Below, one piece after another: positions 1 through 64,000 of a stretch of DNA of 64,000 bases. This stretch comes from a virus, in IMG/VR virus record IMGVR_UViG_3300036770_001423, positions 30,297 through 94,296 of that record, one strand, 5' to 3'. Both the position numbers and the translations under genes were made by a program. Position 1 is the stretch's first letter, and each line of letters starts with the position of its first letter. The notes beneath the pieces were generated by a model. That model was not told the DNA's origin, made no database searches, and saw nothing but the letters and a program-made list of their open reading frames with translations.

Positions 1-631
1 CCACTTCCAGAGCAGATTTCTCAACTTTGAGTTGAGTAGCTTCTGCTACGGCAGCTTCGTGAGCTTGCTCGACTTGTTCTAATTGCTCGTAGCGAGCTTT
101 TTCTACTTGGATTTTCAAGGGGTCTTCCTCGTTTTGTTGTTGTAAAGATTTCTCGATTTGAGACTGGATAGTAGTGATAGCAATAAAATCTTCATCACTA
201 ATTGTTTGGTTCGGGTTCTCGCTAAGAGACTTCATAATGGTGAATTGAGCTACACGCTCTGTGATCCACTTCTCATGTTCTTTCTCCCAATCGTATTCAC
301 CATCAGAAGATTCACGTTCAGCTTTAGCTGCTTCAAACTCTGTTTCAAAACCTAACAGCTTTGTAAGGGTTTCTGCATCAGAACTCCACATATCAAAGAA
401 CTTACGTAAGAATTCTTCCATTGACATTGTTACAGTAATCTGTTCTAATGCTTTCTGTACTTTCACTACGTCAGTTGGTTGGATACCGGAGTTAGTAGAT
501 TTTGTTACTAATACAGAATATCCGCAGGCACTTCCGCCTTGGTCTTTTGATACCAGAGCTACATGAGCACCATTAGTATCAAAGTCGAAATTGAAAAGCT
601 TACGCTTTGCTTTTTGTTTGCTAATTGTCAT
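1..631 (-). CDS. head/scaffold-like virion protein, partial (C-terminus outside window)
   Basis: The reading frame runs leftward from an ATG whose bases overlap the TGA of the protease gene (ATGA), and it is still open at position 1, giving about 210 residues. The first part is mixed alpha/beta (NGAHVALVSKDQGGSACGY). From about residue 160 it becomes a Gln/Glu/Lys-rich helix of coiled-coil type. Its place directly after portal and prohead protease is where scaffold or head-core proteins usually lie, and the coiled coil fits. The function is inferred from position and composition, not from a recognised motif. Confidence 0.6.
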   Translation of the reverse strand, partial: MTISKQKAKRKLFNFDFDTNGAHVALVSKDQGGSACGYSVLVTKSTNSGIQPTDVVKVQKALEQITVTMSMEEFLRKFFDMWSSDAETLTKLLGFETEFEAAKAERESSDGEYDWEKEHEKWITERVAQFTIMKSLSENPNQTISDEDFIAITTIQSQIEKSLQQQNEEDPLKIQVEKARYEQLEQVEQAHEAAVAEATQLKVEKSALEV

Positions 632-1152
632 TTAATATCCTGCCCGTAAGCTTCACAATAAACGCTCAAGCCTGTGAACGTACCATCCTTCACTTTAGGC
701 CAAATTACATCTTCAGATAATTCATCTGGCTCAGGGAAGTACCACTCTTGTAGCCAAGTGTTCTTGCGAATAGTCACTTGTTCACCTTCTGGATTCTCGA
801 TAACAAATTCAACAGGAGAAGTGTAAGATTGCTCAATCACAGCTAAGTCAGAATCAAGCATTACACTGTGCATCAGATTAGCTTTCATGCAGTGAACGTT
901 AAATGAGCGACAAGCTTCGATAACGTCTTGGTCTGAGTAAGTATCACCGTGTAGGTCTTCAGTCTCTGTAGCGTCTTGTGGGGCCAATACAACCATCAAC
1001 GCTCGACGTTCTTCTACATCTACAGACTTACGTACTTGAACACCCTCTGGTGTGGTGACATCACTCTCAATAACTTGCTTATGGTTTTCACTATCACCGA
1101 TAGCCATGTCCAACAAGTCAAGGAACATCTTCTTTAATTTTTCTTTGTTCAT
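628..1152 (-). CDS. prohead protease, XkdF-like
   Basis: This 174-residue protein resembles the XkdF-like phage serine protease family that processes scaffold and capsid during head maturation. Visible family features are the GDTYSDQDVIEACRSFN segment, a histidine in MKANLMHS (residues ~89-96), an 'x-EQSYTSPVEF' strand, a tryptophan-rich W-EWYFP segment, and the C-terminal VKDGTFTGLSVYCEA segment, which matches the 'vK.G.itG.Si.g.a' signature. It lies downstream of portal in the usual head-gene order. A GIY-YIG gene has been inserted between the two, so the stop of that gene touches this start. The family call is fairly secure; catalytic residues are not assigned with certainty. Confidence 0.75.
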   Translation of the reverse strand: MNKEKLKKMFLDLLDMAIGDSENHKQVIESDVTTPEGVQVRKSVDVEERRALMVVLAPQDATETEDLHGDTYSDQDVIEACRSFNVHCMKANLMHSVMLDSDLAVIEQSYTSPVEFVIENPEGEQVTIRKNTWLQEWYFPEPDELSEDVIWPKVKDGTFTGLSVYCEAYGQDIK

Positions 1153-2058
1153 CTATGTGCTGTTCTCATTTTGCTGGGACTTGACCCACTCAGTGGCTTG
1201 CCTAAAAGCTTCTTCTTCACCAAGCCTATACACATTGAATGTTTTGCGTTTTTTATTTCCGCACATCATTTTGTACGCAACGTAGTGACCTTTTTTATTT
1301 AAATGGACATTCATTGCCTCTGTTTTTGTGTACCTTGCTGGTTTTGTTTTATCATACTTCCCAAATCGTACAAGGTAATGGTATATAAAATCTTGAAGTT
1401 CGGAGTCTTGTGTTGGGTCATACCCTTCAGAAAAGCGTCTGAATAGTGCCTTATAATTAGTTGACCTGTTCAAATTCAGTGCATTACTTATACGATAATG
1501 TTTATACCCTTTCTTATAAAGATGGTATATATCGTTGGCGAGGGACAACACATCCTTATTAGAGTAGGGAGAGTTGATTAGGCTGAAAGATTTCATCACC
1601 TCCGACCTAGCAACCCTCTCTGTTTCTGGAACATCCCTATTCTTCAGCTTTTCAACCATATGTGATGTGTCTACAGGTATTCCTCTTCTCATTGCAGATA
1701 CTACTGATTTTTGCTTGTCGGTTTGTGGCCTACCTAGCCTACCATTCAGTCCACCACCGACACAAATATTCCATCCAATTAGAGGAGCTGGTCTTAGTTT
1801 ATTCTCTAACCATCTGGCGTAATCAAGATCACATTCACACAGGACAACTAACTCAATGTCGTCCCCATATTTAACCATTGCTCTATGAACTATGCCAATA
1901 GAACTGGCTTTTTGCTTTTCGCCATTTTTCAGTTTCTTAGCAACTCGAAGATGCGTTGAGTACCTTCGCTTTACACTACCAGATGTTATACCAACATAAC
2001 CTTCTGTATTTATATCAGTATGGTCTTTGTGTTTTATCCAGTATACAAAAGAACTCAT
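1153..2058 (-). CDS. GIY-YIG homing endonuclease
   Basis: The 301-residue product begins with a GIY-YIG nuclease core: VYW near residue 5, GYVGITSG near residue 20, then a conserved arginine/histidine stretch (KRRYSTHL), with ELVVLCE and a W-E-L-R (RWLENKLRP) helix following. The C-terminal half (GRLGRPQTD, NALNLNRSTNYKALF) looks like a minor-groove and helix-turn-helix DNA-binding region typical of these enzymes. It sits exactly between portal and protease, with its ATG overlapping the portal stop (ATGA). It is free-standing and interrupts a conserved head-gene pair, as expected for an intergenic homing endonuclease. Confidence 0.85.
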   Translation of the reverse strand: MSSFVYWIKHKDHTDINTEGYVGITSGSVKRRYSTHLRVAKKLKNGEKQKASSIGIVHRAMVKYGDDIELVVLCECDLDYARWLENKLRPAPLIGWNICVGGGLNGRLGRPQTDKQKSVVSAMRRGIPVDTSHMVEKLKNRDVPETERVARSEVMKSFSLINSPYSNKDVLSLANDIYHLYKKGYKHYRISNALNLNRSTNYKALFRRFSEGYDPTQDSELQDFIYHYLVRFGKYDKTKPARYTKTEAMNVHLNKKGHYVAYKMMCGNKKRKTFNVYRLGEEEAFRQATEWVKSQQNENST

Positions 2059-3575
2059 CCTTTGTTTTCCATATTCAAACTGCTGTTATTCTTACCAGCA
2101 GCACCAGTGCCGTTACCCATACCTTCGACCATGCCGTCACCACTGCGAGTAGTCATGTCACTAAGCTTCTCAATGATTTCATCTTCATCAAGCTTCTCAA
2201 TCTCTGTAGTGTCATAACCACACTTACGCCACAGTTGAACAAGCATTGCTTTGTCTCGTGGGAATAAGCCTGTAGCGCCTAAGCGTTGACCAGCTTTAGA
2301 AGCTTCTTCAGCATCAGCTTCATCCAGCTCACCAAACGTCATCACTGGCATATCATCTTCTTCAAGCTTAAGCTCATTAATGTCTGCAAGAGACTTAACA
2401 AACTCACGCTCAAATACTGTTTTGATATACATCAGCATACGTTCCATGTAGAAAGCATGGACACTGCGACTACTATCTGATAGACTATGTGAACCTGTAT
2501 CGCCTTGACCAACCAGAAGGAAGGAAGCGCCTAATACGTTAAGAATGTCTTTCTTACGAGCTTCAATTAGTTCAGAGGTTTTATAGGCTTTACTACCACC
2601 GTCAACACCTTTCAGTTCAACATCATAAACGTATTTACCGTTACCTGTTTCACCGTGTGTATCAGAGCCTAAGAGGATATATGTTTGATCGCCAGCATGA
2701 ATAGCAGCAGCATTCTTTTGTAATGCTTTTAATGTGGCAGCTTCAAGACTATTTTCATCTTCAGCAGCTTTATTGATATGATCATTCGGAACACGTAATA
2801 CAAGGACACCACCCAAGTCCTTGCTCACCCCAACAACCTCATAGCTTGTAATCATTTCAAGCTCTTTCCAAGATTTGAAGCAGTCGTATAGATCTGATTT
2901 ACCTTGGGGGTTGTTGCCTGTACTATTCCAACTGAACAACATAAACTTTTCTCTACGAACAAATTTATCTGTTAAGTTTTGTACAGTGAAAGGGTTAATA
3001 TTGCTTTGTCCAATGACTGTAGCTGGCATCCATTGATATAAACCAACTAAGTCTCGCTTCAATACAGCATCATCAAACACCCACTCACGAACACTCTTTT
3101 GAGCGCGAGGAGCAAGCTTTGCATATTTGTATTTATATTTACCAGACCATTTAATACTATCATTCTTTGCGAAGACTTTCTCAAGCCAAGCAAATCCGTA
3201 TTTACGGAATGTGATAATATTTGTGATGGCATCATACCAACTGTTACCGACAAAGTTCTTAATGTTCCAGTTTAAGAAGGCAGCAAAGTCTTTTGACTCT
3301 TGACTTCCCGATACACCTGCGATAAACTTTGTAGCAAGTAGGGACTTGGTGAGGAATACTTCTCCAGCAGTTAATCCTTGACTAACAGCAGAAGTAGAAG
3401 CCATCTTATCATATGTGGTGAGGCTATGAGGAAACTGCAATTCTTTCTTAGCAGATTCTTCGATGTAGCCACCGATGGCTTTTAGATATGGATTGCCGAT
3501 CTCTCCTAAGCGAAGACGACTGTCTGAGCTAGAGGGATTAGATTCAGCTTTCTCAATTTGAATTGTTTCTGACAT
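2055..3575 (-). CDS. portal protein
   Basis: This 506-residue protein sits directly after the large terminase and before the protease. It has the features of Mu gp29/DUF935-like portals: an N-terminal segment with conserved 'NPYLKAIGGYIEESAKKELQ', a hydrophilic crown region, a central 'FRKYGFAWLEKVF' strand, and a long C-terminal helix-rich region with SLSDSSRSVHAFYMERM. The C-terminus is Gly/Asn-rich (MVEGMGNGTGAAGKNN). It forms the dodecameric ring through which DNA is packaged. The start is supported by an AGGGGATAA-type ribosome site just upstream. The call rests on gene order plus this pattern. Confidence 0.8.
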   Translation of the reverse strand: MSETIQIEKAESNPSSSDSRLRLGEIGNPYLKAIGGYIEESAKKELQFPHSLTTYDKMASTSAVSQGLTAGEVFLTKSLLATKFIAGVSGSQESKDFAAFLNWNIKNFVGNSWYDAITNIITFRKYGFAWLEKVFAKNDSIKWSGKYKYKYAKLAPRAQKSVREWVFDDAVLKRDLVGLYQWMPATVIGQSNINPFTVQNLTDKFVRREKFMLFSWNSTGNNPQGKSDLYDCFKSWKELEMITSYEVVGVSKDLGGVLVLRVPNDHINKAAEDENSLEAATLKALQKNAAAIHAGDQTYILLGSDTHGETGNGKYVYDVELKGVDGGSKAYKTSELIEARKKDILNVLGASFLLVGQGDTGSHSLSDSSRSVHAFYMERMLMYIKTVFEREFVKSLADINELKLEEDDMPVMTFGELDEADAEEASKAGQRLGATGLFPRDKAMLVQLWRKCGYDTTEIEKLDEDEIIEKLSDMTTRSGDGMVEGMGNGTGAAGKNNSSLNMENKG

Positions 3576-3587
3576 TATCCCCTCAGA

Positions 3588-5594
3588 TTATGAATTAAGG
3601 TCATATTGCGCTTTGATTGTGGGATCGTTGAGAGCGGTTAGTTTTGGGACTGTGTAGGTTTTGATTGTATTCAATGCGTTTAGGGCTGAGGCTGCGCAGT
3701 CGGCTACGTCATCCTTGTACCGCTTTGTGCTACGCTCCCCTGAAAACTGTTCTAGACTTTGTAGATAAAATTCCAGTGTCGCAGCATCAAATGTGCTTGC
3801 TACAATCTTGACTAGACCATTCTCACAAGCAGAAGCAAAAGGAGCAAACTTTGTCATCTTAGATTTGTTACTCGGCATAGGATCTGCTTTAACAACATAA
3901 CCTTTACCTATTAATTTCTTAGAAGACTCAATGAACTCATACTTACCTGCCGCAGAAGGATCTTTTGGAAAGATTATTGTAACATCAGTGCCGTCATGTG
4001 CTGCTTGTAGCTCTATGAGGTTATCTCGCTCACCTACAGTCTTTCTAACTACTCCGAGAACTTTACTGTCTGGATCTTTAAAACTTGGGTGAAAGTCGCC
4101 AAAGATATAGTAATAACCCTCTTTATCTTTAGCCATACCTATCTGTGCTGTGTAGTCTGGACTTGGTTCTTTGTCTGAAGGCGCAGTTCCTGCTTTATCA
4201 TAAGCCCTAACGCATTTTGCACCAAGAGGAATCTTGTCAGCAATAGCACACCACTTTCTATCGAAGTACAAGCTATTAGAAGGGCGTACTTTCCAGTTAC
4301 CATCCAACAATCTCGCTCTGTCGATAGGGTTCAAACCTTCCAACCATGCTAAATAATCAGGGTTCTGTTCTAGCATCTTAGGGTTGTCCCTAATTGTGCT
4401 ACCGATAAAACTGAAACTGATTGGTTTTACGTTATCACCATATGTAGCTTTTAATTCTTCTGGCGTATCTGCCCAGAAGTATTGACCGCCTTGTAAAATG
4501 AACCAGCGTATTACACCAGCCCTTTCTTCGATAGGGAAACCTTCGTCATCTAACCACCAAGAAATCATCTCTGCTATCTTGTGGTCGGGATCAGGGTTGC
4601 AACTGATCACCATTCGTGAAGGGTATTTGGACTCGGAACGCATCCGAGACATCAGATATTCTATTTGTGACCAATCGAATTGCGTACCTTCCGAAGTGTT
4701 CAATAAGGTTCGTTAATCCTTACCAGCAGCACTACCTGCTTCTGCATGTCGCCATGCAGACCTGACTATATCATCACCCCATTAGGGTGTCTCCCGTTTC
4801 CACTCACTTGAGTGTACGCCTTTCGGCTAGTCGATGAACGTTCTCCGTTAGGAGCTTCGCTGCTGATTGTCTCTGTGAGAGTTCCCAGCAATTAGAGAGA
4901 TTATTCGACACATATTACTACGTGAAGCGACTATTTTACAAATCGAACGCAATGAATGTATACTGTAAGCCTTGGTGATTGTACTTGTCTTTTTCTGTCT
5001 CCATGTGAGACCATTTCATTTTAAAACCAGTAGGAAACTTAGCTTCTAATGAATGCTCTGACATACGAGGACGGAGTTCTGTGGGTAGCTGCATATACAT
5101 ATTACGTGCAGTATCAAATACGCCACCAAGACCTTTGATTTGAACTGTTGTTCTGCGGAATACAATTGCGTTTGCTTTTGGGTCATCTACATAAAGCAAA
5201 GGGAGCATTTGTAATAGGAAACTTTTGCCGGAACCGGCTGCCAAATATTATGTAGTCGCTACACTACTCTGCCTTTTCAAGCAGGATCGGGTCATATCTT
5301 CATCCCAGAGGGAGTCTACCGTTTCGGATAATCAATCGCTTATTACCCTACGCCCTGACAAGGGCTGACCTCCACACACGCCATTACGCTTGGCTCGGTA
5401 TTAGCATAGAGCGTAGCCCCTTAGCTTTCACCGAATTAGATAGATTCTTAGATACACATTACTGTGTTCTGTGGCGCAAGTTCACCACCCATGATTAAAA
5501 TTTGAGCCTTACAATCAACAATCATTTGTTGTTTTTTAGATGTAGGCCCAAAAGGTAATCTTATCTCGCGGGGTTGTTTTTGTTTAGTTGTCAT
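3588..5594 (-). CDS. terL: terminase large subunit, three exons split by two group I introns
   Basis: The gene reads as join(complement) of exon 1 5484-5594 (37 codons, ATG, with AGGAG upstream), exon 2 4942-5241 (100 codons) and exon 3 3588-4691 (367 codons plus stop), giving 504 residues. Joined, exons 1 and 2 restore the Walker A motif MGG-AAGSGKS (lysine ~43). Exons 2 and 3 restore the Walker B YTFIAFD-EGTQF (Asp ~137, Glu ~138). Exon 3 carries the RNase H-like nuclease: RAYDKAGT, AAHDGTD and the KDDVADC acidic end. This is the packaging motor ATPase and headful or site-specific nuclease. Both exon ends are T and both intron ends are G, as group I splicing requires. Without splicing, reading from exon 1 stops within a few codons. 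Confidence 0.92.
4692..4941 (-). ncRNA. group I intron 2 of terL (no ORF)
   Basis: This 250-base intron lies between the Walker B aspartate and glutamate codons. On the minus strand it contains classic group I core signals: AATTGCTGGGAACTC followed by ACAATCAGCAGCGAAGC (P3/P4/P6 region), GTTCATCGACTAGCC (R element, P7 5' strand) and GATGATATAGTC (S element, P7 3' strand). The preceding exon base is T and the last intron base is G. It resembles the T4 td/nrd introns in these core elements. It carries no endonuclease gene, so it cannot move by itself. Confidence 0.93.
5242..5483 (-). ncRNA. group I intron 1 of terL (no ORF)
   Basis: This 242-base intron lies inside the Walker A coding sequence, between codons for Gly37 and Ala38. 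The minus strand holds AATTCGGTGAAAGCTAAGGG, a paired CAGCCCTTGTCAGGGC region, ACGGTAGACTCCC and GATGAAGATATGACCC, matching the group I P/Q/R/S order; the last is the S element, close to AAGATATAGTCC. The exon ends in T and the intron ends in G. The R/S sequences differ clearly from those of intron 2, so the two are not recent duplicates. Confidence 0.9.
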
Positions 5595-5649
5595 AAAACT
5601 CCTCTTAGTTATAAATACTCAGGGGAATACTTATAAATAAGAGCCAGAC

Positions 5650-6801
5650 CTAATCTGGCGTAATATACTTTAACAATATGTCTAATACAAGACTGAAGTC
5701 TTTACGGTGGAATGTCTCTGTATAACCAGAACCCATTTCTTGTTTTGTAATTATACCTCTTTCGATACCAGAAGATATAATCTCACTCTCAAGTTTGCGT
5801 ATAACGTACCCATCAGGGTTCTCAAGATAGTATATTACAGATAAGGGGTATTTACATTTCTGTTGTATCTGCTTTAATCTTTTATCTAAATTATTCGTTA
5901 TACCAAATTTCAGCACATCGTCAGTAACTTTCAATAAATAAAAAGTACCTCCCATAGTGCTTCTATAACCAACCCTTTGATTCGAGCATCTAGGGCAACC
6001 AGCGGCATAAAGATGACTGTTAGGTGCTTGAGAAAACACACCGTGATCTCTGCATATGATGTCTATCTTAGTATGTTGATTTTTGTAATCAACTAATGAA
6101 TAGTCATATTTATCACCATGCACTTTCTTAGCTAATGATATGTATTCTTCTGTTGTGAACTTAAACATCTCTGCTTTAGCTAGTGAAGCACACTTAGTAC
6201 AACCAATTGTAGTTAAATGGTGATCAGCCCTTTGAGTGACTACGCCGTGTAACTTACATTCGTATGTAATATACTTACTCTTACCAACATACTCAGTAAT
6301 AGAGTAGTCATATTTATCCCCATGAACTTGTTTTGCTTTTTCTACATATTGTTCTTTACTAAATACTCTACTTTTAGAGTTATTGACAGTAGCACAAGAT
6401 TTGCAACCAACTTTGCCTGCTGTATGTCCTGACAGTTCTTGTCTAAATACTCCGTGGTCAGGGCAAATAATATCTACAATATCTTTAACTTTGACATTAT
6501 CGGGTATAAGACTATAATCATATTTACCGTTATGGGCGCATGTTGCTTTATCAATAAAGTACTGCCTAGGTTTTCTGGTAGCTTCTGCGATCCTTTCTTT
6601 GGCGCAGAGCTTACACCCATGTCTAGCGGATGTGTGACTGTTTGGGGTCACTTCAAATACAAAGTCGTGCTTAATACAACGAACTTTAACTTTATTACAG
6701 GCTTTAGTGTAAACAGACAAAGAATAATCATACTTATCTCCGTGAACACTTCTAGCTTTAATGATAAACGTTTCTAAATCTTCTATTTCGTGCTTTGCCA
6801 A
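5650..6801 (-). CDS. free-standing homing endonuclease with HGDKYDYS repeats and a GIY-YIG-like end
   Basis: The 383-residue product has four or five repeats of about 60-70 residues, each beginning (V)HGDKYDYS and containing paired Cys motifs (CKLCAKE, CKSCA, CTKCA, CPRCS). This is the DUF723/zinc-ribbon repeat type seen in phage endonucleases. The last ~110 residues contain GGTFYLLKV...LKFGITNNLDKRLKQIQ, a GIY-YIG/T5orf172-type nuclease core. The start is TTG at 6801, with AAGG nine bases upstream. The gene lies 55 bp upstream of terL exon 1, so it is adjacent to, but not inside, the introns. Its leader is strongly structured (see 6805-6950). Confidence 0.75.
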   Translation of the reverse strand: MAKHEIEDLETFIIKARSVHGDKYDYSLSVYTKACNKVKVRCIKHDFVFEVTPNSHTSARHGCKLCAKERIAEATRKPRQYFIDKATCAHNGKYDYSLIPDNVKVKDIVDIICPDHGVFRQELSGHTAGKVGCKSCATVNNSKSRVFSKEQYVEKAKQVHGDKYDYSITEYVGKSKYITYECKLHGVVTQRADHHLTTIGCTKCASLAKAEMFKFTTEEYISLAKKVHGDKYDYSLVDYKNQHTKIDIICRDHGVFSQAPNSHLYAAGCPRCSNQRVGYRSTMGGTFYLLKVTDDVLKFGITNNLDKRLKQIQQKCKYPLSVIYYLENPDGYVIRKLESEIISSGIERGIITKQEMGSGYTETFHRKDFSLVLDILLKYITPD

Positions 6802-6804
6802 TTC

Positions 6805-6950
6805 ATTAAACCTTAATAATTATCACCCTACTCTTAGCCGTTGGCGTAAGAAAGAGGTGTGTTTCTTAGACTAATGTAAGATGATAATTATTAAAATCTT
6901 ACACCTCATACGCAATTATTTTTCACTATTTCTAGTCAGACCACGCCAAT
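6805..6950 (-). promoter_or_regulatory. structured leader of the homing endonuclease, possible RBS-sequestering switch
   Basis: Reading leftward, nested inverted repeats are visible: TTGGCGT/ACGCCAA (6841-6847 with 6943-6949), GAGGTGT/ACACCTC (6854-6860 with 6901-6907) and GTAAGAT/ATCTTAC (6876-6882 with 6896-6902). A perfect 13-base repeat pair (6813-6825 with 6882-6894) can form a competing stem that ends right at the AAGG ribosome site of the downstream TTG start. The pairings are exact in sequence; the regulatory role is inferred. Confidence 0.5.
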
Positions 6951-7106
6951 GACCTGTATAAAATAAATGTGTCATCACTGCTACATACGTTCAGGAGAGG
7001 ACACATTCTTACTTTCGCTAACGGGGTTAATATCCAACCAGCTTCACGCTGTTCCGCGCTCTCTAACATCAGCAAACCACATCCCATGTGAGGATGCTGA
7101 ATTCTT

Positions 7107-7214
7107 TTAATCTAACCAACCTTCGTCAGCAGAGATGTAATAAATACCTTCATCAACTGAAGGGTCTAACCCCCAGTCCTGCTCGACATTCAATCCCCAA
7201 TCTTGTTCTTTCAT
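7107..7214 (-). CDS. small hypothetical protein, 35 aa
   Basis: The ATG is preceded by GTAAGGAGGGGTT, a near-perfect ribosome site, which is the main reason to believe this ORF. The peptide is acidic and contains an internal repeat EQDWGLN / QDWGLDP, ending in ADEGWLD. No family is recognised. It directly follows the 147-residue gene at 7227-7670, from which it is 12 bases away, so it is probably co-transcribed with it. The ~300 bases beyond it (6802-7106) hold no further gene. Confidence 0.55.
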   Translation of the reverse strand: MKEQDWGLNVEQDWGLDPSVDEGIYYISADEGWLD

Positions 7215-7226
7215 AACCCCTCCTTA

Positions 7227-7670
7227 CTATTTCTTAGCTTTAGCCGCAGCCTTCTTCACAGCAGGAGCTGTTTTAACAGCAGCTTCTTGAACAGGAGCTT
7301 CTACAACAACTTCCGTATCCTGTTCTGCTTCAATTGTAGCTGCTTCTGCTGCGTCTGTCAACTGCTTTTCTACAACAGACATCATAAATACATACTTTCT
7401 ATCGAAGATAAATGTTACACGAAGCAATGTGCTAACAATACTACGAATATCATCTTCTGTCAAATCTTTAGCATTGGCTACAACGTAGTCAATCACCTCA
7501 TGTAACTGAGCAAATCGAATAGTATTACCACCAACACTATAATCGGTGCTAACATTGGTAAACATTTTTCCATTAATTTCTTTCCAGAAATCAGCATATG
7601 TTCCATTCTTTACTGCTTCATAAATTGCTGGCAAGAAGCTACTCACGCCATGATAAGTTAAATTCTTCAT
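7227..7670 (-). CDS. hypothetical protein with Ala/Lys-rich tail
   Basis: The start was placed at the ATG (MKNLTYHGVSSFLPAIYEAV) because CAGGAAACACA precedes it and because the upstream extension runs through a terminator hairpin. The protein has 147 residues. The first ~110 form a helical, globular-looking region (HEVIDYVVANAKDLTEDDIR). The last ~35 are low-complexity Ala/Val/Lys (PAVKKAAAKAKK), a basic tail that could bind nucleic acid. No family is recognised. It lies between the small terminase candidate and the terL region. Confidence 0.7.
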   Translation of the reverse strand: MKNLTYHGVSSFLPAIYEAVKNGTYADFWKEINGKMFTNVSTDYSVGGNTIRFAQLHEVIDYVVANAKDLTEDDIRSIVSTLLRVTFIFDRKYVFMMSVVEKQLTDAAEAATIEAEQDTEVVVEAPVQEAAVKTAPAVKKAAAKAKK

Positions 7671-7694
7671 TGTGTTTCCTGTGTAAATTACATT

Positions 7695-7770
7695 CTCTTT
7701 AAAAAAAAAAAATAAAAGCCCCGTTACGACGAGGAGAGGTGTGCAGAGGAGGATGCACCATCGTAGCGGG
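7695..7770 (-). terminator. Rho-independent terminator, minus strand
   Basis: On the minus strand, CCCCGCTACGAT pairs with CGTCGTAACGGGG across a purine/pyrimidine-rich spacer and is followed by CTTTTATTTTTTTTTTTT. It lies after the gene at 7877-8239 and before the gene starting at 7670, so it would end or attenuate the small-terminase transcript. Confidence 0.8.
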
Positions 7771-7876
7771 GACAGGAGGGAACACATCACTGTGTTTTAT
7801 TTTAATCGCTACCTTATGGTGATAGCTGGAGGAGAGAACGTAATAAAAATTGATTACTTATTGGAATGTAATTGAA

Positions 7877-8239
7877 TTAGCCAACAGAGCCAAATTTAAC
7901 AACTACACCTTCGTATGTTTCTTCTTGTGTGTCAGCCATGTCTTCGACATCTGACTGTTTAGCTCGTTGAAGCTCCACTTTCTCATTGTGGATAAGAAGC
8001 TCAAACCATTTACCGCTGAGGTAAACGTGAATCTTAATAGCTGCTCCAACATCACCACGTTCTTCTAACGTAGCTGCAAGCTCTTGTAATTTCTTTAGAG
8101 AGGCAGGACCAGCTAATGACAGCATAGACTCTAACTTTGCTTTAGAGTGTTTACCTTTAGCCCCCGGCCTGCGTCCTGATGGGTTCCCAGACTTGCCCTT
8201 GGAAAAGCGGCCTTTGTCGTCACGAATTTCGTCTGTCAT
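7877..8239 (-). CDS. DUF5681-like protein, candidate terminase small subunit
   Basis: The 120-residue product opens with RDDKGRFSKGKSGNPSGRRPG, the Gly/Pro/Arg-rich DUF5681 signature often found in small proteins upstream of phage terminases. A helical region (KLESMLSLAGPASLKKLQELA) and an acidic tail follow. The DNA-binding look and the position ahead of terL make a terminase small subunit plausible. No direct proof of that role is visible. It has its own promoter at 8263-8291. Confidence 0.6.
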   Translation of the reverse strand: MTDEIRDDKGRFSKGKSGNPSGRRPGAKGKHSKAKLESMLSLAGPASLKKLQELAATLEERGDVGAAIKIHVYLSGKWFELLIHNEKVELQRAKQSDVEDMADTQEETYEGVVVKFGSVG

Positions 8240-8262
8240 ATTATATTCCTCTTACATCCACT

Positions 8263-8291
8263 AATGTATCATTGACTTCTTGATTTGTCAA
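8263..8291 (-). promoter_or_regulatory. sigma-70 promoter, leftward
   Basis: On the minus strand, TTGACA (8286-8291), a 17 bp spacer and TACATT (8263-8268) lie 24 bases upstream of the small terminase candidate. Confidence 0.75.
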
Positions 8292-8303
8292 GAGATATTT
8301 AAT

Positions 8304-8555
8304 TTAATTATCAAAATATGAATAATAGAAGTCAGAATGACTCTCGGAATGTAATGATGGACTTGCTCCTTCAGAGCAATTTTCTAATGTAAACGTAGGA
8401 GAGTATTGCTTTTCTTTTGATGCGTTGATACAGCTATTACAAAGCCCTACAAGCTCATCTGAATTAGGGTATGTACGTTTCTGTTCGCCTGTATCTAATA
8501 AACGATTACAAGCCATACAGCGGCTTATAAAGCCTGTGATTGATCTGTTTGTCAT
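8304..8555 (-). CDS. small zinc-finger-like protein
   Basis: The 83-residue product has two CxxC pairs (SRCMACNRLLDTGE and LVGLCNSCI) spaced like a treble-clef or zinc-ribbon fold in residues ~12-45. A Ser-rich, disordered C-terminus follows. Such single-finger proteins are frequent in phages and of unknown role. It is the last of a run of three small genes and lies just upstream of the promoter for the small terminase candidate. Confidence 0.65.
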   Translation of the reverse strand: MTNRSITGFISRCMACNRLLDTGEQKRTYPNSDELVGLCNSCINASKEKQYSPTFTLENCSEGASPSLHSESHSDFYYSYFDN

Positions 8556-8567
8556 ATTGTTATTCTT

Positions 8568-8777
8568 CTAGCATGTGATTGTTGGAGGTAGTTTTTGCAA
8601 ATCTGTTTTAAGGCTATCTCTGATTTGAATATATAGGTCTTGTTTTGGTGTAGTTTCTTTCTTAAACACTAAATTCAAATGGTCTTTAATGATTTCTACT
8701 TGTGTCATATTCAGCTCAGACGGATCACCAATTTCTAATAACCCTTGTAACCAATAACAGAAATTCTCTGGAGTCAT
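8568..8777 (-). CDS. hypothetical protein, 69 aa
   Basis: A small helical protein (MTPENFCYWLQGLLEI...) with no recognised family. 'FCYWLQGLLE' resembles the start of small phage proteins widespread in Enterobacteria phages. It is nine bases downstream of the next gene and ten upstream of the zinc-finger gene, so it belongs to one leftward operon starting at the promoter at 9043-9070. Confidence 0.65.
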   Translation of the reverse strand: MTPENFCYWLQGLLEIGDPSELNMTQVEIIKDHLNLVFKKETTPKQDLYIQIRDSLKTDLQKLPPTITC

Positions 8778-8786
8778 AATGTTTCC

Positions 8787-9014
8787 CTAATCGAATTTAA
8801 CATTCCAATAACTACCACACTGATTACGATAATGTAAATTAAGCACTTCTCGTAATTGTTCATAATTAAGAGAACAAACACGAGCAATCATTTCGTTATG
8901 TTCAATTCCCCAATTATGCTCATTGTAGCGTTGATAACTGGGATGCGTCAACAACATTCTAATCTTATTTGCAAGCTTACGAATCTGTGTCTTGCTTAAC
9001 TTTTTCAAATTCAT
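8787..9014 (-). CDS. hypothetical protein, 75 aa
   Basis: A basic N-terminus (MNLKKLSKTQIRKLANKIRML) is followed by a polar, aromatic-rich region. No family is recognised. It is the first gene of the leftward operon 8304-9014, with a strong promoter just upstream. Confidence 0.65.
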   Translation of the reverse strand: MNLKKLSKTQIRKLANKIRMLLTHPSYQRYNEHNWGIEHNEMIARVCSLNYEQLREVLNLHYRNQCGSYWNVKFD

Positions 9015-9042
9015 GTGTATTCCTTATTTGCTATATGAAACT

Positions 9043-9070
9043 AATATAACATGAATACTCTAGTTGTCAA
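9043..9070 (-). promoter_or_regulatory. sigma-70 promoter, leftward
   Basis: On the minus strand, TTGACA (9065-9070), a 16 bp spacer and TATATT (9043-9048) precede the gene starting at 9014. Confidence 0.75.
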
Positions 9071-9093
9071 TAGGTAATTTGAAATTATTTTAA

Positions 9094-9366
9094 TTATTCT
9101 ACAAACACTCGCCAATTACCACCAATATCACGAAGCTCGTAAGAATACCGGTAGTTGTTACACACAATAGCAAACCCATCTTCTGACCTCAGAGGTCTTG
9201 CTGAGCTAACACTATCACAACGATAACCAAATGCTTTCACTACATCAGCTACTGCGCTGATTAATTCTGAATTCATCTGTTCACTAATGATTGCATCACT
9301 CTCAATTGGTGTTCCTGCATAAGCCAGTGATGATGCGAATAATGTTGCTAATACTAATTTCTTCAT
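9094..9366 (-). CDS. small secreted protein with signal peptide
   Basis: The 90-residue product begins with a clear Sec signal peptide (MKKLVLATLFASSLAYAG, cleavage probably after AYA). The mature part has two cysteines (YRCDS and IVCNN) that could form a disulfide in the periplasm. A phage protein exported to the periplasm could act in superinfection exclusion, lysis control or envelope modification; nothing in the sequence decides between these. It is twelve bases downstream of the 96-residue gene. Confidence 0.7.
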   Translation of the reverse strand: MKKLVLATLFASSLAYAGTPIESDAIISEQMNSELISAVADVVKAFGYRCDSVSSARPLRSEDGFAIVCNNYRYSYELRDIGGNWRVFVE

Positions 9367-9377
9367 GTTTATATCTC

Positions 9378-9668
9378 CTATAACTTCAAGTACTTTTTCA
9401 TTAAAAGTTTTAATTTACCTAAGTCATCCGATACTAGATCGGACTCAGTGATGCAGTCAAAGTAATCATCTATGTGTGTTTCTACCATAACCAAGAAAGC
9501 TCTGGTGTTGTTTCTATGAATTATTTCAGTAACAGGAATGACCTGATATGGGCCAACATAACGTCCAGAAATTAGTTTACATACATTGATTGGGATATTA
9601 ACTTCAAAAGAGGTAATATCCCAATTGTCAGGGCCAAACGGCATAGCTAACGTCTTACTCTTATACAT
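9378..9668 (-). CDS. hypothetical protein, 96 aa
   Basis: No family is recognised. The central part (SGRYVGPYQVIPVTEIIHRN) looks like a small beta-barrel, and the end is a basic helix (KLKLLMKKYLKL). A good AGGAGG site precedes the ATG. The transcript leader carries a hairpin (9690-9742) downstream of its own promoter. It forms an operon with the secreted protein gene. Confidence 0.65.
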   Translation of the reverse strand: MYKSKTLAMPFGPDNWDITSFEVNIPINVCKLISGRYVGPYQVIPVTEIIHRNNTRAFLVMVETHIDDYFDCITESDLVSDDLGKLKLLMKKYLKL

Positions 9669-9689
9669 TTAAACCTCCTACAAGCAATT

Positions 9690-9742
9690 CTAAGCCACTT
9701 TAGACATCATTGTGTCTCAATGTATTCCCTAACATCTAAAAT
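9690..9742 (-). promoter_or_regulatory. leader hairpin after promoter
   Basis: On the minus strand, GCCATTTTAGA and TCTAAAGTGGC form an 11 bp stem with one G-U pair in the leader of the 9378-9668 gene, between its promoter and ribosome site. No T-run follows, so a 5' mRNA stabiliser or regulatory element is more likely than a terminator. Confidence 0.55.
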
Positions 9743-9767
9743 GGCTCTCCGTGTGTCCTATGAGCTA

Positions 9768-9796
9768 ATACTAAGCTATGTTTGTGTTGTTGTCAA
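9768..9796 (-). promoter_or_regulatory. sigma-70 promoter, leftward
   Basis: On the minus strand, TTGACA (9791-9796), a 17 bp spacer and TAGTAT (9768-9773). Confidence 0.75.
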
Positions 9797-9813
9797 GAAT
9801 TATTTTTAAATAA

Positions 9814-11133
9814 TTATCCTTTAGCAACTTTGCTAGACACTTTACAATTGTTTCCACCAATAACAGAGTCATAAGCGTAGAACATAATTTTACGTAGCAT
9901 GTCCTCGTTCTTACGCTGAACAATGAAACCGTCATGTAGAGGAATCAGTATTTCATCTTCCAATAAAACTCGCTCTATCACAATATCACACATCTGGGAT
10001 TCGATGTTCATTAACTCTAATCCTGTGTTTGGTCCTGTGGTATTCATCAAATAACCGTTGTGTTCAATTAATTTATCAATAATTGTATGCACAACTCTAC
10101 CTTCTGGCCACTTACCTTCAGCCTTAGCTTTCTTGACTTCTGACTTCAGAGGTTCTTCAGTTAACGCACTGCTTAGAGCTGCCATAGCAGATGTAGGATT
10201 GTCTGTGTTAATTATCATCAATAACCCTTTCTTACTAATTGCCCTGAGTAATGATTTGTCCATACCTTCAAACTCAATACCATAAGGGTCATAGTTGTCT
10301 GGGAATGTTACACCAGCTAAATCTGCCAAGATAGATGGATGCAAATGTTTATAATCAAGTTCAACACAAGGTTCTTTGTTTATGGTTATCTCTAAACGTG
10401 TAGCAGCGCTCTGAGCTTGCTGTGAATTAGTACCCACCAAATAGTTCCTCCCGCCATACTGGTAACTTGAGTTATTATAGATCTTCTTAACACTGAAATC
10501 AAGCTTATTGTCATGCAAACAGATCTCATTTTCTATCATAGATAGATTTAGTTTAGTAAGAATCCTAATAATGTCTTTTTGCTTTTCTGTAAGCTTCTTA
10601 GAAATAAGATTGCCATCCTCGTCTCTAATATCCATAACACTCAGTGGTAGAGTGTCAGATTTCTCAGCTAAAGGCGTAAACAGGTCTATAAGAGCAGGGG
10701 ACAACTTCACTGCTGATGTAAATTTGTTACCAACCTTTACCTGCCTAATCTTACCTTTAGACTTTTTAAAAGATTCTAGGTCAAACTCCCAAAACACTCC
10801 GCCATAAGACATAAAGCAATCTTTCTTAAAGACTAAGAAATCGCATAACAACATAGTGTATTTGTGACTTACCTTTCTGTTTACCTTAGTGCCGTTGTAG
10901 ATCAGCGGTAAACTATATACCACCTTCTTTCTTGGGATATAAACCATATCCTTTCCTTTAGATACAACGAACACTGTGTTCTTAACGAAACAACATACTG
11001 CCTTGTAGCTTAGGTCTTTAGTCTGGTTTGTTATTACTACTTCTTTACTCTCTAGCCACTCTATGAATTCTTCATGCAATGAGTTACTAATACTATTTAA
11101 ATATTTAGGTATAACATAGTCCAATAGATACAA
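9814..11133 (-). CDS. polymerase-palm-like protein (family A-like motifs A, B, C), function unknown
   Basis: The 439-residue protein starts at TTG, six bases after AGGAGG. The C-terminal half has three motifs in the order of nucleotidyl polymerases. These are CVELDYKHLHPSILADLAG (~residues 265-285, a motif A-like D-Y-x-x-L-H-P followed by DPYG), a basic helix LLRAISKKGLLMIIN (motif B-like) and LIPLHDGFIVQ (~395-405, an HD motif C). No 3'-5' exonuclease motif is seen in the N-terminal half, which is lysine-rich and unrecognised. The phage has its own family B replicative polymerase elsewhere, so this is probably an accessory polymerase or an enzymatically diverged relative. It lies beside an XRE repressor and far from the replication genes. 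The fold assignment is by motif reading only. Confidence 0.6.
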   Translation of the reverse strand: MYLLDYVIPKYLNSISNSLHEEFIEWLESKEVVITNQTKDLSYKAVCCFVKNTVFVVSKGKDMVYIPRKKVVYSLPLIYNGTKVNRKVSHKYTMLLCDFLVFKKDCFMSYGGVFWEFDLESFKKSKGKIRQVKVGNKFTSAVKLSPALIDLFTPLAEKSDTLPLSVMDIRDEDGNLISKKLTEKQKDIIRILTKLNLSMIENEICLHDNKLDFSVKKIYNNSSYQYGGRNYLVGTNSQQAQSAATRLEITINKEPCVELDYKHLHPSILADLAGVTFPDNYDPYGIEFEGMDKSLLRAISKKGLLMIINTDNPTSAMAALSSALTEEPLKSEVKKAKAEGKWPEGRVVHTIIDKLIEHNGYLMNTTGPNTGLELMNIESQMCDIVIERVLLEDEILIPLHDGFIVQRKNEDMLRKIMFYAYDSVIGGNNCKVSSKVAKG

Positions 11134-11197
11134 TTAAAGCCTCCTAAAGTTTACCTAGGACGGTAAGGGAACCAAGTTGCTAGTAAAATAACAAAGA

Positions 11198-11218
11198 AAC
11201 CCTTATGTACCAAGGGCT
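11198..11218 (-). terminator. terminator-like hairpin after the XRE gene
   Basis: On the minus strand, CCCTT-GGTACAT-AAGGG is followed by TTTCTTTG. It lies between the repressor gene and the polymerase-like gene and would reduce read-through between them. Confidence 0.5.
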
Positions 11219-11248
11219 ACAGCCTAGTTTTATAGATAGTTTTCTACA

Positions 11249-11467
11249 TCAGACCTTGTGTAAAAACATCTCATATTCTAAGTCAAATACAGCAGCAATC
11301 TCAAGTAATTTATCGAGAGATACGTTCTCACCTTTAAGCCAGAAACTAACCATCTGCCTTGATACCCCGAGTTTCTTAGCCAGATCGGATTGTGATGTTC
11401 CAGAGAATTTTAATTCATCGTTAATATCATCAATCAATTTTAATTTAAGTTCTTGTAAATTCTTCAT
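11249..11467 (-). CDS. XRE-family transcriptional regulator
   Basis: The 72-residue protein is a single helix-turn-helix of the XRE/Cro type: SQSDLAKKLGVSRQMVSFWL (helices 2-3) and KLLEIAAVFDLEYEMFL. The start MKNLQEL was chosen because GGAGT/AAAGGAG sites precede it and the longer frame overlaps its promoter. It has a near-consensus promoter at 11488-11515, and an 8 bp inverted repeat (11551-11576) lies upstream in the region shared with the tailspike promoter. It probably represses its own gene and possibly the divergent unit; target and timing are inferred. Confidence 0.85.
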   Translation of the reverse strand: MKNLQELKLKLIDDINDELKFSGTSQSDLAKKLGVSRQMVSFWLKGENVSLDKLLEIAAVFDLEYEMFLHKV

Positions 11468-11487
11468 ACTAACTCCTTTACTCCTAT

Positions 11488-11515
11488 AGTATAACACGTA
11501 TTAGAATATTGTCAA
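11488..11515 (-). promoter_or_regulatory. strong sigma-70 promoter for the XRE gene
   Basis: On the minus strand, TTGACA (11510-11515), a 16 bp spacer and TATACT (11488-11493) lie ~20 bases before the repressor ATG. Confidence 0.8.
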
Positions 11516-11550
11516 TAAATATTATTGTCAACTAATTACTTGACAAGACC

Positions 11551-11576
11551 AAACGCAAATATTTAAAATTGCGTTT
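11551..11576. promoter_or_regulatory. candidate operator, inverted repeat
   Basis: AAACGCAA (11551-11558) and TTGCGTTT (11569-11576) form a perfect 8 bp dyad with 10 AT-only bases between. This is the size expected for an XRE dimer site. It lies between the leftward repressor promoter and the rightward tailspike promoter. Confidence 0.55.
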
Positions 11577-11592
11577 ACCTCAACAGCTACCC

Positions 11593-11621
11593 ACATTACC
11601 ACACCAAATATCCAATGTCAA
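11593..11621 (-). promoter_or_regulatory. second leftward sigma-70 promoter
   Basis: On the minus strand, TTGACA (11616-11621), a 17 bp spacer and TAATGT (11593-11598). It is divergent from, and ten bases from, the rightward promoter at 11632. Confidence 0.6.
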
Positions 11622-11631
11622 CTTATTTCGA

Positions 11632-11660
11632 TTGACAAAACACACTTATTGTGTTACTCT
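11632..11660 (+). promoter_or_regulatory. promoter of the tailspike cassette
   Basis: TTGACA (11632-11637), a 17 bp spacer and TACTCT (11655-11660), 40 bases before the small gene at 11701. Confidence 0.65.
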
Positions 11661-11700
11661 TTTGGATGTTAAATGTCTTAACAATTAAGAGAATATCACA

Positions 11701-11874
11701 ATGAGAGATATTGTGCAAGTAAATGCGACAATTTACAGCCCGTCTGCTGGGATAATTAGTGTTGGAAGTAAGATAGAGCCAATAAACCCTGTAGAAACAG
11801 ACGGGTTTTTAGATGAATATAGCTATATGTTTGATGAAAGTATTTTATCAGACGATGTTGAATTATGGAGTTAA
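11701..11874 (+). CDS. small hypothetical protein upstream of tailspike, 57 aa
   Basis: The ATG begins a 57-codon frame that ends three bases before the tailspike ATG, so the two are translationally linked. The peptide is acidic at its C-terminus (DEYSYMFDESILSDDVELW). No family is recognised. From its position it could be a spike-associated adaptor or assembly factor, but this is a guess. The ribosome site is weak (AAGAGAATATCACA). Confidence 0.55.
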   Translation: MRDIVQVNATIYSPSAGIISVGSKIEPINPVETDGFLDEYSYMFDESILSDDVELWS

Positions 11875-11877
11875 TGG

Positions 11878-13929
11878 ATGTCAATTAATAAATTAGTTGC
11901 TGATTACAAAGGTAGTCCTAGTAACAGTAAAGGTAGTAATATCAGGGATGCTGTGAACCAGCTGATTGACGCGCATGTATCGCACCTGAAGTCGCTTCCT
12001 GTCGCTGCTAAGGCGCAGACGGATACGGTTTATAACGTGATTGGGTTCTATGCTGGCAGCACCAAAGGTGGTAGCCGGTTTATTTACGACCAAAACATGT
12101 CAAAAGCCATGCACAATGGCGGCACTGTAATAGCGCCTGAAGCACTGGCAGCGTGGAGTGGAACACATGCTGACTTGACCACGCTTCTGGTGTGGTATGG
12201 TACAGGTTCTGGCTGTTATGTCTCAATAGAACAAAATATAAATGCCGCCATGTTTGGTGCGGTCTGTGACGGGACGTTAGACGATGTGCAATCAATTGAA
12301 GCTGCCTTTAACTTTGCTAACACACTTATAAATGGAAGTGTGACACTTGGTGCATATCACAGAATAAGCCGTTCTATTAAATTCAGAAAGTATGTAACTG
12401 TAATCGGAAATGGCAGCTGGATTCTGAATTACGGGACAGAAGATGCTTGTATTCCGCATCCTGACGACGGAATAGTTCTGGCAAGAGTAAGCGGATTCAA
12501 TATCACTTATCAGAACTACGGATCTCCTTTGAACCCAAATAGCCCACCATACACAGTTGATAAAACAAAAAAGCTGGGTAATCAAATAGTATGGTCTCAT
12601 ATGTCAACTTTCATAGCTGACGGTCTAAAACATTCATCGTCAGGAAGGTACTTCCAAGACTTCGAGCGGATCAATGTTTACTGGCATCGATACGGATTTC
12701 ATATGCTTGGCTGGACAATTCAAGGCAGAAACTGCCGTGCTCTATACAACGCGAGAGGTTTCTTTGGGTCTAACGCTGCCATTAATTCCGTCAGATACCC
12801 TGTTCACGCACTACAGCTTAATGATTGTCACGCGATAGCGAACACCGAAAACGGGGTAGATATTCGGTTCGCCGACGGCGTCAATCTGAAGGGCTGTCAC
12901 AGCGAAAAAAACTATTCCCGCAATATCAGAGCTGAAGGTGTCCGTGGGTTAACACTAGATCAGTTTTATCAAGAGTATTCGGACGGCAGTATCTTACTGT
13001 TTAACAGTCAGGGTGTTGATATTAATGGATACAGCTCTGGGAACAGACAAGTTTACAAAGGTTATGCTAAATCAGCTCAGGCATACTACGAAGAAACGAT
13101 TGTTAGCGGCACCTCGGTAAATGTAACGGCATATAACTCCAGTACCAAAATCGGTATTGATAACTTCGACAGTGTACCCACAGCTGAAATTGCTGTAATC
13201 AGAAATGATGGATATTTACCACCAGCTAACTGGTCAAGGTCAAGCTCAACTATCACGGTACCGTCTGCGGTCGCCGGTGATGTTATATCGGTTATTGCAT
13301 ATGCCTACAGAAACCCTGCGGTTGACCTTGCTGCGATCCAAGACAAATACGAGCTTGGTGCGAACTATCCGCTTGAGGTTCAGCACGCCCAAAACGTCCA
13401 GTTTGGCGGCTTTGTCACCAGCTATCGCACAGGTCCTGCGCTGACCAACGATTTTGATTTAGCGAACCTCGCCGCCAGTAAAGATATCTATTACAACGCA
13501 TTTCTGAAAGACACTACAGTATATAATGTCCCAAGCATGTATTTTCCGTGGGGTACAGGTTTTGCTCTAAAGCAGAATTTCAACAGAGGCTTGGTGATAA
13601 AGAACGATACAGACCCAAATGTTGAAGTCAGCTTTACAGGAACGCAGCACTATCCACAAAGTGGTCAAGTAGGTACGATATCTCTGCCCAACGCAAATGC
13701 TACACTTTTCATGGTGATTTCTGCAAATGGCTGTGCAATGTTCACATTTGACGGTAACGGGTCAATTTATCCTGCCGCTGTTTCAGGACAAAACTACACA
13801 ATACAGCAAACGAATGCGGCTACAGCTAACAAGTTAAACTTGTATAGTGCCGGGGCCAACCTGTTAGGATTTGATAACAGGCTCGGGTATGCTACTCAGT
13901 TCACACTTTTACGACTATCTGATAATTAA
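11878..13929 (+). CDS. tailspike protein, right-handed beta-helix (probable polysaccharide depolymerase)
   Basis: The 683-residue protein has a helical N-terminal attachment part (residues ~1-50) and then a small domain also found in other tailspikes (VYNVIGFYAGSTKGGSRFIY ... TTLLVWYGTGSG). After that comes the pectate-lyase-like entry motif AAMFGAVCDGTLDDVQSIEAAF (~residues 123-143), the FGAxxDGxxDD signature. A long repetitive beta-helix follows (GRNCRALYNARGFF, NDCHAIANTENGVDI, GVNLKGCHSE), then a C-terminal beta domain. It would bind and probably cleave a capsule or O-antigen. By eye its bases are richer in G+C and its codons differ from flanking genes, which suggests receptor-gene exchange. 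It is separated from other virion genes and on the opposite strand. Confidence 0.88.
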   Translation: MSINKLVADYKGSPSNSKGSNIRDAVNQLIDAHVSHLKSLPVAAKAQTDTVYNVIGFYAGSTKGGSRFIYDQNMSKAMHNGGTVIAPEALAAWSGTHADLTTLLVWYGTGSGCYVSIEQNINAAMFGAVCDGTLDDVQSIEAAFNFANTLINGSVTLGAYHRISRSIKFRKYVTVIGNGSWILNYGTEDACIPHPDDGIVLARVSGFNITYQNYGSPLNPNSPPYTVDKTKKLGNQIVWSHMSTFIADGLKHSSSGRYFQDFERINVYWHRYGFHMLGWTIQGRNCRALYNARGFFGSNAAINSVRYPVHALQLNDCHAIANTENGVDIRFADGVNLKGCHSEKNYSRNIRAEGVRGLTLDQFYQEYSDGSILLFNSQGVDINGYSSGNRQVYKGYAKSAQAYYEETIVSGTSVNVTAYNSSTKIGIDNFDSVPTAEIAVIRNDGYLPPANWSRSSSTITVPSAVAGDVISVIAYAYRNPAVDLAAIQDKYELGANYPLEVQHAQNVQFGGFVTSYRTGPALTNDFDLANLAASKDIYYNAFLKDTTVYNVPSMYFPWGTGFALKQNFNRGLVIKNDTDPNVEVSFTGTQHYPQSGQVGTISLPNANATLFMVISANGCAMFTFDGNGSIYPAAVSGQNYTIQQTNAATANKLNLYSAGANLLGFDNRLGYATQFTLLRLSDN

Positions 13930-13990
13930 AAGTGTTAAGAATATAAGTTAAGCATAAAATTATTAACTTAGATATCAGTTTTCTAAACCA

Positions 13991-14013
13991 AAGCCCGCCT
14001 CCGTGCGGGCTTT
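13991..14013 (+). terminator. Rho-independent terminator after tailspike
   Basis: AAGCCCGC-CTCC-GTGCGGGCTTTTTCATTT: a GC-rich stem and T-run ending the tailspike transcript. Confidence 0.9.
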
Positions 14014-14070
14014 TTCATTTCTAAGATTCCTTAATCAGTAACCCCTCTTTCTAAATTCCACAAATACCTA

Positions 14071-14099
14071 TTGACAACCAATCAACAACACTGTAGTCT
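14071..14099 (+). promoter_or_regulatory. sigma-70 promoter of the early operon
   Basis: TTGACA (14071-14076), a 17 bp spacer and TAGTCT (14094-14099), 33 bases before the first gene of the rightward block. Confidence 0.75.
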
Positions 14100-14132
14100 G
14101 TGCAGACATTAACACATGTGAGGAGAAAATTA

Positions 14133-14678
14133 ATGCTTGAAACAATAAAAAAGGTTTGGAGGGATCAATTCTTAGCTGAAGGTGAAAGTCAAATCAAGTA
14201 TCAGACAGATGCAGAGCTTACTAAACCAGAGCTTACTGAGAAGGTTATTGGTGAAATGGGTATTAAGCTAGGTCTTGATACATTCACACTCTACACAAGC
14301 CACGATAACGAAGTTCACCAGAAACAACTAGCTTCTCCTGTAGTGACGTTCTTGAAAGTGATTAAGAAAGGGTTTGATGAAGGTAAGATTAACTTCCCAT
14401 CAAGAGACATGGACGATTGTACTGTTCGTGTAAACTTTACCGATAAACTTCTGTTTTGGTTAAAGTTTAGCAACCAAGAGAATGTGCTATCCTTCTTTGA
14501 AGGGTTTAAATTGTCAGGTATTCGTCTTGAATTTCCTTCGAGTATGAATTATCTTACAGACAGTGAACGTTACTGGATCAGTCGTTATGTCGGTTATCGT
14601 TTACAGCTTGTATCTCAAGCAGAGGAAGAAAAACGTCGAGCAGCGACAGAGTTAGAGCTACAGGAGTTATTGAAATGA
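14133..14678 (+). CDS. hypothetical protein, 181 aa
   Basis: The start (MLETIKKVWRDQF) follows GAGGAGAAAATTA. The protein is mixed alpha/beta with a strongly helical, charged C-terminus (SQAEEEKRRAATELELQELL). No family is recognised. It is the first gene of the early operon and overlaps the next gene by ATGA. Confidence 0.7.
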   Translation: MLETIKKVWRDQFLAEGESQIKYQTDAELTKPELTEKVIGEMGIKLGLDTFTLYTSHDNEVHQKQLASPVVTFLKVIKKGFDEGKINFPSRDMDDCTVRVNFTDKLLFWLKFSNQENVLSFFEGFKLSGIRLEFPSSMNYLTDSERYWISRYVGYRLQLVSQAEEEKRRAATELELQELLK

Positions 14679-14905
14679 AAATCTCAGAACCACTAATCCA
14701 TGAGCTTTTAGAATTAACAAGACTGTTCGCACATCTTCCATATAACGCAATCTTTATGTTTGTGGCTTATGAGGATAAAAGAACGCTTGACTTCTTCTAT
14801 GAGAACATTTATATTCCTATGACTGAAGGTAATCGGGACTACGGAAGTAACGTAGTTGCGTTGTTGAATGAAATAAAAAGTGAATTGGAGGTGACAATTG
14901 GTTAA
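14675..14905 (+). CDS. hypothetical protein, 76 aa
   Basis: A helical protein (HELLELTRLFAHLPYNAIFMFVAYED) with no recognised family. It starts inside the stop of the gene before it and overlaps the start of the nucleotidyltransferase-like gene, so the three are probably translated together. Confidence 0.65.
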   Translation: MKISEPLIHELLELTRLFAHLPYNAIFMFVAYEDKRTLDFFYENIYIPMTEGNRDYGSNVVALLNEIKSELEVTIG

Positions 14906-15539
14906 AATTGATGAAGACATCTTAGCGACAATTGAGAGTATTGCTGAGAATACTATTGGTTATGAAGTGTATTTGGGTGGTGGTGCCCTACGTGACTGGT
15001 ACATGGGTAAATCTGCTAAAGACTTAGACCTGTTCTTTGTTCCAGTGGAGAATGCACCACAGTATTTGTTACACGACACACACCGTAACTTACAGTATAG
15101 TTATCGAATGGAAACAAATGAGACACAATCCCTGTATCAACGAGGTGTTGAACAACTGATTGGTTTTAAAACTCCGTCTTTAGTGGTTCCTGAGCTTCAG
15201 TTTATCGTGTATGGTACAACGTTGACAGCAGAAGAACTCACGGAAGACATGGATATTGGTATTTGTCAGATTATGTATCACATTCTGTCTGGTAAATTCT
15301 ATGTATCTGAGAATTTCAAGAAGGATGTTGCGGCTAAAGAGATCCGCTGTTATCATAAATACGACAAATATCGCATGATTGAGCGATTTGATAGGATGCA
15401 ACGTAAGTTTAGCGACTTTAAGTGTGTTGGTAAACCTACGGTCGGGTTTAATGACTTCATTGACTCACCAATCGAAGCTATCAGCAGTGTTTATCGTAAG
15501 ATTAAACCACGTAAAGTTAGTTGTAGCAGTGGCTACTAA
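14898..15539 (+). CDS. nucleotidyltransferase-fold protein (polyA polymerase/CCA head-like)
   Basis: The 213-residue protein begins at TTG, five bases after GGAGGTG. Residues ~26-48 (YLGGGALRDWYMGKSAKDLDLFF) carry the GG...RD...DxD pattern of the polymerase-beta superfamily head domain found in CCA-adding enzymes and polyA polymerases. The rest is a phage-type C-terminal helical region ending in a basic KIKPRKVS tail. It would transfer nucleotides to a substrate that cannot be told from sequence; tRNA ends or an antibiotic-like target are both possible. Similar proteins are common in large phages. Confidence 0.7.
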   Translation: MVKIDEDILATIESIAENTIGYEVYLGGGALRDWYMGKSAKDLDLFFVPVENAPQYLLHDTHRNLQYSYRMETNETQSLYQRGVEQLIGFKTPSLVVPELQFIVYGTTLTAEELTEDMDIGICQIMYHILSGKFYVSENFKKDVAAKEIRCYHKYDKYRMIERFDRMQRKFSDFKCVGKPTVGFNDFIDSPIEAISSVYRKIKPRKVSCSSGY

Positions 15540-15678
15540 CCAAGGTTAGCTCTAAAACGCTCTAGGAACGATTATAAGCGATTATTTTATTTATGGCTAC
15601 GTATGTATCACTTTACAAAGATAATTGATTATAGGCGATTATAGAGCTATTATAATTGATTTTAACAGGAGGATTGGA
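15540..15678 (+). repeat. repeat-rich intergenic region
   Basis: No gene is seen. Related short motifs recur: AAAACGCTCTAGGAACGATT, GATTATAAGCGATTATTTTA, GATTATAGGCGATTATAGAG and AGCTATTATAATTGATT. Similar words occur near 32420, 40200 and 40270. The role is unknown; it could bind a phage protein. Confidence 0.35.
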
Positions 15679-15918
15679 ATGAAATACAGAGTGGTAAAAG
15701 TTGACGATAACAACTTTATCCCCCAATACAAGAGTTGGTGGTCATTCGGTTGGAGAAACTTCTATGTAGATTATGGTTTTGGTAACAGAAACGCTATTTC
15801 GTTCTTTACAGAAGCATATGCAATCGAATATTGCCAGAAGAAAATCAAAATTAAAGAACCTGAGAAAGTTGTATGGGAATCAAGTACATATTATTCTAAC
15901 GGTTTTGGGCCAGAATAA
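15679..15918 (+). CDS. hypothetical protein, 79 aa
   Basis: The start (MKYRVVKVDDNNF) follows GGAGGATTGGA. The protein is rich in aromatic residues (YKSWWSFGWRNFYVDYGFG) with no recognised family. It precedes the Dam gene by 12 bases in the same operon. Confidence 0.65.
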   Translation: MKYRVVKVDDNNFIPQYKSWWSFGWRNFYVDYGFGNRNAISFFTEAYAIEYCQKKIKIKEPEKVVWESSTYYSNGFGPE

Positions 15919-15930
15919 GGAGAACGAATA

Positions 15931-16743
15931 ATGAGTAAATTCGCAAACAGCCCATTTCAATGGGCTGGTAGTAAGAACAAAGTGCTACCAATTTTACTGC
16001 CAGTGTTAGAAAAGTACAGGAAGAAAGTTTTCTGTGAACCATTCGTAGGAGCGGCCAACGTTGCTTTAAATTTCGATGCTGAGAGATATATCCTAAGTGA
16101 TGCTAATTTAGACCTTATTTATTCTTTTAGGGAAATAAAGGAAGATTGTTTTAAATATATTCGAGATTGTAATTGGTTATTCTCTGGCGGTTTTGAAGAT
16201 TACTACAAGAACAGGGATTTGTTTAATCAACTTCATCCACGACATCGTAGTGCTTTGTTTCAATATTTAAACAAGCATGGGTTCAACGGTCTGTGCAGAT
16301 ACAACAGTAAAGGACAGTTTAATGTACCAATCGGAACAATAGGTAAACCTAAACAAGTCCCCGAAGAACAGATTAAATATTTTAGTGCAAGGTTTACTGG
16401 GACACCTACATATTTTCAGTTCGGCAGTTATGAACAAGTGTTTGAACAAATGGAGAACGTAGAGGAAGCTCTAATTTACTGCGATCCTCCTTATGTACCA
16501 TTAACAAGTAATTTCAAATATACTGCGGATTCGTTTGATTTTGAACATCAGGTGAGGCTGAAAGAATTAGCTAAAGAGAGTAAACATACTACAATTATCA
16601 GTAACCACTTTACTGAGTTCACTGAATCTCTATACAAGGACGCTGACGAGACTATCGTGTTCGATGTGCAGAGAACCATTAGTTGTAAAGGAAGTGACCG
16701 TAAGAAAGTTCAGGAAGTGATTGCTGTGTACAAAGGAGAATAA
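15931..16743 (+). CDS. dam: DNA adenine methylase, D12 class
   Basis: The 270-residue protein matches Dam-type N6-adenine methyltransferases. The AdoMet-binding FQWAGSKNKVLP lies at residues ~8-19, FCEPFVGAANVALN at ~33-46, and the catalytic motif IV YCDPPYVP at ~183-190. The target recognition region (FNGLCRYNSKGQFNVPIG) resembles GATC-specific enzymes, so GATC is the likely site. It would protect phage DNA against restriction or alter strand and packaging signals. Length and motif order are those of a complete enzyme. Confidence 0.92.
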   Translation: MSKFANSPFQWAGSKNKVLPILLPVLEKYRKKVFCEPFVGAANVALNFDAERYILSDANLDLIYSFREIKEDCFKYIRDCNWLFSGGFEDYYKNRDLFNQLHPRHRSALFQYLNKHGFNGLCRYNSKGQFNVPIGTIGKPKQVPEEQIKYFSARFTGTPTYFQFGSYEQVFEQMENVEEALIYCDPPYVPLTSNFKYTADSFDFEHQVRLKELAKESKHTTIISNHFTEFTESLYKDADETIVFDVQRTISCKGSDRKKVQEVIAVYKGE

Positions 16744-16744
16744 C

Positions 16745-16957
16745 ATGCACGACAACCTTTATTCCTACGATAGACGTAATGGGTTTGAACTTGTAGTAGA
16801 GCCTATGCCTTGCGAAGACAAAGCTTACGTGGGTATGGTGTACTATCAAGGAAAACTGAAATACAAAACACCATTACGTTTCAATCCAGATGATTGTCGA
16901 GAGGAAATCTTGAAGGATTTAGAAGCATATCTGGATAATTTCGGCGCAGTCTATTGA
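16745..16957 (+). CDS. hypothetical protein, 70 aa
   Basis: The start (MHDNLYSYDRRNGF) follows AAAGGAGAATAAC at the end of the Dam gene. The protein is small, acidic and beta-rich (KAYVGMVYYQGKLKYKTPLRF), with no recognised family. Its stop lies next to the following promoter. Confidence 0.65.
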   Translation: MHDNLYSYDRRNGFELVVEPMPCEDKAYVGMVYYQGKLKYKTPLRFNPDDCREEILKDLEAYLDNFGAVY

Positions 16958-16981
16958 CAAATAAGAAATTAGTGATAATAT
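16954..16981 (+). promoter_or_regulatory. sigma-70 promoter
   Basis: TTGACA (16954-16959), a 16 bp spacer and TAATAT (16976-16981). Confidence 0.7.
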
Positions 16982-17013
16982 TGAATTATCATTAATTATT
17001 GAGGAGAGAAATT

Positions 17014-17148
17014 ATGAAAGATTTGCTTATTATCGTTACACTGGCTATTATACAAGGGATGGCAATAAAACTGGGTTGGTATTTTGTTGCTGGAATGGTA
17101 GTCGGTGCTTCTTATTTTCTTGGCGCTGAATTCGGGGAGAAGAAATGA
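17014..17148 (+). CDS. small membrane protein, 44 aa
   Basis: An ATG follows GAGGAGAGAAATT. The 44-residue peptide has two short hydrophobic stretches (LLIIVTLAIIQGMAI and WYFVAGMVVGASYFLGA) and a charged end (EFGEKK), so it is an inner-membrane protein. It overlaps the next gene by ATGATG. No family is recognised. Confidence 0.65.
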   Translation: MKDLLIIVTLAIIQGMAIKLGWYFVAGMVVGASYFLGAEFGEKK

Positions 17149-17489
17149 TGACAACAAACAATTATGAATTATTGGCGGATACGTCACTTGGTATCTTATT
17201 ACCGAAGATGGTGCAGCAGATTATGGGTGAAGGTATCCCTGAAGAAATGGCTGTTGAGTTTATGAACTGGTCTATTGCTACTTGTGGTATCCGAGATGCT
17301 TACGTTGCAGGATTTACTAAAGAGTTCAACGAAGAAGAAATTCAAGAGATTGTAAACTACCAGCAGAAGTATTTACAACGTATCCTGTCATTAGATGGTG
17401 TCTTGACTGAGAACTTACTGTCACAAATTGATCCTAAGCAACTGGAAGCCAAATTAACAGAATTATGGGAGAAATACAATGCAATTTAA
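17145..17489 (+). CDS. hypothetical helical protein, 114 aa
   Basis: An all-helical protein. The segment AGFTKEFNEEEIQEIVNYQQ (~residues 55-75) faintly resembles the DUF2059 pattern, but the similarity is too weak for a call. It has no signal peptide. It overlaps the next gene by 11 bases. Confidence 0.65.
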   Translation: MMTTNNYELLADTSLGILLPKMVQQIMGEGIPEEMAVEFMNWSIATCGIRDAYVAGFTKEFNEEEIQEIVNYQQKYLQRILSLDGVLTENLLSQIDPKQLEAKLTELWEKYNAI

Positions 17490-17679
17490 ATTCAGCGTAG
17501 ATATAGTAATCACAGCTATGGAACGTTATCTTGATGATAACCAAGTGAAGCCTAACAGCTTTGATATTGAGCGTGAAGAATTGTTTCGCTCTTATGAAAC
17601 CTTAGTGCGATTAGCTAATAAGCCAGAAGCTGTTATTCTGGATGATTATGAAGTGGATTTATTGTATAAGTATTTGTGA
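17479..17679 (+). CDS. hypothetical protein, 66 aa
   Basis: A small acidic helical protein (MQFKFSVDIVITAMERYLDDN...). The start overlaps the end of the preceding gene, with GGGAGAAATACA as ribosome site. No family is recognised. Confidence 0.6.
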   Translation: MQFKFSVDIVITAMERYLDDNQVKPNSFDIEREELFRSYETLVRLANKPEAVILDDYEVDLLYKYL

Positions 17680-17685
17680 GGCAGT

Positions 17686-17880
17686 ATGTCAGAATTAGAG
17701 CTTTGTTGTGAAAAGGAATATGATGACATACTTCGCATAAGTTCGGAAGGTAGTGATGAAGTATGTTTTCATATTGATTCCATTTACGCAAACTGTGACT
17801 GTGTATTTCTCAGTAAAGAGAAATTAATGTTGTTACATAAATGGATTAACGAATATTTAGGAGAAAATCATGTGGCTTAA
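17686..17880 (+). CDS. hypothetical protein, 64 aa
   Basis: Six cysteines in 64 residues (LCCEKEYDD, CFHID, NCDCVF) with no regular zinc spacing. No family is recognised. It overlaps the next gene by eleven bases. Confidence 0.6.
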   Translation: MSELELCCEKEYDDILRISSEGSDEVCFHIDSIYANCDCVFLSKEKLMLLHKWINEYLGENHVA

Positions 17881-18040
17881 TCATCTACGTTTTACTGTTG
17901 GTGTGTTTGTTTTAGTGTGCTTATTGACACCTACTGTTGCTATATTTAAGGTTATACTCCAAAATAGGGAACCAGAGAGTCTTTGGGATGCTCTTGTTGG
18001 CAGTGTAAAAGATTTACGAGATGAGATTTATTTCAAATAA
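17870..18040 (+). CDS. small membrane protein, 56 aa
   Basis: The ATG follows TTAGGAGAAAATC. One transmembrane helix (FTVGVFVLVCLLTPTVAIF, residues ~8-26) is followed by an amphipathic, charged tail. It sits directly upstream of the PhoH gene. No family is recognised. Confidence 0.65.
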   Translation: MWLNHLRFTVGVFVLVCLLTPTVAIFKVILQNREPESLWDALVGSVKDLRDEIYFK

Positions 18041-18051
18041 GGAGTAGTTGA

Positions 18052-18816
18052 ATGACTTTAGAGCATGGTGGTGGTCGTAAAGTGCGTGAACGTAAAGTTA
18101 CACGAGCTAAGAAAGTGGCTGAAGGGGGTCAACGAGCTATTGACCCAAAACACTTAGAAGAACGCAAAGAGAAGTTTCAATCTGTTAAACCTATGAATGA
18201 CTTGCAAGCAGAATATATCAGGTTCTGCTGGGAATCTCCTGTTGTGATAGCTACTGGCTTCGCAGGATCATCGAAAAGTTACATTCCAACTTGTGTAGCT
18301 GCTGAGAAGTGGTATTTGGGTGAAATTGATAAGATTTATTTGATCCGCCCTGCGACATCAAGTTCCAAGTCTCTTGGTTATTTCAGTGGTTCGTTGGTTG
18401 AAAAAGCTAAACACTGGCTTGCACCTATTCTTGATACGCTGTATGAGAAGCTTGGTCGTAATGTAACTGAGTTAGCAATTGAATCGGGGGCTATTGAATT
18501 TATTCCACTTGAAGTTGTGAAAGGGCGTAGCTTAAAGAACTGCTACATCATTTGCGACGAAGCGGAAGACCTTACAGTGAAAGAATTTGTTAAAGTAGTA
18601 ACCCGTTTAGGCGAAAATGCGACAATGGTATTCGCTGGTGATATTCTCCAGACAGACTTGAAGGAAGAAAATGGATTGTCTTTAGCCTTGAAGATGAAGG
18701 AAGAAGATGTGAACTTACCTTGGTCATTTGTGGACTTCAATAGACCAAGTGACATTGTTCGTTCTAAAGCAACACGAGAAGCTATTCTTGCTTTCCGGCG
18801 TAGAGGTTTGATGTAA
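18052..18816 (+). CDS. phoH: PhoH-like P-loop ATPase
   Basis: The 254-residue protein matches the PhoH family. It has a Walker A variant TGFAGSSKSYIP (~residues 66-77; usual form GPAGTGKT), IRPATSSSKSLGYFSGS, Walker B YIICDEAEDLT (~165-175; usual DEAQN) and VFAGDILQTDL. PhoH proteins are ATPases with proposed roles in RNA metabolism and are frequent phage auxiliary genes; their exact job is not settled. The Asp/Glu and Lys needed for ATP binding are present. The changed Gly-Ser-Ser-Lys P-loop is slightly unusual. Confidence 0.9.
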   Translation: MTLEHGGGRKVRERKVTRAKKVAEGGQRAIDPKHLEERKEKFQSVKPMNDLQAEYIRFCWESPVVIATGFAGSSKSYIPTCVAAEKWYLGEIDKIYLIRPATSSSKSLGYFSGSLVEKAKHWLAPILDTLYEKLGRNVTELAIESGAIEFIPLEVVKGRSLKNCYIICDEAEDLTVKEFVKVVTRLGENATMVFAGDILQTDLKEENGLSLALKMKEEDVNLPWSFVDFNRPSDIVRSKATREAILAFRRRGLM

Positions 18817-18838
18817 TATGACAATTAAAGGAGAATAA

Positions 18839-19582
18839 ATGAAAGATTCATTAGACACAATTTATGTAAAACCAACCCCTTCGGAGTATGTTTACCATAT
18901 TGATTCAGAAGTAGGTGAACCACATGAATACCGTGAGTTAATCCAATGTTTAGAGTCGATGCAGGAAGGAGACCACCTTAGTCTATATTTAAACACTTTT
19001 GGTGGCTATCTCCACACCACTGTTGCCTTGTTAGGACATATCCGTTCTACTAAAGGTCATGTTCATACTGTACTTAATGGAGTAGCTTGCAGCGCTGGTA
19101 GTATTCTATTCTTGTCTGGACATAGTTGTGAAGTGCTACCACATTCAACACTGATGGCACATACAAGTTCTGGTGGTTCAGGTTATGAGAAGTTATCTGA
19201 TTCGGCTAAGCGATTAGCACACGATACGAAACATCTGAGTAAGCTATACCATGAAGTATATGAACACTTCATGTCTAAAGAAGAAATTGAACAGATGCTT
19301 TCTGGTGTAGATTTCTGGTTCGATGATGAAGACTTAGATAAACGGCTGACATATCGTGCAGAGAAGATCCAAGCTAAACAACAAGAAATGATGAAGCAGG
19401 TAGAACAAGACTTCCTAGCCTCAATGGAAGCTGATGAACTGCCAGAAGCAATTCTGAAGAAGCTCACTAAGGGTCAGCTCATTGATTACATCCAAGGGAA
19501 CATTATTATTGATGTGAAAGAAGATGGCGAGACATTTGAGATTATTGAAATTGAAGATGAAGAACCTCCAAAATTACATTGA
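18839..19582 (+). CDS. ClpP-like serine protease
   Basis: The 247-residue protein has the crotonase/ClpP fold signature. LYLNTFGGYLHTTVALLGHIR is a helix of the ClpP core, GVACSAGSILFLSG supplies the nucleophile serine (~residue 84) and PHSTLMAHTSSGGSG supplies the histidine (~106). The C-terminus is an extra, acidic helical extension. Phage ClpP-like enzymes often act in head maturation, but this one lies in an early operon with PhoH, away from head genes. A role in degrading host proteins, or as an auxiliary protease, is therefore more likely. The catalytic Asp is not assigned. Confidence 0.8.
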   Translation: MKDSLDTIYVKPTPSEYVYHIDSEVGEPHEYRELIQCLESMQEGDHLSLYLNTFGGYLHTTVALLGHIRSTKGHVHTVLNGVACSAGSILFLSGHSCEVLPHSTLMAHTSSGGSGYEKLSDSAKRLAHDTKHLSKLYHEVYEHFMSKEEIEQMLSGVDFWFDDEDLDKRLTYRAEKIQAKQQEMMKQVEQDFLASMEADELPEAILKKLTKGQLIDYIQGNIIIDVKEDGETFEIIEIEDEEPPKLH

Positions 19583-19607
19583 CAATGAACAATTAGTGTA
19601 ATAATAT
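19579..19607 (+). promoter_or_regulatory. sigma-70 promoter
   Basis: TTGACA (19579-19584), a 17 bp spacer and TAATAT (19602-19607), overlapping the ClpP-like stop codon. Confidence 0.75.
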
Positions 19608-19640
19608 AGCCACCTAGTAATCCTAGAGTGGCTTTTATTT
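19608..19640 (+). terminator. hairpin directly after promoter (attenuator or 5' cap hairpin)
   Basis: AGCCAC-CTAG and CTAG-AGTGGCT pair around a short loop and are followed by TTTATTTTA, so it looks like a terminator. It begins only ~2 bases after the -10 box, so new transcripts would carry it at their 5' end. Confidence 0.65.
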
Positions 19641-19655
19641 TATGTGGAGGAATGT

Positions 19656-19931
19656 ATGAAAAATATTGCTGTAATTGTAAACAATAAAAGGGAGTGGGAG
19701 TTTTTCGTTGAAGCATTACAATTTGCTTTATCGAAAGAGGATACACCATACAAAGCTACAGCTAATGACATTGTAGACAAACAGAAAGATGTACGATACT
19801 TTATGGTGCCTAATCATTTTAGTGGTATTGAACGTATGCGAGGTGTCATTGTGAATGACTACATGACTATGGCTAATTTTGTGGATAATGATATTCACGA
19901 GTATTTGATGAACTATATGAGAGGAGAATAA
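19656..19931 (+). CDS. hypothetical protein, 91 aa
   Basis: ATG (MKNIAVIVNNKREWEFF) was chosen over an in-frame GTG four codons earlier because TGGAGGAATGT fits the ATG. The protein alternates strands and helices (NIAVIVNNKREWEFFVEAL, VRYFMVP, MRGVIVNDYM), like a small Rossmann or P-loop-like fold without a P-loop. The function is not recognised. It directly precedes the dNMP kinase gene. Confidence 0.65.
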   Translation: MKNIAVIVNNKREWEFFVEALQFALSKEDTPYKATANDIVDKQKDVRYFMVPNHFSGIERMRGVIVNDYMTMANFVDNDIHEYLMNYMRGE

Positions 19932-19932
19932 T

Positions 19933-20520
19933 ATGGCTAAAATTATTGTAATGAATTCCTGCCCGAACACAGGGAAGGACACAGCAGCAGACTATATTGC
20001 TGAGAAGTACAATGCTCAACACTTACGATTCAAAGATGGATTATACAAGGTGGCTGCTATGGTGGCGGGGATTACTGAGTTTCAAATGAAGCAATTGGCT
20101 ACATTCCGACCAACTAAAGAAACACCTTCTCATTATTTCTCGGTAGGTGGTGAGCAAGTAAGCCCCCGACAATGGTTAATCCACTGCTCTGAGAATATTG
20201 TAAAACCATTATTAGGTAAAGACTTCTTCGGTAAGCAATTAGCTCAGTCAATTACATCTGATTTAGTGGTGATCTCAGACAGTGGTTTTGAATCAGAGAT
20301 TGTTCCATTACTCCAAGCGGGTCATTATATTTGTGTAATTCGGATTGAGCGAGATGGATATACGTTTGAAGGTGACAGTCGAAACTATTTACCAACATCA
20401 CCGTTATATCACACATTCTTGGTGAATAACAACGGAACATTGGACCAGTTCTTGAATAAAGTGGGAAGTATTGTGGATGATATTGTTGGGATTAGTGGAA
20501 CTTCAGGGGCTTCAAAATGA
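19933..20520 (+). CDS. deoxynucleoside monophosphate kinase
   Basis: The 195-residue protein starts with a P-loop variant (MAKIIVMNSCPNTGKDTAADYI, lysine ~15) and continues as in the phage T5/T4-type dNMP kinase family: FKDGLYKVAAMVAG, GEQVSPRQWLIHCSE, VVISDSGFESE and a lid arginine region. It would phosphorylate deoxynucleoside monophosphates to feed phage DNA synthesis, in line with ThyX and NrdA/NrdH at the right end. The P-loop has Ser-Cys-Pro in place of the common Gly residues, which is usual in this phage family. Confidence 0.8.
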   Translation: MAKIIVMNSCPNTGKDTAADYIAEKYNAQHLRFKDGLYKVAAMVAGITEFQMKQLATFRPTKETPSHYFSVGGEQVSPRQWLIHCSENIVKPLLGKDFFGKQLAQSITSDLVVISDSGFESEIVPLLQAGHYICVIRIERDGYTFEGDSRNYLPTSPLYHTFLVNNNGTLDQFLNKVGSIVDDIVGISGTSGASK

Positions 20521-20792
20521 CATTACCTTTATTCATAGCAATCTTTGCAGTTAACTTTGTATATATCATGCTAAAAGCTATGCAGCAAAAGAGTGTGGTA
20601 GCTGATAAAAAGATGTTCATCGTTCCTACGTCTATGGCGATGAGCGCTTGCGAAACGTTCATGGTGGCAACAATAGCGACTATGGTTATTGCTACACAAT
20701 CATACTGGGCTTTTGTTCCTGCTGGTCTGGGCGGAGGTACAGGGTGCTTACTAGGAATGTCTCTGTTTAATAAACTAAACAAGGAATCATAA
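20517..20792 (+). CDS. integral membrane protein, 91 aa
   Basis: Three hydrophobic segments are visible: residues ~3-20 (LPLFIAIFAVNFVYIML), ~45-63 (ETFMVATIATMVIATQSYW) and ~66-82 (FVPAGLGGGTGCLLGMSLF). It is an inner-membrane protein of unknown function. A holin role cannot be excluded, because no other holin is recognised in the window, but the spanins are 4 kb away. It overlaps both neighbours by ATGA-type junctions. Confidence 0.65.
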   Translation: MTLPLFIAIFAVNFVYIMLKAMQQKSVVADKKMFIVPTSMAMSACETFMVATIATMVIATQSYWAFVPAGLGGGTGCLLGMSLFNKLNKES

Positions 20793-20980
20793 TGAGCTAC
20801 CATTATTCAGACATGGACGACTTACCTCCTATGAGAGTTCCTGATGCTACAGCAGAACGTAATGCACTATATGTCATCCTCTGCGACTTCTTATCTCCTG
20901 ATGAAATACAGAAGCGTATAAAAGATGTTTATGCTGGAAAATATAATCAGCGTAATACAAACGAAAAAGCCCGCATTTAG
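20792..20980 (+). CDS. hypothetical protein, 62 aa
   Basis: A small protein with no recognised family (MSYHYSDMDDLPPMRVPDAT). Its TAG stop lies inside the stem of the following terminator. It is the last gene of this operon. Confidence 0.6.
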   Translation: MSYHYSDMDDLPPMRVPDATAERNALYVILCDFLSPDEIQKRIKDVYAGKYNQRNTNEKARI

Positions 20981-20993
20981 CGGGCTTTGTTTT
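20964..20993 (+). terminator. bidirectional Rho-independent terminator
   Basis: AAAAAGCCCGC-ATTTA-GCGGGCTTTGTTTT. The A-run on the left and T-run on the right let it serve both the rightward operon and the leftward gene that follows. Confidence 0.9.
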
Positions 20994-21008
20994 ATGTGCA
21001 ATTTGTAG

Positions 21009-21554
21009 CTACATCCCAGATGTTAATCTCACCACCATATAACTCATATCATACACTTGGAAGTTACCTGAATCCGCTTTAAAATATACTTCCAATCCAT
21101 TAGCAAATATTTCTGGGCCAATAAATACTGGAACAGCAAGAGATATAAACTGTTCCACTCCGGCAGACTTACTAACACTACCAGATTGTGCCTGCACAGG
21201 GTTATACGGAAACGTAGGAGATTCTAACCGTATCTCATAAGCAGCATTCTGAGCAGAAGCTTTAGCTTTAAATCTGATCTCCACTAAAAATACGTCATTT
21301 AGTGTTTGTGGTTGAAACTTCTGAGAAGTAAAGTTATAATTGAGAGATAAACTTCTTCCTGCCTGAAAGAATATGTCAGCAGGTTGAAATTGTAATTTGG
21401 TTGTGCTACCCTGATTCACCACTAATGGGGAAACGGATGTGTAGTTATTGAGTTGAAGAAATTGCCAATCTCCTTGAGCGAACAGGTTGTCTAGGCTACG
21501 CTTTATTTTATTTTTTCCAAGAGAGACAAGCTCATGGAAGTATTCTATCACCCG
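21009..21554 (-). CDS. virion-like beta-sandwich protein, isolated on minus strand
   Basis: The start (MRVIEYFHELVSLGKNKIKRS) follows CAGGAAACCACG. The 181-residue protein is nearly all beta (YTSVSPLVVNQGSTTKLQF, LSLNYNFTSQKF, DVFLVEIRFKAKAS, LEVYFKADSGNFQVYD), with Ala/Gln/Ser-rich composition typical of head-fibre, decoration or tail-tip adhesion domains. It is the only minus-strand gene between 13.9 and 29.5 kb and sits between a terminator and a promoter as a one-gene cassette. No family name can be given. Confidence 0.65.
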   Translation of the reverse strand, partial: RVIEYFHELVSLGKNKIKRSLDNLFAQGDWQFLQLNNYTSVSPLVVNQGSTTKLQFQPADIFFQAGRSLSLNYNFTSQKFQPQTLNDVFLVEIRFKAKASAQNAAYEIRLESPTFPYNPVQAQSGSVSKSAGVEQFISLAVPVFIGPEIFANGLEVYFKADSGNFQVYDMSYMVVRLTSGM

Positions 21555-21639
21555 CATCGTGGTTTCCTGTGTTGTTGTGAGAATGCTCCTTCCTAAAGTA
21601 TACAGGAAGATTAATATTTTGTAAATAGATAAATTTATG

Positions 21640-21668
21640 TTGACAGCAAATAAATGCTCTAGTAGAAT
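21640..21668 (+). promoter_or_regulatory. sigma-70 promoter
   Basis: TTGACA (21640-21645), a 17 bp spacer and TAGAAT (21663-21668). Confidence 0.8.
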
Positions 21669-21697
21669 TACATCATCCAATCAGATAGGAGATAAGA

Positions 21698-21904
21698 ATG
21701 ACAAAAGCAAAGAAAGAGAAAGTGATTGAGACTGTTGTGTTAACATATCAGGAATACACATTCCCTGAAGTATCTTTCCCTAGTAAATTCTGTTTCAGGG
21801 ATGCTAATGGAGACTTTATCTTCATCAAGACATCGAAACGAAGTATTGCTGAGCAGTATATTAAAGATAATTATGATGGGCGTTATTCGCTGCGTGAAGT
21901 ATGA
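21698..21904 (+). CDS. hypothetical protein, 68 aa
   Basis: A Lys/Glu-rich N-terminus is followed by a small beta region (FPSKFCFRDANGDFIFIKTS). It is the first gene after the promoter at 21640, and GATAGGAGATAAGA precedes the ATG. No family is recognised. It overlaps the next start by ATGA. Confidence 0.65.
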   Translation: MTKAKKEKVIETVVLTYQEYTFPEVSFPSKFCFRDANGDFIFIKTSKRSIAEQYIKDNYDGRYSLREV

Positions 21905-22002
21905 ATAAGAAATCTGACACACCTTTAGTATTGACATTAGTATTTATGTTTGTTATATTGCCTTGGATTTTAGGATATTTAGCTATGGGAGGTACAAGAT
22001 GA
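21901..22002 (+). CDS. small membrane peptide, 33 aa
   Basis: The 33-codon frame starts in the stop of the previous gene and ends in the start of the next (ATGA both sides). One transmembrane helix (VLTLVFMFVILPWILGYLA). The tight overlap at both ends supports real translation. Confidence 0.55.
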   Translation: MNKKSDTPLVLTLVFMFVILPWILGYLAMGGTR

Positions 22003-22217
22003 GTGGAATTATTTGCAGTCCAGCAGTTTATGAATATAAAGGGATACTATTTGAGTTTCATAGTTACTGCGGCCCTTGGCCTTTAAAAAAGTCTAACCAT
22101 GACCCTAAGAAATATGCTGGGCCTAAATTCTGGGATATGTGGGATGAATTTTCAAAGCTATCGAAAGAAGAACAAATGACATACAACATTCACCGAGGAG
22201 GGTGTCAGAGAATATGA
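21999..22217 (+). CDS. hypothetical protein, 72 aa
   Basis: The start (MSGIICSPAVYEYKG) follows ATGGGAGGTACAAG. A polar protein with aromatic and proline-rich parts (FHSYCGPWPLKK). No family is recognised. It is coupled by ATGA to the phosphoesterase gene. Confidence 0.6.
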   Translation: MSGIICSPAVYEYKGILFEFHSYCGPWPLKKSNHDPKKYAGPKFWDMWDEFSKLSKEEQMTYNIHRGGCQRI

Positions 22218-22747
22218 GTAAACTGCTGATTAGTTCCGATCACCACCTCGGGCACAAGAATATCACCAAATACCGAACTGATTTTACTTCTGCGGAAGAA
22301 CATCATAATTTTGTATTTGAAAATTTAGCAACAAATGTCGGTAAACGGGACACTCTATACCTGTTAGGTGATGTAGCTTTTGACAAGTATTGGCTTGAGA
22401 AAGTAAAGAGTATTAAGTGTCAGCACAAGAAGTTAATTCTTGGTAATCACGATTCTGAACATCATTCAATTAAAGAATTAGCTGATGCGTTTGATAGTAT
22501 AGAAAGCTTACTGAGTAAACGTAATGTGTGGTTTAGTCATTGTCCAATTCACCCCCAAGAAATGCGTGGTAGGTTATTCAATGTGCATGGACACCTTCAC
22601 GGTAAGGTTGTAGAGAAAACAGTGTTCGAGTATGGCAATGCCGCAGGAATGATACAAGACGAAAGATATGTAAACGTTTGCGTGGAACATACAAATTATA
22701 AACCAATCAGTTTTGCAGAAATTATGGAGAGAATAAATGAGACTTAA
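22214..22747 (+). CDS. metallophosphoesterase, calcineurin-like
   Basis: The 177-residue enzyme carries the full metal-ligand set of the calcineurin-like superfamily: SSDHHLGHKNI (residues ~7-17), LLGDVAFD (~53-60), ILGNHDSE (~77-84), WFSHCPIHP (~108-116) and NVHGHLHGK (~125-133). The substrate is unknown; phage members act on nucleotides, RNA 2',3'-cyclic ends or signalling nucleotides. The ATG at 22214 was preferred over a GTG at 22202 that touches the ribosome site. Confidence 0.85.
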   Translation: MSKLLISSDHHLGHKNITKYRTDFTSAEEHHNFVFENLATNVGKRDTLYLLGDVAFDKYWLEKVKSIKCQHKKLILGNHDSEHHSIKELADAFDSIESLLSKRNVWFSHCPIHPQEMRGRLFNVHGHLHGKVVEKTVFEYGNAAGMIQDERYVNVCVEHTNYKPISFAEIMERINET

Positions 22748-23351
22748 GAGAAGATTGGTTTGGGGTGTTGGAATAAATGACGTTGACTACGCAGTGAACC
22801 AGCTTAAAACGACAGGTTTCGTATGTCCGTATTATCTTGTTTGGCAAAAGATGTTGGAAAGATGTTACAGTGAGAAGTATCTTAAAGTGAAACCGACCTA
22901 TGTTGGTTGTAGTATCCATCCAGAATGGCAAAGATTTTCAAATTTTATCAAGTGGGTTGATTCTCAGCCGAATAGAGATTGGCAGAATTGTCAACCAGAC
23001 AAGGATCTTCTTGTAAGAGATAATAAGTTGTATGGACCTGACACTGTGGTATTTGTTTCTAGGCAACTTAACGGTTTCTTAAATACAAACAAAGGACAAA
23101 GAGGCACCTTACTGATAGGAGTATCATATTATCCAAACACTACTTTAAAATTTAGAGCAGCTTGTAACGACCCTTTTCTTAAGAAACAGATTAAGCTTGG
23201 TTTTTACAAAACAGAGTTAGATGCCCATAAAGCTTGGCAAGCCAAGAAACACGAGTATGCTTGTCAGCTTGCAGAGCTACAAGATGACCCTCGCGTAGCA
23301 GACGCTTTGCGTCAACGTTACGCCCCTGATAAAGATTGGACAAAGGAGTAA
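22737..23351 (+). CDS. homing-type endonuclease (HNH/AP2-like)
   Basis: The 204-residue protein resembles a group of phage endonucleases: PYYLVWQKMLERCYSEKY with VGCSIHPEWQRFSNFIKWVD (residues ~32-80), then a C-terminal AP2-type DNA-binding module (GVSYYPNTTLKFRAAC ... FYKTELDAHKAWQAKKHEY). It overlaps the phosphoesterase gene by eleven bases and lies directly upstream of DNA ligase. It is probably mobile; the classical HNH residues are less clear than in the other endonucleases here. Confidence 0.7.
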   Translation: MRLKRRLVWGVGINDVDYAVNQLKTTGFVCPYYLVWQKMLERCYSEKYLKVKPTYVGCSIHPEWQRFSNFIKWVDSQPNRDWQNCQPDKDLLVRDNKLYGPDTVVFVSRQLNGFLNTNKGQRGTLLIGVSYYPNTTLKFRAACNDPFLKKQIKLGFYKTELDAHKAWQAKKHEYACQLAELQDDPRVADALRQRYAPDKDWTKE

Positions 23352-23363
23352 AGGAGAAAATTT

Positions 23364-24242
23364 ATGATTAAACAACCGATGTTGGCGAACAGCGAAATTC
23401 CGAACTTATACGAAGATGTAAAATACCCTTGCTACATTCAACCAAAATTGGATGGAATCCGTTGTCTTGCTATTAATGGTGTAGCTTATAGTCGTAAGAT
23501 GAAACCAATCCCAAATCAATACGTGCAGAAAGTGTTTAAGGAACTAAACCTACACGGATTAGACGGTGAGTTGATGGTTTATGGAGATTTTAATTCTGTG
23601 CAATCTGCAATCATGTCAGAAGATGGTGAACCTGAGTTCTACCTAGCAGTGTATGATTACTGGGACAGCGATCTTTCATGTAAAGACAGAATGAATATTT
23701 ATATAACTAAAGTGCTTGAGATTAATAGACCATTGTTTGTGAAACGTGTTATTACTGACGTCGCACATACACCAGAGGAAGCGGAACGTGCTGTAGCTAA
23801 ATATGTGTCGCAAGGTTACGAAGGTGGTATCTTACGTTCACTGAGTGGTCGATATAAACAAGGACGATCTACGTTCAAGGAAGGCTTCTTGTTAAAGCTG
23901 AAAAGCTTTCACGATTCCGAAGCTGTAGTAATTGGTTTTGAAGAAAAGATGTCCAATGAAAATGCTCTTGAAACAGATGAACGAGGCTACGCCAAACGTT
24001 CAAGTAAGAAAGAAGGTATGGTTCCAGCAAACACACTAGGTTCTTTACAAGTAGATTGGAACGGTGTAGTATTCAACATCGGTAGCGGATTCACTGATAT
24101 TCAACGTAAAGAGATTTGGGACAACAAAGAAAGTTATCTTGGTAAGTTGGCTAACTTCAGTTATCAAGAGCTTACTAAATATGGTGTTCCCCGTTTCCCT
24201 GTATGGCGCGGATTTCGCAGTGAATTAGATATGAGCAATTAA
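23364..24242 (+). CDS. ATP-dependent DNA ligase
   Basis: The 292-residue protein has the nucleotidyltransferase motifs of ATP ligases: motif I QPKLDGIRC with Lys28 as the AMP-accepting residue, LDGELMVYG (motif III), YEGGILRS (motif IV) and LLKLKSF (motif V). Its length matches small phage ligases with a catalytic core and OB fold. It joins Okazaki fragments and nicks during phage replication. A clean GGAGAAAATTT site sits before the ATG. Confidence 0.92.
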   Translation: MIKQPMLANSEIPNLYEDVKYPCYIQPKLDGIRCLAINGVAYSRKMKPIPNQYVQKVFKELNLHGLDGELMVYGDFNSVQSAIMSEDGEPEFYLAVYDYWDSDLSCKDRMNIYITKVLEINRPLFVKRVITDVAHTPEEAERAVAKYVSQGYEGGILRSLSGRYKQGRSTFKEGFLLKLKSFHDSEAVVIGFEEKMSNENALETDERGYAKRSSKKEGMVPANTLGSLQVDWNGVVFNIGSGFTDIQRKEIWDNKESYLGKLANFSYQELTKYGVPRFPVWRGFRSELDMSN

Positions 24243-24263
24243 TAAATTATTGAGGAGTAGTAG

Positions 24264-24464
24264 ATGGGTTATTATGATATTGCAGGGTATGACAATTGGA
24301 AGTGTGACGATGTAGTTGGGCAATTAGCTTGGGATGAAATCTATTTGCAAGAATGGGCTGAGAGTTTAATTCGACAGGATAACCCTTGGATGGATGAAGA
24401 ATCTATCACAGCGTTGGCTCAACACAGGTTAGAAACAGGTTACTATGATGACATTGATTTCTAA
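24264..24464 (+). CDS. hypothetical protein, 66 aa
   Basis: An acidic, Trp-rich protein (GYDNWKCDDVVGQLAWDEIYLQEW) with no recognised family. TTGAGGAGTAGTAG precedes the ATG. It overlaps the next gene. Confidence 0.65.
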   Translation: MGYYDIAGYDNWKCDDVVGQLAWDEIYLQEWAESLIRQDNPWMDEESITALAQHRLETGYYDDIDF

Positions 24465-24663
24465 TATTACAATCATCGTATTTTATTTCAGTTGCGCTGT
24501 ATTTGTCAGCGTACTAGACTTTGAATGGAGTGAAGACGCTGATAACCCAAAAGCATACTGGAAGTATTTGTTAGTTAATTTAGTGACATGGTGGATTACT
24601 ATCTTGATATTGACAGGAAGATTTGTAAGATTTATTAAACGACAACATAGGAGAAAGAAATGA
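24445..24663 (+). CDS. membrane protein, 72 aa
   Basis: Two transmembrane helices (ITIIVFYFSCAVFVSVL and YLLVNLVTWWITILILTG) and a very basic cytoplasmic tail (RFIKRQHRRKK). The start overlaps the preceding stop by 20 bases; it may begin at the second of two adjacent ATGs. No family is recognised. Confidence 0.65.
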   Translation: MMTLISNITIIVFYFSCAVFVSVLDFEWSEDADNPKAYWKYLLVNLVTWWITILILTGRFVRFIKRQHRRKK

Positions 24664-24860
24664 GTGAAGAATTAAAAATGCCAGTCAATACTCCTGAGTT
24701 TACGGTAGGTATAATTGGTAATTGCTACGGCGATCTTAGAGTGAAAGTTGTTGATGGACAAGCTTACTGGGATATTGACGGTTTTGGTAGTATTAACTGG
24801 GAGAAAATCCCTGACTATTTATACTTCGCATTAGTTAAATTTGAAGGAGAGAACAAATGA
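24660..24860 (+). CDS. hypothetical protein, 66 aa
   Basis: A small beta-rich protein (FTVGIIGNCYGDLRVKVVDGQAYW), coupled by ATGA to both neighbours. No family is recognised. Confidence 0.6.
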   Translation: MSEELKMPVNTPEFTVGIIGNCYGDLRVKVVDGQAYWDIDGFGSINWEKIPDYLYFALVKFEGENK

Positions 24861-25003
24861 ACGTATTTTTAAAGTTAGACCCAGACCAAGTGGAATCAAT
24901 TGTCCGTAATGATTTGATTGAGATGTACAAACTGACTGACGACCTTGAAGTGAAGCAAGCTTTATACAAAGTGATTGATTACTACAGTACTCGTGATCAA
25001 TAG
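24857..25003 (+). CDS. hypothetical protein, 48 aa
   Basis: A helical, charged peptide (VESIVRNDLIEMYKLTDDLE) with AAGGAGAGAACAA before its ATG and ATGA overlap with the preceding gene. No family is recognised. Confidence 0.6.
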   Translation: MNVFLKLDPDQVESIVRNDLIEMYKLTDDLEVKQALYKVIDYYSTRDQ

Positions 25004-25017
25004 GACGAATTTAACGC

Positions 25018-25059
25018 TTGACAACAATAGCCACGAGGATTAGAATATCTCTCGTGGCT
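25018..25059 (+). promoter_or_regulatory. promoter embedded in an inverted repeat
   Basis: TTGACA (25018-25023), 17 bp and TAGAAT (25041-25046). The arms AGCCACGAG (25029-25037) and CTCGTGGCT (25051-25059) flank the -10 box. A transcript starting here begins inside the second arm, so only read-through RNA forms the hairpin. Confidence 0.75.
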
Positions 25060-25079
25060 TAATTATTTGGGAGAAACTA

Positions 25080-25604
25080 ATGTTATTATTTTTGAAAACT
25101 TACTGGAAGACTATCGCTATTGTGCTATTACTCGTTCTAACGAACGTAGCGACATATCAGCGAACATCCTTGCATGTGAATACACAATGGGAATTGAAGT
25201 GGAGTGAGGCGAATACTGAGGCTTTACATGCTACAATTGACCAGCAGAAGTCGGAATTACTTAAACAACAACAACTGATTAAGGAGAAAACAAAGAATGA
25301 ACAATATTACAAACAAGAGCAAGCTAAGCTTGACATTGCTTTTACTGAGCTGTCTACTGAACATGAGTTGCTCCTCAAAACCCTTGATTCAATGTCCGAA
25401 GGTGGAGAAGATGCTAGTGCCGGAGTTAACCGTGAACGGGCATCCGAAGCTACCACATCCATTGTGCGAGCCGAGTTGCTCCGATGGAGTGTCCAAGCAA
25501 ATGAAATTCTATCGAAAGAAGCTGACTCACTCAGATTGAGCAATACAACTTGTGTTAATGAGTATAATTCAGTAAAGAGTGTAATTAATGGAGAGAAACA
25601 ATGA
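25080..25604 (+). CDS. inner-membrane spanin subunit (Rz-like)
   Basis: The 174-residue protein has one N-terminal transmembrane helix (TIAIVLLLVLTNVATYQ, residues ~11-27) and a long coiled-coil periplasmic domain rich in Gln/Lys/Glu (IDQQKSELLKQQQLIKEKTKN), the plan of an i-spanin. A lipoprotein gene is embedded in the +1 frame inside it, as in lambda Rz/Rz1. Together they would fuse inner and outer membranes in the last step of lysis. No endolysin is recognised next to it. Confidence 0.85.
   Translation: MLLFLKTYWKTIAIVLLLVLTNVATYQRTSLHVNTQWELKWSEANTEALHATIDQQKSELLKQQQLIKEKTKNEQYYKQEQAKLDIAFTELSTEHELLLKTLDSMSEGGEDASAGVNRERASEATTSIVRAELLRWSVQANEILSKEADSLRLSNTTCVNEYNSVKSVINGEKQ
25297..25539 (+). 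CDS. outer-membrane spanin lipoprotein (Rz1-like), embedded in Rz
   Basis: The 80-residue product lies wholly inside the Rz-like gene in another frame. It has a basic N-terminus, a hydrophobic stretch and a lipobox (LTLLLLSC, lipidated Cys at ~19; a second candidate is Cys25). A Pro-rich mature part follows (KPLIQCPKVEKMLVPELTV, HPKLPHPLCEPS), as in Rz1. AAGGAGAAAACAAAG precedes its ATG, so it has its own ribosome site. Confidence 0.85.
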   Translation: MNNITNKSKLSLTLLLLSCLLNMSCSSKPLIQCPKVEKMLVPELTVNGHPKLPHPLCEPSCSDGVSKQMKFYRKKLTHSD

Positions 25605-26152
25605 AGATTTACACAGGGATTGGTAGTAGGGAAGTTCCTGAAAATGTACAGAACGCAATGTCGCAGGAAGCTTATTTCTTAGCTAGTCAAGGCTATACGC
25701 TGCGCTCTGGTGGTGCTAAAGGTAGCGATGCAATGTTTCAATGGGGACATGAATCTTATTATCGAGATGAAGATTTATCTATTACTAACGAGGAAATCTA
25801 TATTCCTTGGGTGAATTTCAAGATGGATCATTTTCTGGATACACACAATAATATTATCCCTAAGCATCTACTTGGTAAGTGTATGGAGATTGCTTCAGAA
25901 GTACATCCTTACTGGGAGCGCTGCTCTGTTGGAGCTAAGAAACTACATGCCCGTAATGTCTGTCAGGTGTTGGGGAATAATCTTGACACTCCTTCGGATT
26001 TTGTGTTATTTTATGCTAAAGAATTGAATGGTGTTGTGCAAGGAGGGACGGCTACTGCTGTGCATTTAGCAAGGTTACACGGTATCCCAACAATCAATAT
26101 GTTCTTCGATGATTGGGAAGATAAATTAGAATTTGAAGTGAGGAGAAAATAA
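25601..26152 (+). CDS. SLOG/DprA-like Rossmann protein
   Basis: The 183-residue protein shows the SLOG superfamily pattern. The first strand MKIYTGIGSREVPE is followed by GYTLRSGGAKGSDAMFQWG (~residues 33-51, the GGxxGxD nucleotide-binding loop) and by a C-terminal GVVQGGTATAVHLARLHGIPTINM strand-helix that completes the fold. Such proteins bind nucleotides or nucleotide-derived signals; phage copies have no firmly known role. It is coupled to the spanin gene by overlap and is followed by an unknown 300-residue gene. Confidence 0.75.
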   Translation: MKIYTGIGSREVPENVQNAMSQEAYFLASQGYTLRSGGAKGSDAMFQWGHESYYRDEDLSITNEEIYIPWVNFKMDHFLDTHNNIIPKHLLGKCMEIASEVHPYWERCSVGAKKLHARNVCQVLGNNLDTPSDFVLFYAKELNGVVQGGTATAVHLARLHGIPTINMFFDDWEDKLEFEVRRK

Positions 26153-27055
26153 ATGACATTTAAAATTGAAAACTTAAAAGATTTTGAAGCTGTACAAGCG
26201 GGTGATACACTGATTATTCAAGTACCTCATCGCTGGGGTGGTTACATGGTGGGTAATCGTCAATTGAATGGTACACAAATCACAATCAATAAAGATGAAA
26301 CCTTGTACACATACACAGCACCACAACGCACATGGGTTAAAACAATCCTGAAAGATGGTACTGAGCTTTCTGCACAAGAAGTGAATAAGATCCACAATCA
26401 GTATTACGATGACGATGAAGAAAAGATGGTGTATCCTTCTTTGAAAGAAGAATTCGCACATCGGGAACGTCTGCTAGAGATTAGCGAAGGCGAGAAAGTA
26501 TATCTGGAAGAAGAAGCCATTCTCACTCCAGTAGAATACACAATTGTCGGTGAACTGAAAGACACAGGTAATCCTTTTGTAGAAACTGCTGTGTCATACG
26601 GCAAAGGTCGTTTCTCTACAAGTGACAACAGCTTCTTTAAGCTAAATGTATCGAAAGTGATTGGTGATACACTGAAGAAATTTGCCGCTGAAGCTGACTT
26701 ACCGTTTACAGCCAGCTCTCACAGCGGTTATAAGTATGCTAAAATTAAAGGTGATTACGTAATCACAAGTGGTAAATGGTACCACATGGCAGAGAAGTGC
26801 TTTAAGTATTTCCCATCATTGCAAGATGCACAGAAATATGAGAATGATATTCGTAGTGAGCTGCATAGTTACCTTGCCGCTAAGTTTAATATGACAGTTA
26901 TTGGTAAGTTTGTTGCTGCTGAAATCTTTGCTGATTTACAAGCTATCCTGAAGAAAGTGGAAGGGTTGGATGTTATGCGTAAAGCACAAGACAATAAGCA
27001 ATACACGAAGAATGCTATTAATGCTTTGATGAAGAAACTAGGAGAAGTGAAATGA
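26153..27055 (+). CDS. hypothetical protein, 300 aa
   Basis: No family is recognised. The N-terminal ~110 residues look like a small beta domain (GDTLIIQVPHRWGGYMVGNRQL). The middle (KGRFSTSDNSFFKLNVSKVIGDTLKKFA, ITSGKWYHMAEKCFKYFPS) is mixed, and the C-terminus is helical and basic (KAQDNKQYTKNAINALMKKLGEVK). It starts one base after the SLOG-like stop and overlaps the next gene, so it belongs to the same operon. Confidence 0.7.
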   Translation: MTFKIENLKDFEAVQAGDTLIIQVPHRWGGYMVGNRQLNGTQITINKDETLYTYTAPQRTWVKTILKDGTELSAQEVNKIHNQYYDDDEEKMVYPSLKEEFAHRERLLEISEGEKVYLEEEAILTPVEYTIVGELKDTGNPFVETAVSYGKGRFSTSDNSFFKLNVSKVIGDTLKKFAAEADLPFTASSHSGYKYAKIKGDYVITSGKWYHMAEKCFKYFPSLQDAQKYENDIRSELHSYLAAKFNMTVIGKFVAAEIFADLQAILKKVEGLDVMRKAQDNKQYTKNAINALMKKLGEVK

Positions 27056-27279
27056 CCAAGAAAATAGTTATCAAATATACAACAGCCGAACATGACTGTG
27101 AAACTTGTGGTGGCACTTGGGAAGAATCTTATCAGTTATTATGCAAGGACGTTGTGATTGGTAATGAAGCACATGCTTACTGTTTTGGTTGCGAAAATAC
27201 ATCACTAAAAGATGCGTTAATGCAATTCCTTGAGCATGAAGGTTATAAGATAGAATTCGACGGAGACTACTATGACTAA
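27052..27279 (+). CDS. small zinc-binding-like protein, 75 aa
   Basis: Two Cys pairs (DCETCGGTWEE, residues ~15-24, and CFGCENTS, ~44-51) suggest a zinc ribbon. A lone Cys lies between. It is coupled by overlap to both neighbours. No family is recognised. Confidence 0.6.
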   Translation: MTKKIVIKYTTAEHDCETCGGTWEESYQLLCKDVVIGNEAHAYCFGCENTSLKDALMQFLEHEGYKIEFDGDYYD

Positions 27280-27469
27280 ATTCAAAGTAGGTGATAGAGT
27301 GAAATGGAAAGATAAGCCTTTCCTTTCTAATGGGTGTGTTCTGAAAGTGGTGACATCACCTTTCGGTGGTCACTATTACATCATCAGAACAGATGAATAT
27401 GCGCCAAACGAATATGCCTATAACACAGATGAATTATTGGCTTGGTCTAATGATATTGAGAAGGAGTAG
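27272..27469 (+). CDS. KOW/SH3-like small protein
   Basis: The 65-residue sequence begins MTKFKVGDRVKWKDKPF, the start of a small SH3-like barrel of the kind also seen at 47545. Aromatic and glycine positions (GGHYYIIRTDEY) support a barrel. Function unknown. Confidence 0.6.
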   Translation: MTKFKVGDRVKWKDKPFLSNGCVLKVVTSPFGGHYYIIRTDEYAPNEYAYNTDELLAWSNDIEKE

Positions 27470-27471
27470 AT

Positions 27472-27678
27472 ATGTGGTACGTAAAACATAAACATAGTCC
27501 AGATGACTATTACGACATCTTTCTTGATGAGGAAGCTGATGAATGGGTGTGCTATGCTTCTCCTGACAAGTATTATGCACCCTACTACGAAACACAAGAA
27601 GCTGCACAGAAAGACATTGACAGATTATGCGAAGTTGGTGTATTCTTAGTGCCAGTATTTGAACAAGAGGGGAATTGA
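27472..27678 (+). CDS. hypothetical protein, 68 aa
   Basis: Acidic and Tyr/Asp-rich (HSPDDYYDIFLDEEADEWVCYAS), with AAGGAGTAGAT before the ATG. No family is recognised. Confidence 0.6.
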   Translation: MWYVKHKHSPDDYYDIFLDEEADEWVCYASPDKYYAPYYETQEAAQKDIDRLCEVGVFLVPVFEQEGN

Positions 27679-27680
27679 TT

Positions 27681-27881
27681 ATGTTTGTAAAAGTTAAAAA
27701 TATGGAACACATGAATGATATAGACGCACCTTATGGTTTAGTTCAAGTTAAGAATATTTGCTACATTGGTCAACATTTATCAGATAACACTTATGCTTTA
27801 TCATTAGTCAATGGACGCACATTCTTAACTGACCAAGAAGGTTATGATAAAATCTTAAAGATTATTGATGTGGAGGAATAA
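27681..27881 (+). CDS. hypothetical protein, 66 aa
   Basis: The start (MFVKVKNMEHMNDID) was chosen at the ATG nine bases after AGGGGAATTG; a TTG two codons earlier is possible. A small beta-rich protein (GLVQVKNICYIGQHLSDNTY) of LytTR- or SH3-like look without a firm match. Confidence 0.6.
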   Translation: MFVKVKNMEHMNDIDAPYGLVQVKNICYIGQHLSDNTYALSLVNGRTFLTDQEGYDKILKIIDVEE

Positions 27882-27883
27882 TT

Positions 27884-28102
27884 ATGGATTTATTTATTTT
27901 ATATGTTCTACCTGCTTTACTTACAATCGTGATATGTGGTATTGATTCCTACCGGAGAGGTGCCGTTACGGTCGGTGAGGTGGTAGGTACTGTAATACTT
28001 GCTGTAATACCGATATTTAATATTCTTTTCGTAATATGGGCTGTTTTGGATGAACTCAGTATGAGGGGATTATTATCTAAAACACTTTGGAAAAAGAAAT
28101 AG
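27884..28102 (+). CDS. membrane protein, 72 aa
   Basis: Two transmembrane helices (LFILYVLPALLTIVICGI and VVGTVILAVIPIFNILFVIW) with a basic C-terminus (KTLWKKK). GGAGGAATAATT precedes the ATG. Function unknown. Confidence 0.65.
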   Translation: MDLFILYVLPALLTIVICGIDSYRRGAVTVGEVVGTVILAVIPIFNILFVIWAVLDELSMRGLLSKTLWKKK

Positions 28103-28123
28103 TAATAATTTGAGGAGAGAAGT

Positions 28124-28321
28124 GTGAGTGATCTATCTGAAATACATACTGAAAGTATTAGCTTGCATTCAGCACAGCAACATTTTGAGAGCAATAAACA
28201 ATTTGAAGAATTTGCTAAGAAGTGGAATTATGATTTATCCACAGATGAAGAAGGGTTCTACACGAATAGCCTTACACAAAGATTGTGGGATTGTTGGGAA
28301 GAAAGTCGGAGGGCGAGATAA
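28124..28321 (+). CDS. hypothetical protein, 65 aa
   Basis: GTG start after GAGGAGAGAAGT. A helical acidic protein (SAQQHFESNKQFEEFAKKWN) ending in a basic SRRAR. The overlapping +1 frame of similar length has no ribosome site and was not taken. It is adjacent to the next gene without a gap. Confidence 0.6.
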   Translation: MSDLSEIHTESISLHSAQQHFESNKQFEEFAKKWNYDLSTDEEGFYTNSLTQRLWDCWEESRRAR

Positions 28322-28525
28322 GTGAATCACATTACAGATCACGACATGAAGAATAAACTTATGCAAGACTTAGAGTTACACATCACCGCATGGAGGGAAG
28401 CTTCAGATAAATCTGAAATTAAATCTCTGCGTGGAGCAATTAGCTATTATTCCACTCCAAACGAAGACGATGAGTATGAGAATAAGTTCCAAACAATGTT
28501 AGCTATTCATGGGATTGTATTATGA
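28322..28525 (+). CDS. hypothetical protein, 67 aa
   Basis: GTG start immediately after the preceding stop, with GGAGGGCGAGATAA as ribosome site. A helical protein (MKNKLMQDLELHITAWREAS). It overlaps the next start by ATGA. No family is recognised. Confidence 0.6.
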   Translation: MNHITDHDMKNKLMQDLELHITAWREASDKSEIKSLRGAISYYSTPNEDDEYENKFQTMLAIHGIVL

Positions 28526-28758
28526 ACAGAAAACAATTCCAGTTATGGTTGGATCAATGGCCTGAAGACACAGAGATTCATGTAGGTATTCAACAATCAG
28601 CACCACCGTATTGTCCTTATGGTGAAGTAGTATATGAGAAGTTCAAAGGAGAACGTTGTGATGATTATGATTATACAGATTTTAATGGGAATACGTGGTT
28701 AAGGGAAGATAGTCCTTATTACAATAAACGAATACTAGAACTTGGAGGGAAAGATTAG
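28522..28758 (+). CDS. hypothetical protein, 78 aa
   Basis: Begins MNRKQFQLWLDQWPEDTEIHVG, a pattern of small phage proteins with a helix then a strand (compare 29217). Acidic and Tyr-rich after that. No family name is known to me. Confidence 0.6.
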   Translation: MNRKQFQLWLDQWPEDTEIHVGIQQSAPPYCPYGEVVYEKFKGERCDDYDYTDFNGNTWLREDSPYYNKRILELGGKD

Positions 28759-29043
28759 ATGTTATTAGACACATTATTTAAAGAAGTAGAACAGCTACAG
28801 AAGATTATCACAATGAATATCGTAGTGTATAGTGATGTTGTGTGGTGCTACACAGACAATGAATTATCCGTCAACACAGACGGTGATGAAGAAGCGTTGT
28901 TTCAGGGTGAAGGTAGTACATACTCTTATGATGTAAGATGTGTTGATGCGTCGGATGACGGCTATGTAATCTTCTATGACGCTAACAATAATTGTGGTAC
29001 GAGAGATACAATTATTGTTAAAGCTAGTGAGCGGAGAGATTAG
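28759..29043 (+). CDS. hypothetical protein, 94 aa
   Basis: A beta-rich acidic protein (MNIVVYSDVVWCYTDNELSVN, YVIFYDANNNCGTRDTIIVKA). No family is recognised. GGAGGGAAAGATTAG precedes the ATG. Confidence 0.6.
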   Translation: MLLDTLFKEVEQLQKIITMNIVVYSDVVWCYTDNELSVNTDGDEEALFQGEGSTYSYDVRCVDASDDGYVIFYDANNNCGTRDTIIVKASERRD

Positions 29044-29044
29044 A

Positions 29045-29230
29045 GTGAAAGATATTATAACCAACATCTTGTCATTTGTATATGGAGTGATAGTAACGCT
29101 TGTACTGGTTATTTGGCCAGTGGATATCAGACACGCAGCGATTATTAAGATGTACAACGAAGGAAAGATTGTCTGCACAACATTAGCTGATGAGTTTATT
29201 TGTAGGGAGGTGGAGAATGACAGTAAGTGA
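29045..29230 (+). CDS. membrane protein, 61 aa
   Basis: The GTG start is one base after the previous stop, with GCGGAGAGATTAGA upstream. One transmembrane helix (ILSFVYGVIVTLVLVIWPV) and a short periplasmic or cytoplasmic tail containing two cysteines. It overlaps the next gene by 14 bases. Confidence 0.6.
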   Translation: MKDIITNILSFVYGVIVTLVLVIWPVDIRHAAIIKMYNEGKIVCTTLADEFICREVENDSK

Positions 29231-29420
29231 ATTGATTGAATTATTAAAAACATATCCACCACATATGTTAGTGGCTGCTGAGATGTACAGTGAACAATAT
29301 CTTGTTACACCTGAAGATATTAGTCTAAAGAGGTTATGTCTCCCTAGACCAGATGGTTGGGTACAGAACTATCGACAAGATAAAGAATCAACAGAGTATG
29401 TTTTGTTCAGGGGAAATTAA
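29217..29420 (+). CDS. hypothetical protein, 67 aa
   Basis: The start (MTVSELIELLKTYPPHMLVAAE) follows GGGAGGTGGAGA. The N-terminal helix followed by 'YPPHMLV' is a recurring pattern in small phage proteins. Function unknown. Confidence 0.65.
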   Translation: MTVSELIELLKTYPPHMLVAAEMYSEQYLVTPEDISLKRLCLPRPDGWVQNYRQDKESTEYVLFRGN

Positions 29421-29479
29421 TGAAACCAACACAAGAACAAACAGGCACATTTGAAGCAGCTATGAAGAAGCCCCGTTAA
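29420..29479 (+). CDS. possible 19-aa peptide at operon end
   Basis: The ATG shares its A with the preceding stop (TAATG) and GGGGAAATTA precedes it. It encodes MKPTQEQTGTFEAAMKKPR and stops inside a weak hairpin (AGCC/GGCT, then TTGTTG). It may be a coupled leader-type peptide or chance. Confidence 0.3.
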   Translation: MKPTQEQTGTFEAAMKKPR

Positions 29480-29492
29480 GTGGCTTTGTTGT
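29467..29492 (+). terminator. weak terminator between converging genes
   Basis: AAGCCCCGTTAAGTGGCTTTGTTG: a short stem (AGCC/GGCT) followed by a T-rich tail, at the point where rightward and leftward genes converge. Confidence 0.4.
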
Positions 29493-29494
29493 AA

Positions 29495-30094
29495 TCACGT
29501 AAGGTCTTTACATGCTTGTAAGAAATCTTCCACAGTAAAATCTTTATTAAACCACTCTAGCTTATATTTACTGTCTTTGAATTTTTCATGTAGAAGCTTT
29601 TCTAAATCTAAGTATCTACCATCCGTACATTCGAAAGTAGCTAACAATTCCACCTCAAAAGGATTACTGGTTCTTATGCTGGATAATCTGCTTTGTATGT
29701 TCTTAGAGTAACCTATCTTATAATAATCCCCGCAACCCAATAAATACACAACCCCGTTTCCTTTCCCAGAATATTTATCGTTAAAGAAATCAGACCCTCT
29801 TTGATTAGGTTTTCTAGTTTTTCTAAAAGCTCCAATGAAAGTAAACCAGACAAACGGCCATTTCAGTTCATATGAACAAGATTGTTCTTTCACATAAGAA
29901 ACGTCATCACACAGTTTAGAGACTAACTTTCTGTCTTTATTGTTCCACGAATCCTTCGGTATTTCGAGAATTTCTTTTAATTTGTCAATATGAATTGCTT
30001 TGGTGCGTTCTCTACCCCAACCAACACGGTACTTTTCTGGGATTTCTCTCAACTCACTTAGGAACCACTGTATTGTTTCATCATCAAAATTCAC
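29495..30094 (-). CDS. T5orf172/MUG113-type GIY-YIG endonuclease
   Basis: The 199-residue protein starts at GTG after GGAGGTTTAA. Residues ~114-185 (GVVYLLGCGDYYKIGYSKNIQSRL ... LATFECTDGRYLDLEKLLHEKF) match the T5orf172/MUG113 branch of GIY-YIG nucleases: VYLL, YKIGYS, R, and the D/E-L-E-K-LH-F helix. The N-terminal ~100 residues are a helical region of unknown role. It is directly downstream of the helicase-like gene, with no gap. It is probably a mobile endonuclease. Confidence 0.75.
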   Translation of the reverse strand: MNFDDETIQWFLSELREIPEKYRVGWGRERTKAIHIDKLKEILEIPKDSWNNKDRKLVSKLCDDVSYVKEQSCSYELKWPFVWFTFIGAFRKTRKPNQRGSDFFNDKYSGKGNGVVYLLGCGDYYKIGYSKNIQSRLSSIRTSNPFEVELLATFECTDGRYLDLEKLLHEKFKDSKYKLEWFNKDFTVEDFLQACKDLT

Positions 30095-31312
30095 TTAAAC
30101 CTCCAACCACTTAATTAATAGATTTCTCATTCGCTCAGACAGAATCAACACCTTCATAGGTTTACCTTGTCTGATTGCACCACGCCAAATAAACTGAATC
30201 ATCTCAGACAGAGCAAACATATCTTCATCTGGTTCAATATTATTAGCTCTTAGGTAATTCACTTCGATAGGGTTCTTAAAAATATTCACAGCATACATAC
30301 ACAAAGAATAATTACGGTAGTTGTTTGTTGCACGAATATTCATAGGAAGGAAAGCGGGCATGTCATCACTAACACCCTTCGTATATCCAGCCCCCTGCAT
30401 ACGCTTCTGGTGGTCTTTGTATGTAGTCCAGAATACCTCGCCAGCCTTAGCCTTATTGGACACAACACAAGAGCGTAGCATAGCTTTATATTTATCTATT
30501 TCTTCTTTCTTAGCTTTCTCAAACCAGCCTTTACTGAGAGTAGTATCTCTTTGCTTCTTAGCATTAGTTGCTCTGTTCTCAATGATGGTTAGATTAGCTC
30601 TAATAGACTTCTTCAGTTCTCCCTCAGACAACAAACCAAGGTTGTTGTTATCTACAACAGTGTATGGTATGTTATTCAGCTCTAACCAACATCTCATATC
30701 ACTACCATGAAACAAGTAAGTGAGAATCCACACTTCCTTTAATTCAGACAACAGGCGAGGAGGATACTCAAACATAAGGAATGTATCAGCATAGCAGTAA
30801 ACAACACCAAGACTGCACAAACTGCGAACAAAAGAATATCTACCATCGTGCTCTGGATATTCAGCTTCATTCCAACTAAGCTGATTACGTTTATCTGGAT
30901 TAATCAAAACCATACCAGATTTAAGCAAATCTCTTGTATCAGAAGGAACCAAACTTCTATCTAATAAACCAACACAACTAAGAGCTTCATCAATCACCAG
31001 TGTATATTGTTTATCTACCAACATATCAACTATCTGCACAGTAAGGTTTTGGAATAGTGCATGAGTAGAAGCAATATTCTTACCCTCGAATATCAACATC
31101 TTTAAATCACCTATCTTACCTCTACCTTTGTTCTCTGGTGTATAGAAATCTAATTCTGGTAATTCCTTTGGTACACGTTCATCAATCTCAGAGAGGAACG
31201 GAGTGATGTATAAGAACCTAGCTTCTGGGTTCTCTTTAGCTTTCTGTCTAATCAACTCAAACATCTTAGTGGACTTACCTGTACCACACATACTATCAAT
31301 AACATTAATCAA
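30095..31312 (-). CDS. helicase-like P-loop NTPase
   Basis: The TTG start was chosen because AAGGAG lies a few bases upstream; the longer ATG frame begins before that site. The 405-residue product opens with LINVIDSMCGTGKSTKMFEL (Walker A, lysine ~13), has TLVIDEALSC (Walker B with DE, ~106-116) and ends with MIQFIWRGAIRQGKPMKVLILSERM (~375-398), like the arginine-finger motif VI of SF1/SF2 helicases. The middle is divergent. It is probably a DNA or RNA helicase or translocase. It is the only large gene next to the candidate origin, and is transcribed away from it. Confidence 0.7.
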   Translation of the reverse strand: MINVIDSMCGTGKSTKMFELIRQKAKENPEARFLYITPFLSEIDERVPKELPELDFYTPENKGRGKIGDLKMLIFEGKNIASTHALFQNLTVQIVDMLVDKQYTLVIDEALSCVGLLDRSLVPSDTRDLLKSGMVLINPDKRNQLSWNEAEYPEHDGRYSFVRSLCSLGVVYCYADTFLMFEYPPRLLSELKEVWILTYLFHGSDMRCWLELNNIPYTVVDNNNLGLLSEGELKKSIRANLTIIENRATNAKKQRDTTLSKGWFEKAKKEEIDKYKAMLRSCVVSNKAKAGEVFWTTYKDHQKRMQGAGYTKGVSDDMPAFLPMNIRATNNYRNYSLCMYAVNIFKNPIEVNYLRANNIEPDEDMFALSEMIQFIWRGAIRQGKPMKVLILSERMRNLLIKWLEV

Positions 31313-31380
31313 AATATACTCCTTAAGGGGACAAAATACCATAGGGAAATCTAATGAATTTAATCACCCTATACCCTAAT

Positions 31381-31408
31381 AGTATACCATGTTTCTTATT
31401 AATTGCAA
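31381..31408 (-). promoter_or_regulatory. extended -10 promoter, leftward
   Basis: On the minus strand, TTGCAA (31403-31408), a 16 bp spacer ending in TGG and TATACT (31381-31386): an extended -10 promoter for the helicase-like gene. Confidence 0.65.
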
Positions 31409-31409
31409 G

Positions 31410-32480
31410 TGAAATATCATTTATTTGCAATAGAAATAGAATTATTTGAAGTGAGCTTGCAATAAGGTTTTTGAAACCCTTGTGTGGTAAGGCTTAGAGG
31501 GGTATAGGTCTTAGAATATAAAAAGGTACTATCATACTGCCGATTGCCAAACTATAGTTTATACCAAATATCAGTGTTTGCTGTAGAAGTGTAACATCTT
31601 CCTGTATCCTTCCTGTTTCTACCTTGTGTATGAAATATCCTTGTAAAAATATCCTAATTACTTCATTTAATTAGAATTTATTTGTAAAAATATCTATACA
31701 AAATATCACTACCTCTCCTGTTAATTTTAGATTGAAAATATCATATCCAAAATATACATCCTATAAGGGTATTTCAGAATTAGAAATTATGTATTTGGTT
31801 GTTTAACACGACCACTACTCCCTCCATCATTCTTTCCAATATTCTGAAATATCAAAGCATTATCAATAAATAACCCATAGCATAGATTATGTAAAATTGA
31901 CTGTAATACGAATAATTATCATTTAGATTATTATTATTCATTGTGTTCTATTGATTAGTATACTTAATTGACTAATAGATAGTAATTGGTAAGACCAATT
32001 GAGATAATACTTAGTGTAATAAGCTTTGCTTCGTGTTAGACAAAACATTCGTTTGTCAACACTCCGCGCCAATAATTACAGTAGTAATAATTCAGGTGAT
32101 AACACTTAGTGTAATAACATTTATTGTAATAACATTTATTGTAATAACATTTATTGTTATCACTATTAGTGTACTAATACTTGTTACACTAAGCCTCATG
32201 ACAGCATAGCTGTCATTCATCTAATACGAATAACTCTTATTTGTATTTATACGCTCATAAGCCTAGCTTATTCGCTTTGCATATTGGCCTATATATTGCA
32301 TAAAATAGAGTGAATACATATGCAGTTATGCACTATTTATTCTGCATAAAATAGCTAAAAGTGAATACTCTGCTGAGGCATATCAAGGTAGCACTACAAC
32401 ACAAAGCCCCGTATAATCGATTCTAGAGCGTTTAAATGCTATAAAGATTATTGACATTAGAATGTAAAGAAAGTTGACAG
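31410..32480. other. AT-rich non-coding region, candidate replication origin
   Basis: About 1.1 kb without a credible gene. It contains three perfect tandem copies of GTAATAACATTTATT (32111-32155) flanked by a 9 bp dyad GTGATAACA/TGTTATCAC (32097-32105 with 32155-32163). It also holds a near-copy of GATAAnACTTAGTGTAATAA at 32003 and 32099, a 10 bp dyad CTTAGTGTAA/TTACACTAAG and an 8 bp hairpin ATGACAGC/GCTGTCAT (32198-32216). Two copies of TGCATAAAATAG occur at 32298 and 32343. Many NNAAATATC words run through 31580-31860. Iterons plus dyads plus AT-richness at a strand switch are typical of an origin; this is inference. Confidence 0.55.
32111..32155. repeat. tandem iterons, 3 x 15 bp
   Basis: Three perfect direct repeats of GTAATAACATTTATT head to tail. 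Confidence 0.95.
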
Positions 32481-32500
32481 GATAAAGAGAAGGTAAATAA

Positions 32501-32526
32501 AAAGCCCCTTGTCGGGGCTTCTCTTT
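32501..32526. terminator. hairpin terminator
   Basis: AAAAAGCCCC-TTGTC-GGGGCTTCTCTTTT. Confidence 0.75.
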
Positions 32527-32594
32527 TAGCTGGTTAGCTTATGCCGTTGATCTCGTTTAACTCCGCTTGCCATCTGGCTAAATCTTCAAAATAA

Positions 32595-32622
32595 AGCCAA
32601 GCTTTTTTTTGGCTTGGCTTTG
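32595..32622. terminator. long perfect hairpin
   Basis: AAAGCCAAGC-TTTTTTTT-GGCTTGGCTTT: a 10-11 bp inverted repeat with a T8 loop. It may work as a bidirectional terminator. Confidence 0.65.
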
Positions 32623-32709
32623 ATAATTATTTTCTATGCTGTAAAACAGCCTGCAAAGCTCTGTATTACGTTTTATTAATTCTGGTTGTCTGTATAGCCT
32701 AGAAACAAC

Positions 32710-32733
32710 AAAAGCCCGTATAGGGCTTTTAAT
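32710..32733 (-). terminator. terminator of the leftward accessory block
   Basis: AAAAGCCC-GTATA-GGGCTTTT, perfect and symmetrical, immediately after the stop of the 218-residue gene. Confidence 0.85.
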
Positions 32734-32750
32734 CTTGTTATATTTGATGT

Positions 32751-33407
32751 TTATGCTGTAAAGTAGTCTTTGTTACTTGGATATACAAAACATACTTCTT
32801 TACCTTTGAAAATGCATTCAAATTTATAAGTTTTTTCATTTAAAGACCATTCATCCGACGCAATACCATCTTTTTGACACTCATACTCACATGCGTGTAA
32901 GTCATAAGCTAAGGCTCTTGCATACTTGCTTGCGCTAAATTTCCAGCTTGTGCCGTGTTTTAACCCTAAACTTTCAGCTTGTTCTAGTGCCATCATTTTA
33001 CGGGTATTTGACGTACCAGATAAAACGCTAGTCAGTTGGTCCCTCTGTGCTGATGTCAGGCATTCAAAATAAGCATAACAAACGGTAATACCGTCGTTAC
33101 CTTGCCAAGATTTACCAAAGGATACAGCAGACCAGACAGCTTTGATTGCTTCGATTAATTCAACACTGATTTTAACTTTAGCTGTTGCCATCTGACCAGC
33201 TTTGTTGAATTCGTCGCTCATATACTCACCAGCTGCGTATACAGAATCATTGTATACATAGCCATTACAAGGTGCGTGTAACCGGCCCTGAGTATCAATT
33301 GTAGGCTGCTTACCTTGGTTTGCTGATGCTATAGCAATGATTAATTTCTCATTGCGTTTTACATTGTCAGAATTAAAACCAGATAACAGAGAAACTAAGC
33401 TAGCCAT
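32751..33407 (-). CDS. hypothetical protein, 218 aa
   Basis: The start (MASLVSLLSGFNSDNVKRNEK) follows TAGGTAGGTGTGTT. The protein is mixed alpha/beta with many cysteines in its second half (CYAYFECLTS, CEYECQKDG, FECIFKGKEVCF). It has no signal peptide, so it is probably cytoplasmic. No family is recognised. It is the last gene of a leftward run of small genes, with a clear terminator after it. Confidence 0.7.
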   Translation of the reverse strand: MASLVSLLSGFNSDNVKRNEKLIIAIASANQGKQPTIDTQGRLHAPCNGYVYNDSVYAAGEYMSDEFNKAGQMATAKVKISVELIEAIKAVWSAVSFGKSWQGNDGITVCYAYFECLTSAQRDQLTSVLSGTSNTRKMMALEQAESLGLKHGTSWKFSASKYARALAYDLHACEYECQKDGIASDEWSLNEKTYKFECIFKGKEVCFVYPSNKDYFTA

Positions 33408-33507
33408 AACACACCTACCTATCAGACTAGGCAAGCACCATTGCTTGCCCTACCCCTTGTATTCTAGTTCATTGGTTCAGCTTGTCAACAAAATAAATTA
33501 ATTATTT

Positions 33508-33807
33508 CTATGTTACCGTCATAACTTTTCTGGCTTCTTTTAAGCTTGCCAGGATGCCTTCTGCTTCGCTATCTCTGCAATAGCTCACCATATACCCCAT
33601 ATTGACATAGTAGTCTGTAATCAATTCTGAAAGGCTTTCATACACATAATACTGATTAGCAAATTCACCGTCTACACAATTGATCGCTGTATACCCTTGA
33701 TCTGATTTACCAATGTATACCGTTTTTGTGCAATATTCCTCATAAGCTACAAAAGACAGTGCAATACCTTGTGTAGTTGTTAGCTGTTGCGGTTTTAAGA
33801 TTCTCAT
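33508..33807 (-). CDS. hypothetical protein, 99 aa
   Basis: A small mixed protein (MRILKPQQLTTTQGIALSFVAYEEYC) with a Tyr-rich middle and a final basic helix. No family is recognised. It belongs to the leftward accessory block. Confidence 0.65.
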   Translation of the reverse strand: MRILKPQQLTTTQGIALSFVAYEEYCTKTVYIGKSDQGYTAINCVDGEFANQYYVYESLSELITDYYVNMGYMVSYCRDSEAEGILASLKEARKVMTVT

Positions 33808-33812
33808 AATCT

Positions 33813-33935
33813 TTAGTCCTTGTTATTTCTTACATTGTGAGTTCTGCGAACATTGTTAGCAATAGCGCCGATCAAGAATGCCAGCGCTACGCAATAACCA
33901 GCTATGCCCAAAAATAACCATTGTGATTCTGTCAT
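33813..33935 (-). CDS. small membrane peptide, 40 aa
   Basis: ATG after AAGGAATAAAGACC. One transmembrane helix (WLFLGIAGYCVALAFLIGAI) and a basic tail (NNVRRTHNVRNNKD). Function unknown. Confidence 0.55.
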   Translation of the reverse strand: MTESQWLFLGIAGYCVALAFLIGAIANNVRRTHNVRNNKD

Positions 33936-33947
33936 GGTCTTTATTCC

Positions 33948-34079
33948 TTAATCATTAAACGCAACGTATACGCCAGCCAATACAGCACCACAAAACCAAG
34001 TAATTGCAGATTCTACACTGTAGATACCGAATGAACCCAGTGCAACAGATAAGACGATTAATGCGTTGTCGATTTTCAT
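33948..34079 (-). CDS. small membrane peptide, 43 aa
   Basis: Two hydrophobic stretches (ALIVLSVALGSFGIY and ITWFCGAVLAGVYVAF). It begins MKIDN after an AAGGGCTTTAAA site. Function unknown. Confidence 0.55.
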   Translation of the reverse strand: MKIDNALIVLSVALGSFGIYSVESAITWFCGAVLAGVYVAFND

Positions 34080-34146
34080 TTTAAAGCCCTTTCAGATTTA
34101 GCCGTTGCACCATTGCCCCGAGCTGATAAAACAATCTTAGAACAAA

Positions 34147-34173
34147 ACAAAAGGGCTGTAAAGCCCCTTTTTG
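34147..34173 (-). terminator. hairpin terminator inside the accessory block
   Basis: On the minus strand, AAGGGGCT-TTAC-AGCCCTTTTGTTTTG. It lies between the genes at 34195 and 34079 and would limit transcription of the two membrane peptides and beyond. Confidence 0.75.
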
Positions 34174-34194
34174 ATAAATTATTTTAATTCTTTT

Positions 34195-34401
34195 TCAATA
34201 CCAGCTATCAGGGTAAATCGGATCAGAAAACATATGCTCATATTGTGCTTTAGTTAAGCCGTTGATAAGTTTTTCTTTCTTAGCTAGTTTAACAGGCCAG
34301 CCTTTTTCCGCTTTGGTTGTCGGGGCTTTGTTACCTGTCTTAACAGCATGAATCCGAGCTTGTGAACGTGTTTTGAAGAAGATAGTACCTAAAGTTTTCA
34401 T
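34195..34401 (-). CDS. hypothetical basic protein, 68 aa
   Basis: Strongly basic (FFKTRSQARIHAVKTGNKAP, KLAKKEKLINGL), with the C-terminus ending PDSWY. 'FKTRSQARIHA' resembles small basic phage proteins that may bind nucleic acid. No family name. Confidence 0.6.
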   Translation of the reverse strand: MKTLGTIFFKTRSQARIHAVKTGNKAPTTKAEKGWPVKLAKKEKLINGLTKAQYEHMFSDPIYPDSWY

Positions 34402-34402
34402 G

Positions 34403-34538
34403 TTAGTTTACCTTTGTTTCAATGTTACGCCAGAATTGTTTTTCTGTCTGTTGTTTACGTTTTAACAGCTTGGCTTGTTTGCTCTGCTGTTGTTCTTGCT
34501 TTGTGCTATCAGCACTGAAACGAAAAGATTTACCCATC
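34403..34538 (-). pseudogene. small basic ORF, possibly frameshifted
   Basis: An ATG frame gives a 27-residue peptide (MGKSFRFSADSTKARTT...), ending at 34455. Removing one A from the run AAAA near 34500 would instead give a 44-residue Gln/Lys-rich protein ending FWRNIETKVN at 34403, right before the next gene. Either a 27-residue gene or a one-base frameshift; undecided. Confidence 0.3.
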
Positions 34539-34541
34539 TCA

Positions 34542-34799
34542 TCAACCCTCAAGTTTATATTCAAAACGTTCTACCCGCAAACTGTAACAGCTTTTAAGCT
34601 TTCCTGTCAACAACTCAGACAAAATAGTTGTAAAGCTTTTCCGTGTTGCTTTCACTACAAATTGATTGCCTGTCTTATGACAGATGATCAGATGATCTGT
34701 CAATTGTTCAATTTCTTCAAAGCTTAAAGCTTTGATTGCCAGAATAAGATCTAAATCAGATTGTGCTGTTGATTCTATAGCTTGGATTACTGGGATCAT
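34542..34799 (-). CDS. hypothetical protein, 85 aa
   Basis: The start (MIPVIQAIESTAQSDLDLIL) was chosen because the longer frame overlaps the upstream gene completely. A helical region is followed by FVVKATRKSFTTILSELL and ends LRVERFEYKLEG. No family is recognised. Its start is two bases from the stop of the 185-residue gene. Confidence 0.6.
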   Translation of the reverse strand: MIPVIQAIESTAQSDLDLILAIKALSFEEIEQLTDHLIICHKTGNQFVVKATRKSFTTILSELLTGKLKSCYSLRVERFEYKLEG

Positions 34800-34801
34800 G
34801 T

Positions 34802-35359
34802 TTAATAGTCCTGTAGTAGTTCTTGTAATTGTTGACGTTCTGAGCTTGTGAAAAGCTTTTGCACTTGCTTTGTAGTTGCCATGCAAGCTTGATAAGTTTT
34901 AAAATCAGATATTGAGTCACTATCATACCCGAATTCAGAACAAAAATCATCAAATGACATTGAACCGCTTTCGGCGTCCAATAGCAGACAATACAAAACG
35001 CTGGCTTGTGTTGGCGTCACAGCATAGCTTTGAACAAAAACATTTTTTACCAGTATTTCCTGTTTACTTTCTTTCACAAGCGCATTGGGTAAACCTGTGA
35101 CAGCTTTCACAGAATCAAGATACTTTTTGTTTGCCGGTGATAAAGATAAACCTGAATTATTGATCCGATGGCCTGAGCCAGTGTAAAAATCAAAAGATTC
35201 TGAGAATTTACCAGCTTTTTTAAATGTAATTTGCCATTGGTCAGAATCTTTAAAATTAGAATTGTTACCAGCAACACCAAGCCATTTTACAGAGTATTCA
35301 ACGTTGATTGACTTCAAAAATTCAGCTACTGCCAGATCTTGTTCAGGAATTGTTTTCAT
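34802..35359 (-). CDS. hypothetical protein, 185 aa
   Basis: The N-terminal half (VEYSVKWLGVAGNNSNFKDS, WQITFKKAGKFSESFDFYTG, GHRIN) looks like a small beta domain that occurs in phage and plasmid proteins of unknown function. The C-terminal half is helical (VTPTQASVLYCLLLDAESG, FDDFCSEFGYDSDS). AAGGTATAAACAA precedes the ATG. Confidence 0.65.
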   Translation of the reverse strand: MKTIPEQDLAVAEFLKSINVEYSVKWLGVAGNNSNFKDSDQWQITFKKAGKFSESFDFYTGSGHRINNSGLSLSPANKKYLDSVKAVTGLPNALVKESKQEILVKNVFVQSYAVTPTQASVLYCLLLDAESGSMSFDDFCSEFGYDSDSISDFKTYQACMATTKQVQKLFTSSERQQLQELLQDY

Positions 35360-35438
35360 TTGTTTATACCTTAAAATTAAGTTTTGTTTGAATTGCGCGC
35401 TAATTATAAAGCGCTCTTTTGTTGGCTGTCAATCGTTA

Positions 35439-35840
35439 TTAATCAACTTTTTCAAATTCTTCCCATTCTTCGATCTGATCTTCTAAATCGGAAATTTCAC
35501 TTTCCAATTCTTCAATTTCAGATTTAAGATCTTTATATTCATCAAAGTTAGAAACATCGTAAGAATCTGCAAAATCATTTAAACTTTGACTGTAAAAGCT
35601 TTGATCGCAATCTGATACCCAGTCTGCAAAACTAGCAGCACCACGACCGCAAACATAAAACGGTAATTGATCTAAAACATCAGCATACGATTCACGCAAT
35701 TGGTTATCATGGTCTGATTTAATTTCATCCTCAAAATGAGCCAGTGGGTCATTCTTATAATTATCTAAAGTTGATTGTTTGTTTTCTAACAATTCTTGCT
35801 TTTCGGCTAAAAGCTTTTGTAAATCAGATAATGTGATCAT
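35439..35840 (-). CDS. acidic coiled-coil protein, 133 aa
   Basis: The start (MITLSDLQKLLAEKQELLENK) follows AAGGTAAAAACGTT; a longer frame lacks a ribosome site. Residues ~1-35 and ~100-133 are coiled coils (IEELESEISDLEDQIEEWEEFE) around a central part with YVCGRGAASFADWVSD. The strong acidity is of the sort seen in DNA-mimic proteins, but no such function can be claimed. Confidence 0.65.
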   Translation of the reverse strand: MITLSDLQKLLAEKQELLENKQSTLDNYKNDPLAHFEDEIKSDHDNQLRESYADVLDQLPFYVCGRGAASFADWVSDCDQSFYSQSLNDFADSYDVSNFDEYKDLKSEIEELESEISDLEDQIEEWEEFEKVD

Positions 35841-35935
35841 AACGTTTTTACCTTGTTTTGTTGGCATTATTGCCGTTGTTTACTTATTGCTACTGACTCA
35901 AATTATAAGCCAGCAGTATATAAAGAAACAAGCTT

Positions 35936-36106
35936 TCAATTATTAAAATCTAATTCGTTGATTGTGTCAACATCTTTTTGTTTGTTGACATATTCCCGAT
36001 CTACGATTGACAGCACTTGTCTTTCAATACCCTTAAAGCTGTTTTTGTTCTCAGATTGAACAACCTTAACAGCTTGTTCGATTAATTGCAAACGATTATT
36101 TTTCAT
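35936..36106 (-). CDS. hypothetical protein, 56 aa
   Basis: ATG after AAGGAAATAAA. A helical peptide (LQLIEQAVKVVQSENKNSF). No family is recognised. Nine bases separate it from the next gene upstream. Confidence 0.55.
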   Translation of the reverse strand: MKNNRLQLIEQAVKVVQSENKNSFKGIERQVLSIVDREYVNKQKDVDTINELDFNN

Positions 36107-36115
36107 TTTATTTCC

Positions 36116-36307
36116 TTAGATTAATTTTAAATTTCTTTCATCCTGATGAAAGATTGCTAATAAAATAGCGCCGTTAACAGTTTCAGAACTGCCAACAAAG
36201 TTACCACAAAAACGGATTACATGTAAAGCATTTTCTGATCCGCCGGTGAATTCTAAAGCTATGGTATACCGGCTATCGTCAACAGCTTTTTGTAATTTAG
36301 TATTCAT
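36116..36307 (-). CDS. hypothetical protein, 63 aa
   Basis: A small mixed protein (YTIALEFTGGSENALHVIRF) with AAGGAAAGAAAA before the ATG. No family is recognised. Confidence 0.6.
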   Translation of the reverse strand: MNTKLQKAVDDSRYTIALEFTGGSENALHVIRFCGNFVGSSETVNGAILLAIFHQDERNLKLI

Positions 36308-36317
36308 TTTTCTTTCC

Positions 36318-36416
36318 TTAAAATCCGATTAAAGCCATATAGCCGCCAATTAAACAACACGTAAAGCTTACCGCAAGGCAGATTACATTGTCAACCGCTT
36401 GTTTTGATAATTTCAT
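36318..36416 (-). CDS. small membrane peptide, 32 aa
   Basis: One transmembrane helix (VICLAVSFTCCLIGGYMALI). Its ATG overlaps the TGA of the upstream gene (ATGA), which supports coupled translation. Confidence 0.5.
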   Translation of the reverse strand: MKLSKQAVDNVICLAVSFTCCLIGGYMALIGF

Positions 36417-36625
36417 ACTTTCATTACCTTTTCATTTTGTCCAAAGTAAAACCAGCGATTCGAATATTCCACCGGCGCAACAATTCTAGCCGTCCGACTA
36501 CTGATCTTTTTGTAAGTGTTACCGCCAGTCATAAATTGATCGCCAATAGCCAATTCTGAAAACACTGGGAATAATTGCCGGATCACCGGATGCAATTGAT
36601 CGCGTATTTCTTTTGAAGGGTTCAT
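36413..36625 (-). CDS. hypothetical protein, 70 aa
   Basis: The second of two close ATGs fits the AAGG site better (MNPSKEIRDQLHPVIRQL). The C-terminal half (FMTGGNTYKKISSRTARIVA, RWFYFGQNEKV) looks like a small SH3-type barrel. No family is recognised. Confidence 0.6.
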   Translation of the reverse strand: MNPSKEIRDQLHPVIRQLFPVFSELAIGDQFMTGGNTYKKISSRTARIVAPVEYSNRWFYFGQNEKVMKV

Positions 36626-36734
36626 ATTGTTCATACCTTGTGTTGTGTTGTTTCAATACGTTCAATCTATCATAGGTAAAATAGATTGCAAGCTTATTTT
36701 TAGTAATTATCAAATTATTTTCTTGTGCTTTCCT

Positions 36735-37081
36735 TTATATAGCATTGTGCGCAAATAGCACAAGCTGACAAGCTTTGTCAATAGCTTTTCTATATTTATT
36801 GATTAGTAATTTTGATTGACTAATTGTGTCAGAATTCTTTACAGTGTATTGAGAATCATTCCCGTTCAAAGAACGGCCTGAAAGGTTCCTCATTTGCGTT
36901 TGCTGGAATTTTCTGGCTGTGTTGCTTGTTGCATTGATTGAGGCGATAGCACAGCTATCCGGTTTTCCAACCATTTTAACGTCAAGTCCTTGATTTTCCA
37001 ATGAAAAATTGAATAGTTTCGATGACGATTTCTAATGTAACCTGTGAGAAATGCAACAATCTTTGTATCAATTCCTACCAT
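36735..37081 (-). CDS. one or two small ORFs, uncertain frame
   Basis: Two overlapping frames compete. The first is 36890-37081 (63 residues, MVGIDTKIVAFLTGYIRNRH), with CAGGACGTT upstream. The second is 36735-37001 (88 residues, TTG start, KPDSCAIASINATSNTARKF), without a clear ribosome site. The first has the better start, the second fills the gap better. At least one is probably real, since a promoter lies at 37106-37134. No family for either. Confidence 0.4.
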
Positions 37082-37105
37082 AACGTCCTGACTTTGAAAT
37101 AGATT

Positions 37106-37134
37106 AATTAACAAGTTCTATTTGCACCTGTCAA
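37106..37134 (-). promoter_or_regulatory. promoter of the leftward accessory block
   Basis: On the minus strand, TTGACA (37129-37134), a 17 bp spacer and TTAATT (37106-37111; a weak -10). Confidence 0.55.
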
Positions 37135-37221
37135 CTTTCAAACTAAAATCGTCTTAGTTTCTAAATTTATCTGTGAACATTGAAATAAATCGAGTAACGA
37201 GTTCTGGAAAGAAGGGTGAAC

Positions 37222-38220
37222 TCAATCACCCTCATCTACAATGTTTAACCTTGCAAATTCTCCATGATGCTTCAATGCTAATTCATTATAGGCTAACGCT
37301 GCGTCTTTTTCTGTTTCTGAATATTTAGTGTATTGTTTATTCCCAACCCAAACAGTAGACCTCCAAGGCTTCTTAGAAACTCTCTTAGTTTCTGGTGTGT
37401 TTTTAATATAGAAAACACCCTTATACTTTGAAATAGTATTTGATTTTGTTTTAGCGGCATTGGTTGCATTCTGCTGAACTGTAGCCAATCTTAAATTAGA
37501 CCTTACATTATTCAGGGGATTCCCGTCTATATGGTCTATGACATAATTTGAAAAATTAGTACAACCAAATACTAAATGATGCAAACGGTATGGCTTTCTT
37601 TCGCTACGATTTTGAGTAGAACCTTTGATTTTTGCATATACATATTTGTTTGCGCACAGGGACGGATATTTATTATCATCTACAATAAAAGGATAATTTA
37701 CCCAATATTCATAAAACTCTTTATCCACTAAAGTCTCCCCGCATATCCCAATTATTTCTGTACTACCAAACCTAAATTCCATAATTGGTAGCTTCATCAC
37801 TTCAGGATTATCCGTAGCACCCTCCCAATTTTGAATAACTTCGTTAAATCGTCCCCAAAATTTCTCAGAAGATTTGTTTGATGGAACACAACCACAGCTT
37901 GTATTTCTTCCGTGATACAACCCCGATCTTTGCGGATTAAATAAATTACCACAATCACACAACGTTGTTGGTTTTACTGGATTCTCTAACCCTATAACCA
38001 CTAATTTACCAAACCTATCACCGATGTTCACTGACAAAACTTCTTCGGGTAAGGCTTGTTTCAACCTAACATTACCTTCAAGAATTCTCTGTTTTGGTAT
38101 ATTTTCCCTGACAGTTCCATCTGTAAACTTGACCGTGTAGTTACCTTTACCAGACCTCCCAATGACGGAATACTCGATTCCTTGTTTGTTGGTATTTGTA
38201 AAACCTATTTCTAATTTCAT
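37222..38220 (-). CDS. HNH homing endonuclease with AP2 domain
   Basis: The 332-residue protein has an N-terminal SH3-like/zinc part (CDCGNLFNPQRSGLYHGRNTSCGC). A central HNH nuclease follows (YRLHHLVFGC...YVIDHIDGNPLNNVRSNLRLAT, ~residues 195-245, with the H-N-H residues and DHIDG). The C-terminus is an AP2-type DNA-binding domain (ISKYKGVFYI...WRSTVWVGNKQYTKYSETEKDAALAY). AAGGAGAATTA precedes the ATG. It is a mobile free-standing gene at the boundary between two leftward blocks. Confidence 0.88.
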   Translation of the reverse strand: MKLEIGFTNTNKQGIEYSVIGRSGKGNYTVKFTDGTVRENIPKQRILEGNVRLKQALPEEVLSVNIGDRFGKLVVIGLENPVKPTTLCDCGNLFNPQRSGLYHGRNTSCGCVPSNKSSEKFWGRFNEVIQNWEGATDNPEVMKLPIMEFRFGSTEIIGICGETLVDKEFYEYWVNYPFIVDDNKYPSLCANKYVYAKIKGSTQNRSERKPYRLHHLVFGCTNFSNYVIDHIDGNPLNNVRSNLRLATVQQNATNAAKTKSNTISKYKGVFYIKNTPETKRVSKKPWRSTVWVGNKQYTKYSETEKDAALAYNELALKHHGEFARLNIVDEGD

Positions 38221-38237
38221 TAATTCTCCTTAATGGC

Positions 38238-38260
38238 TAAAGCCCGCTAATGCGGGCTAT
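38238..38260 (-). terminator. hairpin terminator
   Basis: AAAGCCCGC-TAAT-GCGGGCT, followed leftward by TTTAGCC. It ends the gene at 38280-38909 before the endonuclease gene. Confidence 0.7.
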
Positions 38261-38279
38261 TGGAATATTGAATATAAAT

Positions 38280-38909
38280 TTAAACATTTCCTAAGATATA
38301 GTCTCGGATCAGTTCATATTGTGTAGCACTGTAAGTGTTTTCAAAGAATCGTGTAGCAATTTCTCGATCACCACCTGCCATAGACAGATACTTATCGTAT
38401 GCAGAAATCAGTGAGTCTTTCTTATTGACAAATGAACGTGCTTCGTAAATAGTATCATACAATTCATCAATCAGCTTCTGGCGATCTTCCATTGCTTGCT
38501 GCTGAACTTCAGAAGCTTCGTTATATGCTTTCCATTCACGAGTAAGTTTAGCATTTTCAACAGCCTCTTTAGCAACAAGCTGTGGTGACTTAGTACGAAT
38601 CAGCTTTGGTTTTACTATGTAATAATCAGATGTGCAGATTTCATAACTGTTTTGATTGTATTCTTTCTTATACTGATTGGAATCAGCCAAGATTTGAGCA
38701 ATTTTCTTACCAGTTTCTTCGTCTACAACAAATTCTGAAAAACTCATCAGTGTAATGTCAGATTGAGATTTCAACGATTCTGGTTGTTCAATCACTGTGA
38801 ATACTAACGGAATACCTTTCTCAGCACAAGCGTAATCAACATATTCTTGCACTTGTTCATCTGTCAGTGTAGCCAGTTCGATTTGGTTTAATGTATTAAA
38901 TGGTTTCAT
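38280..38909 (-). CDS. hypothetical protein, 209 aa
   Basis: A helical, acidic protein (LTDEQVQEYVDYACAEKGIP, KLTREWKAYNEASEVQQQAMEDRQKLIDEL) with a less regular centre containing YEICTSDYYIVKPKLIRTKS. It has no signal peptide or membrane segment. No family is recognised. AAAGGAGAATATT precedes the ATG. It is the last gene of a leftward operon. Confidence 0.7.
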   Translation of the reverse strand: MKPFNTLNQIELATLTDEQVQEYVDYACAEKGIPLVFTVIEQPESLKSQSDITLMSFSEFVVDEETGKKIAQILADSNQYKKEYNQNSYEICTSDYYIVKPKLIRTKSPQLVAKEAVENAKLTREWKAYNEASEVQQQAMEDRQKLIDELYDTIYEARSFVNKKDSLISAYDKYLSMAGGDREIATRFFENTYSATQYELIRDYILGNV

Positions 38910-38929
38910 AATATTCTCCTTTGTTTAAT

Positions 38930-39106
38930 TTATCGTTCAACAACAGGAACTAAGTTCCCATAACATTTCTTGTATTCTGTTTGAATCAACTCATTCAGTT
39001 TATCATATTCTTTTTCAGAATACAATTCAAACGCTGTTGTTTTCTTATCAATCCACACTTCACCTACTATGGGATGAATGTATTTAATTGTGTTCTTTCT
39101 ATTCAT
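38930..39106 (-). CDS. hypothetical protein, 58 aa
   Basis: ATG overlapping the end of the membrane-protein gene. The peptide MNRKNTIKYIHPIVGEVWID ends LVPVVER. Small and mixed. No family is recognised. Confidence 0.55.
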   Translation of the reverse strand: MNRKNTIKYIHPIVGEVWIDKKTTAFELYSEKEYDKLNELIQTEYKKCYGNLVPVVER

Positions 39107-39392
39107 TTTTCCATTTACCCCGCTCTACACAATATGTATACGGCATAGTTGATTTTGTGGATGCGTTGTAAGCATAAGAAGTTTCTTCTTTAATGCATGG
39201 TCCAATTTCATTTTCACGCAGATCTAGCTCGATTATAATTGTTAAAATTGTCGCCAGATATAAAATTGCTGCAATAAACCAGTATTTCCAGTTTGAGTTT
39301 CCATCTATATTATAATCAATTGTTTTCTTAGCTAACCAGCATTGTATACCAAATACTAAAAACATGAACAATACAACAATAAATGTCACCAT
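39099..39392 (-). CDS. membrane protein, 97 aa
   Basis: Two transmembrane helices (VTFIVVLFMFLVFGIQCWL and YWFIAAILYLATILTIII), then an extracytoplasmic tail with two cysteines (GPCIKEE, YTYCVERG). The ATG at 39392 is eight bases after GGAG; the earlier ATG is too close to it. Function unknown. Confidence 0.65.
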   Translation of the reverse strand: MVTFIVVLFMFLVFGIQCWLAKKTIDYNIDGNSNWKYWFIAAILYLATILTIIIELDLRENEIGPCIKEETSYAYNASTKSTMPYTYCVERGKWKNE

Positions 39393-39394
39393 AA

Positions 39395-39604
39395 TCATTT
39401 CTCCTCAATATTCTCAATTCGTGTAGACAATACAATAACACATTTCTGATTACGTGGTAAAGCTTTTTCGCATTCAGAGATTAAAGTTTGTTGTTCGGCA
39501 GTTTTAAAACGTTTATTAGTAGATCCTTGCTCTAAACTAACACCGAAGAAAAACCCTAACACAAACACCACGCCTAATAAAAACCCCATTGATGACTTAT
39601 CCAT
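39395..39604 (-). CDS. membrane-anchored protein, 69 aa
   Basis: The start (MDKSSMGFLLGVVFVLGFFFGV) follows GGAGGGGTAAA. One N-terminal anchor helix, then a charged domain with two cysteines (SECEKALPRNQKCVIVL), probably periplasmic. Confidence 0.65.
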   Translation of the reverse strand: MDKSSMGFLLGVVFVLGFFFGVSLEQGSTNKRFKTAEQQTLISECEKALPRNQKCVIVLSTRIENIEEK

Positions 39605-39605
39605 T

Positions 39606-39806
39606 TTACCCCTCCACAATTTCAAGTTTAACAGCTTTGTTGAATGAAAACATATGGCACGATTTACCTTCATTCAACTTACATTGCTTATAATACAGCA
39701 TTCTTGCTTCACGATCAACCACTTTCTTATATTTCCAATCTGTAGTGGCTGTATTCGCTATAAAAGATGTTAATAGTGCAATAGACATTACAAAGAATTT
39801 AACCAC
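39606..39806 (-). CDS. small exported protein, 66 aa
   Basis: GTG start after GAGGAGAATGGATC. A signal-peptide-like start (VKFFVMSIALLTSFIANTAT) and a mature part with two cysteines (YKQCKLNEGKSCHMF). Together with the two genes after it, it forms a small envelope-directed operon. Confidence 0.65.
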   Translation of the reverse strand: MVKFFVMSIALLTSFIANTATTDWKYKKVVDREARMLYYKQCKLNEGKSCHMFSFNKAVKLEIVEG

Positions 39807-39931
39807 GATCCATTCTCCTCATTCAAACATCGCGTATAACGCTCTACAATTGATTATGAGCCACTTTCTCCTCAATCCTATCCGAATGTATTTGGATGAA
39901 TTATCGTGGCTTAGAATGCTTCCTATTGCGT

Positions 39932-40180
39932 TTAATCTTGTTGTGGTGGAATGTTTAAAAATACACAATTTCCTCTGTAATCGCAGTGAGTAATCACTGA
40001 CCAACCACGCTGCTCTAATAGTAACTGAAGTTGCGTTGTTGTGATCCACTCAGGAACATCATAACCTTTGTTGTTATAAAATGTCGGGAACACTTCTTTC
40101 TGTAACCACTCATCTACTTTTGATTGGATACCTTCTGTAACAGATTTTTCGTAAGCCAAGTAATCTTTAACTGTAATCAT
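39932..40180 (-). CDS. hypothetical protein, 82 aa
   Basis: A helical N-terminus (MITVKDYLAYEKSVTEGIQS) and a beta C-terminus (WSVITHCDYRGNCVFLNIPP). GTAGGAGGAATAAAC precedes the ATG. No family is recognised. Confidence 0.65.
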   Translation of the reverse strand: MITVKDYLAYEKSVTEGIQSKVDEWLQKEVFPTFYNNKGYDVPEWITTTQLQLLLEQRGWSVITHCDYRGNCVFLNIPPQQD

Positions 40181-40267
40181 GTTTATTCCTCCTACAATGC
40201 TCTATGAGCGATTATTTATGTTACCCTAAGCCAACGTATGGCTTAGGCTGTAAAACGTCTTAGAATT

Positions 40268-40289
40268 GATTCTAGAGCGTTTAAATGCT
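40268..40289. repeat. 22-bp repeat, copy 2
   Basis: Contains TCTAGAGCGTTTAAATGCT. An identical 22 bp copy lies at 32419-32440. Here it overlaps the 3' end of the HNH gene. Confidence 0.85.
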
Positions 40290-40658
40290 GTTGGCTTTAA
40301 TCCGCTTCGATGTACGTTGCAACCCTCTCAACGCTTTAGCTAAATCTAATTCATTCACTGGATTCTCAATCATACTCTTTAAACTGTTGAATGTTGTATG
40401 ACAAGCTGCAACATTCCCTACTTCATAAGGCTTGTTGCTATCAATACGGTCGATTGTAAACGTATCTGCTGTCAATGTCAACCCTGTAAAGTAACATTTC
40501 TTTGCCTTACACATGTTCTTAAAGCTAACAAAAGAGATGTTGAAATCAATACCACGATCTTTGCTGGAACGTGCTTTGTTTAGATAAGCCGTAGCAATCT
40601 TAACATCGTCACCAGAATGTCTGTTAGTGGTTTTCTTTGCAGGTTTCTTTGTAGTCAT
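40281..40658 (-). CDS. HNH-type endonuclease, 125 aa
   Basis: The start (MTTKKPAKKTTNRHS) follows GAGGATTTACCG. The core KKCYFTGLTLTADTFTIDRIDSNKPYEVGNVAACHTTFNSLKS has the DRID...N...H pattern of a compact HNH fold in which the first zinc pair is reduced to a single Cys. The Lys-rich N-terminus would bind DNA. It has its own promoter (40690-40718), back to back with a rightward promoter. It is probably mobile. Confidence 0.7.
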   Translation of the reverse strand: MTTKKPAKKTTNRHSGDDVKIATAYLNKARSSKDRGIDFNISFVSFKNMCKAKKCYFTGLTLTADTFTIDRIDSNKPYEVGNVAACHTTFNSLKSMIENPVNELDLAKALRGLQRTSKRIKANSI

Positions 40659-40689
40659 CGGTAAATCCTCATTCATTTCGATGTGAACA

Positions 40690-40718
40690 ACTCTACTCTC
40701 ATCTGTTCCTTGTGTCAA
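40690..40718 (-). promoter_or_regulatory. sigma-70 promoter, leftward
   Basis: On the minus strand, TTGACA (40713-40718), a 17 bp spacer and TAGAGT (40690-40695). Confidence 0.75.
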
Positions 40719-40752
40719 CAAGAATTTTAAATAATTCTATAAACGATTCTGC

Positions 40753-40781
40753 TTGACATGAGATGTGTGTATGTGTAGAGT
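40753..40781 (+). promoter_or_regulatory. sigma-70 promoter, rightward
   Basis: TTGACA (40753-40758), a 17 bp spacer and TAGAGT (40776-40781), divergent from the promoter at 40690-40718. Confidence 0.75.
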
Positions 40782-40812
40782 GGTTGCATGTTCAAACGTA
40801 TGGAGAAATTAC

Positions 40813-41088
40813 ATGAATAATAAAATTGAGAAGGGTTGTTTGGCTATTGTTGTGAATAGCTATTGTCCTGAGAACTTAGGTAAGGTTGTCACTGTTGGCA
40901 ATTACATCGGAACAGAAATCGGATTCTTAATGAAGGATTTGTGGGAAGTTGACAAACCGATGTTAGCATCCGATGGTAAGTATTATTTTCTTCAGCGAGA
41001 AAATTCGTTGATGAGGATTGACAACTACGACGAAGATATGTATACTCTTGAACAGATTGAGCAATTAGAGAAGGAGAAAATGGAATGA
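40813..41088 (+). CDS. hypothetical protein, 91 aa
   Basis: The start (MNNKIEKGCLAIVVNSYCPEN) follows TGGAGAAATTAC. The sequence KGCLAIVVNSYCPENLGKVVTV is typical of a small SH3-like barrel seen in phage proteins of unknown function. The end is helical (LEQIEQLEKEKME). It is the first gene of the rightward block. Confidence 0.65.
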   Translation: MNNKIEKGCLAIVVNSYCPENLGKVVTVGNYIGTEIGFLMKDLWEVDKPMLASDGKYYFLQRENSLMRIDNYDEDMYTLEQIEQLEKEKME

Positions 41089-41234
41089 AAACAGTAACAG
41101 TTGATGCACAAAATCTGTGGTACATCTTATCTGTATATGAAAGTTTGTTGGATAAAAATAGTCCTTTTGCGTCAGGGGATTTAGCGATTATCCAAAAGAT
41201 GAAACAACAAATTAAAGATGAGGAGAACAAGTGA
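41085..41234 (+). CDS. hypothetical protein, 49 aa
   Basis: A helical peptide (LWYILSVYESLLDKN ... IIQKMKQQIKDEENK). It overlaps both neighbours by ATGA. No family is recognised. Confidence 0.6.
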   Translation: MKTVTVDAQNLWYILSVYESLLDKNSPFASGDLAIIQKMKQQIKDEENK

Positions 41235-41431
41235 TGAGTGATTTAATGACTGTTTGGTTTGCGTTTAACGTTGTGTTTGGTATATGGTCTGTTAAGAACT
41301 GGATTACTTGGGGTGTTGCTTTCTTTGGTGGTCACACTTTCCATCAGAACACAGCAGGTAAAATGTTAGATTTAATTGTTCTGTCAAGTTGTTTAGCTCA
41401 ATATTTAATTGTGAATGGAGGTGTTGTATGA
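41234..41431 (+). CDS. membrane protein, 65 aa
   Basis: The ATG is eight bases after GAGGAG. Two hydrophobic segments (MTVWFAFNVVFGIWSV and MLDLIVLSSCLAQYLIV). Function unknown. Confidence 0.6.
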   Translation: MSDLMTVWFAFNVVFGIWSVKNWITWGVAFFGGHTFHQNTAGKMLDLIVLSSCLAQYLIVNGGVV

Positions 41432-41610
41432 TTAAGACATTTGTGTTGATTATGGTTATTAGTAACGGCTACAAAGCTGGAGTATCTTCTGTATCTACAG
41501 AGTTTAATAGTCAAGAAGCTTGTCTTGCAGCGCTGAATACTATTATTAATGAAACAAATCGTACCAATTATACTCGTGTTGTTGGTAGTGGCTGTTTTCC
41601 AAAGGAATAA
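41428..41610 (+). CDS. small exported-like protein, 60 aa
   Basis: A short hydrophobic start (MIKTFVLIMVISNGYKAG) and two cysteines (EACLAAL, GSGCFPKE). It overlaps the preceding gene by ATGA. Possibly a periplasmic peptide. Confidence 0.6.
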   Translation: MIKTFVLIMVISNGYKAGVSSVSTEFNSQEACLAALNTIINETNRTNYTRVVGSGCFPKE

Positions 41611-41612
41611 AC

Positions 41613-41828
41613 ATGAACAAAGCTCCTGCTGAAGCATTGGAAGAACTAATCATCCTGTCAGGGATGTACCGTGTACAGCTTGGATTGGTGGCTAAGCTTT
41701 CAGGGGCTATCTTAGCTAATGATAAACACAGAGCTAAGAAGTTGTGGAGTGAGATGACAGAAATTAAGAGTTATCTTTGTGACATATTCACTTGTGATAT
41801 TGAGGAATATTTGTTTAGTTACTCATGA
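41613..41828 (+). CDS. hypothetical helical protein, 71 aa
   Basis: All-helical (AEALEELIILSGMYRVQLGL ... AKKLWSEMTEIKSYLCDIF). No family is recognised. Confidence 0.6.
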   Translation: MNKAPAEALEELIILSGMYRVQLGLVAKLSGAILANDKHRAKKLWSEMTEIKSYLCDIFTCDIEEYLFSYS

Positions 41829-41894
41829 ATAGCCGTCCATACGGCTTCCATTTAACAATAACCATGATACACTATAAGTGTAGGAGGAAAGATT

Positions 41895-42068
41895 ATGCAA
41901 GTAAAAATTCATTGGCCTAACGGTGATTATCACACGAAATCAACTTTCAGCACTACTGGTGAACACACGGATTTATTAGTGTTAGCCATGCGAGATGTAT
42001 TGGTTCTGTCATTGACATACGATGTGATTATTGACAATGGCGTAATTACTTTTGTTGAGAAGGCTTGA
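41895..42068 (+). CDS. hypothetical protein, 57 aa
   Basis: ATG after TAGGAGGAAAGATT. A small beta-rich protein (MQVKIHWPNGDYHTKSTF ... DVIIDNGVITFVEKA). Its stop lies inside the next promoter. Confidence 0.6.
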   Translation: MQVKIHWPNGDYHTKSTFSTTGEHTDLLVLAMRDVLVLSLTYDVIIDNGVITFVEKA

Positions 42069-42099
42069 CAACCGAGTAAAAGGTGGTAATATCTACCAC
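42065..42099 (+). promoter_or_regulatory. promoter embedded in a small inverted repeat
   Basis: TTGACA (42065-42070), a 16 bp spacer and TAATAT (42087-42092). GTGGTA/TACCAC (42083-42088, 42094-42099) surrounds the -10 box. Confidence 0.65.
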
Positions 42100-42606
42100 A
42101 AGTAAGTAGTTTTAAATTATCTGTTGGGTTCACAACACTGACGTTTTCTTAGCGGAGAACGTCAAAGCCTCTAAGGTTTGAGCTAAATACAAATCCGCTA
42201 TACAGTAAAGCACTCCCTGATTCACAGTGACATCCTGTAGTTATAAGTAGTGAACGTAGGCAATTACATACAAGGTCTTAAGACGGACTCCGAATCAGCG
42301 ACAATACAACCTTCTTTGGTGAGTTATTCGGATAAACACAATTTAAAGGGTGATGGTTTCCTGCTCCAATTGATTATTCATTATCAAAGGCAGGCTATGC
42401 AGGGTGGTGGCTTCCCTCCAGAGATAACAGATCGTAATGTGATTCTCTAGACAATTAGCATCGTGATAAATTGTATGTAATATATCTCATATAGATTAGA
42501 TAATAGCTGATAAAGATACAGGCGAACAGAGCGTAATAGCTAAGGGCTTTTCCTTACTATCACCCTATCGTCTAATGAACAGATCCGTCCAAAATTTGAG
42601 GTATGT
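42100..42606 (+). other. long structured leader or ncRNA candidate upstream of HNH gene
   Basis: About 500 bases between a promoter and the HNH start. Visible pairings are TGTTG/CAACA around GGTTCA, GACGTTTTC/GAGAACGTC (loop TTAGCG), an exclusive alternative TAGCGGA/TCCGCTA, CAAAGCCT/AGGTTTG, and CTGATTC/GAATCAG. A 66-codon GTG frame (42250-42450; ends AMQGGGFPPEITDRNVIL) lacks a ribosome site and may or may not be coding. I could not match it to a tRNA, group I intron or known riboswitch. Confidence 0.35.
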
Positions 42607-43371
42607 ATGGAAACAATTAATTTATATGATTATTTAGAATTGAGAGGTGCGAGAGCCTTATCTGATGCAGAAGCTGAAGTCTTAGGTGTTGAGCTAGTTT
42701 CAGGCTGGGTGAAGAAAGCTAATGCTATAAAAATAGACAAAATAACGGCAGTACAGGCACTGTTATACGGAGCTAAAAGTAAGTCAAATAACACTTCTCG
42801 CATGAAAACAATAGCTGAAGGTTTATTGGCTGGGAAAAACTTTAGTGATTTCATAGAAGTTACTGGTCTTGATAGACACGTAAAGAAGGTAAAAGCGCCT
42901 AAAGTAAAACGTTGTAAGATGAAGCCGAGTAACGTAATAAAGAAATTGGCAAAGTTTTGTAACATGCCATCAACTGCTGACGCCGATGCTTTGTGTGTAA
43001 TAGCTTCCGATAAGCTAAAGTTTACACCAGACTGGACTAAAGGTTTGGAATTTGTTGCTGCACAACTGTTTGAAGAATCAAAGAAGTACCAACAAGAGGT
43101 TGTTCCAGACAAGTTTATTAAAAAGACGGATGACGATGAATTCTTTAGAAGTCAGGCTTGGAGAACTTTAAGGTATAACGCATTTAGTCTACATGGCAAT
43201 AATTGTCAGTGTTGTGGAGCGAAAGCGGGTAACGGTGTCGTTCTCCACGTAGACCATATTCTTCCTAGGTCTACTAATCCTGAACTAGAATATGACATCA
43301 ACAATCTTCAAATCCTTTGTGAAGATTGTAACATTGGTAAATTACACCTGAAAACTGACGACTGGCGTTAG
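42607..43371 (+). CDS. HNH homing endonuclease
   Basis: The 254-residue protein ends in a textbook HNH fold: EFFRSQAWRTLRYNAFSLHG, NCQCCGA (first Cys pair), HVDHILPRSTNPELEYDINNLQILCEDCN (H-N-H and second Cys pair, residues ~215-245). The N-terminal ~170 residues are helical and Lys-rich (KVKAPKVKRCKMKPSNVIKK), probably DNA-binding. GAGGTATGT precedes the ATG. It sits alone after a ~500-base structured leader. Confidence 0.88.
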   Translation: METINLYDYLELRGARALSDAEAEVLGVELVSGWVKKANAIKIDKITAVQALLYGAKSKSNNTSRMKTIAEGLLAGKNFSDFIEVTGLDRHVKKVKAPKVKRCKMKPSNVIKKLAKFCNMPSTADADALCVIASDKLKFTPDWTKGLEFVAAQLFEESKKYQQEVVPDKFIKKTDDDEFFRSQAWRTLRYNAFSLHGNNCQCCGAKAGNGVVLHVDHILPRSTNPELEYDINNLQILCEDCNIGKLHLKTDDWR

Positions 43372-43458
43372 GTTAAGAGAAGTATATTACTGTATTAGTA
43401 TTGTAATTAGTGTAATACTCTGATAGATTAGTAATCAGAATGAATTGAGGAGAGTGAA

Positions 43459-43656
43459 ATGAATAATGAAAAATATATAGTTGTTGTATTTGATGATATG
43501 ACAGGTAAACCTAAACACTCAATCTGTGGAGGCAATGGAGTAAGTAGAGATAAGGCAGAGTTCATCATGGCTGAAGCTAGTCTACACTTAGACCATTCTA
43601 AGTATTCTCTATTTCTTGTTCCTTGTGTAAATGAACATTTTGATGAGGATGAGTAG
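43459..43656 (+). CDS. hypothetical protein, 65 aa
   Basis: A small mixed protein (KYIVVVFDDMTGKPKHSICG ... KYSLFLVPCVNEHFDEDE) with GAGGAGAGTGAA before the ATG. No family is recognised. Confidence 0.6.
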   Translation: MNNEKYIVVVFDDMTGKPKHSICGGNGVSRDKAEFIMAEASLHLDHSKYSLFLVPCVNEHFDEDE

Positions 43657-43657
43657 A

Positions 43658-43882
43658 ATGAACACACCACAAAACACATATTGGAATACTCGTGATGGGA
43701 GAAAGCTACTGATTGCTGATATGGATTTAGACCATGTTCAACACTGTGTATCTCTCATGACTAGACAGATGGGGTTCACTGTAGTTTATTACAGTTATTG
43801 TCATAGAATTAAACTGTGTGAGTTGATTACAGCTTATGAATTAGATCGAACACTAGCTGCTTTAACTGATCCTAATTTGTAG
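43658..43882 (+). CDS. hypothetical protein, 74 aa
   Basis: The start (MNTPQNTYWNTRDGRKLLIAD) follows GAGGATGAGTAGA. 'WNTRDGRKLLIADMDLDHV' resembles a small phage protein family of unknown function seen by recurring W-T-R-D-G/K motifs. The rest is helical. Confidence 0.6.
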   Translation: MNTPQNTYWNTRDGRKLLIADMDLDHVQHCVSLMTRQMGFTVVYYSYCHRIKLCELITAYELDRTLAALTDPNL

Positions 43883-43891
43883 GAGGTGCGT

Positions 43892-44090
43892 ATGGAACGT
43901 TTAGAAAACTGTACAGCTCTGTATACATCACGGAATCGGTATTGAGGTAGATAGACTGAGAGATGGTGTTAAAGTGTTTAGGGCTGTAAGTTTATGTGGA
44001 AAGAAATCTCGCTGGACAGAGAACAATCTGCAAGATTGTATTAGACAAGTTGTTAAAATAATCATTGACAACACAATTCATTCCGTGTAA
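43892..44090 (+). pseudogene. small gene broken by a one-base frameshift
   Basis: A strong GTAGGAGGTGCGT site and ATG start MERLENCTALYTSR, but the frame stops after 17 codons. In another frame, coding-like sequence continues (IEVDRLRDGVKVFRAVSLCG ... WTENNLQDCIRQVVK) to 44090. One extra base near 43935 explains it. The tail overlaps a promoter, so the true 3' end is uncertain. Confidence 0.5.
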
Positions 44091-44093
44091 TCT
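44065..44093 (+). promoter_or_regulatory. sigma-70 promoter of the RNA ligase
   Basis: TTGACA (44065-44070), a 17 bp spacer and TAATCT (44088-44093). Confidence 0.8.
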
Positions 44094-44121
44094 ATACACA
44101 ACTTGAACACAGAGGAGAGAA

Positions 44122-45429
44122 ATGATGAGTAATTACAAAGCAATTATCGCAAAGATTGATCGTGTGGCACCTATCCCTAATGCAGATCGTATTCATTTAG
44201 CCACAGTGCTTGGTGAGTCTGTGATTGTGAGTAAAGAGTGGGAAGTAGGTAAAATTGGTGTGTTGTTTGTAGCAGGTACACAGTTGTCTGAGGCATTTGC
44301 ATCAAATAACAACTTGTTCCGTGATTCTGAAAAGAACGCAGACAAAACAAAGAAAGGTTTCTTTGAAGATAGTCGCCGTGTACGAGCACAACCGATGTTG
44401 GGTGTTAAGTCTGAAGCATTCTTTGCTGATTTATCTAGCCTTTCATTTGCTGGTGACATTACAACTTTAAAACTGAATGACTCGTTTGAAGAATTTAACG
44501 GTGTAAAGATCTGTAATAAATATTTAAATGAAAAGACATTACGTGCAATTGGTAACGCGAATACAAAAGCACGTAAGAAAGATGCTACGCCATTATTTTT
44601 TGAACACGTAGAAACGTGTCAATTTAAACAGGGTATGCAAGCTATTCAGAAAGGTGACTTGGTTAGTATTCAGGCAAAAGTACATGGTACGAGTCAGCGT
44701 GTAGCTAAAACAACTGTGGTTAACGACTTACCTAAATGGAAAGAGTTAGTTAATTCATTGTTCAGCAAGGTTGGTTTACAAGTACCTTTTGCTGAGACAC
44801 GAACAGATTATGTTGTAGGTACTCGTCGTGTCGTATTGACAGAAGGTAAAGAAGGTTTTCATGGTTCTGAGCAGTTCCGCTATGAAATTCTTGAACAACT
44901 TAAACCGTACTTAACAGACGGGATGACTTTGTATCTTGAAGTTGCTGGTTACGCTAATGGTAAACCGATTATGTCTCGACACAACACAAAAGATTTGAAG
45001 AACAAAGAAATTAGTAAGAAATACGGTGACGTAGTAACATACTCGTATGGTTGTAAAGAACATGAAAACCGTGTACACGTATATCGTATTACGATTACTC
45101 AGCCTGACGGAACAGCTTTAGATTTTACACAGAAACAGTTAGTTGATTGGTGTAATGCTCGCGGTATTTTACCGGCGTTGGATGTGGTAGAACCGTTTGT
45201 TTTTGATGGTGATTATGAAGCATTAGCTGCCAAAGTTGAAGCTCTTACAGAACGTCCTGAAGTGTTAGGTGAAGATTTTATCGATCCTAGTCATGTTAGT
45301 GAAGGTGTTATTGTTCGGGTAGATCGCGGTACATTGACGCCGTTATTTCTGAAGTCTAAGAACTTCTACTTCAAAGTGATGGAAGGTATTGCTTCGGAGA
45401 AAGAAGTAGACGTTGAAGATGCCGCATAG
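44122..45429 (+). CDS. RNA ligase with N-terminal OB-like domain
   Basis: The 435-residue protein shows nucleotidyltransferase motifs: motif I SIQAKVHGTSQR (catalytic Lys ~186), motif III-like TLYLEVAGYANG, motif IV VSEGVIVRVDR and motif V FLKSKNFYFKVMEG near the C-terminus. The N-terminal ~150 residues (IDRVAPIPNADRIHLATVLG, EWEVGKIGVLFVAGTQLSE) form an OB-like module, as in the Deinococcus Rnl5-type RNA ligases. It would reseal cleaved RNA, plausibly tRNAs cut by host anticodon nucleases. The next operon encodes the matching end-healing kinase/phosphatase. Confidence 0.85.
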   Translation: MMSNYKAIIAKIDRVAPIPNADRIHLATVLGESVIVSKEWEVGKIGVLFVAGTQLSEAFASNNNLFRDSEKNADKTKKGFFEDSRRVRAQPMLGVKSEAFFADLSSLSFAGDITTLKLNDSFEEFNGVKICNKYLNEKTLRAIGNANTKARKKDATPLFFEHVETCQFKQGMQAIQKGDLVSIQAKVHGTSQRVAKTTVVNDLPKWKELVNSLFSKVGLQVPFAETRTDYVVGTRRVVLTEGKEGFHGSEQFRYEILEQLKPYLTDGMTLYLEVAGYANGKPIMSRHNTKDLKNKEISKKYGDVVTYSYGCKEHENRVHVYRITITQPDGTALDFTQKQLVDWCNARGILPALDVVEPFVFDGDYEALAAKVEALTERPEVLGEDFIDPSHVSEGVIVRVDRGTLTPLFLKSKNFYFKVMEGIASEKEVDVEDAA

Positions 45430-45432
45430 TAG

Positions 45433-45467
45433 TTGACAACAAAAGCCTAGTCTGATAAGCTAGGCTT
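45433..45467 (+). promoter_or_regulatory. promoter overlapping a terminator-like hairpin
   Basis: TTGACA (45433-45438), 17 bp and TAAGCT (45456-45461). The arms AAGCCTAG (45443-45450) and CTAGGCTT (45460-45467) form a perfect 8 bp stem ending at the expected start site, so only read-through RNA from the ligase gene contains the hairpin. Confidence 0.7.
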
Positions 45468-45490
45468 CATTGTTTACAGAGGAGAATAAT

Positions 45491-46390
45491 GTGAAAGCAG
45501 TTATTTGTGTAGGGATTAGTGCATCAGGGAAGTCTACATTTGCTAAAGAATTGGTTGCGCAAGGTTGGGTGGACGTAAACCGTGATGACATTCGGTTTGA
45601 AATGTTCTGCAATGGTGTTCGTGATTGGAGTTTGTACAAGTTTACTAAAGAACGTGAAAATCGCGTAACCCAAGCACAAGAAAGTATGGTCGATGGTGCT
45701 AGTGTTATGGGGATGAATGTTGTTATTTCTGACACAAACATTAACGACAAAACTCGTAACTTTTGGATTAAACGTCTTACAGACCTCGGATATGATGTTG
45801 AGTTAAAATACTTCGACATTGATTTGATTGAAGCGTTAGAACGTGACGCTAAACGTTCTAATGGTGTAGGCTACAAAGTAATTACAGACCAGTATCGTCG
45901 TTATATGAAATTGCGTCATGGAGATAATTATCATAAACGTAAAGAAGGTTTAGTAAGAGCTATCATTGTGGATATTGATGGCACACTAGCTGACATGGAA
46001 GGTATTCGTAAACCATTTGACTGGGATAAAGTTCACTTAGATAAACCAAGAGAACACATTATTCGGATTGTAGAAGATTACTTCTTTGAAACTCCTGAGC
46101 GATGTGAAGTAATTTTTGTATCTGGTCGTGATTCCGTTTGCATGGAGTCTACAAGACGCTGGTTATCAGAACACGTAGGGGATTGGACAGATAGTCGTAT
46201 GTTACTTATGCGCCCACAAGGAGACATGCGAAAAGATACATTAGTGAAGAAAGAGATTTACCACAAATACATCGAAGGTCGTTATAATATTGACTACGTA
46301 ATTGATGACCGAGATCAAGTTATCCGCATGTGGGAATTTGAATTAGGTCTGGATGTTATCAAGGTTGGTAAACTTCACAACGAGTTTTAG
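45491..46390 (+). CDS. polynucleotide 5'-kinase/3'-phosphatase
   Basis: The GTG start is supported by GAGGAGAATAAT; the nearby ATG is followed by a stop. The 299-residue protein has an N-terminal P-loop kinase (VICVGISASGKSTFAKELV, with the NRDDIRFEMF strand) and a C-terminal HAD phosphatase (IIVDIDGTLADMEG, ~residues 158-171; FVSGRDS; YVIDDRDQVIRMW). This is the T4 Pnk domain order. It heals RNA or DNA ends to 5'-phosphate and 3'-OH for the RNA ligase next door. Confidence 0.92.
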   Translation: MKAVICVGISASGKSTFAKELVAQGWVDVNRDDIRFEMFCNGVRDWSLYKFTKERENRVTQAQESMVDGASVMGMNVVISDTNINDKTRNFWIKRLTDLGYDVELKYFDIDLIEALERDAKRSNGVGYKVITDQYRRYMKLRHGDNYHKRKEGLVRAIIVDIDGTLADMEGIRKPFDWDKVHLDKPREHIIRIVEDYFFETPERCEVIFVSGRDSVCMESTRRWLSEHVGDWTDSRMLLMRPQGDMRKDTLVKKEIYHKYIEGRYNIDYVIDDRDQVIRMWEFELGLDVIKVGKLHNEF

Positions 46391-46392
46391 TA

Positions 46393-46422
46393 CACCTAAG
46401 CCCAGCGAATGCTGGGCTTTTT
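46393..46422 (+). terminator. Rho-independent terminator
   Basis: TAAGCCCAGC-GAAT-GCTGGGCTTTTTCATTT, after the Pnk gene. Confidence 0.9.
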
Positions 46423-46448
46423 CATTTCTAACACAAATAAATTAAATA

Positions 46449-46476
46449 TTGACATCCTCACCCGTTCGTGTAGAAT
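46449..46476 (+). promoter_or_regulatory. sigma-70 promoter of the replication operon
   Basis: TTGACA (46449-46454), a 16 bp spacer and TAGAAT (46471-46476). It starts the operon of small genes leading to primase-helicase and polymerase. Confidence 0.75.
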
Positions 46477-46533
46477 AGCTCTCATTGAATCAACCGTGAA
46501 CGCATAGCAGAAAGATTAGGGAGCGAAGCAAAA

Positions 46534-46752
46534 ATGACAGATAAACTACAGAAATTAGAACGATTTGATACGTGGATTGAAAACGATAGCTGGAGCGGCG
46601 GTCAGTGGATAGGTAGAGTATATCATAAGAACGGGGATTTTATCGAAGTGTCAGAGTTACTTTCTTGGATTCAGACCCATGTTAGTGAAGGAAGTATTTC
46701 TAATGTATACTCAGACTTATTGAAAGCTTTAGGTGAAGGAGACAAACAATGA
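46534..46752 (+). CDS. hypothetical protein, 72 aa
   Basis: A small mixed protein (RFDTWIENDSWSGGQWIGRVYHKNG) with an amphipathic C-terminal helix. ATGA overlap with the next gene. No family is recognised. Confidence 0.6.
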   Translation: MTDKLQKLERFDTWIENDSWSGGQWIGRVYHKNGDFIEVSELLSWIQTHVSEGSISNVYSDLLKALGEGDKQ

Positions 46753-46958
46753 AGTTCGAATGTATCAAAGATTTTTGGATGAATGTACGTTTTGTAGATG
46801 ACTTACCTGAGCTTGCTTTCAAAGCTGGAGAGGTATACACATTCTATCGAACAGCTACACCTGACCACGTAGTAACTCACGCAGATCATACAGGCGATAT
46901 TCACTACATGGATTTAGACGAAGAATTTTTTGAATATTTTATTCAAGTGGAGGAATAA
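46749..46958 (+). CDS. hypothetical protein, 69 aa
   Basis: FKAGEVYTFYRTATPDHVVTH suggests a small SH3-like barrel; acidic C-terminus. No family is recognised. Confidence 0.6.
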   Translation: MKFECIKDFWMNVRFVDDLPELAFKAGEVYTFYRTATPDHVVTHADHTGDIHYMDLDEEFFEYFIQVEE

Positions 46959-46961
46959 CAT

Positions 46962-47225
46962 ATGCCAGCAACAATTATCACAGTAGACTTTCGTGGTACA
47001 CGTAAAGTGATTGGACATGAGTGTATCCCAAAACGCACAGCTTGGAATTGTGATGTTTGTGGGAAAGAGTATATCAACATCGAAGGTGCTGAAGATAACA
47101 TTCGTCGTATTGACATTGATAAAGATGTTATGTCAGCAACTGGAAAGAAACAGTTGACAACTACTATCAAAGTATGTGAGAATTGTTGTATTCAGATTGG
47201 TAATGTATTTAAGAAAGGAGAATAA
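46962..47225 (+). CDS. small zinc-ribbon-like protein, 87 aa
   Basis: Cys pairs NCDVCGKEY (~residues 27-35) and CENCC (~74-78) could bind zinc. The middle is charged (DNIRRIDIDKDVMSATGKK). GGAGGAATAACAT precedes the ATG. No family is recognised. Confidence 0.6.
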   Translation: MPATIITVDFRGTRKVIGHECIPKRTAWNCDVCGKEYINIEGAEDNIRRIDIDKDVMSATGKKQLTTTIKVCENCCIQIGNVFKKGE

Positions 47226-47548
47226 TGATGAGTGTGAAATACAACAGAGGTTCTTATCTGTGGGCTAAACAGTATTTAGTTCCAAACTTAGTTCAAGTAG
47301 AAAAACTAAACGACACAGTGTTCAGCGTTCCTGAAACGTTACAAATGGTTTCACATTTACTGCTTGGCGAGTTAGATGATTTTACTAACGGAGAAGGTTA
47401 TGATATTTATCGTAAATATGCCTTCCATGTGATGTCTACATTTCAGATGCAACTGACATCATTAGGTTACTACGAGTATGGTGATTCTGATATTCGTGAA
47501 CTGTTACCGCAACGTATTTTAGATAAAATGAATTCAGGAGAACGATGA
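47225..47548 (+). CDS. hypothetical protein, 107 aa
   Basis: A helical protein (MSVKYNRGSYLWAKQYLVPN ... ETLQMVSHLLLGELDDF) with two adjacent ATGs; either may be used. Overlaps on both sides. No family is recognised. Confidence 0.6.
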   Translation: MMSVKYNRGSYLWAKQYLVPNLVQVEKLNDTVFSVPETLQMVSHLLLGELDDFTNGEGYDIYRKYAFHVMSTFQMQLTSLGYYEYGDSDIRELLPQRILDKMNSGER

Positions 47549-48015
47549 TGAATAAATTTAAAGCTGGTGATAAAGTAAGACGTATTAATGATTCTTGGGG
47601 AAACACTATAATCGGGGAAATTTATACCGTATCAGATCATGAAAGCAGATACCTATATTTAGCGCACGATACTATTAGCTATGATCCTAGTAATTTTGAA
47701 CTTGTTGAAGATGTGGTAGAATCACCATCAGAACAAGAAATTATTACAGCTTGGTTGGATAAGTTGACTTATGTTCTGGCTAAAGATTGTTCAATCAACT
47801 CAAGTCTGGATATAAATGAGCATGGTGGTATTTCTATCTTCGGAGATATATCTCAAATCACAGGTTCAACCGACATCTATCAATACATCGAGAACACATA
47901 CGACCAACTGAAGTCACAAGAAATTCAGAAGAAATCACAAAAGCTTCTGGAACAGAAAGAACAGTTAGCCAAACAACTAGCCGATATTGAAAAAGAATTG
48001 GAGAGCTTGAAATGA
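47545..48015 (+). CDS. SH3-like plus coiled-coil protein, 156 aa
   Basis: Residues ~3-55 (KFKAGDKVRRINDSWGNTIIG ... YLYLAHDTISYDPSNFELVE) form a KOW/SH3-like barrel like that at 27272. The end is a long coiled coil (SQKLLEQKEQLAKQLADIEK). It may be a small scaffold or nucleic-acid-binding protein. No family is recognised. Confidence 0.6.
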   Translation: MMNKFKAGDKVRRINDSWGNTIIGEIYTVSDHESRYLYLAHDTISYDPSNFELVEDVVESPSEQEIITAWLDKLTYVLAKDCSINSSLDINEHGGISIFGDISQITGSTDIYQYIENTYDQLKSQEIQKKSQKLLEQKEQLAKQLADIEKELESLK

Positions 48016-48221
48016 AAAATTTAGCGTATAGTACAGTGTTCTTTTTAATTATGAATGTGATGGTTGCTATCATCATGGATGTATCAGGGTTTGACTTTAC
48101 GTTCCCTAATCCAGATATGCCTGATGTACATGGTTATTATATTTGGTATGGTATTTTTGAGTTTGTTGTAGTGTGTTGTACTTTACTATTCTGGCTGTCT
48201 GGTTGGGACAAGCATGATTGA
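48012..48221 (+). CDS. membrane protein, 69 aa
   Basis: Two transmembrane helices (TVFFLIMNVMVAIIMDV and IFEFVVVCCTLLFWLSG) with a short loop (FTFPNPDMPDVHGYY) between. It overlaps both neighbours. Function unknown. Confidence 0.65.
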   Translation: MKNLAYSTVFFLIMNVMVAIIMDVSGFDFTFPNPDMPDVHGYYIWYGIFEFVVVCCTLLFWLSGWDKHD

Positions 48222-48474
48222 TTTCAACAGCTTACCAGAAATATTACAGAAGTTCTTGACAGAATTGAATAAGAAGTATAAGATTGCTGCCATATCTGCT
48301 GTGGATGAGGATTTTGGTAACAAAATCTATCAAATCAGTTGTAAAGGTAAAGTGTTTTACATCTATCATCGCTTAGCTACAGATGAATGGTCATGGAAAG
48401 AACGTGGTAGTATGAGCTTTCCTAAACAATTAATGATTGAGGAGAACAGTAATGTGGGAATTGAACGACATTAA
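48214..48474 (+). CDS. hypothetical protein, 86 aa
   Basis: A small mixed protein (LPEILQKFLTELNKKYKIAA ... KIYQISCKGKVFYIYHRLA). It overlaps the next gene by 23 bases. No family is recognised. Confidence 0.55.
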   Translation: MIDFNSLPEILQKFLTELNKKYKIAAISAVDEDFGNKIYQISCKGKVFYIYHRLATDEWSWKERGSMSFPKQLMIEENSNVGIERH

Positions 48475-48625
48475 GAAATTATCAAACCAGCACCTTAATG
48501 CACTCAGGGCAAAAAGATGTGACACAGCCCGTGATTTGTCTAAAGAATTGAATGATGTGTTGACAGAGATTGATTTGATTGATAATGAGTTGAAGCTGAG
48601 GAAGGAATTGGATGGAGGTGAGTGA
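48452..48625 (+). CDS. helical protein, 57 aa
   Basis: The ATG (MWELNDIKKLSNQHLNALRA) follows GAGGAGAACAGTA. Coiled-coil-like throughout. No family is recognised. Confidence 0.55.
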   Translation: MWELNDIKKLSNQHLNALRAKRCDTARDLSKELNDVLTEIDLIDNELKLRKELDGGE

Positions 48626-48795
48626 TGAAATATTCGGACGAACTTCGCATTCGCTTACGTGATGTAATCACTAACACATGCAACACTGTTGGTTGTAGAG
48701 ATTGTGATTTGAAATGGGATGATGGTTGTTCCGCTACAGACTTAGAGGGCAGGATCTATGAAGCGGAACGTCAGGAGTATGAAAATGACAATTGA
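48625..48795 (+). CDS. small cysteine-rich protein, 56 aa
   Basis: GGAGGTGAGTG precedes the ATG. Five cysteines (TCNTVGCRDCDLKWDDGC, residues ~18-35) suggest a zinc knuckle. It overlaps both neighbours. Confidence 0.55.
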   Translation: MKYSDELRIRLRDVITNTCNTVGCRDCDLKWDDGCSATDLEGRIYEAERQEYENDN

Positions 48796-49081
48796 ACAAA
48801 AACGTCAAGAGATTCTCGACATCTTAGAATATTTCAAATTTGATGTGATGTTCACTAATTCTGTTATGGAATTGAAGAATGAAAATGGTCAGGAATTTAA
48901 GCACTGTCATATTAGTTACGGATATGGTGATAATCATGGAGGCTATTTCTCTATATTAGAATCTGAGAGTGCTGGTAATGTTTATGACTTCCCATTATCG
49001 GGTATTCGTAGTGACGACTTTGAGAAAGTGAAGGGTGCATTCTGGTTATATTGTAAATTGGTTAAGGAGTATGTGGATTGA
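48785..49081 (+). CDS. hypothetical protein, 98 aa
   Basis: The start (MTIEQKRQEILDILEYFKFD) follows CAGGAGTATGAAA. Mixed alpha/beta, with KHCHISYGYGDNHGGYFSIL in the centre. It is coupled to the primase-helicase by TTGA overlap. No family is recognised. Confidence 0.6.
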   Translation: MTIEQKRQEILDILEYFKFDVMFTNSVMELKNENGQEFKHCHISYGYGDNHGGYFSILESESAGNVYDFPLSGIRSDDFEKVKGAFWLYCKLVKEYVD

Positions 49082-50958
49082 GTGGTAATCGAATTAATAA
49101 AACGTTTCACTGTATTGCCAGTGAATTTGACGATAAAAAACCTTGTAACAGTTCTGATGCTCTGAGTATCTATCAGGAAGAAGATGAACAAGGGAATGTA
49201 ACATATAACGGTTACTGCTTTAGTTGTGGTCAAGGGTTTAGTGCTAACCATGTTCATAATAGTAGTCATGCTTTAGAGCTTGGTGTAGAGGAAGGTGTTG
49301 TTAAACACAAACATTCTTTTGCTTTGGTGGCTAAAGCAGAACCACTTACAAATGACCAGATTGGTCAACTGAAGAAGTCTATTGGTTTTACGGATCGTCC
49401 ATATCGTAGCTTGCAACCTGAATGGTTGCGTTTCTTTGGTCACATGGTAGAACGAAACAAATATGGTGAACCAGTATCAATCTACTACCCAGAAACTGAA
49501 GAAGGTAAAGTAACTGGATTTAAGATTCGTTATTTACCTAAATCATTCAGTAAGGTTGGTCGAACAGGTAAACATTCACAGTTGGCTGGTCAGTTCGTCT
49601 ACAAATCAGCAGGTAAGCGAGTGTTGATTGTTGGTGGTGAAGGTGACATGGTTGCTGCTTACGGTATGCTGAAGAAGTATGGTGTCCATGTTGTTAGTCC
49701 TACTTGTGGTGAAGGTAGTGCAGCAAGCCAATGTCAAAACAACTACGATTTCTTAGATCGTTATGAGGAAATCTATGTTGGTTTAGACAACGATACTGCG
49801 GGTAAAGAAGCTACAGAGAACATGCTGAAGATTCTACCGTCAGAGAAAGTGAAGATTGTATACTGGTCAGCTAAAGACCCACACAAGCTGTTGGAAGATG
49901 GTAGTGGTGATCAGATTATCAAAGACTTCTTCAATGCTAAGTCATATGTCGAAGCTGGTTTGAAGTCATCCAATGAAATCATGGCTGATGTAGAAGAAGT
50001 GTTGACAGCACCTAAAATCACTTTGCCGTCTTATATGTGGCGATTAGAAAAGATGATGAAACGTGCATTCTCTACCAACGGTAGGATTGTCAACATCATA
50101 GGTTCTACATCGTGTGGTAAGTCTACACACGTAAACAATATGATCTATCACTGGATATTCGCTGAAGGAATGAAACCTTTAATCATTTCTCTTGAAGCCA
50201 CCGCTGGTGAATATGCTGTAGACTTATTATCTTTACATATGCAGAAGAACCTTGACTGGTTTGATGACGGTATGGATGCTTGGAACTACTTACAACGCGA
50301 CGATGTGAAAGCGTTGAATGAGAATCTATTCCACGATAATGAATACAATGAACGTTTCCGTATTCTTGATGATCGCGAAGGTAACATTGAATCACTGAAG
50401 AAGTTGATTGAACGTGGTGTAAAGCAATACGATTGTAATATTGTAATTATTGACGTTCTGACAGACTTGGTTCGTTTTCTACCACAAGATGAGCAAGAGA
50501 AGTTCTTGGCTTGGGAAAGGAACTTTGTTAAGTCCGGTGTGAGTATCGTAAACGTATTACACACGAAGAAGCCTGAGCGAGACAAGGAAGGTAAACTTCG
50601 TAAGACAACGGAGTACGATGCTTTAGGTACAGGATCTTTCGTACAGTCAGCTCATATTAACATTGTTATAAATCGCGATAAGATGGAAGCTTGTGAAATT
50701 GAGCGCAATAGCACATACGTAGAAATGCCGAAGTGTCGTAGAGGAACAACAGGTGATGCTGGTGTATGGTATTATGACGGTGCTACACGACAAGTGTATG
50801 ATAGAGATGATTTCTTTAGTCAGAGTAGGCAAGTAAATCCTGAATACGTACAACAACCAGTTATTTTGGATGAAATACCTATTCCGCCATTCGACCCAGA
50901 TACAGCAGAACCGGAACCTCCTTATGACGAAAGTGAGGTATTTGAATCAGATTTTTAA
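49078..50958 (+). CDS. DNA primase-helicase, T7 gp4-like
   Basis: The 626-residue protein begins at TTG (overlapping the preceding stop). It has an N-terminal zinc-binding region (FHCIASEF, then NGYCFSCGQGF), a Toprim primase core (VLIVGGEGDMVAAYG ~185-199 and YVGLDNDTAGKE ~237-248) and a C-terminal DnaB-type helicase. The helicase shows Walker A IGSTSCGKSTHVN (~340-352), CNIVIIDVLTDLVRF and GTGSFVQSAHINIVINRD. It unwinds the fork and primes lagging strands. The acidic Pro-rich tail (FDPDTAEPEPPYDESEVFESDF) fits a polymerase-docking end like that of T7 gp4. Confidence 0.92.
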   Translation: MSGNRINKTFHCIASEFDDKKPCNSSDALSIYQEEDEQGNVTYNGYCFSCGQGFSANHVHNSSHALELGVEEGVVKHKHSFALVAKAEPLTNDQIGQLKKSIGFTDRPYRSLQPEWLRFFGHMVERNKYGEPVSIYYPETEEGKVTGFKIRYLPKSFSKVGRTGKHSQLAGQFVYKSAGKRVLIVGGEGDMVAAYGMLKKYGVHVVSPTCGEGSAASQCQNNYDFLDRYEEIYVGLDNDTAGKEATENMLKILPSEKVKIVYWSAKDPHKLLEDGSGDQIIKDFFNAKSYVEAGLKSSNEIMADVEEVLTAPKITLPSYMWRLEKMMKRAFSTNGRIVNIIGSTSCGKSTHVNNMIYHWIFAEGMKPLIISLEATAGEYAVDLLSLHMQKNLDWFDDGMDAWNYLQRDDVKALNENLFHDNEYNERFRILDDREGNIESLKKLIERGVKQYDCNIVIIDVLTDLVRFLPQDEQEKFLAWERNFVKSGVSIVNVLHTKKPERDKEGKLRKTTEYDALGTGSFVQSAHINIVINRDKMEACEIERNSTYVEMPKCRRGTTGDAGVWYYDGATRQVYDRDDFFSQSRQVNPEYVQQPVILDEIPIPPFDPDTAEPEPPYDESEVFESDF

Positions 50959-50967
50959 GGAGATGTA

Positions 50968-52596
50968 ATGAATTGGTTTGTTTTTGATCTCGAAACTTAC
51001 CCGAATATATTCACTTGCTGTGTTGCTGATATGCAAACACGTAAGATGAAACTGTTTGAGATTTCTTCACGCAAAGACCAGCGTAATGACATGTTTGAAT
51101 ATTTGCGTGGTGTTCGCAGACAGAATGGAATTCTCGTGGGTTACAATTCACTTTCTTTTGATGAACCAGTGTTGCAGAATCTGTTGAAGAATAAGACCAT
51201 GACAGTTGGTGAGATTTACCACTACGCCATGAAAGTTATTCAGTCAGGTTACGGTGATAACAAATGGCAGTATCAAATCAGAGAGAAAGACCGTTTCTTA
51301 CAACAGCTTGATTTGTTTAAAATGAACCATTTCGACAACAAGGCAAAGGCTACATCTTTGAAGATGATTGAGTTTAATTCACGCTCAAACAACATTGAAG
51401 ACTTGCCTTTCCCTGTTGGGAAGCACTTAACTAACGCTGAAATGGATGTGCTGTGTAAATACAACTGCCATGACGTAAAGGAAACGGTGAAGTTCTTTGA
51501 GAACTGTAAAGCTCAGATTGACTTCCGTTTAGACTTACAGAAGAAGTATGGGTTCAATGCTCTGAACTGGAACGATACTAAGATCGGTAGTGAGTTCTTC
51601 ATTATGGAGTTGGAGAAAGCCGGTATCAATTGCTATGATGGTCAAGGTAAGGCTCGTAAGACAAAACGTACATATATTGATTTAGTTGATTGTATTTTTC
51701 CATATATCAAGTTTGAGCGCCCAGAGTTCAATGCTATTCTTGAATGGTTGAAGCGTCAGCGTATTACAGAAACCAAAGGAGTGTTTTCAGATATTCCTGA
51801 ACACGAGCTTGGTGATGTTGCTAAGTATGCTCTGATGACAACCAAGCGTATCAAGTTCAAGAACAAACCAACTCAGAAAGAAATTGATGAGATGTTAAAA
51901 CAATATCCGCTAGGTTGGGTGGAAGAAATTGAACTGAAAGCTAAGTTACCAAAGAAAGATGGTGGTGGATTCAAGAAGGCTTATTGGTTCAACTATCGGA
52001 TTGCTGATGCTCTGAATGTGGTGATTGATGGGTTGTGCTACGTATTTGGTACAGGTGGTGCTCACGCTGCGGTAGAAAAACGAGTAATTGTTTCTGACGA
52101 AAAAAGAGTAATTCGTACTTTTGACGTTTCTAGTTTTTACCCTAATTTAAGTATTAAGAACAAGGTTTATCCAGAGCATTTGGGTATCGAATTCTGTGAT
52201 ATTTACGAAACGTTATACAACATGCGTAAATCTTTCGATAAGAAGTCTGCTGAAAACGCTATGCTCAAACTGGCTCTGAATGCAACATACGGGAATTCTA
52301 ACAATGAGTATAGTCCGTTTTACGATCCGAAGTTTACTATGACTATCACACTGAATGGTCAAATGTTACTGTGTAAAGCTATCGAGATGGTGCTTTCTTT
52401 ACCGACTGTAGAAATCCTAATGGCTAATACTGACGGTTTCGAGTTTATCATTGACAGAGAATACGAAGCTTTAGCTGAAGCTAAATGTAAAGAGTGGGAA
52501 GAAATGACTGGTCTAACGTTAGAGGGTGATACTTACGCTAAGATGGTTATTTCTGATGTAAACAACTACTTTAGCATTTATGAGGAAAAGAAATGA
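50968..52596 (+). CDS. family B DNA polymerase, N-terminal piece (exonuclease and palm)
   Basis: The 542-residue protein carries the 3'-5' exonuclease (FVFDLETYPN, Asp7/Glu9; VGYNSLSFDEPVL). It also has polymerase motif A RTFDVSSFYPNLSI (~383-397), motif B LKLALNATYGNSNNEYS (~430-446) and motif C LMANTDGFEF (~484-493). It stops at YFSIYEEKK, just before the thumb region. The rest is encoded from 53095, after an inserted HNH gene. It was probably one 740-residue polymerase split by mobile-gene insertion. The piece has all catalytic residues but lacks the DNA-gripping end. Confidence 0.92.
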   Translation: MNWFVFDLETYPNIFTCCVADMQTRKMKLFEISSRKDQRNDMFEYLRGVRRQNGILVGYNSLSFDEPVLQNLLKNKTMTVGEIYHYAMKVIQSGYGDNKWQYQIREKDRFLQQLDLFKMNHFDNKAKATSLKMIEFNSRSNNIEDLPFPVGKHLTNAEMDVLCKYNCHDVKETVKFFENCKAQIDFRLDLQKKYGFNALNWNDTKIGSEFFIMELEKAGINCYDGQGKARKTKRTYIDLVDCIFPYIKFERPEFNAILEWLKRQRITETKGVFSDIPEHELGDVAKYALMTTKRIKFKNKPTQKEIDEMLKQYPLGWVEEIELKAKLPKKDGGGFKKAYWFNYRIADALNVVIDGLCYVFGTGGAHAAVEKRVIVSDEKRVIRTFDVSSFYPNLSIKNKVYPEHLGIEFCDIYETLYNMRKSFDKKSAENAMLKLALNATYGNSNNEYSPFYDPKFTMTITLNGQMLLCKAIEMVLSLPTVEILMANTDGFEFIIDREYEALAEAKCKEWEEMTGLTLEGDTYAKMVISDVNNYFSIYEEKK

Positions 52597-53111
52597 TTGA
52601 CGCAGCACTCGTTAGGTCATTGTTTCATTATGACCCCGACACTGGAGTATTTAAGAGAATAGGTAGGTTGAAATGTAACGGAGAAATTACTTCTTGTGAT
52701 TTCGTAGGTACGGCTCGTTCTACTCACGGTTATTTACAGTATACTGTAAAGGATAAGACTTATGATGTACACCGGTTGATTTTCTTATACACGGACGGTG
52801 AGTTTCCTGAATGTGATATAGATCATATTGACGGTAATAGATTGAACAATAAATGGTCTAATCTCAGGAAAGTCACTAGGTCTGAAAATCTCAGAAATGT
52901 AGGAAAGAAACAAGAAAATAAATACGGGTTTACTGGTATAGGTGTACATACTCAATCTGGGAAGTACCGTGTGTTTATAGGTTCTCATCATAAGTCAGGT
53001 TTTAACACACTGGAAGAAGCTGTTGAGTATCGTCAACGATTGGAAAAGGAAATGGGTTACACTGACGATCATTTTAAACGTGAGGTATGGAATAATGAAA
53101 TTCAAAGCTAA
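52593..53111 (+). CDS. HNH-AP2 homing endonuclease inserted in the DNA polymerase gene
   Basis: The 172-residue protein has an HNH nuclease (YDVHRLIFLYTDGEFPECDI, DHIDGNRLNNKWSNLRKVT, ~residues 52-93) and an AP2-type end (YGFTGIGVHTQSGKYRVFIG). The ATG overlaps the stop of polymerase piece 1 (ATGA), and its end overlaps the start of piece 2 by 17 bases. There is no room for intron core sequence, so it is an in-gene insertion rather than an intron ORF. Confidence 0.9.
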   Translation: MIDAALVRSLFHYDPDTGVFKRIGRLKCNGEITSCDFVGTARSTHGYLQYTVKDKTYDVHRLIFLYTDGEFPECDIDHIDGNRLNNKWSNLRKVTRSENLRNVGKKQENKYGFTGIGVHTQSGKYRVFIGSHHKSGFNTLEEAVEYRQRLEKEMGYTDDHFKREVWNNEIQS

Positions 53112-53688
53112 AGGTCGTTATGAATGGAGAGATTTACCTAATCACAAGAATCATTCAGCTCTGATAGTTAAAATGGCTGTAGAGGAATTTATTCTACACG
53201 GAACAGATCCTGAAGACTTTATGAGAAACCATAAGAATTGTTTTGATTTCTGTTTAAGGGCTAAGATACCGCGCAGTAGCAAGCTTGTGATTGTAGATGA
53301 AAACGGAGTTGACCATCAGACACAGAACATTTGCCGTTATTATGTATCTAAGAACGGTGGTGATTTGGTGAAGGTGATGCCACCTTTAGCTGAGTTCAAG
53401 GAAGAACAGGTGTGGGTGAATCATCTGACAATGGAAGAAGTTACAATTTCTTCTGCTGTGGATATTGCAAAGTATGAAAAGAAAGGGTATACTTTCAGTC
53501 ATACAGTGAATACTCCTTGCGAAGACCGTAGGTTCTTCATTGAGGCTGGTTGGAAATGTAAGGTTGTGAATGACATCAACGATTTTGTATGGGATGTCGA
53601 TTATGACTATTACGTTGAACGTGCTTGGAAACTCATCAATTTTGCTGATGAAAATTCTTCACAAGAAGATGTTGACACAACAGAATAA
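53095..53688 (+). CDS. family B DNA polymerase, C-terminal piece (thumb)
   Basis: The 197-residue product starts at ATG after GAGGTATGGAATA with KFKAKGRYEWRDLPNHKNHS. This is the segment that in intact phage family B polymerases follows motif C and contains the K-x-K-G-(R/Y) primer-contacting motif, followed by SALIVKMAVEEFILHG. The remaining residues are thumb-like. With its own ribosome site it can be made separately and associate with piece 1. Confidence 0.85.
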   Translation: MKFKAKGRYEWRDLPNHKNHSALIVKMAVEEFILHGTDPEDFMRNHKNCFDFCLRAKIPRSSKLVIVDENGVDHQTQNICRYYVSKNGGDLVKVMPPLAEFKEEQVWVNHLTMEEVTISSAVDIAKYEKKGYTFSHTVNTPCEDRRFFIEAGWKCKVVNDINDFVWDVDYDYYVERAWKLINFADENSSQEDVDTTE

Positions 53689-53712
53689 CGTGCTATAATT
53701 ACTGCACGTTTT
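53672..53712 (+). promoter_or_regulatory. promoter inside a terminator-like hairpin
   Basis: TTGACA (53672-53677), 16 bp and TATAAT (53694-53699), with AACGTGC (53687-53693) and GCACGTT (53704-53710) flanking the -10 box and TTT following. Read-through RNA would form a terminator; RNA from this promoter would not. Confidence 0.8.
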
Positions 53713-53728
53713 AACAAAGGAGAAAACA

Positions 53729-53923
53729 ATGCAAGATTTACAACAATTTGAATTAACACAACAGCTTATCTATATCGAGAATTTCTATGATGATTTGAGT
53801 AACAATCGCTTTGCGAATTCCCCAGATTATCAGAAGAAACGTAAGAATATTGAAACAACAATCAGTGGTCGTAGTAAGATTTATACTCTACTGAGTCGCT
53901 ACGATGTAGCTGGTAATAATTAA
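53729..53923 (+). CDS. hypothetical protein, 64 aa
   Basis: A helical protein (MQDLQQFELTQQLIYIENFYDD ... RKNIETTISGRSKIYTLL). AAAGGAGAAAACA precedes the ATG. It is the first gene after the embedded promoter. No family is recognised. Confidence 0.6.
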   Translation: MQDLQQFELTQQLIYIENFYDDLSNNRFANSPDYQKKRKNIETTISGRSKIYTLLSRYDVAGNN

Positions 53924-53959
53924 CGTAGAACCTTATTAGGTAAGAGATTATCTGAAGTA

Positions 53960-54005
53960 GCTTCAACGTGAAGCATTAAATATAACGCGAATACTCGCAT
54001 TTAAT
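53960..54005 (+). promoter_or_regulatory. double hairpin in the SSB mRNA leader
   Basis: GCTTC-AACGT-GAAGC (53960-53974) is followed without a gap by ATTAAAT...GCGA-ATAC-TCGC-ATTTAAT (53975-54005). Both end 20 bases before the SSB start. It could be an autoregulatory site, as in the T4 gp32 leader. Confidence 0.55.
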
Positions 54006-54024
54006 ACGTAAGAGGAAATTAAAT

Positions 54025-55002
54025 ATGGCTTTTAAACCAGCAAATAGTAATCAACAAGCAACACCAATGAATCCTAACATTCCGAAAGTAAATTGGAATG
54101 AACTGAACAAAGGTGTTAAAGGTGGTAGTCGCCCAGCACGAGTGTCATTAATTGTTGACTTAGGTACACAAGAACGTGAACCGTCCACTAAGGATTACAA
54201 CCCGAACGATCCTAAGCAAGTGGAATCACTTGGTAAAGGTAGTTGGGTGGAGAACGTAGGTGGTAAAGATATTCTGCACACACCACGTAAACCTGTTCAA
54301 CAAGTAGCTGTCTTAGCTGACCTGCTGAACGATGTGGTAGATTATGGTGGTGCTATTGGTAAACAACCATATCGTCTGTTGTTAAATCCATCATTCAAGG
54401 GTGACGTTAAAGGTGTTGACTTAGCTGGTTGTTACAGCTATGATGAAAATGGTAAGCGTTTGGAAGACCGTCCATTTACTTTCCATCAGCAATCTCTGTT
54501 GACTAAGTTGTCAAAAGCTACGCAGACATTAGCTGTGATTGATGGTGGTGCTGATAACATGGATGTGTCGTTGTTAGCCGGTAAAGCATTTATGGCTCAG
54601 GTTGCTGTGAATACGTCTGGTGAGAACACATACGTTAACTACAAAGGTTGTTCTGAAGTACCTCTGATTGAAGATGAAGACGGTAACGAAGCCCCTTTAA
54701 AAGTTAAGCCATTAACTAATGAAGCACGTATCATTACATTTGATACTGTTACAGAAGATGATGTGAAGTGGTTACGTGGTGATTTAGTGAAGAAGATTAA
54801 GCAAGCACTCAACTATCAAGGTAGTAAGATGCAAGCTGTTCTGGAGAATGCTTCGCCAAACGCAGCAGGAAGCTCTACAAGCGCTTCTAATGAAGAATCT
54901 AAGCCATCGCAAGGCTCAGGCAAGAAAGCTGCTGCAAAGGCTTCTCAGAACGTTGTAGATGATGTTCCGGTTGATGACTTCGACTCGGACATCCCGTTCT
55001 AG
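54025..55002 (+). CDS. ssb: single-stranded DNA-binding protein
   Basis: The 325-residue protein has a central OB-fold-like region (RVSLIVDLGTQERE, YRLLLNPSFKGDVKGVDLAG, AFMAQVAVNTSGE). A Ser/Gly/Ala/Lys linker follows, then a typical acidic SSB tail (DDVPVDDFDSDIPF). That tail binds replication partners. It lies directly after the polymerase operon. It is longer than cellular SSBs, as often in phages. The call is by the tail and the context; the OB fold is inferred. Confidence 0.8.
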   Translation: MAFKPANSNQQATPMNPNIPKVNWNELNKGVKGGSRPARVSLIVDLGTQEREPSTKDYNPNDPKQVESLGKGSWVENVGGKDILHTPRKPVQQVAVLADLLNDVVDYGGAIGKQPYRLLLNPSFKGDVKGVDLAGCYSYDENGKRLEDRPFTFHQQSLLTKLSKATQTLAVIDGGADNMDVSLLAGKAFMAQVAVNTSGENTYVNYKGCSEVPLIEDEDGNEAPLKVKPLTNEARIITFDTVTEDDVKWLRGDLVKKIKQALNYQGSKMQAVLENASPNAAGSSTSASNEESKPSQGSGKKAAAKASQNVVDDVPVDDFDSDIPF

Positions 55003-55003
55003 T

Positions 55004-55492
55004 ATGAACGTCTGTAACTTCTGCGGAGAGGCTAAACCCCTCTCCGAATTTTATGAATGTAATAAAACTAAGTGTAAAATGTGTGTAAAAGCTGCTTCAA
55101 GAAAATATCGAGATAATAACCTTGAAAAGGTCAAAGCATACGACAGAAACCGTCCGAACCATAAAGAAAGGATTGAACAAAATTCTCAAAAAGCTAAGGC
55201 GAAGCGACTGGAAGGAGACCCCGATTTTATTGAGTACGAAAGAAATCGTGTTCGTGAATATAGATCGCGGAATCCAGAAAAATACAAAGCTCAGTGTGCT
55301 GTTAATAACGCAGTGCGGGATGGGTTGTTGATGAAACCTTGTCGGTGTGAGAGGTGCGAGAGCACCACAAATATACAAGGACATCACTGGTCTTATTTAG
55401 AAGAACATTGGTTAGACGTTATTTGGCTTTGTTCGAGATGCCATGCCGACGAACACAAGAAGTTGCGAGAGCTTGGTAGAGATGTTGATTAG
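55004..55492 (+). CDS. HNH endonuclease with zinc fingers
   Basis: The 162-residue protein opens with CNFCGEAKPLSEFYECNKTKCKMCVKA (a zinc-binding CxxC pair repeated). It has a basic helical middle (RKYRDNNLEKVKAYDRNRPNH) and a C-terminal HNH-like site: CRCERCESTTNIQGHHWSYLEEHWLDVIWLCSRCHADEHK. The ATG is one base after the SSB stop. It is probably a mobile endonuclease inserted downstream of ssb. Confidence 0.8.
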   Translation: MNVCNFCGEAKPLSEFYECNKTKCKMCVKAASRKYRDNNLEKVKAYDRNRPNHKERIEQNSQKAKAKRLEGDPDFIEYERNRVREYRSRNPEKYKAQCAVNNAVRDGLLMKPCRCERCESTTNIQGHHWSYLEEHWLDVIWLCSRCHADEHKKLRELGRDVD

Positions 55493-55526
55493 TTTAATTT
55501 TATGGTAATTAATTGAGGAGTACTTT

Positions 55527-55955
55527 TTGGAAGAATATAACTTTAACCCTGTTGTGGTATATGAGTACGCTCACCCAGACAATAAAGATTACAGATTAGA
55601 AATAACAGATTTTGGTGAAGATTTGAGTCCCAGATACGAGGCTTGGATTTTTACTGGAAGTGGTATCGGTTCAGATACAACATGCTTACAAGAAGATGAT
55701 TATTCGGTTATCAAGCAAGAAGCTACTGAAATATTAGACTCCTTCATTGAAAGGGATTTAACCGATGAATCATATGAAAGCGAAGAATACGAAGGTTATA
55801 CTTTATTGGTCAGTGATAAGTTACCTGTAGTAAATATTCTGAACTGTGACGGTGTTTTGATTGAAGCAATGTTCAAAGAGAATAATTCTACTGAAGACTT
55901 GTTCTTAGTTGGTAAGAATTATGTTGATAGTTTAATTAATAAGGAGAATAAATAA
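55527..55955 (+). CDS. hypothetical protein, 142 aa
   Basis: TTG start after TTGAGGAGTACTTT. An acidic protein (EEYNFNPVVVYEYAHPDNKD ... RDLTDESYESEEYEGYTLL). Two similar halves may be present, each with strands and acidic loops. No family is recognised. Confidence 0.65.
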   Translation: MEEYNFNPVVVYEYAHPDNKDYRLEITDFGEDLSPRYEAWIFTGSGIGSDTTCLQEDDYSVIKQEATEILDSFIERDLTDESYESEEYEGYTLLVSDKLPVVNILNCDGVLIEAMFKENNSTEDLFLVGKNYVDSLINKENK

Positions 55956-56209
55956 TGGCATTACCGCAAACAAAAGAAGCTCGTGAGATCGTATTGAAAC
56001 GTGTGCAGGAAGCCGTTCAATTCCGTCGAGAGATTGATGGTTTGAAAGAGGATACAAAGGCTCTTGCTGAAGCCTGTAAAGAACAATATGATATGAAGCC
56101 AGCAGAGTTCAATGCTCTTGTAAAAGCAGCATATGACAAAGCTAAAGTGGAAGAACAGATTGAGAGTTTACAGACCAGCCTGTCAGAGCTTGAAATCTTA
56201 ACGAAGTAA
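55955..56209 (+). CDS. small coiled-coil protein, resembles phage DsbA-type dsDNA-binding proteins
   Basis: The 84-residue all-helical protein (ALPQTKEAREIVLKRVQEAV, FRREIDGLKEDTKALAEACKE, YDMKPAEFNALVKAAYDKAK) has the length and helix pattern I recall for T4 DsbA-like proteins, which bind late promoters. This resemblance is from memory and is not certain. A hairpin follows the stop. Confidence 0.5.
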   Translation: MALPQTKEAREIVLKRVQEAVQFRREIDGLKEDTKALAEACKEQYDMKPAEFNALVKAAYDKAKVEEQIESLQTSLSELEILTK

Positions 56210-56226
56210 CAATTAGATTAATACAC

Positions 56227-56262
56227 GGGCTGGGGCAGAAATGTCGCCAGCCTTAATTTTAT
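56227..56262 (+). terminator. hairpin terminator
   Basis: GGCTGG...CCAGCC with a 13-base loop followed by TTAATTTTAT. Confidence 0.65.
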
Positions 56263-56280
56263 GTAAAAGAGGAGAGAATC

Positions 56281-56487
56281 ATGTCACCAGAAGAAAAAGC
56301 AGTGAAAATGTGGTTACTAGATAAGAGTCAGGAAGAACAAGAGTTCTATCGTGAAGAAATGTTCAGGATGTTAGAAACATTTAAAGATGACTATGACATT
56401 ATCAAAGAAAACCACAAAGAACTCTATATAGCAGCTATAGCAATGGCTGTAGTTAAGTTTACTGAGTATGTGGAGAGTAAACAATGA
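56281..56487 (+). CDS. hypothetical helical protein, 68 aa
   Basis: All-helical and acidic (EEKAVKMWLLDKSQEEQEFY ... LYIAAIAMAVVKFTEYVESK). Agrees with a small helical regulator. GAGGAGAGAATC precedes the ATG. ATGA overlap with the next gene. Confidence 0.6.
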   Translation: MSPEEKAVKMWLLDKSQEEQEFYREEMFRMLETFKDDYDIIKENHKELYIAAIAMAVVKFTEYVESKQ

Positions 56488-56702
56488 AGTTTGTTCGTTG
56501 TCAAAGTGTCTTTAACGTATTCTCTGCTACACAAGAAGAAATCGAATTAATCCCTAAAGAATGGATTTTACCATCAAGAGAAGCTAATCCACATATTGTG
56601 TTGCTAGGCAATGAACGTGAGCAAGATTTTATTAGAACAATGTCTAATTGTTCTGAAGATGAACTTTATACGGATTACTATAGAATTGAGGTGACTGAAT
56701 GA
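56484..56702 (+). CDS. hypothetical protein, 72 aa
   Basis: A small mixed protein (KFVRCQSVFNVFSATQEEIELI) with an acidic end. ATGA coupling to the exonuclease gene. No family is recognised. Confidence 0.6.
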   Translation: MKFVRCQSVFNVFSATQEEIELIPKEWILPSREANPHIVLLGNEREQDFIRTMSNCSEDELYTDYYRIEVTE

Positions 56703-57892
56703 GTAAAGAAGACCAACACTTGTTACACTTATCTAATAAAGTGAGACAGCTTGAATATTTGTTAGAACAATCAGAAAAAGAGAATAAGCGACTCAAACGT
56801 ATTCTTGCGGAATTGAGTTTTGATGCAAAGAACTGGCTTGCTAAGCTTGGGAGAATTCAGATGAATACAATTTTAATTATAGATGGTGATGAACTAGCTT
56901 ATGTTCATGCTGCTGCTGCGGAACAACAACTGCTCGTATACAAGAATACTACTAACGGTTTTGAACACGGATTTAAGAATAAAACAGAGTTTGGTAAATT
57001 CATGTCAGGACTAACTGTTCCGGAAGATATGTACACTACAGAACTCAAACGTGTACCTGAACCAAAACAAAACGCTTTTAGTACAGTGAAAAAGAAGTTA
57101 TTATGGTTACAGAACAAATTCAATGGCGCTGCTATTGAGATTTATATTTCTGGGGACAATAACTTCCGAGATTCTTTACCTTTACCGAAACATCCAGACC
57201 CGAGCAAGTCTGGACAGTACAAAGGTCAACGTGACCCCGATACCAAACCTCTGTTACTGAACGACATCAAAGACTACTTATTCAAATACTGGAATGCTCA
57301 ATTAGTGAATGGTATGGAAGCTGATGATCGTTTGTGTATGCGTGTGTACGAAGGTTACTTGAACAAAGACGGTGATAAAATCATTGGCTTGACTCAAGAC
57401 AAAGATCGTCTTGGCAATATGGGTTATTGGTATGACTATATGAATGACACAGAAGGTAATGGTCAACCACAGTTCATTGACGGTTTAGGTAAGCTGTGGT
57501 TGGATACATCAAAGAAAACACCTAAGTATACAGGTGAAGGTAGGAAGTGGTTGTATTGGCAATGGATTGTTGGTGATCCAGTAGATAATTATAACCCGCG
57601 AGATGTTGCCACATCATTAGGTTTAAAGTTGAAACGTTTTGGCGATAAGACAGCTTTTGATTTGCTCGAACCGTTACAATCAGACAAAGAATGCTTCCAA
57701 GCTGTACATGATTTGTATCTGTCTTGGTATGGTTCTGATAAGTTTAAATACACTGCTTGGGATGATGTGGAACATGAAGTAGATTATATTGACATCATGC
57801 AGTTGTATTTCGATTGCGCTAAGATGAAGCGTTTCGATGATGACAACGTTGATGTTCGTGCAGTGTTGAAGAAATTAGGAGTGATTAGTTGA
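56699..57892 (+). CDS. 5'-3' exonuclease (flap/RNase H type)
   Basis: The 397-residue protein consists of a ~54-residue coiled-coil start (HLLHLSNKVRQLEYLLEQSE) and a PIN-like 5'-nuclease. The nuclease shows MNTILIIDGDELAYVHAAAA (first Asp), WLQNKFNGAAIEIYISGDNNFRD, LVNGMEADDRLCMRV (acidic cluster), IIGLTQDKDRLGN and WIVGDPVDNYNPRDVATSLG (helix-hairpin-helix). It removes RNA primers and flaps. An internal ATG at 56861 with GGGAGAATTCAG could give a second, shorter form without the coiled coil. Confidence 0.85.
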   Translation: MSKEDQHLLHLSNKVRQLEYLLEQSEKENKRLKRILAELSFDAKNWLAKLGRIQMNTILIIDGDELAYVHAAAAEQQLLVYKNTTNGFEHGFKNKTEFGKFMSGLTVPEDMYTTELKRVPEPKQNAFSTVKKKLLWLQNKFNGAAIEIYISGDNNFRDSLPLPKHPDPSKSGQYKGQRDPDTKPLLLNDIKDYLFKYWNAQLVNGMEADDRLCMRVYEGYLNKDGDKIIGLTQDKDRLGNMGYWYDYMNDTEGNGQPQFIDGLGKLWLDTSKKTPKYTGEGRKWLYWQWIVGDPVDNYNPRDVATSLGLKLKRFGDKTAFDLLEPLQSDKECFQAVHDLYLSWYGSDKFKYTAWDDVEHEVDYIDIMQLYFDCAKMKRFDDDNVDVRAVLKKLGVIS

Positions 57893-58425
57893 ATCCTTGG
57901 GAGTCAGAACTAGGTAAAACACTATGGAAATCCTCAACACAGTTCTGGTCATTCATTCGAGGTAAGCTGAGGCTGGGATGGAACACACACCCGATGAAGA
58001 TTTCTGTAATTAACAAGAAACGTTATCAGATTAAAAACCCTAACCCTAAAGGTAAGAAACCTACAGTGTGGGGTTTTGATTGCGAGATGTGCGGTAAGAC
58101 ATTTCCAATATCTGAGGGTCAGGTTGACCACATCACCCCTGCTGGTTCGTTGACATGCAAGGAAGATATACAAGGTTTTGTAGAACGTTTATTGTGTGTC
58201 ACAGAAGATGATTTACGTCTTGTGTGCAAAGGCTGCAACAACGCTCTTGCAATGTCACAGAAACAAGGAATAACATACGACGAGGCAATTCTTGAAAAGA
58301 CGATCATTGAAATCTGTAAGGCAAAAAAGGATCGTGAATTTCTTCAGAATGCGGGAATTCCTCCCGCTTCAAATGCAACAAAACGTAAAGAACAAATCAG
58401 AGAATATCTGAAGGAGAATAAATGA
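57889..58425 (+). CDS. HNH nuclease, endonuclease VII/resolvase-like candidate
   Basis: TTG start overlapping the exonuclease stop (TTGA). The 178-residue protein has WGFDCEMCGKTFPISEGQVDHITPAGS (Cys pair, DH) and CVTEDDLRLVCKGCNNALAMSQ (Asn and second Cys pair, ~residues 60-125). Coupled so tightly to the exonuclease, with no sign of recent insertion, it is more likely a core recombination or resolution nuclease than a homing gene. That distinction is inferred. Confidence 0.75.
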   Translation: MNPWESELGKTLWKSSTQFWSFIRGKLRLGWNTHPMKISVINKKRYQIKNPNPKGKKPTVWGFDCEMCGKTFPISEGQVDHITPAGSLTCKEDIQGFVERLLCVTEDDLRLVCKGCNNALAMSQKQGITYDEAILEKTIIEICKAKKDREFLQNAGIPPASNATKRKEQIREYLKENK

Positions 58426-58730
58426 GTATTTACCAACTAACAACACATGAGTTTACAGAACTCTTAGAGAATGGAACACTATACAAACTGTTCCCTGAAC
58501 TACAAGGACGATTATTCAACGTACAACAATTCGTAGCATTGAAAGCCGAATATGAATTGAATGATGCTTTATATAATTTCTTATTTGATATTGTAGAATA
58601 TACAGGTTGTGACCCCGCTGAGTTTTACGATTTGTTTATGGAACACAAAGAAGAAATCCTGAATATCTTACAACACTCAGAAGAATTGAATGTTCAAGGT
58701 GTATTGGCTAAATTACGGGAGGATGTGTAA
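58422..58730 (+). CDS. hypothetical helical protein, 102 aa
   Basis: All-helical and acidic (QLTTHEFTELLENGTLYKLFPEL ... EFYDLFMEHKEEILNILQHS). No family is recognised. ATGA overlap with the nuclease gene. Confidence 0.6.
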   Translation: MSIYQLTTHEFTELLENGTLYKLFPELQGRLFNVQQFVALKAEYELNDALYNFLFDIVEYTGCDPAEFYDLFMEHKEEILNILQHSEELNVQGVLAKLREDV

Positions 58731-58940
58731 GTGTATATTCCAATTCGACACGTAGAAGATATTGAAACAGCTGTAAAGATTCTTATTGAAGAAGCTGTGG
58801 AAAAAGCTACGGAAGATTTAGAAGATGAGTATGAAGAAAGGCTTACTGAGAAAGATGAAGAAATCTTTGAGCTTCGACAGACAATCTTAACACTAGAGAA
58901 TGAGATTCGTGAATTACATAAGGAGTTAATGCGTGACTAA
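58731..58940 (+). CDS. coiled-coil protein, 69 aa
   Basis: GTG start one base after the stop of the previous gene, with GGGAGGATGTGTAA. A single acidic coiled coil (ATEDLEDEYEERLTEKDEEI). It overlaps the next gene. Confidence 0.6.
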   Translation: MYIPIRHVEDIETAVKILIEEAVEKATEDLEDEYEERLTEKDEEIFELRQTILTLENEIRELHKELMRD

Positions 58941-59307
58941 TATTAGTGATTTAGATGTGTGGGTAATTCGCCACAAAGAAACTAAGGAAATTATTAAAGT
59001 ACCTTCTGGGAAAACTTCTTGGCGTAAACAAAACCATGCTAAGTCTGCTTGGGCTACTTTTGGTGATTCTTACCGGGGTATCGAAGAACGTTCAAAAACT
59101 TTAGGTGTAAAACTGATTAAAGGAGATTACGGTTTTAGGTTTCCGAAATTTGATGAGCAAGATGTTTATGAATTGGCTAGTGTGAAATCTTTAAATAAAG
59201 ATTTGTTTGAGAAGTTACAACAACTGTGTGAAGAATGTATTGATTACTTACCTGAAGCAGTAAAGCAAACATATATTACCAAATTAAAGGAAATCACTAA
59301 TGACTAA
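58933..59307 (+). CDS. hypothetical protein, 124 aa
   Basis: GTG start after AAGGAGTTAATGC. The N-terminal half is basic (VWVIRHKETKEIIKVPSGKTSWRK, HAKSAWATFG), of a type seen in small phage proteins. The C-terminal half is helical (LNKDLFEKLQQLCEECIDYL). It overlaps the next gene by eight bases. Confidence 0.6.
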   Translation: MTNISDLDVWVIRHKETKEIIKVPSGKTSWRKQNHAKSAWATFGDSYRGIEERSKTLGVKLIKGDYGFRFPKFDEQDVYELASVKSLNKDLFEKLQQLCEECIDYLPEAVKQTYITKLKEITND

Positions 59308-60274
59308 TATTAAACGTAAAGAGTGGCACAATAAGGTTGACGAGTTATTAGCTGCTGGTGTACAGTCAGGTAGAACGATTGCTAAGATGTTAGGTCGTGG
59401 AAAGAGTCAAGTTAACAGTTACATCAGTAGCTTAAAACGCTCTGAGAACGATTCTGAGGCGTTATCTCAGCCGAAAGGTGCTAAGGTGTTATTCTTAGAT
59501 CTAGAGGTTTCTGCTTCGATTGTAGCGGCGTTTTCAATGTTTAAGCACTTCAGCTCACCAGATCATATTATCCAGTTTCCATATGTATTGACATATGCGG
59601 CTAATTGGTTACATGACCCTGAAGACAAGATTGAATGTTTTGGTCTGGATGATTTTGAAACATTTGAAACAGATCATCGGGATGATTTTGAATTAATCTT
59701 ACGTCTGTGGAATTTGATTGATAATGCTGACATCGTTGTTGCTCAAAACGCTCCATTTGACACAGGATGGTTCAACCAACGTTGTGCTTATCACAACTTA
59801 CCTGAACCAAGTCCGTATCGTGTTGTAGATACGTTGAAGGGTATGAAGAAGTCGATGTCGTTACCAAGTAATAGTCTTGGATATACAACAAAGTATTTTA
59901 ACCTGCCTCATACGAAGTTACATAACGAAGGTATTTCACTGTGGATTCGTTGTATGGATGGTGACAGAGAAGCTCTCAGTCTGATGAAATCTTATAATAT
60001 TGGCGATATTCCAACATTACGTGAACTGTATTTGAAGATTCGTGCGTTCATTCCGAACCACCCGAATGTTGCTTTGTATTTCGGTGAGTCAGACCAGATG
60101 CGATGCCCTACTTGTGGTGGAACACATCTTGACTTGTTAGAAGGGAAAGCGTACACTAACCTCAGTGTGTTCGATGCTTATCGTTGTAAAGATTGCGGCA
60201 CTGTGAAGCGCTCAGGTATCTCGACAACGACTACAGCAGAACGTAAGCTGCTATTGAGACAAGTGAGTAAATAG
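59300..60274 (+). CDS. DnaQ/RNase H-like 3'-5' exonuclease with HTH and zinc ribbon
   Basis: The 324-residue protein has an N-terminal helix-turn-helix (SGRTIAKMLGRGKSQVNSYIS, ~21-41). An RNase H-fold exonuclease of the YprB-like type follows (GAKVLFLDLEVSASIVAAFS with DLE, ~60-80; DIVVAQNAPFDTGWFNQR, ~148-165; KSYNIGDIPTLRELY). A C-terminal zinc ribbon (MRCPTCGGTH, YRCKDCGTVKRSG) closes it. It may proofread or process DNA or RNA ends. The HTH plus ribbon suggest sequence- or structure-guided use. Confidence 0.8.
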   Translation: MTNIKRKEWHNKVDELLAAGVQSGRTIAKMLGRGKSQVNSYISSLKRSENDSEALSQPKGAKVLFLDLEVSASIVAAFSMFKHFSSPDHIIQFPYVLTYAANWLHDPEDKIECFGLDDFETFETDHRDDFELILRLWNLIDNADIVVAQNAPFDTGWFNQRCAYHNLPEPSPYRVVDTLKGMKKSMSLPSNSLGYTTKYFNLPHTKLHNEGISLWIRCMDGDREALSLMKSYNIGDIPTLRELYLKIRAFIPNHPNVALYFGESDQMRCPTCGGTHLDLLEGKAYTNLSVFDAYRCKDCGTVKRSGISTTTTAERKLLLRQVSK

Positions 60275-60275
60275 T

Positions 60276-61070
60276 ATGAAGGTTGTGGTGAATGAAAATT
60301 CTTTCATGATACCTGAAGTATGGGAGGTAGTGGGTGGTGGTTCACACCCATTAGTTTCTTGTACGTGCAGATTGTGTGGCACCAAAAAAGATGTAGATGC
60401 TTGGGCGTTGAAATCTGGAGCAGTAAGGTCTTGTGGATGTCTGAGAAGCTTAGTCCCAAACAAGGATATTACAGGTTTGGTGACTGATTCAGGTGTCACT
60501 GTATTAGGCTACATTGGAAATTCTATTTGGAGAGTACAATACACTTGTTCTCATTTATCGGATGTTCCATCACACCTTATTCACCAGAACAAAACAGGTC
60601 TGTGTGATCGCTGTAGTAAGTCTAAAACTTGTACAGACAGAAACACATCACATGGTATGAGTGGGACTCCAGCATACAAGTCTTGGTTGTCGATGAAAAG
60701 ACGTTGTTATTCTCCTAGTAATAACCGTTATGAGTTTTACGGCGGTAAGGGGATAGTTGTATGCGATAGGTGGTTGGAGTCTTTTGAAAACTTTTATGAA
60801 GACATGGGTGATTGTCCTGCTGGTATGAGTATAGATAGAATTGACACAGCAGGTAACTACGAACCATCAAACTGTAAGTGGTCTACTGTGATAGAACAAG
60901 CCAATAATAAGACAAGCAACCTATTGTTTACTGATGGTGAACAGGTTTGGAGCTTGAGAAGGTGGTGTGACATATTCGGTAAAGATTACAAACATGTTTG
61001 GTATAAATACAGAACTTGTGGTTTACCAGTCGAACTCTTGTTTGACGGTAAAATAAAACCAGTAGCTTAA
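60276..61070 (+). CDS. HNH homing endonuclease
   Basis: The 264-residue protein begins with a zinc part (SCTCRLCGTKKDVDAWALKS, RSCGCLRS). It then carries a well-known homing pattern: SHGMSGTPAYKSWLSMKRRC, YEFYGGKGIVVCDRWLESFENFYEDMG, GMSIDRIDTAGNYEPSNCKW (~residues 125-215). A C-terminal DNA-binding helix ends it (WSLRRWCDIFGKDYKHVWYK). It starts one base after the exonuclease stop and fills the gap before the next promoter. Mobile gene. Confidence 0.85.
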   Translation: MKVVVNENSFMIPEVWEVVGGGSHPLVSCTCRLCGTKKDVDAWALKSGAVRSCGCLRSLVPNKDITGLVTDSGVTVLGYIGNSIWRVQYTCSHLSDVPSHLIHQNKTGLCDRCSKSKTCTDRNTSHGMSGTPAYKSWLSMKRRCYSPSNNRYEFYGGKGIVVCDRWLESFENFYEDMGDCPAGMSIDRIDTAGNYEPSNCKWSTVIEQANNKTSNLLFTDGEQVWSLRRWCDIFGKDYKHVWYKYRTCGLPVELLFDGKIKPVA

Positions 61071-61098
61071 TTTATTAAGCTAATACCTAAACAAACCC

Positions 61099-61156
61099 TT
61101 GACACAGGAATTGAAGTTGTGTAGAATAAGAGCCTGACAACACGTTCCTGTGTCAA
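61099..61156 (+). promoter_or_regulatory. promoter whose -35 is one arm of a 12-bp inverted repeat
   Basis: TTGACA (61099-61104), 17 bp and TAGAAT (61122-61127). TTGACACAGGAA (61099-61110) is perfectly repeated inverted as TTCCTGTGTCAA (61145-61156). The whole -10 and start site lie in the loop; the right arm is in the mRNA leader. Confidence 0.8.
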
Positions 61157-61173
61157 TAATGAGGGGAGAAATT

Positions 61174-61867
61174 ATGAGTGAATTAAAGTTTCCGTTTAAG
61201 TTTCGTGCATTTGATTCATACCCAATTTATACGGCTAAATATTCTGAGAAATATTATGTTGAAATTTCTTGGTACAATGACGAAGGTGAACTCAGAACAC
61301 GTATGTATAATTTAGCAGATGTTGCAGAAAACGTAGCAAGAAATATATGGCGGATAGAAAAGCCTGATCAAACAGACCCTGACGTAACCATCAAGCAATC
61401 TGAAGTAGATGCTTATGTTGACGAAATCAACATGCTTCGTGAGCTTGTTGCTGAGATTACATTAGAAGCAGACGTCAATTCATTAGAACAGCAAGCAGAA
61501 GCTTTCCGTGTTCTTAATGATAAGATGCTTAGTCATCAGTCTTACAAACAGGGAGATGGTGGTTCTACACGAATCGGTGAATTGTCGAAGCAACTGGATA
61601 CGTTGTTTGCTGCATATGATAGTTTGGCTGGTAAACAGAAAGAACAAACCTTCAAACCAATTTCAGAAATGACTCTTGAAGATTGGCAACAGGCTTTGGA
61701 AGAAGGTGCTGTGTTTGAATATCATGATGGTTCTACGCTAACTGTATTGGAAGTAAATACCATATTTTTTTGAACCACGTATAGGTTTCCAAGAACAGGC
61801 GTTTCTTTTCAGTAAAGACGGCAGTAATTTGGAAAGCGGTTACAGAATTAAACGTCGTATTAAATAA
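61174..61867 (+). pseudogene. hypothetical gene with a frameshift in a T7 run
   Basis: The start (MSELKFPFKFRAFDS) follows GAGGGGAGAAATT. The frame stops at 61773, right after seven T (61764-61770 region). Skipping one T keeps the frame open to 61867 with coding-like sequence (FEPRIGFQEQAFLFSKDGSN). So the intact protein would be about 230 residues: N-terminal mixed part, coiled coil (INMLRELVAEITLEADVNSL) and the lost tail. Sequencing error, recent mutation or programmed slippage are all possible. No family is recognised. Confidence 0.65.
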
Positions 61868-61877
61868 GGAGAGAATA

Positions 61878-62300
61878 GTGAACGAATTACAACGAACTTT
61901 AGAGTGGTTTCAGTTAGCCGTACCTAACCCGACAGACAAGAATAAATCTGTTCAGGTAGGGTGCTTCTTTGAGGAAGTTTCAGAAGTAGTCGAAGCATTA
62001 GGAGATTATTCATCCCAATATGGACTGATAAGTGACATGGCACATGACTATAAAACCTATGAGGGTAAGATTCACCTGACCCCACAGCAACGCCTTGAGT
62101 TATTAGATGGACTTTGTGATGTGATTGTCACTGCTGTAGGTGTAGCCCATATGTTTGATATGGATATTCTCGGCGCTATGTCAGAAGTTAATCGTAGTAA
62201 CTTTAGTAAGTTTGTTGATGGTAAACCCGTGTTCAACGAACAAGGTAAAATTGCTAAACCAGTAACATTCTCCCAACCTAATCTGGAGCAGTTCGTATGA
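61878..62300 (+). CDS. MazG-like nucleotide pyrophosphohydrolase
   Basis: GTG start after AAGGAGAGAATA. The 140-residue helical protein has QVGCFFEEVSEVVEALGD (E-E-x-x-E, ~residues 27-44) and ELLDGLCDVIVTAVGVAHMF (D-x-x-x-D, ~72-91), the metal-binding helices of the all-alpha NTP pyrophosphatase superfamily. It ends in the phage-type EVNRSNFSKFVDGKPVFNEQ. It would hydrolyse (d)NTPs or phosphoribosyl-nucleotides, cleaning nucleotide pools or lowering ppGpp. Confidence 0.85.
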   Translation: MNELQRTLEWFQLAVPNPTDKNKSVQVGCFFEEVSEVVEALGDYSSQYGLISDMAHDYKTYEGKIHLTPQQRLELLDGLCDVIVTAVGVAHMFDMDILGAMSEVNRSNFSKFVDGKPVFNEQGKIAKPVTFSQPNLEQFV

Positions 62301-62488
62301 TTGAACCAATTATCACTGAATGGCGGTTTGAATATGTATCAACAAATCATAGTGTATTTCGTGGAGTGATTAAGGCTGTTAGTGTTGACAACAGAAATAC
62401 ACAAATGCTATCATTGCTCTATAAACGGTATCGCAGAAAGCTGCCGTTAGATGGTGTGCAGTTTGTTGAGTTAACCGATAAGTTTTAA
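62297..62488 (+). CDS. hypothetical protein, 63 aa
   Basis: A small basic beta-rich protein (WRFEYVSTNHSVFRGVIKAV ... LYKRYRRKLPLDG). ATGA overlap with the pyrophosphohydrolase gene. No family is recognised. Confidence 0.6.
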   Translation: MIEPIITEWRFEYVSTNHSVFRGVIKAVSVDNRNTQMLSLLYKRYRRKLPLDGVQFVELTDKF

Positions 62489-62499
62489 GGAGAGTAGTT

Positions 62500-63192
62500 T
62501 TGGAAGTAAAACATTTTAAAGATAAGTTAGAAGTTACCGCAATCGGCATCACCACACCTCTAGTAGATTATATTCCAGATAGCGAAGGTTTAATCAGTTA
62601 TCAGGCTCGTGTCAGCAATGAAGGGACTCAACTAGAATTTGAGACAGCGGATCGCTTATTAGCATACTGCGCTCGTATGGGTCATTGGTCTATCTTTGAT
62701 ATGTCAAACTTAGTCATTGAGATTAAAGCCCCTCGTGATATTAGTCGTCAAGTGTTGAGACATAGTTCGGCTAAGTTTCAGGAATTCAGTCAACGGTATG
62801 CCGATGTAACAGATGATATGTTCTGTCTGCGAGAGTTACGTAAACAAGATACGAAGAATCGTCAGAACTCAATCGCCGGAGCATTTACGTCAGAGGAAGA
62901 AGCTGAATGGTACGCTGATCAAGAAGAAGTTATTCAACTGATTCAATCTAAAGTTAAGAAGTGGCGCAGCCGTGATGCTGCAAAAGAATGCACTCGTGTA
63001 TTTATGCCGGAAGGTCTTACCATGTCAAAGATGTATATGAACGGGACTGTTCGCACTTGGATTCATTACACAGGACTTCGTAAGAAGCGTGGAGAGACAC
63101 AAGCTGAACATTGTGATGTAGCTGATAAGTGTCGTGAGTATTTGTTGAAACACTTCCCTGCGTTGTGTAAAGTATTAACGGAGCAACAATGA
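62500..63192 (+). CDS. thyX: flavin-dependent thymidylate synthase
   Basis: TTG start after AAGGAGAGTAGTT. The 230-residue protein matches ThyX: LISYQARVSNE, LLAYCARMGHWSIFDMSNLV, and the signature ISRQVLRHSSAKFQEFSQRY (~residues 80-99). It ends RTWIHYTGLRKKRGETQAEHCDVA (substrate-binding Arg/His/Gln). It makes dTMP from dUMP with FADH2 and methylene-tetrahydrofolate. In the RHRx7S motif the second Arg is Ser here (RHS), a variation worth noting; the final Ser is kept. Confidence 0.92.
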   Translation: MEVKHFKDKLEVTAIGITTPLVDYIPDSEGLISYQARVSNEGTQLEFETADRLLAYCARMGHWSIFDMSNLVIEIKAPRDISRQVLRHSSAKFQEFSQRYADVTDDMFCLRELRKQDTKNRQNSIAGAFTSEEEAEWYADQEEVIQLIQSKVKKWRSRDAAKECTRVFMPEGLTMSKMYMNGTVRTWIHYTGLRKKRGETQAEHCDVADKCREYLLKHFPALCKVLTEQQ

Positions 63193-63560
63193 TGCAGTTG
63201 AAAGACCTCCCAAAAATTGATGATATTTACTATGACTACAATTACAATGTAGCATTAGTTGATTTAGCTAACACAGAAGTATGTAAGCAAGGGTATTGCG
63301 CTACACAAGACGATAAACTGATTAAAGCTATGCTTCACTTATTTGGTGTCGATGTGAATCGCCCGTATGAACGTTTAGAGTTAGCTGATGGACAAACGTT
63401 TCGTTCTCCTATTACTAACCTTGAACAGACAGGCGGTTATATCTACTCAGGTTATGAACGTTCAGATGAAGCGTGGAAGAAACGTGGTAAAGACAATATG
63501 GTGAAGTATCTGTTCGGGTACAATGAAGAATTTTTTAAAGCATTAGGATTGAAGGAGTAA
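63189..63560 (+). CDS. hypothetical protein, 123 aa
   Basis: Between thyX and nrdH, with ATGATG overlap to thyX. Mixed alpha/beta (IYYDYNYNVALVDLANTEVC, YERLELADGQTFRSPITNLE, KRGKDNMVKYLFGYNEEFF). No family is recognised; position suggests a nucleotide-metabolism role. Confidence 0.65.
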   Translation: MMQLKDLPKIDDIYYDYNYNVALVDLANTEVCKQGYCATQDDKLIKAMLHLFGVDVNRPYERLELADGQTFRSPITNLEQTGGYIYSGYERSDEAWKKRGKDNMVKYLFGYNEEFFKALGLKE

Positions 63561-63562
63561 AG

Positions 63563-63763
63563 ATGTATTCTGAAGGGCTGGTAGTATTTAGTAAAAATGT
63601 ATGTCCTAATTGTGTTACTGTGAAGAATAAGCTTAAAGCTCAGGGGAAAGAGTTCACAGAGATTAAGTTAGAAGAAAACCCAGAAGCATTGGTATTTTTG
63701 AAAGAACAAGGTTTTCGTTCTGTTCCTGTAGTGATGCAGGATGGTGTAGTGGTGGCAGTATGA
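63563..63763 (+). CDS. nrdH: NrdH-type glutaredoxin/redoxin
   Basis: The 66-residue protein has a thioredoxin-fold core with active site CPNC (residues 14-17; FSKNVCPNCVTVKNKL) and the cis-proline segment FRSVPVVMQDG. It would reduce the phage ribonucleotide reductase whose gene follows with ATGA overlap. The Pro-Asn pair is unusual compared with CVQC or CPYC. Confidence 0.88.
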   Translation: MYSEGLVVFSKNVCPNCVTVKNKLKAQGKEFTEIKLEENPEALVFLKEQGFRSVPVVMQDGVVVAV

Positions 63764-64000
63764 TTAGTTCAGTAACTAAGCGTAACGGTGAAGTGGTCCC
63801 GTTCGACACAGACAAGTTTAATCGCTGGGCTGAATATGCAACAGAGGTTGGTGGTAATTGGTCAGACATCGCATTTGAAACTTATAAGAAACTGACAGAT
63901 AAAATCTCTACGATTGACATTCACCAAACGATGATTGATGTTTGTATTGACAAAGAGACTCTTGAGTATAGTCGTGTAGCAAGTCGTTTAGAGTTTGCTA
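63760..64000 (+). CDS. nrdA: ribonucleotide reductase large subunit, N-terminal part (runs off window)
   Basis: The frame from ATG at 63760 is open to the end (80 codons). It begins with an ATP-cone allosteric domain: ISSVTKRNGEVVPFDTDKFN, IDIHQTMIDVCIDKETLEYS. That, plus the NrdH neighbour, identifies it as a class I-type ribonucleotide reductase alpha subunit reducing NDPs to dNDPs. Only the start is visible, so class and completeness cannot be judged. Confidence 0.85.
   Translation, partial: MISSVTKRNGEVVPFDTDKFNRWAEYATEVGGNWSDIAFETYKKLTDKISTIDIHQTMIDVCIDKETLEYSRVASRLEFA

Follow-up and report, generated by a model that had tools for sequence, protein, structure and literature searches.

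Organization of the terL locus

The window, i.e., the whole stretch of DNA analyzed here, comprises 64,000 nucleotides (positions 30,297 to 94,296) of the virus record IMGVR_UViG_3300036770_001423. The gene encoding the terminase large subunit (terL) is located on the minus strand of the window (5594-3588), and its reading frame is broken twice, which leaves three exons of 111, 300, and 1,104 nt separated by two inserts (Table 1). A ribosome-binding-site-like GAGGAG, read directly from the sequence, lies upstream of exon 1, and this exon is also present in the close relatives L005 and L007. Joining the exons restores both ATP-binding motifs, Walker A (GG-AAGSGKS) and Walker B (FD-EGTQ; in these and similar strings, a hyphen marks the point of insertion), and yields a single 504-residue open reading frame (ORF) that contains no stops or frameshifts and unites Walker A, Walker B, and the nuclease domain of an rv5/Vequintavirinae-type terminase large subunit. 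In unspliced terL, a stop is reached at most 12 codons into the first insert and at most 2 codons into the second. No reading frame is open across either insert; stops occur in all frames, so neither insert encodes an internal endonuclease.

The Pfam domain Terminase_6N spans exons 2 and 3, and Terminase_6C is also located in exon 3. Alignment with an intact Vequintavirinae TerL extended over residues 15 to 490 at 57% identity in one piece across both junctions. Matches to intact TerL proteins were found in 1,379 phage records, 1,222 of which covered at least 80% of the query. A PDB search with the spliced TerL returned no sequence relative at an E value of 0.01, and a scan of bacterial genomes found no close TerL relatives. 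When the 94,296-base record was searched for a second, intact terL, the split copy alone was found. An earlier sequence-only reading of this DNA had placed both breaks, and the motifs restored across them, in a terminase encoded by a single split gene; its boundaries proved exact to the base, and the alignment and the record search agree with it.

TABLE 1 Positions of the terL exons, the predicted introns and their pairing elements, and two free-standing genes in the window
Feature	Position	Strand	Remarks
terL exon 1	5484..5594	-	37 codons; ATG at 5594; ends in ..MGG at Walker A
terL exon 2	4942..5241	-	100 codons; from Walker A GSGKS to Walker B ..IAFD
terL exon 3	3588..4691	-	367 codons plus stop; remaining ATPase and nuclease domain
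Intron 1 (predicted, ORF-less group I), 242 nt	5242..5483	-	Site GGT-GCA (GG-AAGSGKS), Walker A
Intron 1 internal guide GCCAC	5471..5475	-	P1 with 5' exon GUGGU, 5 bp, U.G at splice site
Intron 1 P7 5' strand GGUCA	5366..5370	-	
Intron 1 P7 3' strand UGACC	5290..5294	-	
Intron 2 (predicted, ORF-less group I), 250 nt	4692..4941	-	Site GAT-GAA (FD-EGTQ), Walker B
Intron 2 P7 5' strand GACUA	4828..4832	-	
Intron 2 P7 3' strand UAGUC	4764..4768	-	
Free-standing homing endonuclease gene, 383 aa	5650..6801	-	Stop 55 nt before terL
Second free-standing gene, GIY-YIG-like start YVGITSGSVKRRY	1153..2058	-	Downstream of portal gene; motif read directly

Group I identity of the inserts

Both inserts display the splice-site hallmarks of group I introns: the 5' exon ends in T, the insert ends in G, and a U.G pair is formed with the internal guide (P1). 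The core helices P3, P4, and P7 were compared over 27 introns from the window and its relatives using a motif-anchored search. In 16 of these, including two L007 near-duplicates of the window's own introns, P3 (six pairs), P4 (five or six pairs), and P7 (five pairs) were found in the right order and with consistent spacing. Two weaker matches (L108_268 and nrdA) were left out of this count, and a further nine introns gave no match to the motifs used. Many double changes were observed in both P4 (e.g., UUCGGU/ACCGAG, UUGCUG/CAGCAG, and CUCAGG/CCUGAG) and P7 (e.g., GGUCA/UGACC, GACUA/UAGUC, and GGCCA/UGGUC). As the search selects the best pairing, it is the shuffle control that carries evidential weight: none of 2,000 dinucleotide shuffles of either insert reached a score of 21 in the combined P3, P4, and P7 search, compared to an observed score of 22.

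The Walker B insert (intron 2) matched the Rfam group I model RF00028 with 83.1 bits (E value, 1e-19), above the cut-off of 50, and its thermodynamic fold was supportive (z score, -3.2). Its P1 is short, with 4 bp at the conserved guide GUCG, which is also found in L041; a 7-bp alternative lies further in. The Walker A insert (intron 1) scored 38.5 bits (E value, 1.8e-7 in a 4-kb search), which is under the cut-off, and homologues of this type likewise reached only 37 to 43 bits. As its minimum-energy fold was no better than that of shuffled sequences (z score, -0.9), thermodynamic folding was uninformative for this insert and was dropped as the main line of evidence in favor of covariation. 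Rfam was also rejected as the only arbiter of group I identity, as the experimentally proven terL intron of Vibrio phage ICP1 has no RF00028 match even at an E value of 0.01. In intron 1, the UUGC directly before the guide is able to pair with the GCAG of the 3' exon (P10). In L041 and L020, the corresponding place is occupied by AAGC, which is able to pair with GCUG and thus represents a compensating change.

The sequence-only reading had based its group I assignment on the terminal T and G residues and on R and S core elements, and both observations hold for both inserts, with the core elements forming the P7 pairing. The covariance model and the fold bear out this assignment for intron 2. 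For intron 1, the model match is below the cut-off despite its low E value and the fold adds nothing, and the assignment draws mainly on the covarying P3, P4, and P7 helices, which shuffled sequences never match. Overall, both inserts are almost certainly self-splicing, ORF-less group I introns, and from these sequence features we infer that splicing takes place in this phage.

Endonuclease genes at the locus and elsewhere in the genome

The product of the gene directly upstream of terL combines zinc-ribbon-like VHGDKYDYS repeats with a C-terminal T5orf172/MUG113 (GIY-YIG-like) nuclease domain (PF13455 MUG113). It matches phrog_681 (3e-72) and phrog_559 (3e-39), the latter being the endonuclease family encoded inside terL introns of the Bastillevirinae (PMC11878797). 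The position of this gene beside terL is conserved in L005, L006, and L007. The ORF-less introns adjoin a free-standing homing endonuclease gene, as in a collaborative homing unit. The sequence-only reading had described both introns as being without an endonuclease, which is true of the introns themselves; for the locus as a whole it overlooked the gene 55 nt away.

Among lineages that carry a Walker A intron, 8 of 12 have an endonuclease gene immediately upstream of terL, versus approximately 13 of 43 among those that do not carry it (Fisher's exact test, P = 0.04), an association that is suggestive only, as the lineages were assembled by hand and unevenly sampled and one of those counted as lacking the intron (L102) was assigned by its similarity to L099. 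A simple rule by which intron and upstream endonuclease are present or absent together was rejected; the link is weak, and nearly one-third of the loci that lack a Walker A intron have such a gene as well.

The second free-standing gene in Table 1 gave no Pfam or PHROG match. Its site is empty in L005 and L007, where approximately 70 bp are found instead, and the gene is thus probably a recent insertion. At least six more HNH or T5orf172-type endonuclease genes lie between positions 14100 and 64000 of the window (at 29495, 37222, 40281, 42607, 57889, and 60276), making this an endonuclease-rich phage. In addition, an HNH endonuclease gene (52593-53111) divides a DNA polymerase gene (50968-53688) in two. 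The N-terminal part covers phrog_1252 to position 509 and the C-terminal part covers it from position 511, and the rejoined C-terminal region is 65% identical to an intact Barba phage polymerase. No group I intron was detected at this split, so it may represent a gene split by a homing endonuclease gene (HEG). Outside the window, the gene encoding the ribonucleotide reductase large subunit (nrdA; G000 1-2356, L018) carries an ORF-less RF00028-like intron at QSNLC, and the tape measure gene (G000 20600-23188, L019) carries an HNH-encoding group I intron.

terL introns and inteins in related phages

All three close relatives (L005, L006, and L007) carry intron 1. The intron 2 site is also occupied in L007, which therefore has both sites of the window; in L005 and L006, a related intron lies 20 nt upstream in place of intron 2. 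The ORF-less pair at both window sites recurs in a distant relative represented by L041 and L043, whose terL genes are identical to each other and whose TerL shares 51 to 63% identity with that of the window, depending on the segment. In such distant relatives, insertion positions are accurate to about one or two codons. A homologue of intron 1 was found in 112 Rheinheimera Barba phages. In Barba1A it occupies the identical site after GG, where the record is annotated as a short hypothetical protein followed by a truncated TerL. Acinetobacter phage YMC13/03/R2096 has two terL introns above the RF00028 cut-off, and the terL gene of L084 (3551-5464) contains four group I introns without ORFs, located near residues 36, 129, 168, and 268. 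A further weak RF00028 match lies downstream of terL in L084 (7879-8117). The sequence-only reading had called the two-intron arrangement unusual. This can be upheld only in part, given the proven ORF-less Walker A intron of ICP1, the same pair in L041 and L043, and the four introns of L084.

Other types of mobile element occupy the same motifs. In L038, the Walker B insertion site used by intron 2 holds an HNH-encoding intron, an HEG-bearing intron is present at a neighboring site in L051, and inteins interrupt Walker A in L073, L104, and Escherichia phage Av-05. The 11 distinct TerL intron and intein sites fall in unusually conserved parts of the protein. None of 100,000 random draws gave a conservation as high, and the clustering remained at a P value of approximately 1e-5 once neighboring sites were grouped. 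In L048, L049, and L050, the Walker A site after GG coincides exactly with a shift of the terL frame (GGT TGA GTG...) with no intron, and an HNH gene is located directly upstream in L049; the shift may reflect a frameshift signal, a scar left by repair, or an error.

Sequence similarity along the locus is uneven. The stretch that runs from the nuclease domain of the upstream endonuclease gene to the end of exon 2 is approximately 95 to 99% identical to L005 and L007, and most of exon 3 is 80 to 88% identical. As the portal gene is also partly approximately 95% identical to that of relatives, the genome is mosaic, and the high-identity terL block is no proof of mobility. Across distant lineages, intron 1 is 75 to 77% identical while its flanking exons are 56 to 66% identical, a difference that would fit either horizontal movement or a strong constraint on the ribozyme. 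Introns related to those in terL also interrupt the L005 portal gene and the nrdA gene of the phage studied here.

Proposed mechanism and alternative explanations

We propose that self-splicing introns and collaborative homing together account for this locus, a reading to which we assign a probability of about 0.88 as a whole. According to this model, terL would be transcribed as a precursor containing two ORF-less group I introns, each of which would fold into a guanosine-dependent ribozyme and excise itself, so that the codons of Walker A and Walker B are rejoined. The product of splicing would be a functional 504-amino-acid packaging ATPase/nuclease. The introns would persist and spread because the most conserved terL codons serve as homing targets: the endonuclease encoded at 5650-6801 would most likely cut, near Walker A, the terL of competing phages in which this gene has no introns, and the subsequent repair would copy the endonuclease gene together with intron 1, exon 2, and, in some cases, intron 2. 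For this mobility step taken by itself, which is read from gene arrangement and sequence similarity, we see an even chance. It is rather unlikely that one terL-aimed endonuclease moves the entire block (endonuclease gene, Walker A intron, exon 2, and Walker B intron) between distant phages; if it did, terL would constitute a stacked homing target accommodating up to four ORF-less introns, as in L084.

A less probable but serious possibility is that the introns are immobile, vertically inherited remnants that have lost an internal HEG, with the upstream endonuclease being an unrelated later arrival. Such HEG turnover was proposed as an alternative for ICP1 (PMC10448857), and it agrees with the HEG-bearing introns found at the Walker B site itself (L038) and next to it (L051), as well as with the upstream endonucleases that flank terL genes lacking a Walker A intron. 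However, intron 1 is more alike between lineages than its exons are, and both the related intron located 20 nt from the window's site in L005 and L006 and the related introns in portal and nrdA genes point to movement. The introns could also be regulatory, delaying TerL production until late infection, sensing GTP, or allowing exon 2 to be skipped for an alternative product. As all exons consist of whole codons, skipping the 300-nt exon 2 would indeed preserve the frame. The sequence gives no regulation-specific sign, though, and the patchy presence of the introns in relatives argues against a required regulatory role, which makes this explanation improbable. Finally, terL might be a broken pseudogene or an assembly artifact, or a functional terL might be located elsewhere. 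The possibly incomplete state of the record would speak for this explanation. Against it, the record holds only one terL, whose spliced frame is free of stops and frameshifts, three independent contigs (L005, L006, and L007) show the same structure, and introns occupy the same sites in unrelated samples and in cultured phages. A pseudogene or duplicate terL was rejected on the basis of the record search, and we consider this last explanation extremely improbable.

Comparison with known systems

A close known counterpart of the arrangement proposed here is found in Vibrio phage ICP1, in which splicing of terL was demonstrated by RNA-seq, RT-PCR, and Sanger sequencing and collaborative homing was proposed (PMC10448857). 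As in the present phage, an ORF-less Walker A intron resides in an rv5-type TerL, and a T5orf172-type endonuclease gene immediately precedes exon 1, adjoining the N-terminal terL exon; the vicinity of terminase genes is the commonest location of T5orf172 genes (PMC10448857). Mapped from the ICP1 record, its intron site (YGGA-..GGGKS) is one codon beyond that of intron 1. Both genomes also have an HNH-bearing intron in the tape measure gene. In contrast to the phage studied here, ICP1 has a single terL intron, of a type invisible to RF00028, and no Walker B intron, and its splicing is proven. The Rheinheimera Barba phages (e.g., MK719701) share an ORF-less homologue of intron 1, located at exactly the same position after GG (77% nucleotide identity). 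Unlike here, they have no Walker B intron, and directly upstream there is just a hypothetical 61-amino-acid reading frame. The paper describing the Barba phages does not mention introns.

Group I introns are also present in terL of the Bastillevirinae (SIOphi, phiAGATE, and Moonbeam), some of whose genes carry two or three, and splicing has been proven both in vitro and in vivo (PMC11878797). These Bacillus phages resemble the present case in having terL group I introns and differ from it in that most of the introns (32 of 45) encode an internal endonuclease. The Vequintavirinae TerL of Escherichia phage Av-05 is likewise interrupted by group I introns, which lie at Walker B (DEG-) and near residue 238, but an intein takes the place of an intron in Walker A. 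Its deposited record (L021, L024; NC_025830) appears scrambled or inverted within terL. Inteins in mycobacteriophage TerL proteins occupy Walker A, Walker B, and the C-motif (PMC5050341); these too are mobile elements in TerL motifs, although they are removed by protein splicing and not RNA splicing. A literature search on the combination of group I intron, terminase, Walker A, and homing endonuclease found nothing.

In T7-like phages and cyanophage S-PM2, the targets of collaborative homing are DNA polymerase or psbA genes. There, as here, an ORF-less intron is combined with a free-standing endonuclease, which in those phages is aimed at the insertion site, and cleavage was experimentally demonstrated (reviewed in PMC3984707 and PMC2988022). 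Cultured phages such as ICP1 or Barba1A make it possible to test collaborative homing that targets an essential motor gene.

The arrangement of terL introns described here is thus already known in kind and recurs across many related phages. The catalytic codons of phage terL emerge as places where small self-splicing introns and inteins insert repeatedly, often with free-standing endonucleases beside them. These elements are widely misannotated, giving a truncated or split TerL in the records of Barba1A, YMC13/03/R2096, and Av-05. The present analysis adds to the known systems ORF-less introns that recur on the catalytic codons of TerL, a Walker A and Walker B pair conserved in two distant lineages, and a terL gene with four introns.

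What the first reader, a model, noticed from the sequence alone, without database searches (positions are those of the whole stretch)
50968..53688. Replicative DNA polymerase split into two ORFs by an HNH gene
Piece 1 stops just after polymerase motif C; piece 2 starts with the K-x-K-G primer-contact motif and thumb. The HNH gene between overlaps both (ATGA at the start, 17 bases at the end). Each piece has its own ribosome site, and there is no space for an intron core. This resembles the split NrdA of phage Aeh1, where the halves assemble. A two-chain family B polymerase would be of real interest.
Basis: partly seen in the sequence, partly recalled or inferred. Interest (0 to 1): 0.8.

Follow-up and report, generated by a model that had tools for sequence, protein, structure and literature searches.

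The report
DNA polymerase split by homing nuclease
A virus of bacteria has its DNA-copying enzyme encoded as two separate genes with a selfish DNA-cutting gene wedged between them, and several unrelated kinds of cutting gene have broken the same enzyme at the same small surface loop in other phages, which makes it a good natural test of how an essential enzyme survives being cut in two.

Summary
Window 50968-52596 (542 aa: exonuclease, palm, fingers; motifs A, B, C) and 53095-53688 (197 aa: KxKxKG strand, thumb) are two pieces of one family B DNA polymerase. A freestanding HNH_3 gene (52593-53111) lies between, overlapping them by 4 and 17 nt. Only about one residue is missing against unsplit relatives. 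No intron or intein was found, and no unsplit copy elsewhere in the 94.3-kb record.

Two other contigs carry the same split; against the divergent one (synonymous sites saturated) both pieces and the HNH gene stay under strong purifying selection. The same hairpin turn is split in isolated, propagated phages (Klebsiella JD001, KpV79, BUCT791, RCIP0091; Edwardsiella PVN06) and further contigs, by three nuclease families (HNH_3, GIY-YIG, T5orf172-type). A tree needs at least seven gains or losses. In an unsplit homologue's AlphaFold model the break is the tip of a beta hairpin. Recombination breakpoints at or near the nuclease suggest homing with co-conversion.

Best explanation: two separately translated chains assemble into the phage replicase; assembly is inferred, not shown. 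Two-chain PolB enzymes are already known (Aeromonas phages 25/44RR, Methanobacteriales), so this is a new variant: a recurrent split site not described in the papers I could search.

The parts
50968..52596 (+). N-terminal polymerase piece, 542 aa: 3'-5' exonuclease, palm, fingers; ends NNYFSIYEEKK*
   Evidence: ORF; phrog_1252 53-509, E 1e-144, and a weak PF10108 exonuclease match
52123..52143 (+). Polymerase motif A (DVSSFYP)
   Evidence: sequence; invariant D and YP in alignment A3
52267..52293 (+). Polymerase motif B (KLALNATYG)
   Evidence: sequence; K434, N438 and G442 invariant in A3
52426..52437 (+). Polymerase motif C (NTDG)
   Evidence: sequence; N487-G490 invariant in A3
52593..53111 (+). 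Freestanding HNH endonuclease gene, 172 aa, that splits the polymerase gene; overlaps piece 1 by 4 nt and piece 2 by 17 nt
   Evidence: PF13392 HNH_3, E 7e-15; phrog_99; overlaps
53095..53688 (+). C-terminal polymerase piece, 197 aa: second strand of the split hairpin (MKFKAKG) and thumb
   Evidence: phrog_15833 E 1e-40 and phrog_1252 512-658; 88% identical to the C-part of unsplit L005
52069..53292 (+). Mosaic tract around the split (piece 1 residues 368-542, HNH, piece 2 residues 1-66): 0.63 nt identity to unsplit L005 in its polymerase codons, against 0.91 outside
   Evidence: change-point analysis, 2dlnL 236; sliding identity
49078..50958 (+). Neighbouring primase/helicase (Toprim and DnaB-type), same order as in Barbavirus
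   Evidence: phrog_239 E 1e-139; Barba1A gp023 next to gp022

Best explanation
The phage's replicative family B DNA polymerase is made as two polypeptides from one operon. A freestanding HNH homing endonuclease gene has been inserted into the codons of a beta-hairpin turn that links palm to thumb. The insert supplies its own start and stop and leaves a start codon for the second piece, so the ribosome makes N piece, nuclease and C piece in turn by overlapping, probably coupled, translation. The two chains dock without a covalent link: the two strands of the broken hairpin pair across the gap and the thumb packs on the palm. The nuclease spreads by cutting unsplit polymerase genes of co-infecting relatives and being copied in together with flanking polymerase sequence. 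Shown here: gene structure, absence of intron or intein signal, near-complete residue conservation, selection on all three genes, recurrence at one site, position of the break in a predicted structure, and mosaic breakpoints at or near the nuclease. Inferred: translation coupling, docking of the chains, polymerase activity, cleavage of unsplit alleles.
For: Joint: unsplit NSYLAIYEKDGKLKQKGAYEW against NNYFSIYEEKK*|MKFKAKGRYEW, one residue shorter than L006 when the added start Met is not counted. The same split is in L003 (98/97/96% aa identity for N, HNH, C) and L004 (89/85/88%). Window against L004: dN/dS 0.045 (C piece) and 0.054 (HNH); N piece dN 0.069 with dS saturated. No polymerase-family match elsewhere in the record. 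Same-site splits in JD001, KpV79, RCIP0055, SCNJ1-Y, BUCT791, RCIP0091 and PVN06 and in 8 further contigs (L131, L136, L138, L140, L144, L172, L173, L185), with HNH_3, GIY-YIG and T5orf172-type nucleases. Tree: at least 7 changes on strongly supported branches. AlphaFold of unsplit L006: pLDDT 92.1, strands 533-538 and 544-547, break at 539-543; family B fold. PVN06 against unsplit PEi21: 0.98 nt identity outside, 0.55 inside a tract that ends at the split.
Against: No experiment shows that the chains meet or polymerise. A divPolA2-type PolA-like protein or host polymerases could take over some synthesis. The direction of the mosaic exchange is not settled: the window and L004 are about equally diverged inside and outside the tract, and unsplit alleles also differ from each other there, so some tracts could be replacements of a split allele by an unsplit one.
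Confidence: 0.86

Rival explanations
1. The HNH gene sits in a self-splicing intron whose RNA core overlaps the ORF, so that a single polymerase is made from spliced mRNA.
For: HNH genes often ride in group I introns. A related contig (L023) has a GIY-YIG insert a few codons upstream whose flanks look like exons.
Against: No intron family matches on the coding strand at 52300-53700 even at E up to 10, nor at the other split loci tested, although the same kind of search found a group I intron at 8077-8310 of L044. The non-HNH sequence is nil: ORF overlaps are 4 and 17 nt. The C piece keeps its own ATG or GTG in every split locus listed, mostly with a purine-rich stretch upstream. Caveat: that same scan also missed the inserts in the L023 and L044 polymerase genes, which look like introns, so Rfam's silence alone is weak.
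Confidence: 0.04
2. The split polymerase is degenerate or dispensable, and host Pol III or the divPolA2-type protein replicates the genome.
For: A divPolA2-type protein is encoded at 9814-11133 minus.
Against: dN/dS about 0.05 on the C piece with saturated synonymous sites, and low dN on the N piece. Motifs A, B and C are intact. The authors of PMC11348598 judge divPolA2 not to be the replicative enzyme. Isolates with the split show no other match to this family or to PF00476.
Confidence: 0.05
3. The N piece works alone as a thumb-less polymerase-exonuclease and the C piece has a separate DNA-binding role.
For: All catalytic motifs lie in the N piece.
Against: The C piece keeps the unsplit thumb in full, including the KxKxKG strand next to the N-piece strand in the model, and is about as conserved as the N piece. 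No unrelated domain is attached.
Confidence: 0.04
4. The pieces are joined after translation by a split intein.
For: Split inteins in phage PolB genes exist, for example phage MIJ3 (PMC6892783).
Against: The N piece ends 8 residues after the conserved NNY and the C piece begins a few residues before KxKG; no sequence is left for either intein half.
Confidence: 0.01

Closest known systems
Split PolB gene 43A/43B of Aeromonas phages 44RR and 25 (Petrov, Ratnayaka and Karam 2010, as cited in PMC2988022)
   Same: Phage family B replicase in two cistrons, with a freestanding homing endonuclease gene between them in phage 25; the review states that the two products co-purify and are active.
   Different: T4-type gp43. 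The 44RR pieces are 498 and 391 aa, so the break lies well upstream of the palm-thumb hairpin split here. In 44RR an untranslated spacer, not a nuclease, splits the gene.
Split nrdA of phage Aeh1 with mobE
   Same: An HNH-type mobile nuclease gene divides an essential gene, and the two polypeptides form the active enzyme (PMC2988022).
   Different: A different enzyme; a single described insertion rather than a recurrent site.
Split archaeal PolB of Methanobacteriales (Kelman 1999) and Nanoarchaeum (Choi 2006), cited in PMC4104785
   Same: A family B polymerase encoded in two genes.
   Different: Thought to come from intein loss or a trans-splicing intein; no freestanding nuclease gene is reported at the site. 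The exact break position was not compared here.
Unsplit Barbavirus PolB, e.g. Rheinheimera phage Barba1A gp022
   Same: Closest described relative (69% aa identity), same primase-polymerase order.
   Different: One ORF, no nuclease at the hairpin.
Jedunavirus split polymerase, e.g. Klebsiella phage JD001
   Same: Same break at the same hairpin, nuclease gene between, C start overlapping the nuclease end.
   Different: The nuclease is T5orf172-type or a distant HNH_3; annotated only as two polymerase ORFs, and I found no paper that discusses it.

Membership tests
Family B DNA polymerase (PHROG 1252 type) | Motifs A (DxxSxYP), B (KxxxNxxYG), C (xTDG) in order, with an N-terminal exonuclease | tested here: met
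   archaeal PolB profile match E 5.6e-8; model of an unsplit homologue matches family B structures, E 4.5e-14. Pfam PF00136 itself does not match.
HEG-split gene (Aeh1 nrdA / T4 gene 60 kind) | Freestanding homing endonuclease gene inside a coding region that is unbroken in close relatives | tested here: met
HEG-split gene (Aeh1 nrdA / T4 gene 60 kind) | Both pieces keep the residues of the unsplit protein and stay under purifying selection | tested here: met
HEG-split gene (Aeh1 nrdA / T4 gene 60 kind) | The two polypeptides assemble into an active enzyme | not testable with these tools
   needs co-purification and assay
Homing (mobile) endonuclease | Conserved nuclease motif | tested here: met
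   HNH_3 E 7e-15
Homing (mobile) endonuclease | Sign of movement with co-conversion of flanks | tested here: inconclusive
   clear mosaic tracts with breakpoints at or near the nuclease, but direction is ambiguous and unsplit alleles also recombine there
Homing (mobile) endonuclease | Cleaves the unsplit allele and spares the split one | not testable with these tools
   needs a cleavage assay
Group I intron-borne HNH | Catalytic intron core around the ORF | tested here: not met
   no Rfam group I match and no room; Rfam sensitivity is limited, since it also missed likely introns in L023 and L044
Split intein | N- and C-intein halves at the break | tested here: not met
   no extra residues at either side

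The most novel reading that the evidence does not exclude
The palm-thumb hairpin turn of this PolB family is a general break point: unrelated homing nucleases repeatedly land there because the enzyme tolerates the cut. The resulting two-chain enzymes then let palm and thumb modules recombine independently, so the nuclease acts as a movable joint that drives swapping of polymerase parts between phages.
Probability: 0.4. Interest if true: 0.75.

Novelty: new variant of a known kind. Interest (0 to 1): 0.6.

Why it matters
It indicates that a replicative polymerase can be cut repeatedly at one defined turn without losing function in nature, with matched split and unsplit relatives available (PVN06 against PEi21, 98% identical outside the tract). 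This makes several open questions testable with cultivable phages: how split essential enzymes reassemble, whether the split slows them, and whether nucleases drive exchange of polymerase modules. It also offers a naturally tested place to divide a family B polymerase for protein engineering.

Tried and rejected
Intron: Rfam scans of the locus and of related split loci gave no group I intron at any split. Intein: excluded by the ends of the pieces. Another copy of this polymerase in the record: none; Pfam DNA_pol_A: none; only a divPolA2-type protein. Assembly or sequencing artefact: excluded by two further contigs with the same split and by isolate genomes; one apparent split (L208) was discarded as frameshift-like. 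Same break as phage 44RR gene 43: rejected, the pieces differ in length and position. KB2's nuclease, found by similarity, is not at its polymerase. Reading the mosaic as one-way homing into L005- and L006-like backbones was weakened by the even divergence of window and L004 across the gene. Literature searches found no paper describing the split polymerase in Jedunavirus or Barbavirus; the library holds only open papers.

Full report
WHAT IS THERE. The window (30297-94296 of a 94,296-base virus record) encodes a Toprim/DnaB-type primase-helicase (49078-50958), then three overlapping ORFs: 50968-52596 (542 aa), 52593-53111 (172 aa) and 53095-53688 (197 aa). PHROG 1252, a 663-position DNA polymerase family, is matched by the first ORF at 53-509 and by the third at 512-658; the middle ORF is an HNH_3 endonuclease. 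The stop of piece 1 and the start of HNH share ATGA, and the start of piece 2 lies 17 nt before the end of HNH. Purine-rich stretches precede all three starts. Motifs A (DVSSFYP), B (KLALNATYG) and C (NTDG) are all in piece 1; piece 2 begins MKFKAKG and holds the thumb. The record has no other match to this polymerase family.

NOTHING IS LOST, AND NOTHING IS LEFT TO SPLICE. Unsplit relatives read NSYLAIYEKDGKLKQKGAYEW at this place; here it is NNYFSIYEEKK* then MKFKAKGRYEW, one residue shorter than L006 if the added start Met is not counted. No group I intron matches, even at E up to 10, and the inserted DNA is entirely HNH coding sequence. The Rfam evidence is supportive rather than decisive: the companion scan recognised a group I intron elsewhere in L044 but not the inserts in the L023 and L044 polymerase genes, which look like introns. 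No residues are present that could form intein halves.

THE SPLIT IS OLD AND BOTH PIECES ARE KEPT. Two other contigs carry the same arrangement: L003 (98, 97 and 96% aa identity for N piece, HNH, C piece) and L004 (89, 85 and 88%). Between the window and L004, synonymous sites are near or past saturation while dN is 0.069 (N piece), 0.088 (HNH) and 0.082 (C piece), giving dN/dS of about 0.05 where it can be computed. A dead gene would not look like this.

THE SAME TURN IS SPLIT AGAIN AND AGAIN. Unsplit forms are the rule: Barbavirus, Edwardsiella PEi21, Klebsiella KpV52, Acinetobacter B9, and 70 of 80 contigs in one survey of C-terminal relatives. Splits at the homologous place occur in Klebsiella phages JD001, KpV79, RCIP0055, SCNJ1-Y, BUCT791 and RCIP0091, in Edwardsiella phage PVN06, and in further contigs (L131, L136, L138, L140, L144, L172, L173, L185). 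The N piece always ends shortly after the conserved NNY (NSY in some), the C piece always starts within a few codons of the K-x-K-x-K-G stretch, and the nuclease gene always overlaps the C-piece start by 4-17 nt. The nucleases belong to three families: HNH_3 (window group, RCIP0091, PVN06, L131, L136, L185), GIY-YIG (L144, L172) and T5orf172-type with treble-clef repeats (JD001, KpV79, SCNJ1-Y, BUCT791). T5orf172 is itself a distant GIY-YIG relative, so these may count as two nuclease superfamilies. On a tree of 115 polymerases the split label needs at least seven gains or losses on strongly supported branches, with close split/unsplit sister pairs such as PVN06/PEi21, L144/L147 and L172/L171. 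Gains and losses are not separated by that count, but different nuclease families at one site argue for several independent insertions. The JD001, PVN06, KpV79 and RCIP0091 records show no other match to this family and no PF00476 match; BUCT791 was tested only for the former.

WHERE THE BREAK FALLS IN THE PROTEIN. An AlphaFold model of the unsplit L006 polymerase (mean pLDDT 92.1, pTM 0.83) puts strands at 533-538 and 544-547; the break corresponds to the connecting turn, 539-543. The fold matches archaeal and eukaryotic family B polymerases (Foldseek best E 4.5e-14; sequence profile best E 5.6e-8). A broken hairpin whose two strands can still pair is a plausible route to docking of two chains.

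MOSAIC AROUND THE NUCLEASE. Outside residues 368-608 (N and C pieces numbered on end to end) the window polymerase is 0.91 identical in nucleotides to unsplit L005, inside 0.63 (2dlnL 236); L004 shows the same with unsplit L006 (0.90 against 0.64, residues 364-599). PVN06 and unsplit PEi21 are 0.98 identical outside and 0.55 inside residues 315-513, the tract ending 4 residues past the split. RCIP0091 and KpV79, with different nucleases, differ in a tract that ends at the split; RCIP0091 shares its palm with JD001 but its thumb with KpV79. So the nuclease, or its immediate edge, is often a recombination boundary, as expected from homing with co-conversion, and N and C pieces have been exchanged independently. 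Caution: window and L004 are about equally diverged inside and outside the tract, and unsplit alleles also differ from each other there. For the window group, replacement of a split allele by unsplit ones is therefore as possible as spread of the split.

MECHANISM. Most likely, sequential and probably coupled translation yields N piece, nuclease and C piece; N and C pieces assemble without a covalent link into the replicase; and the nuclease cuts unsplit alleles of co-infecting relatives. Gene structure, selection, recurrence and mosaic tracts are shown. Assembly, activity and cleavage are inferred.

AGAINST WHAT IS KNOWN. Two-chain family B polymerases are not unprecedented. The review PMC2988022 states that the 43A and 43B products of an Aeromonas phage co-purify and have polymerase activity, with a homing nuclease gene between the halves in phage 25; PMC4104785 describes split PolB genes in Methanobacteriales and Nanoarchaeum; PMC8472413 remarks that HNH genes may be related to the splitting of genes including DNA polymerase in Vequintavirinae. 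In 44RR the pieces are 498 and 391 aa, so that break is elsewhere. PMC10448857 reports enrichment of HNH homing genes near polymerase and other essential genes in Barbavirus and nucleases at boundaries of genetic exchange, which fits. I found no paper describing the palm-thumb hairpin split or its recurrence. Hence: new variant of a known kind.

Noticed in passing
window 9814-11133, minus strand: A divPolA2-type PolA-like protein (26% identity to AUR84708, E 1e-23; phrog_4756), the second polymerase-like protein reported in Barbavirus; motifs resembling PolA A and C are visible.
   Followed up: partly
window 57889-58425, 60276-61070, 5650-6801, 54959-55492: Further HNH or endonuclease VII-type genes, most of them beside replication genes (exonuclease 56699-57892, DnaQ-like exonuclease subunit 59300-60274, ORF of unknown function 54025-55002), in line with the HNH enrichment reported for Barbavirus.
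   Followed up: no
L023:6460-7450: A polymerase interrupted a few codons upstream of the split site (KDV / NNYIAV) by an insert with a GIY-YIG ORF; the flanks look like exons but Rfam finds no group I core.
   Followed up: partly
L044:2560-3560 (Flavobacterium phage Fpv2): The polymerase gene is interrupted at motif A by a GIY-YIG-like ORF with spacers on both sides, probably an intron that Rfam does not recognise.
   Followed up: no
L046 (JD001 35266-43093): In the deposited annotation the nuclease between the polymerase pieces is truncated to a 192-nt ORF; the full 276-aa ORF starts at the stop of the N piece.
   Followed up: yes
L007, L008, L005, L006 palm region: Unsplit alleles also show sharp drops of identity in the palm-coding region while the rest stays similar, so this stretch is a recombination hot spot with or without a nuclease present.
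   Followed up: partly
window 44122-46390: RNA ligase and polynucleotide kinase genes side by side, a likely RNA-repair pair.
   Followed up: no
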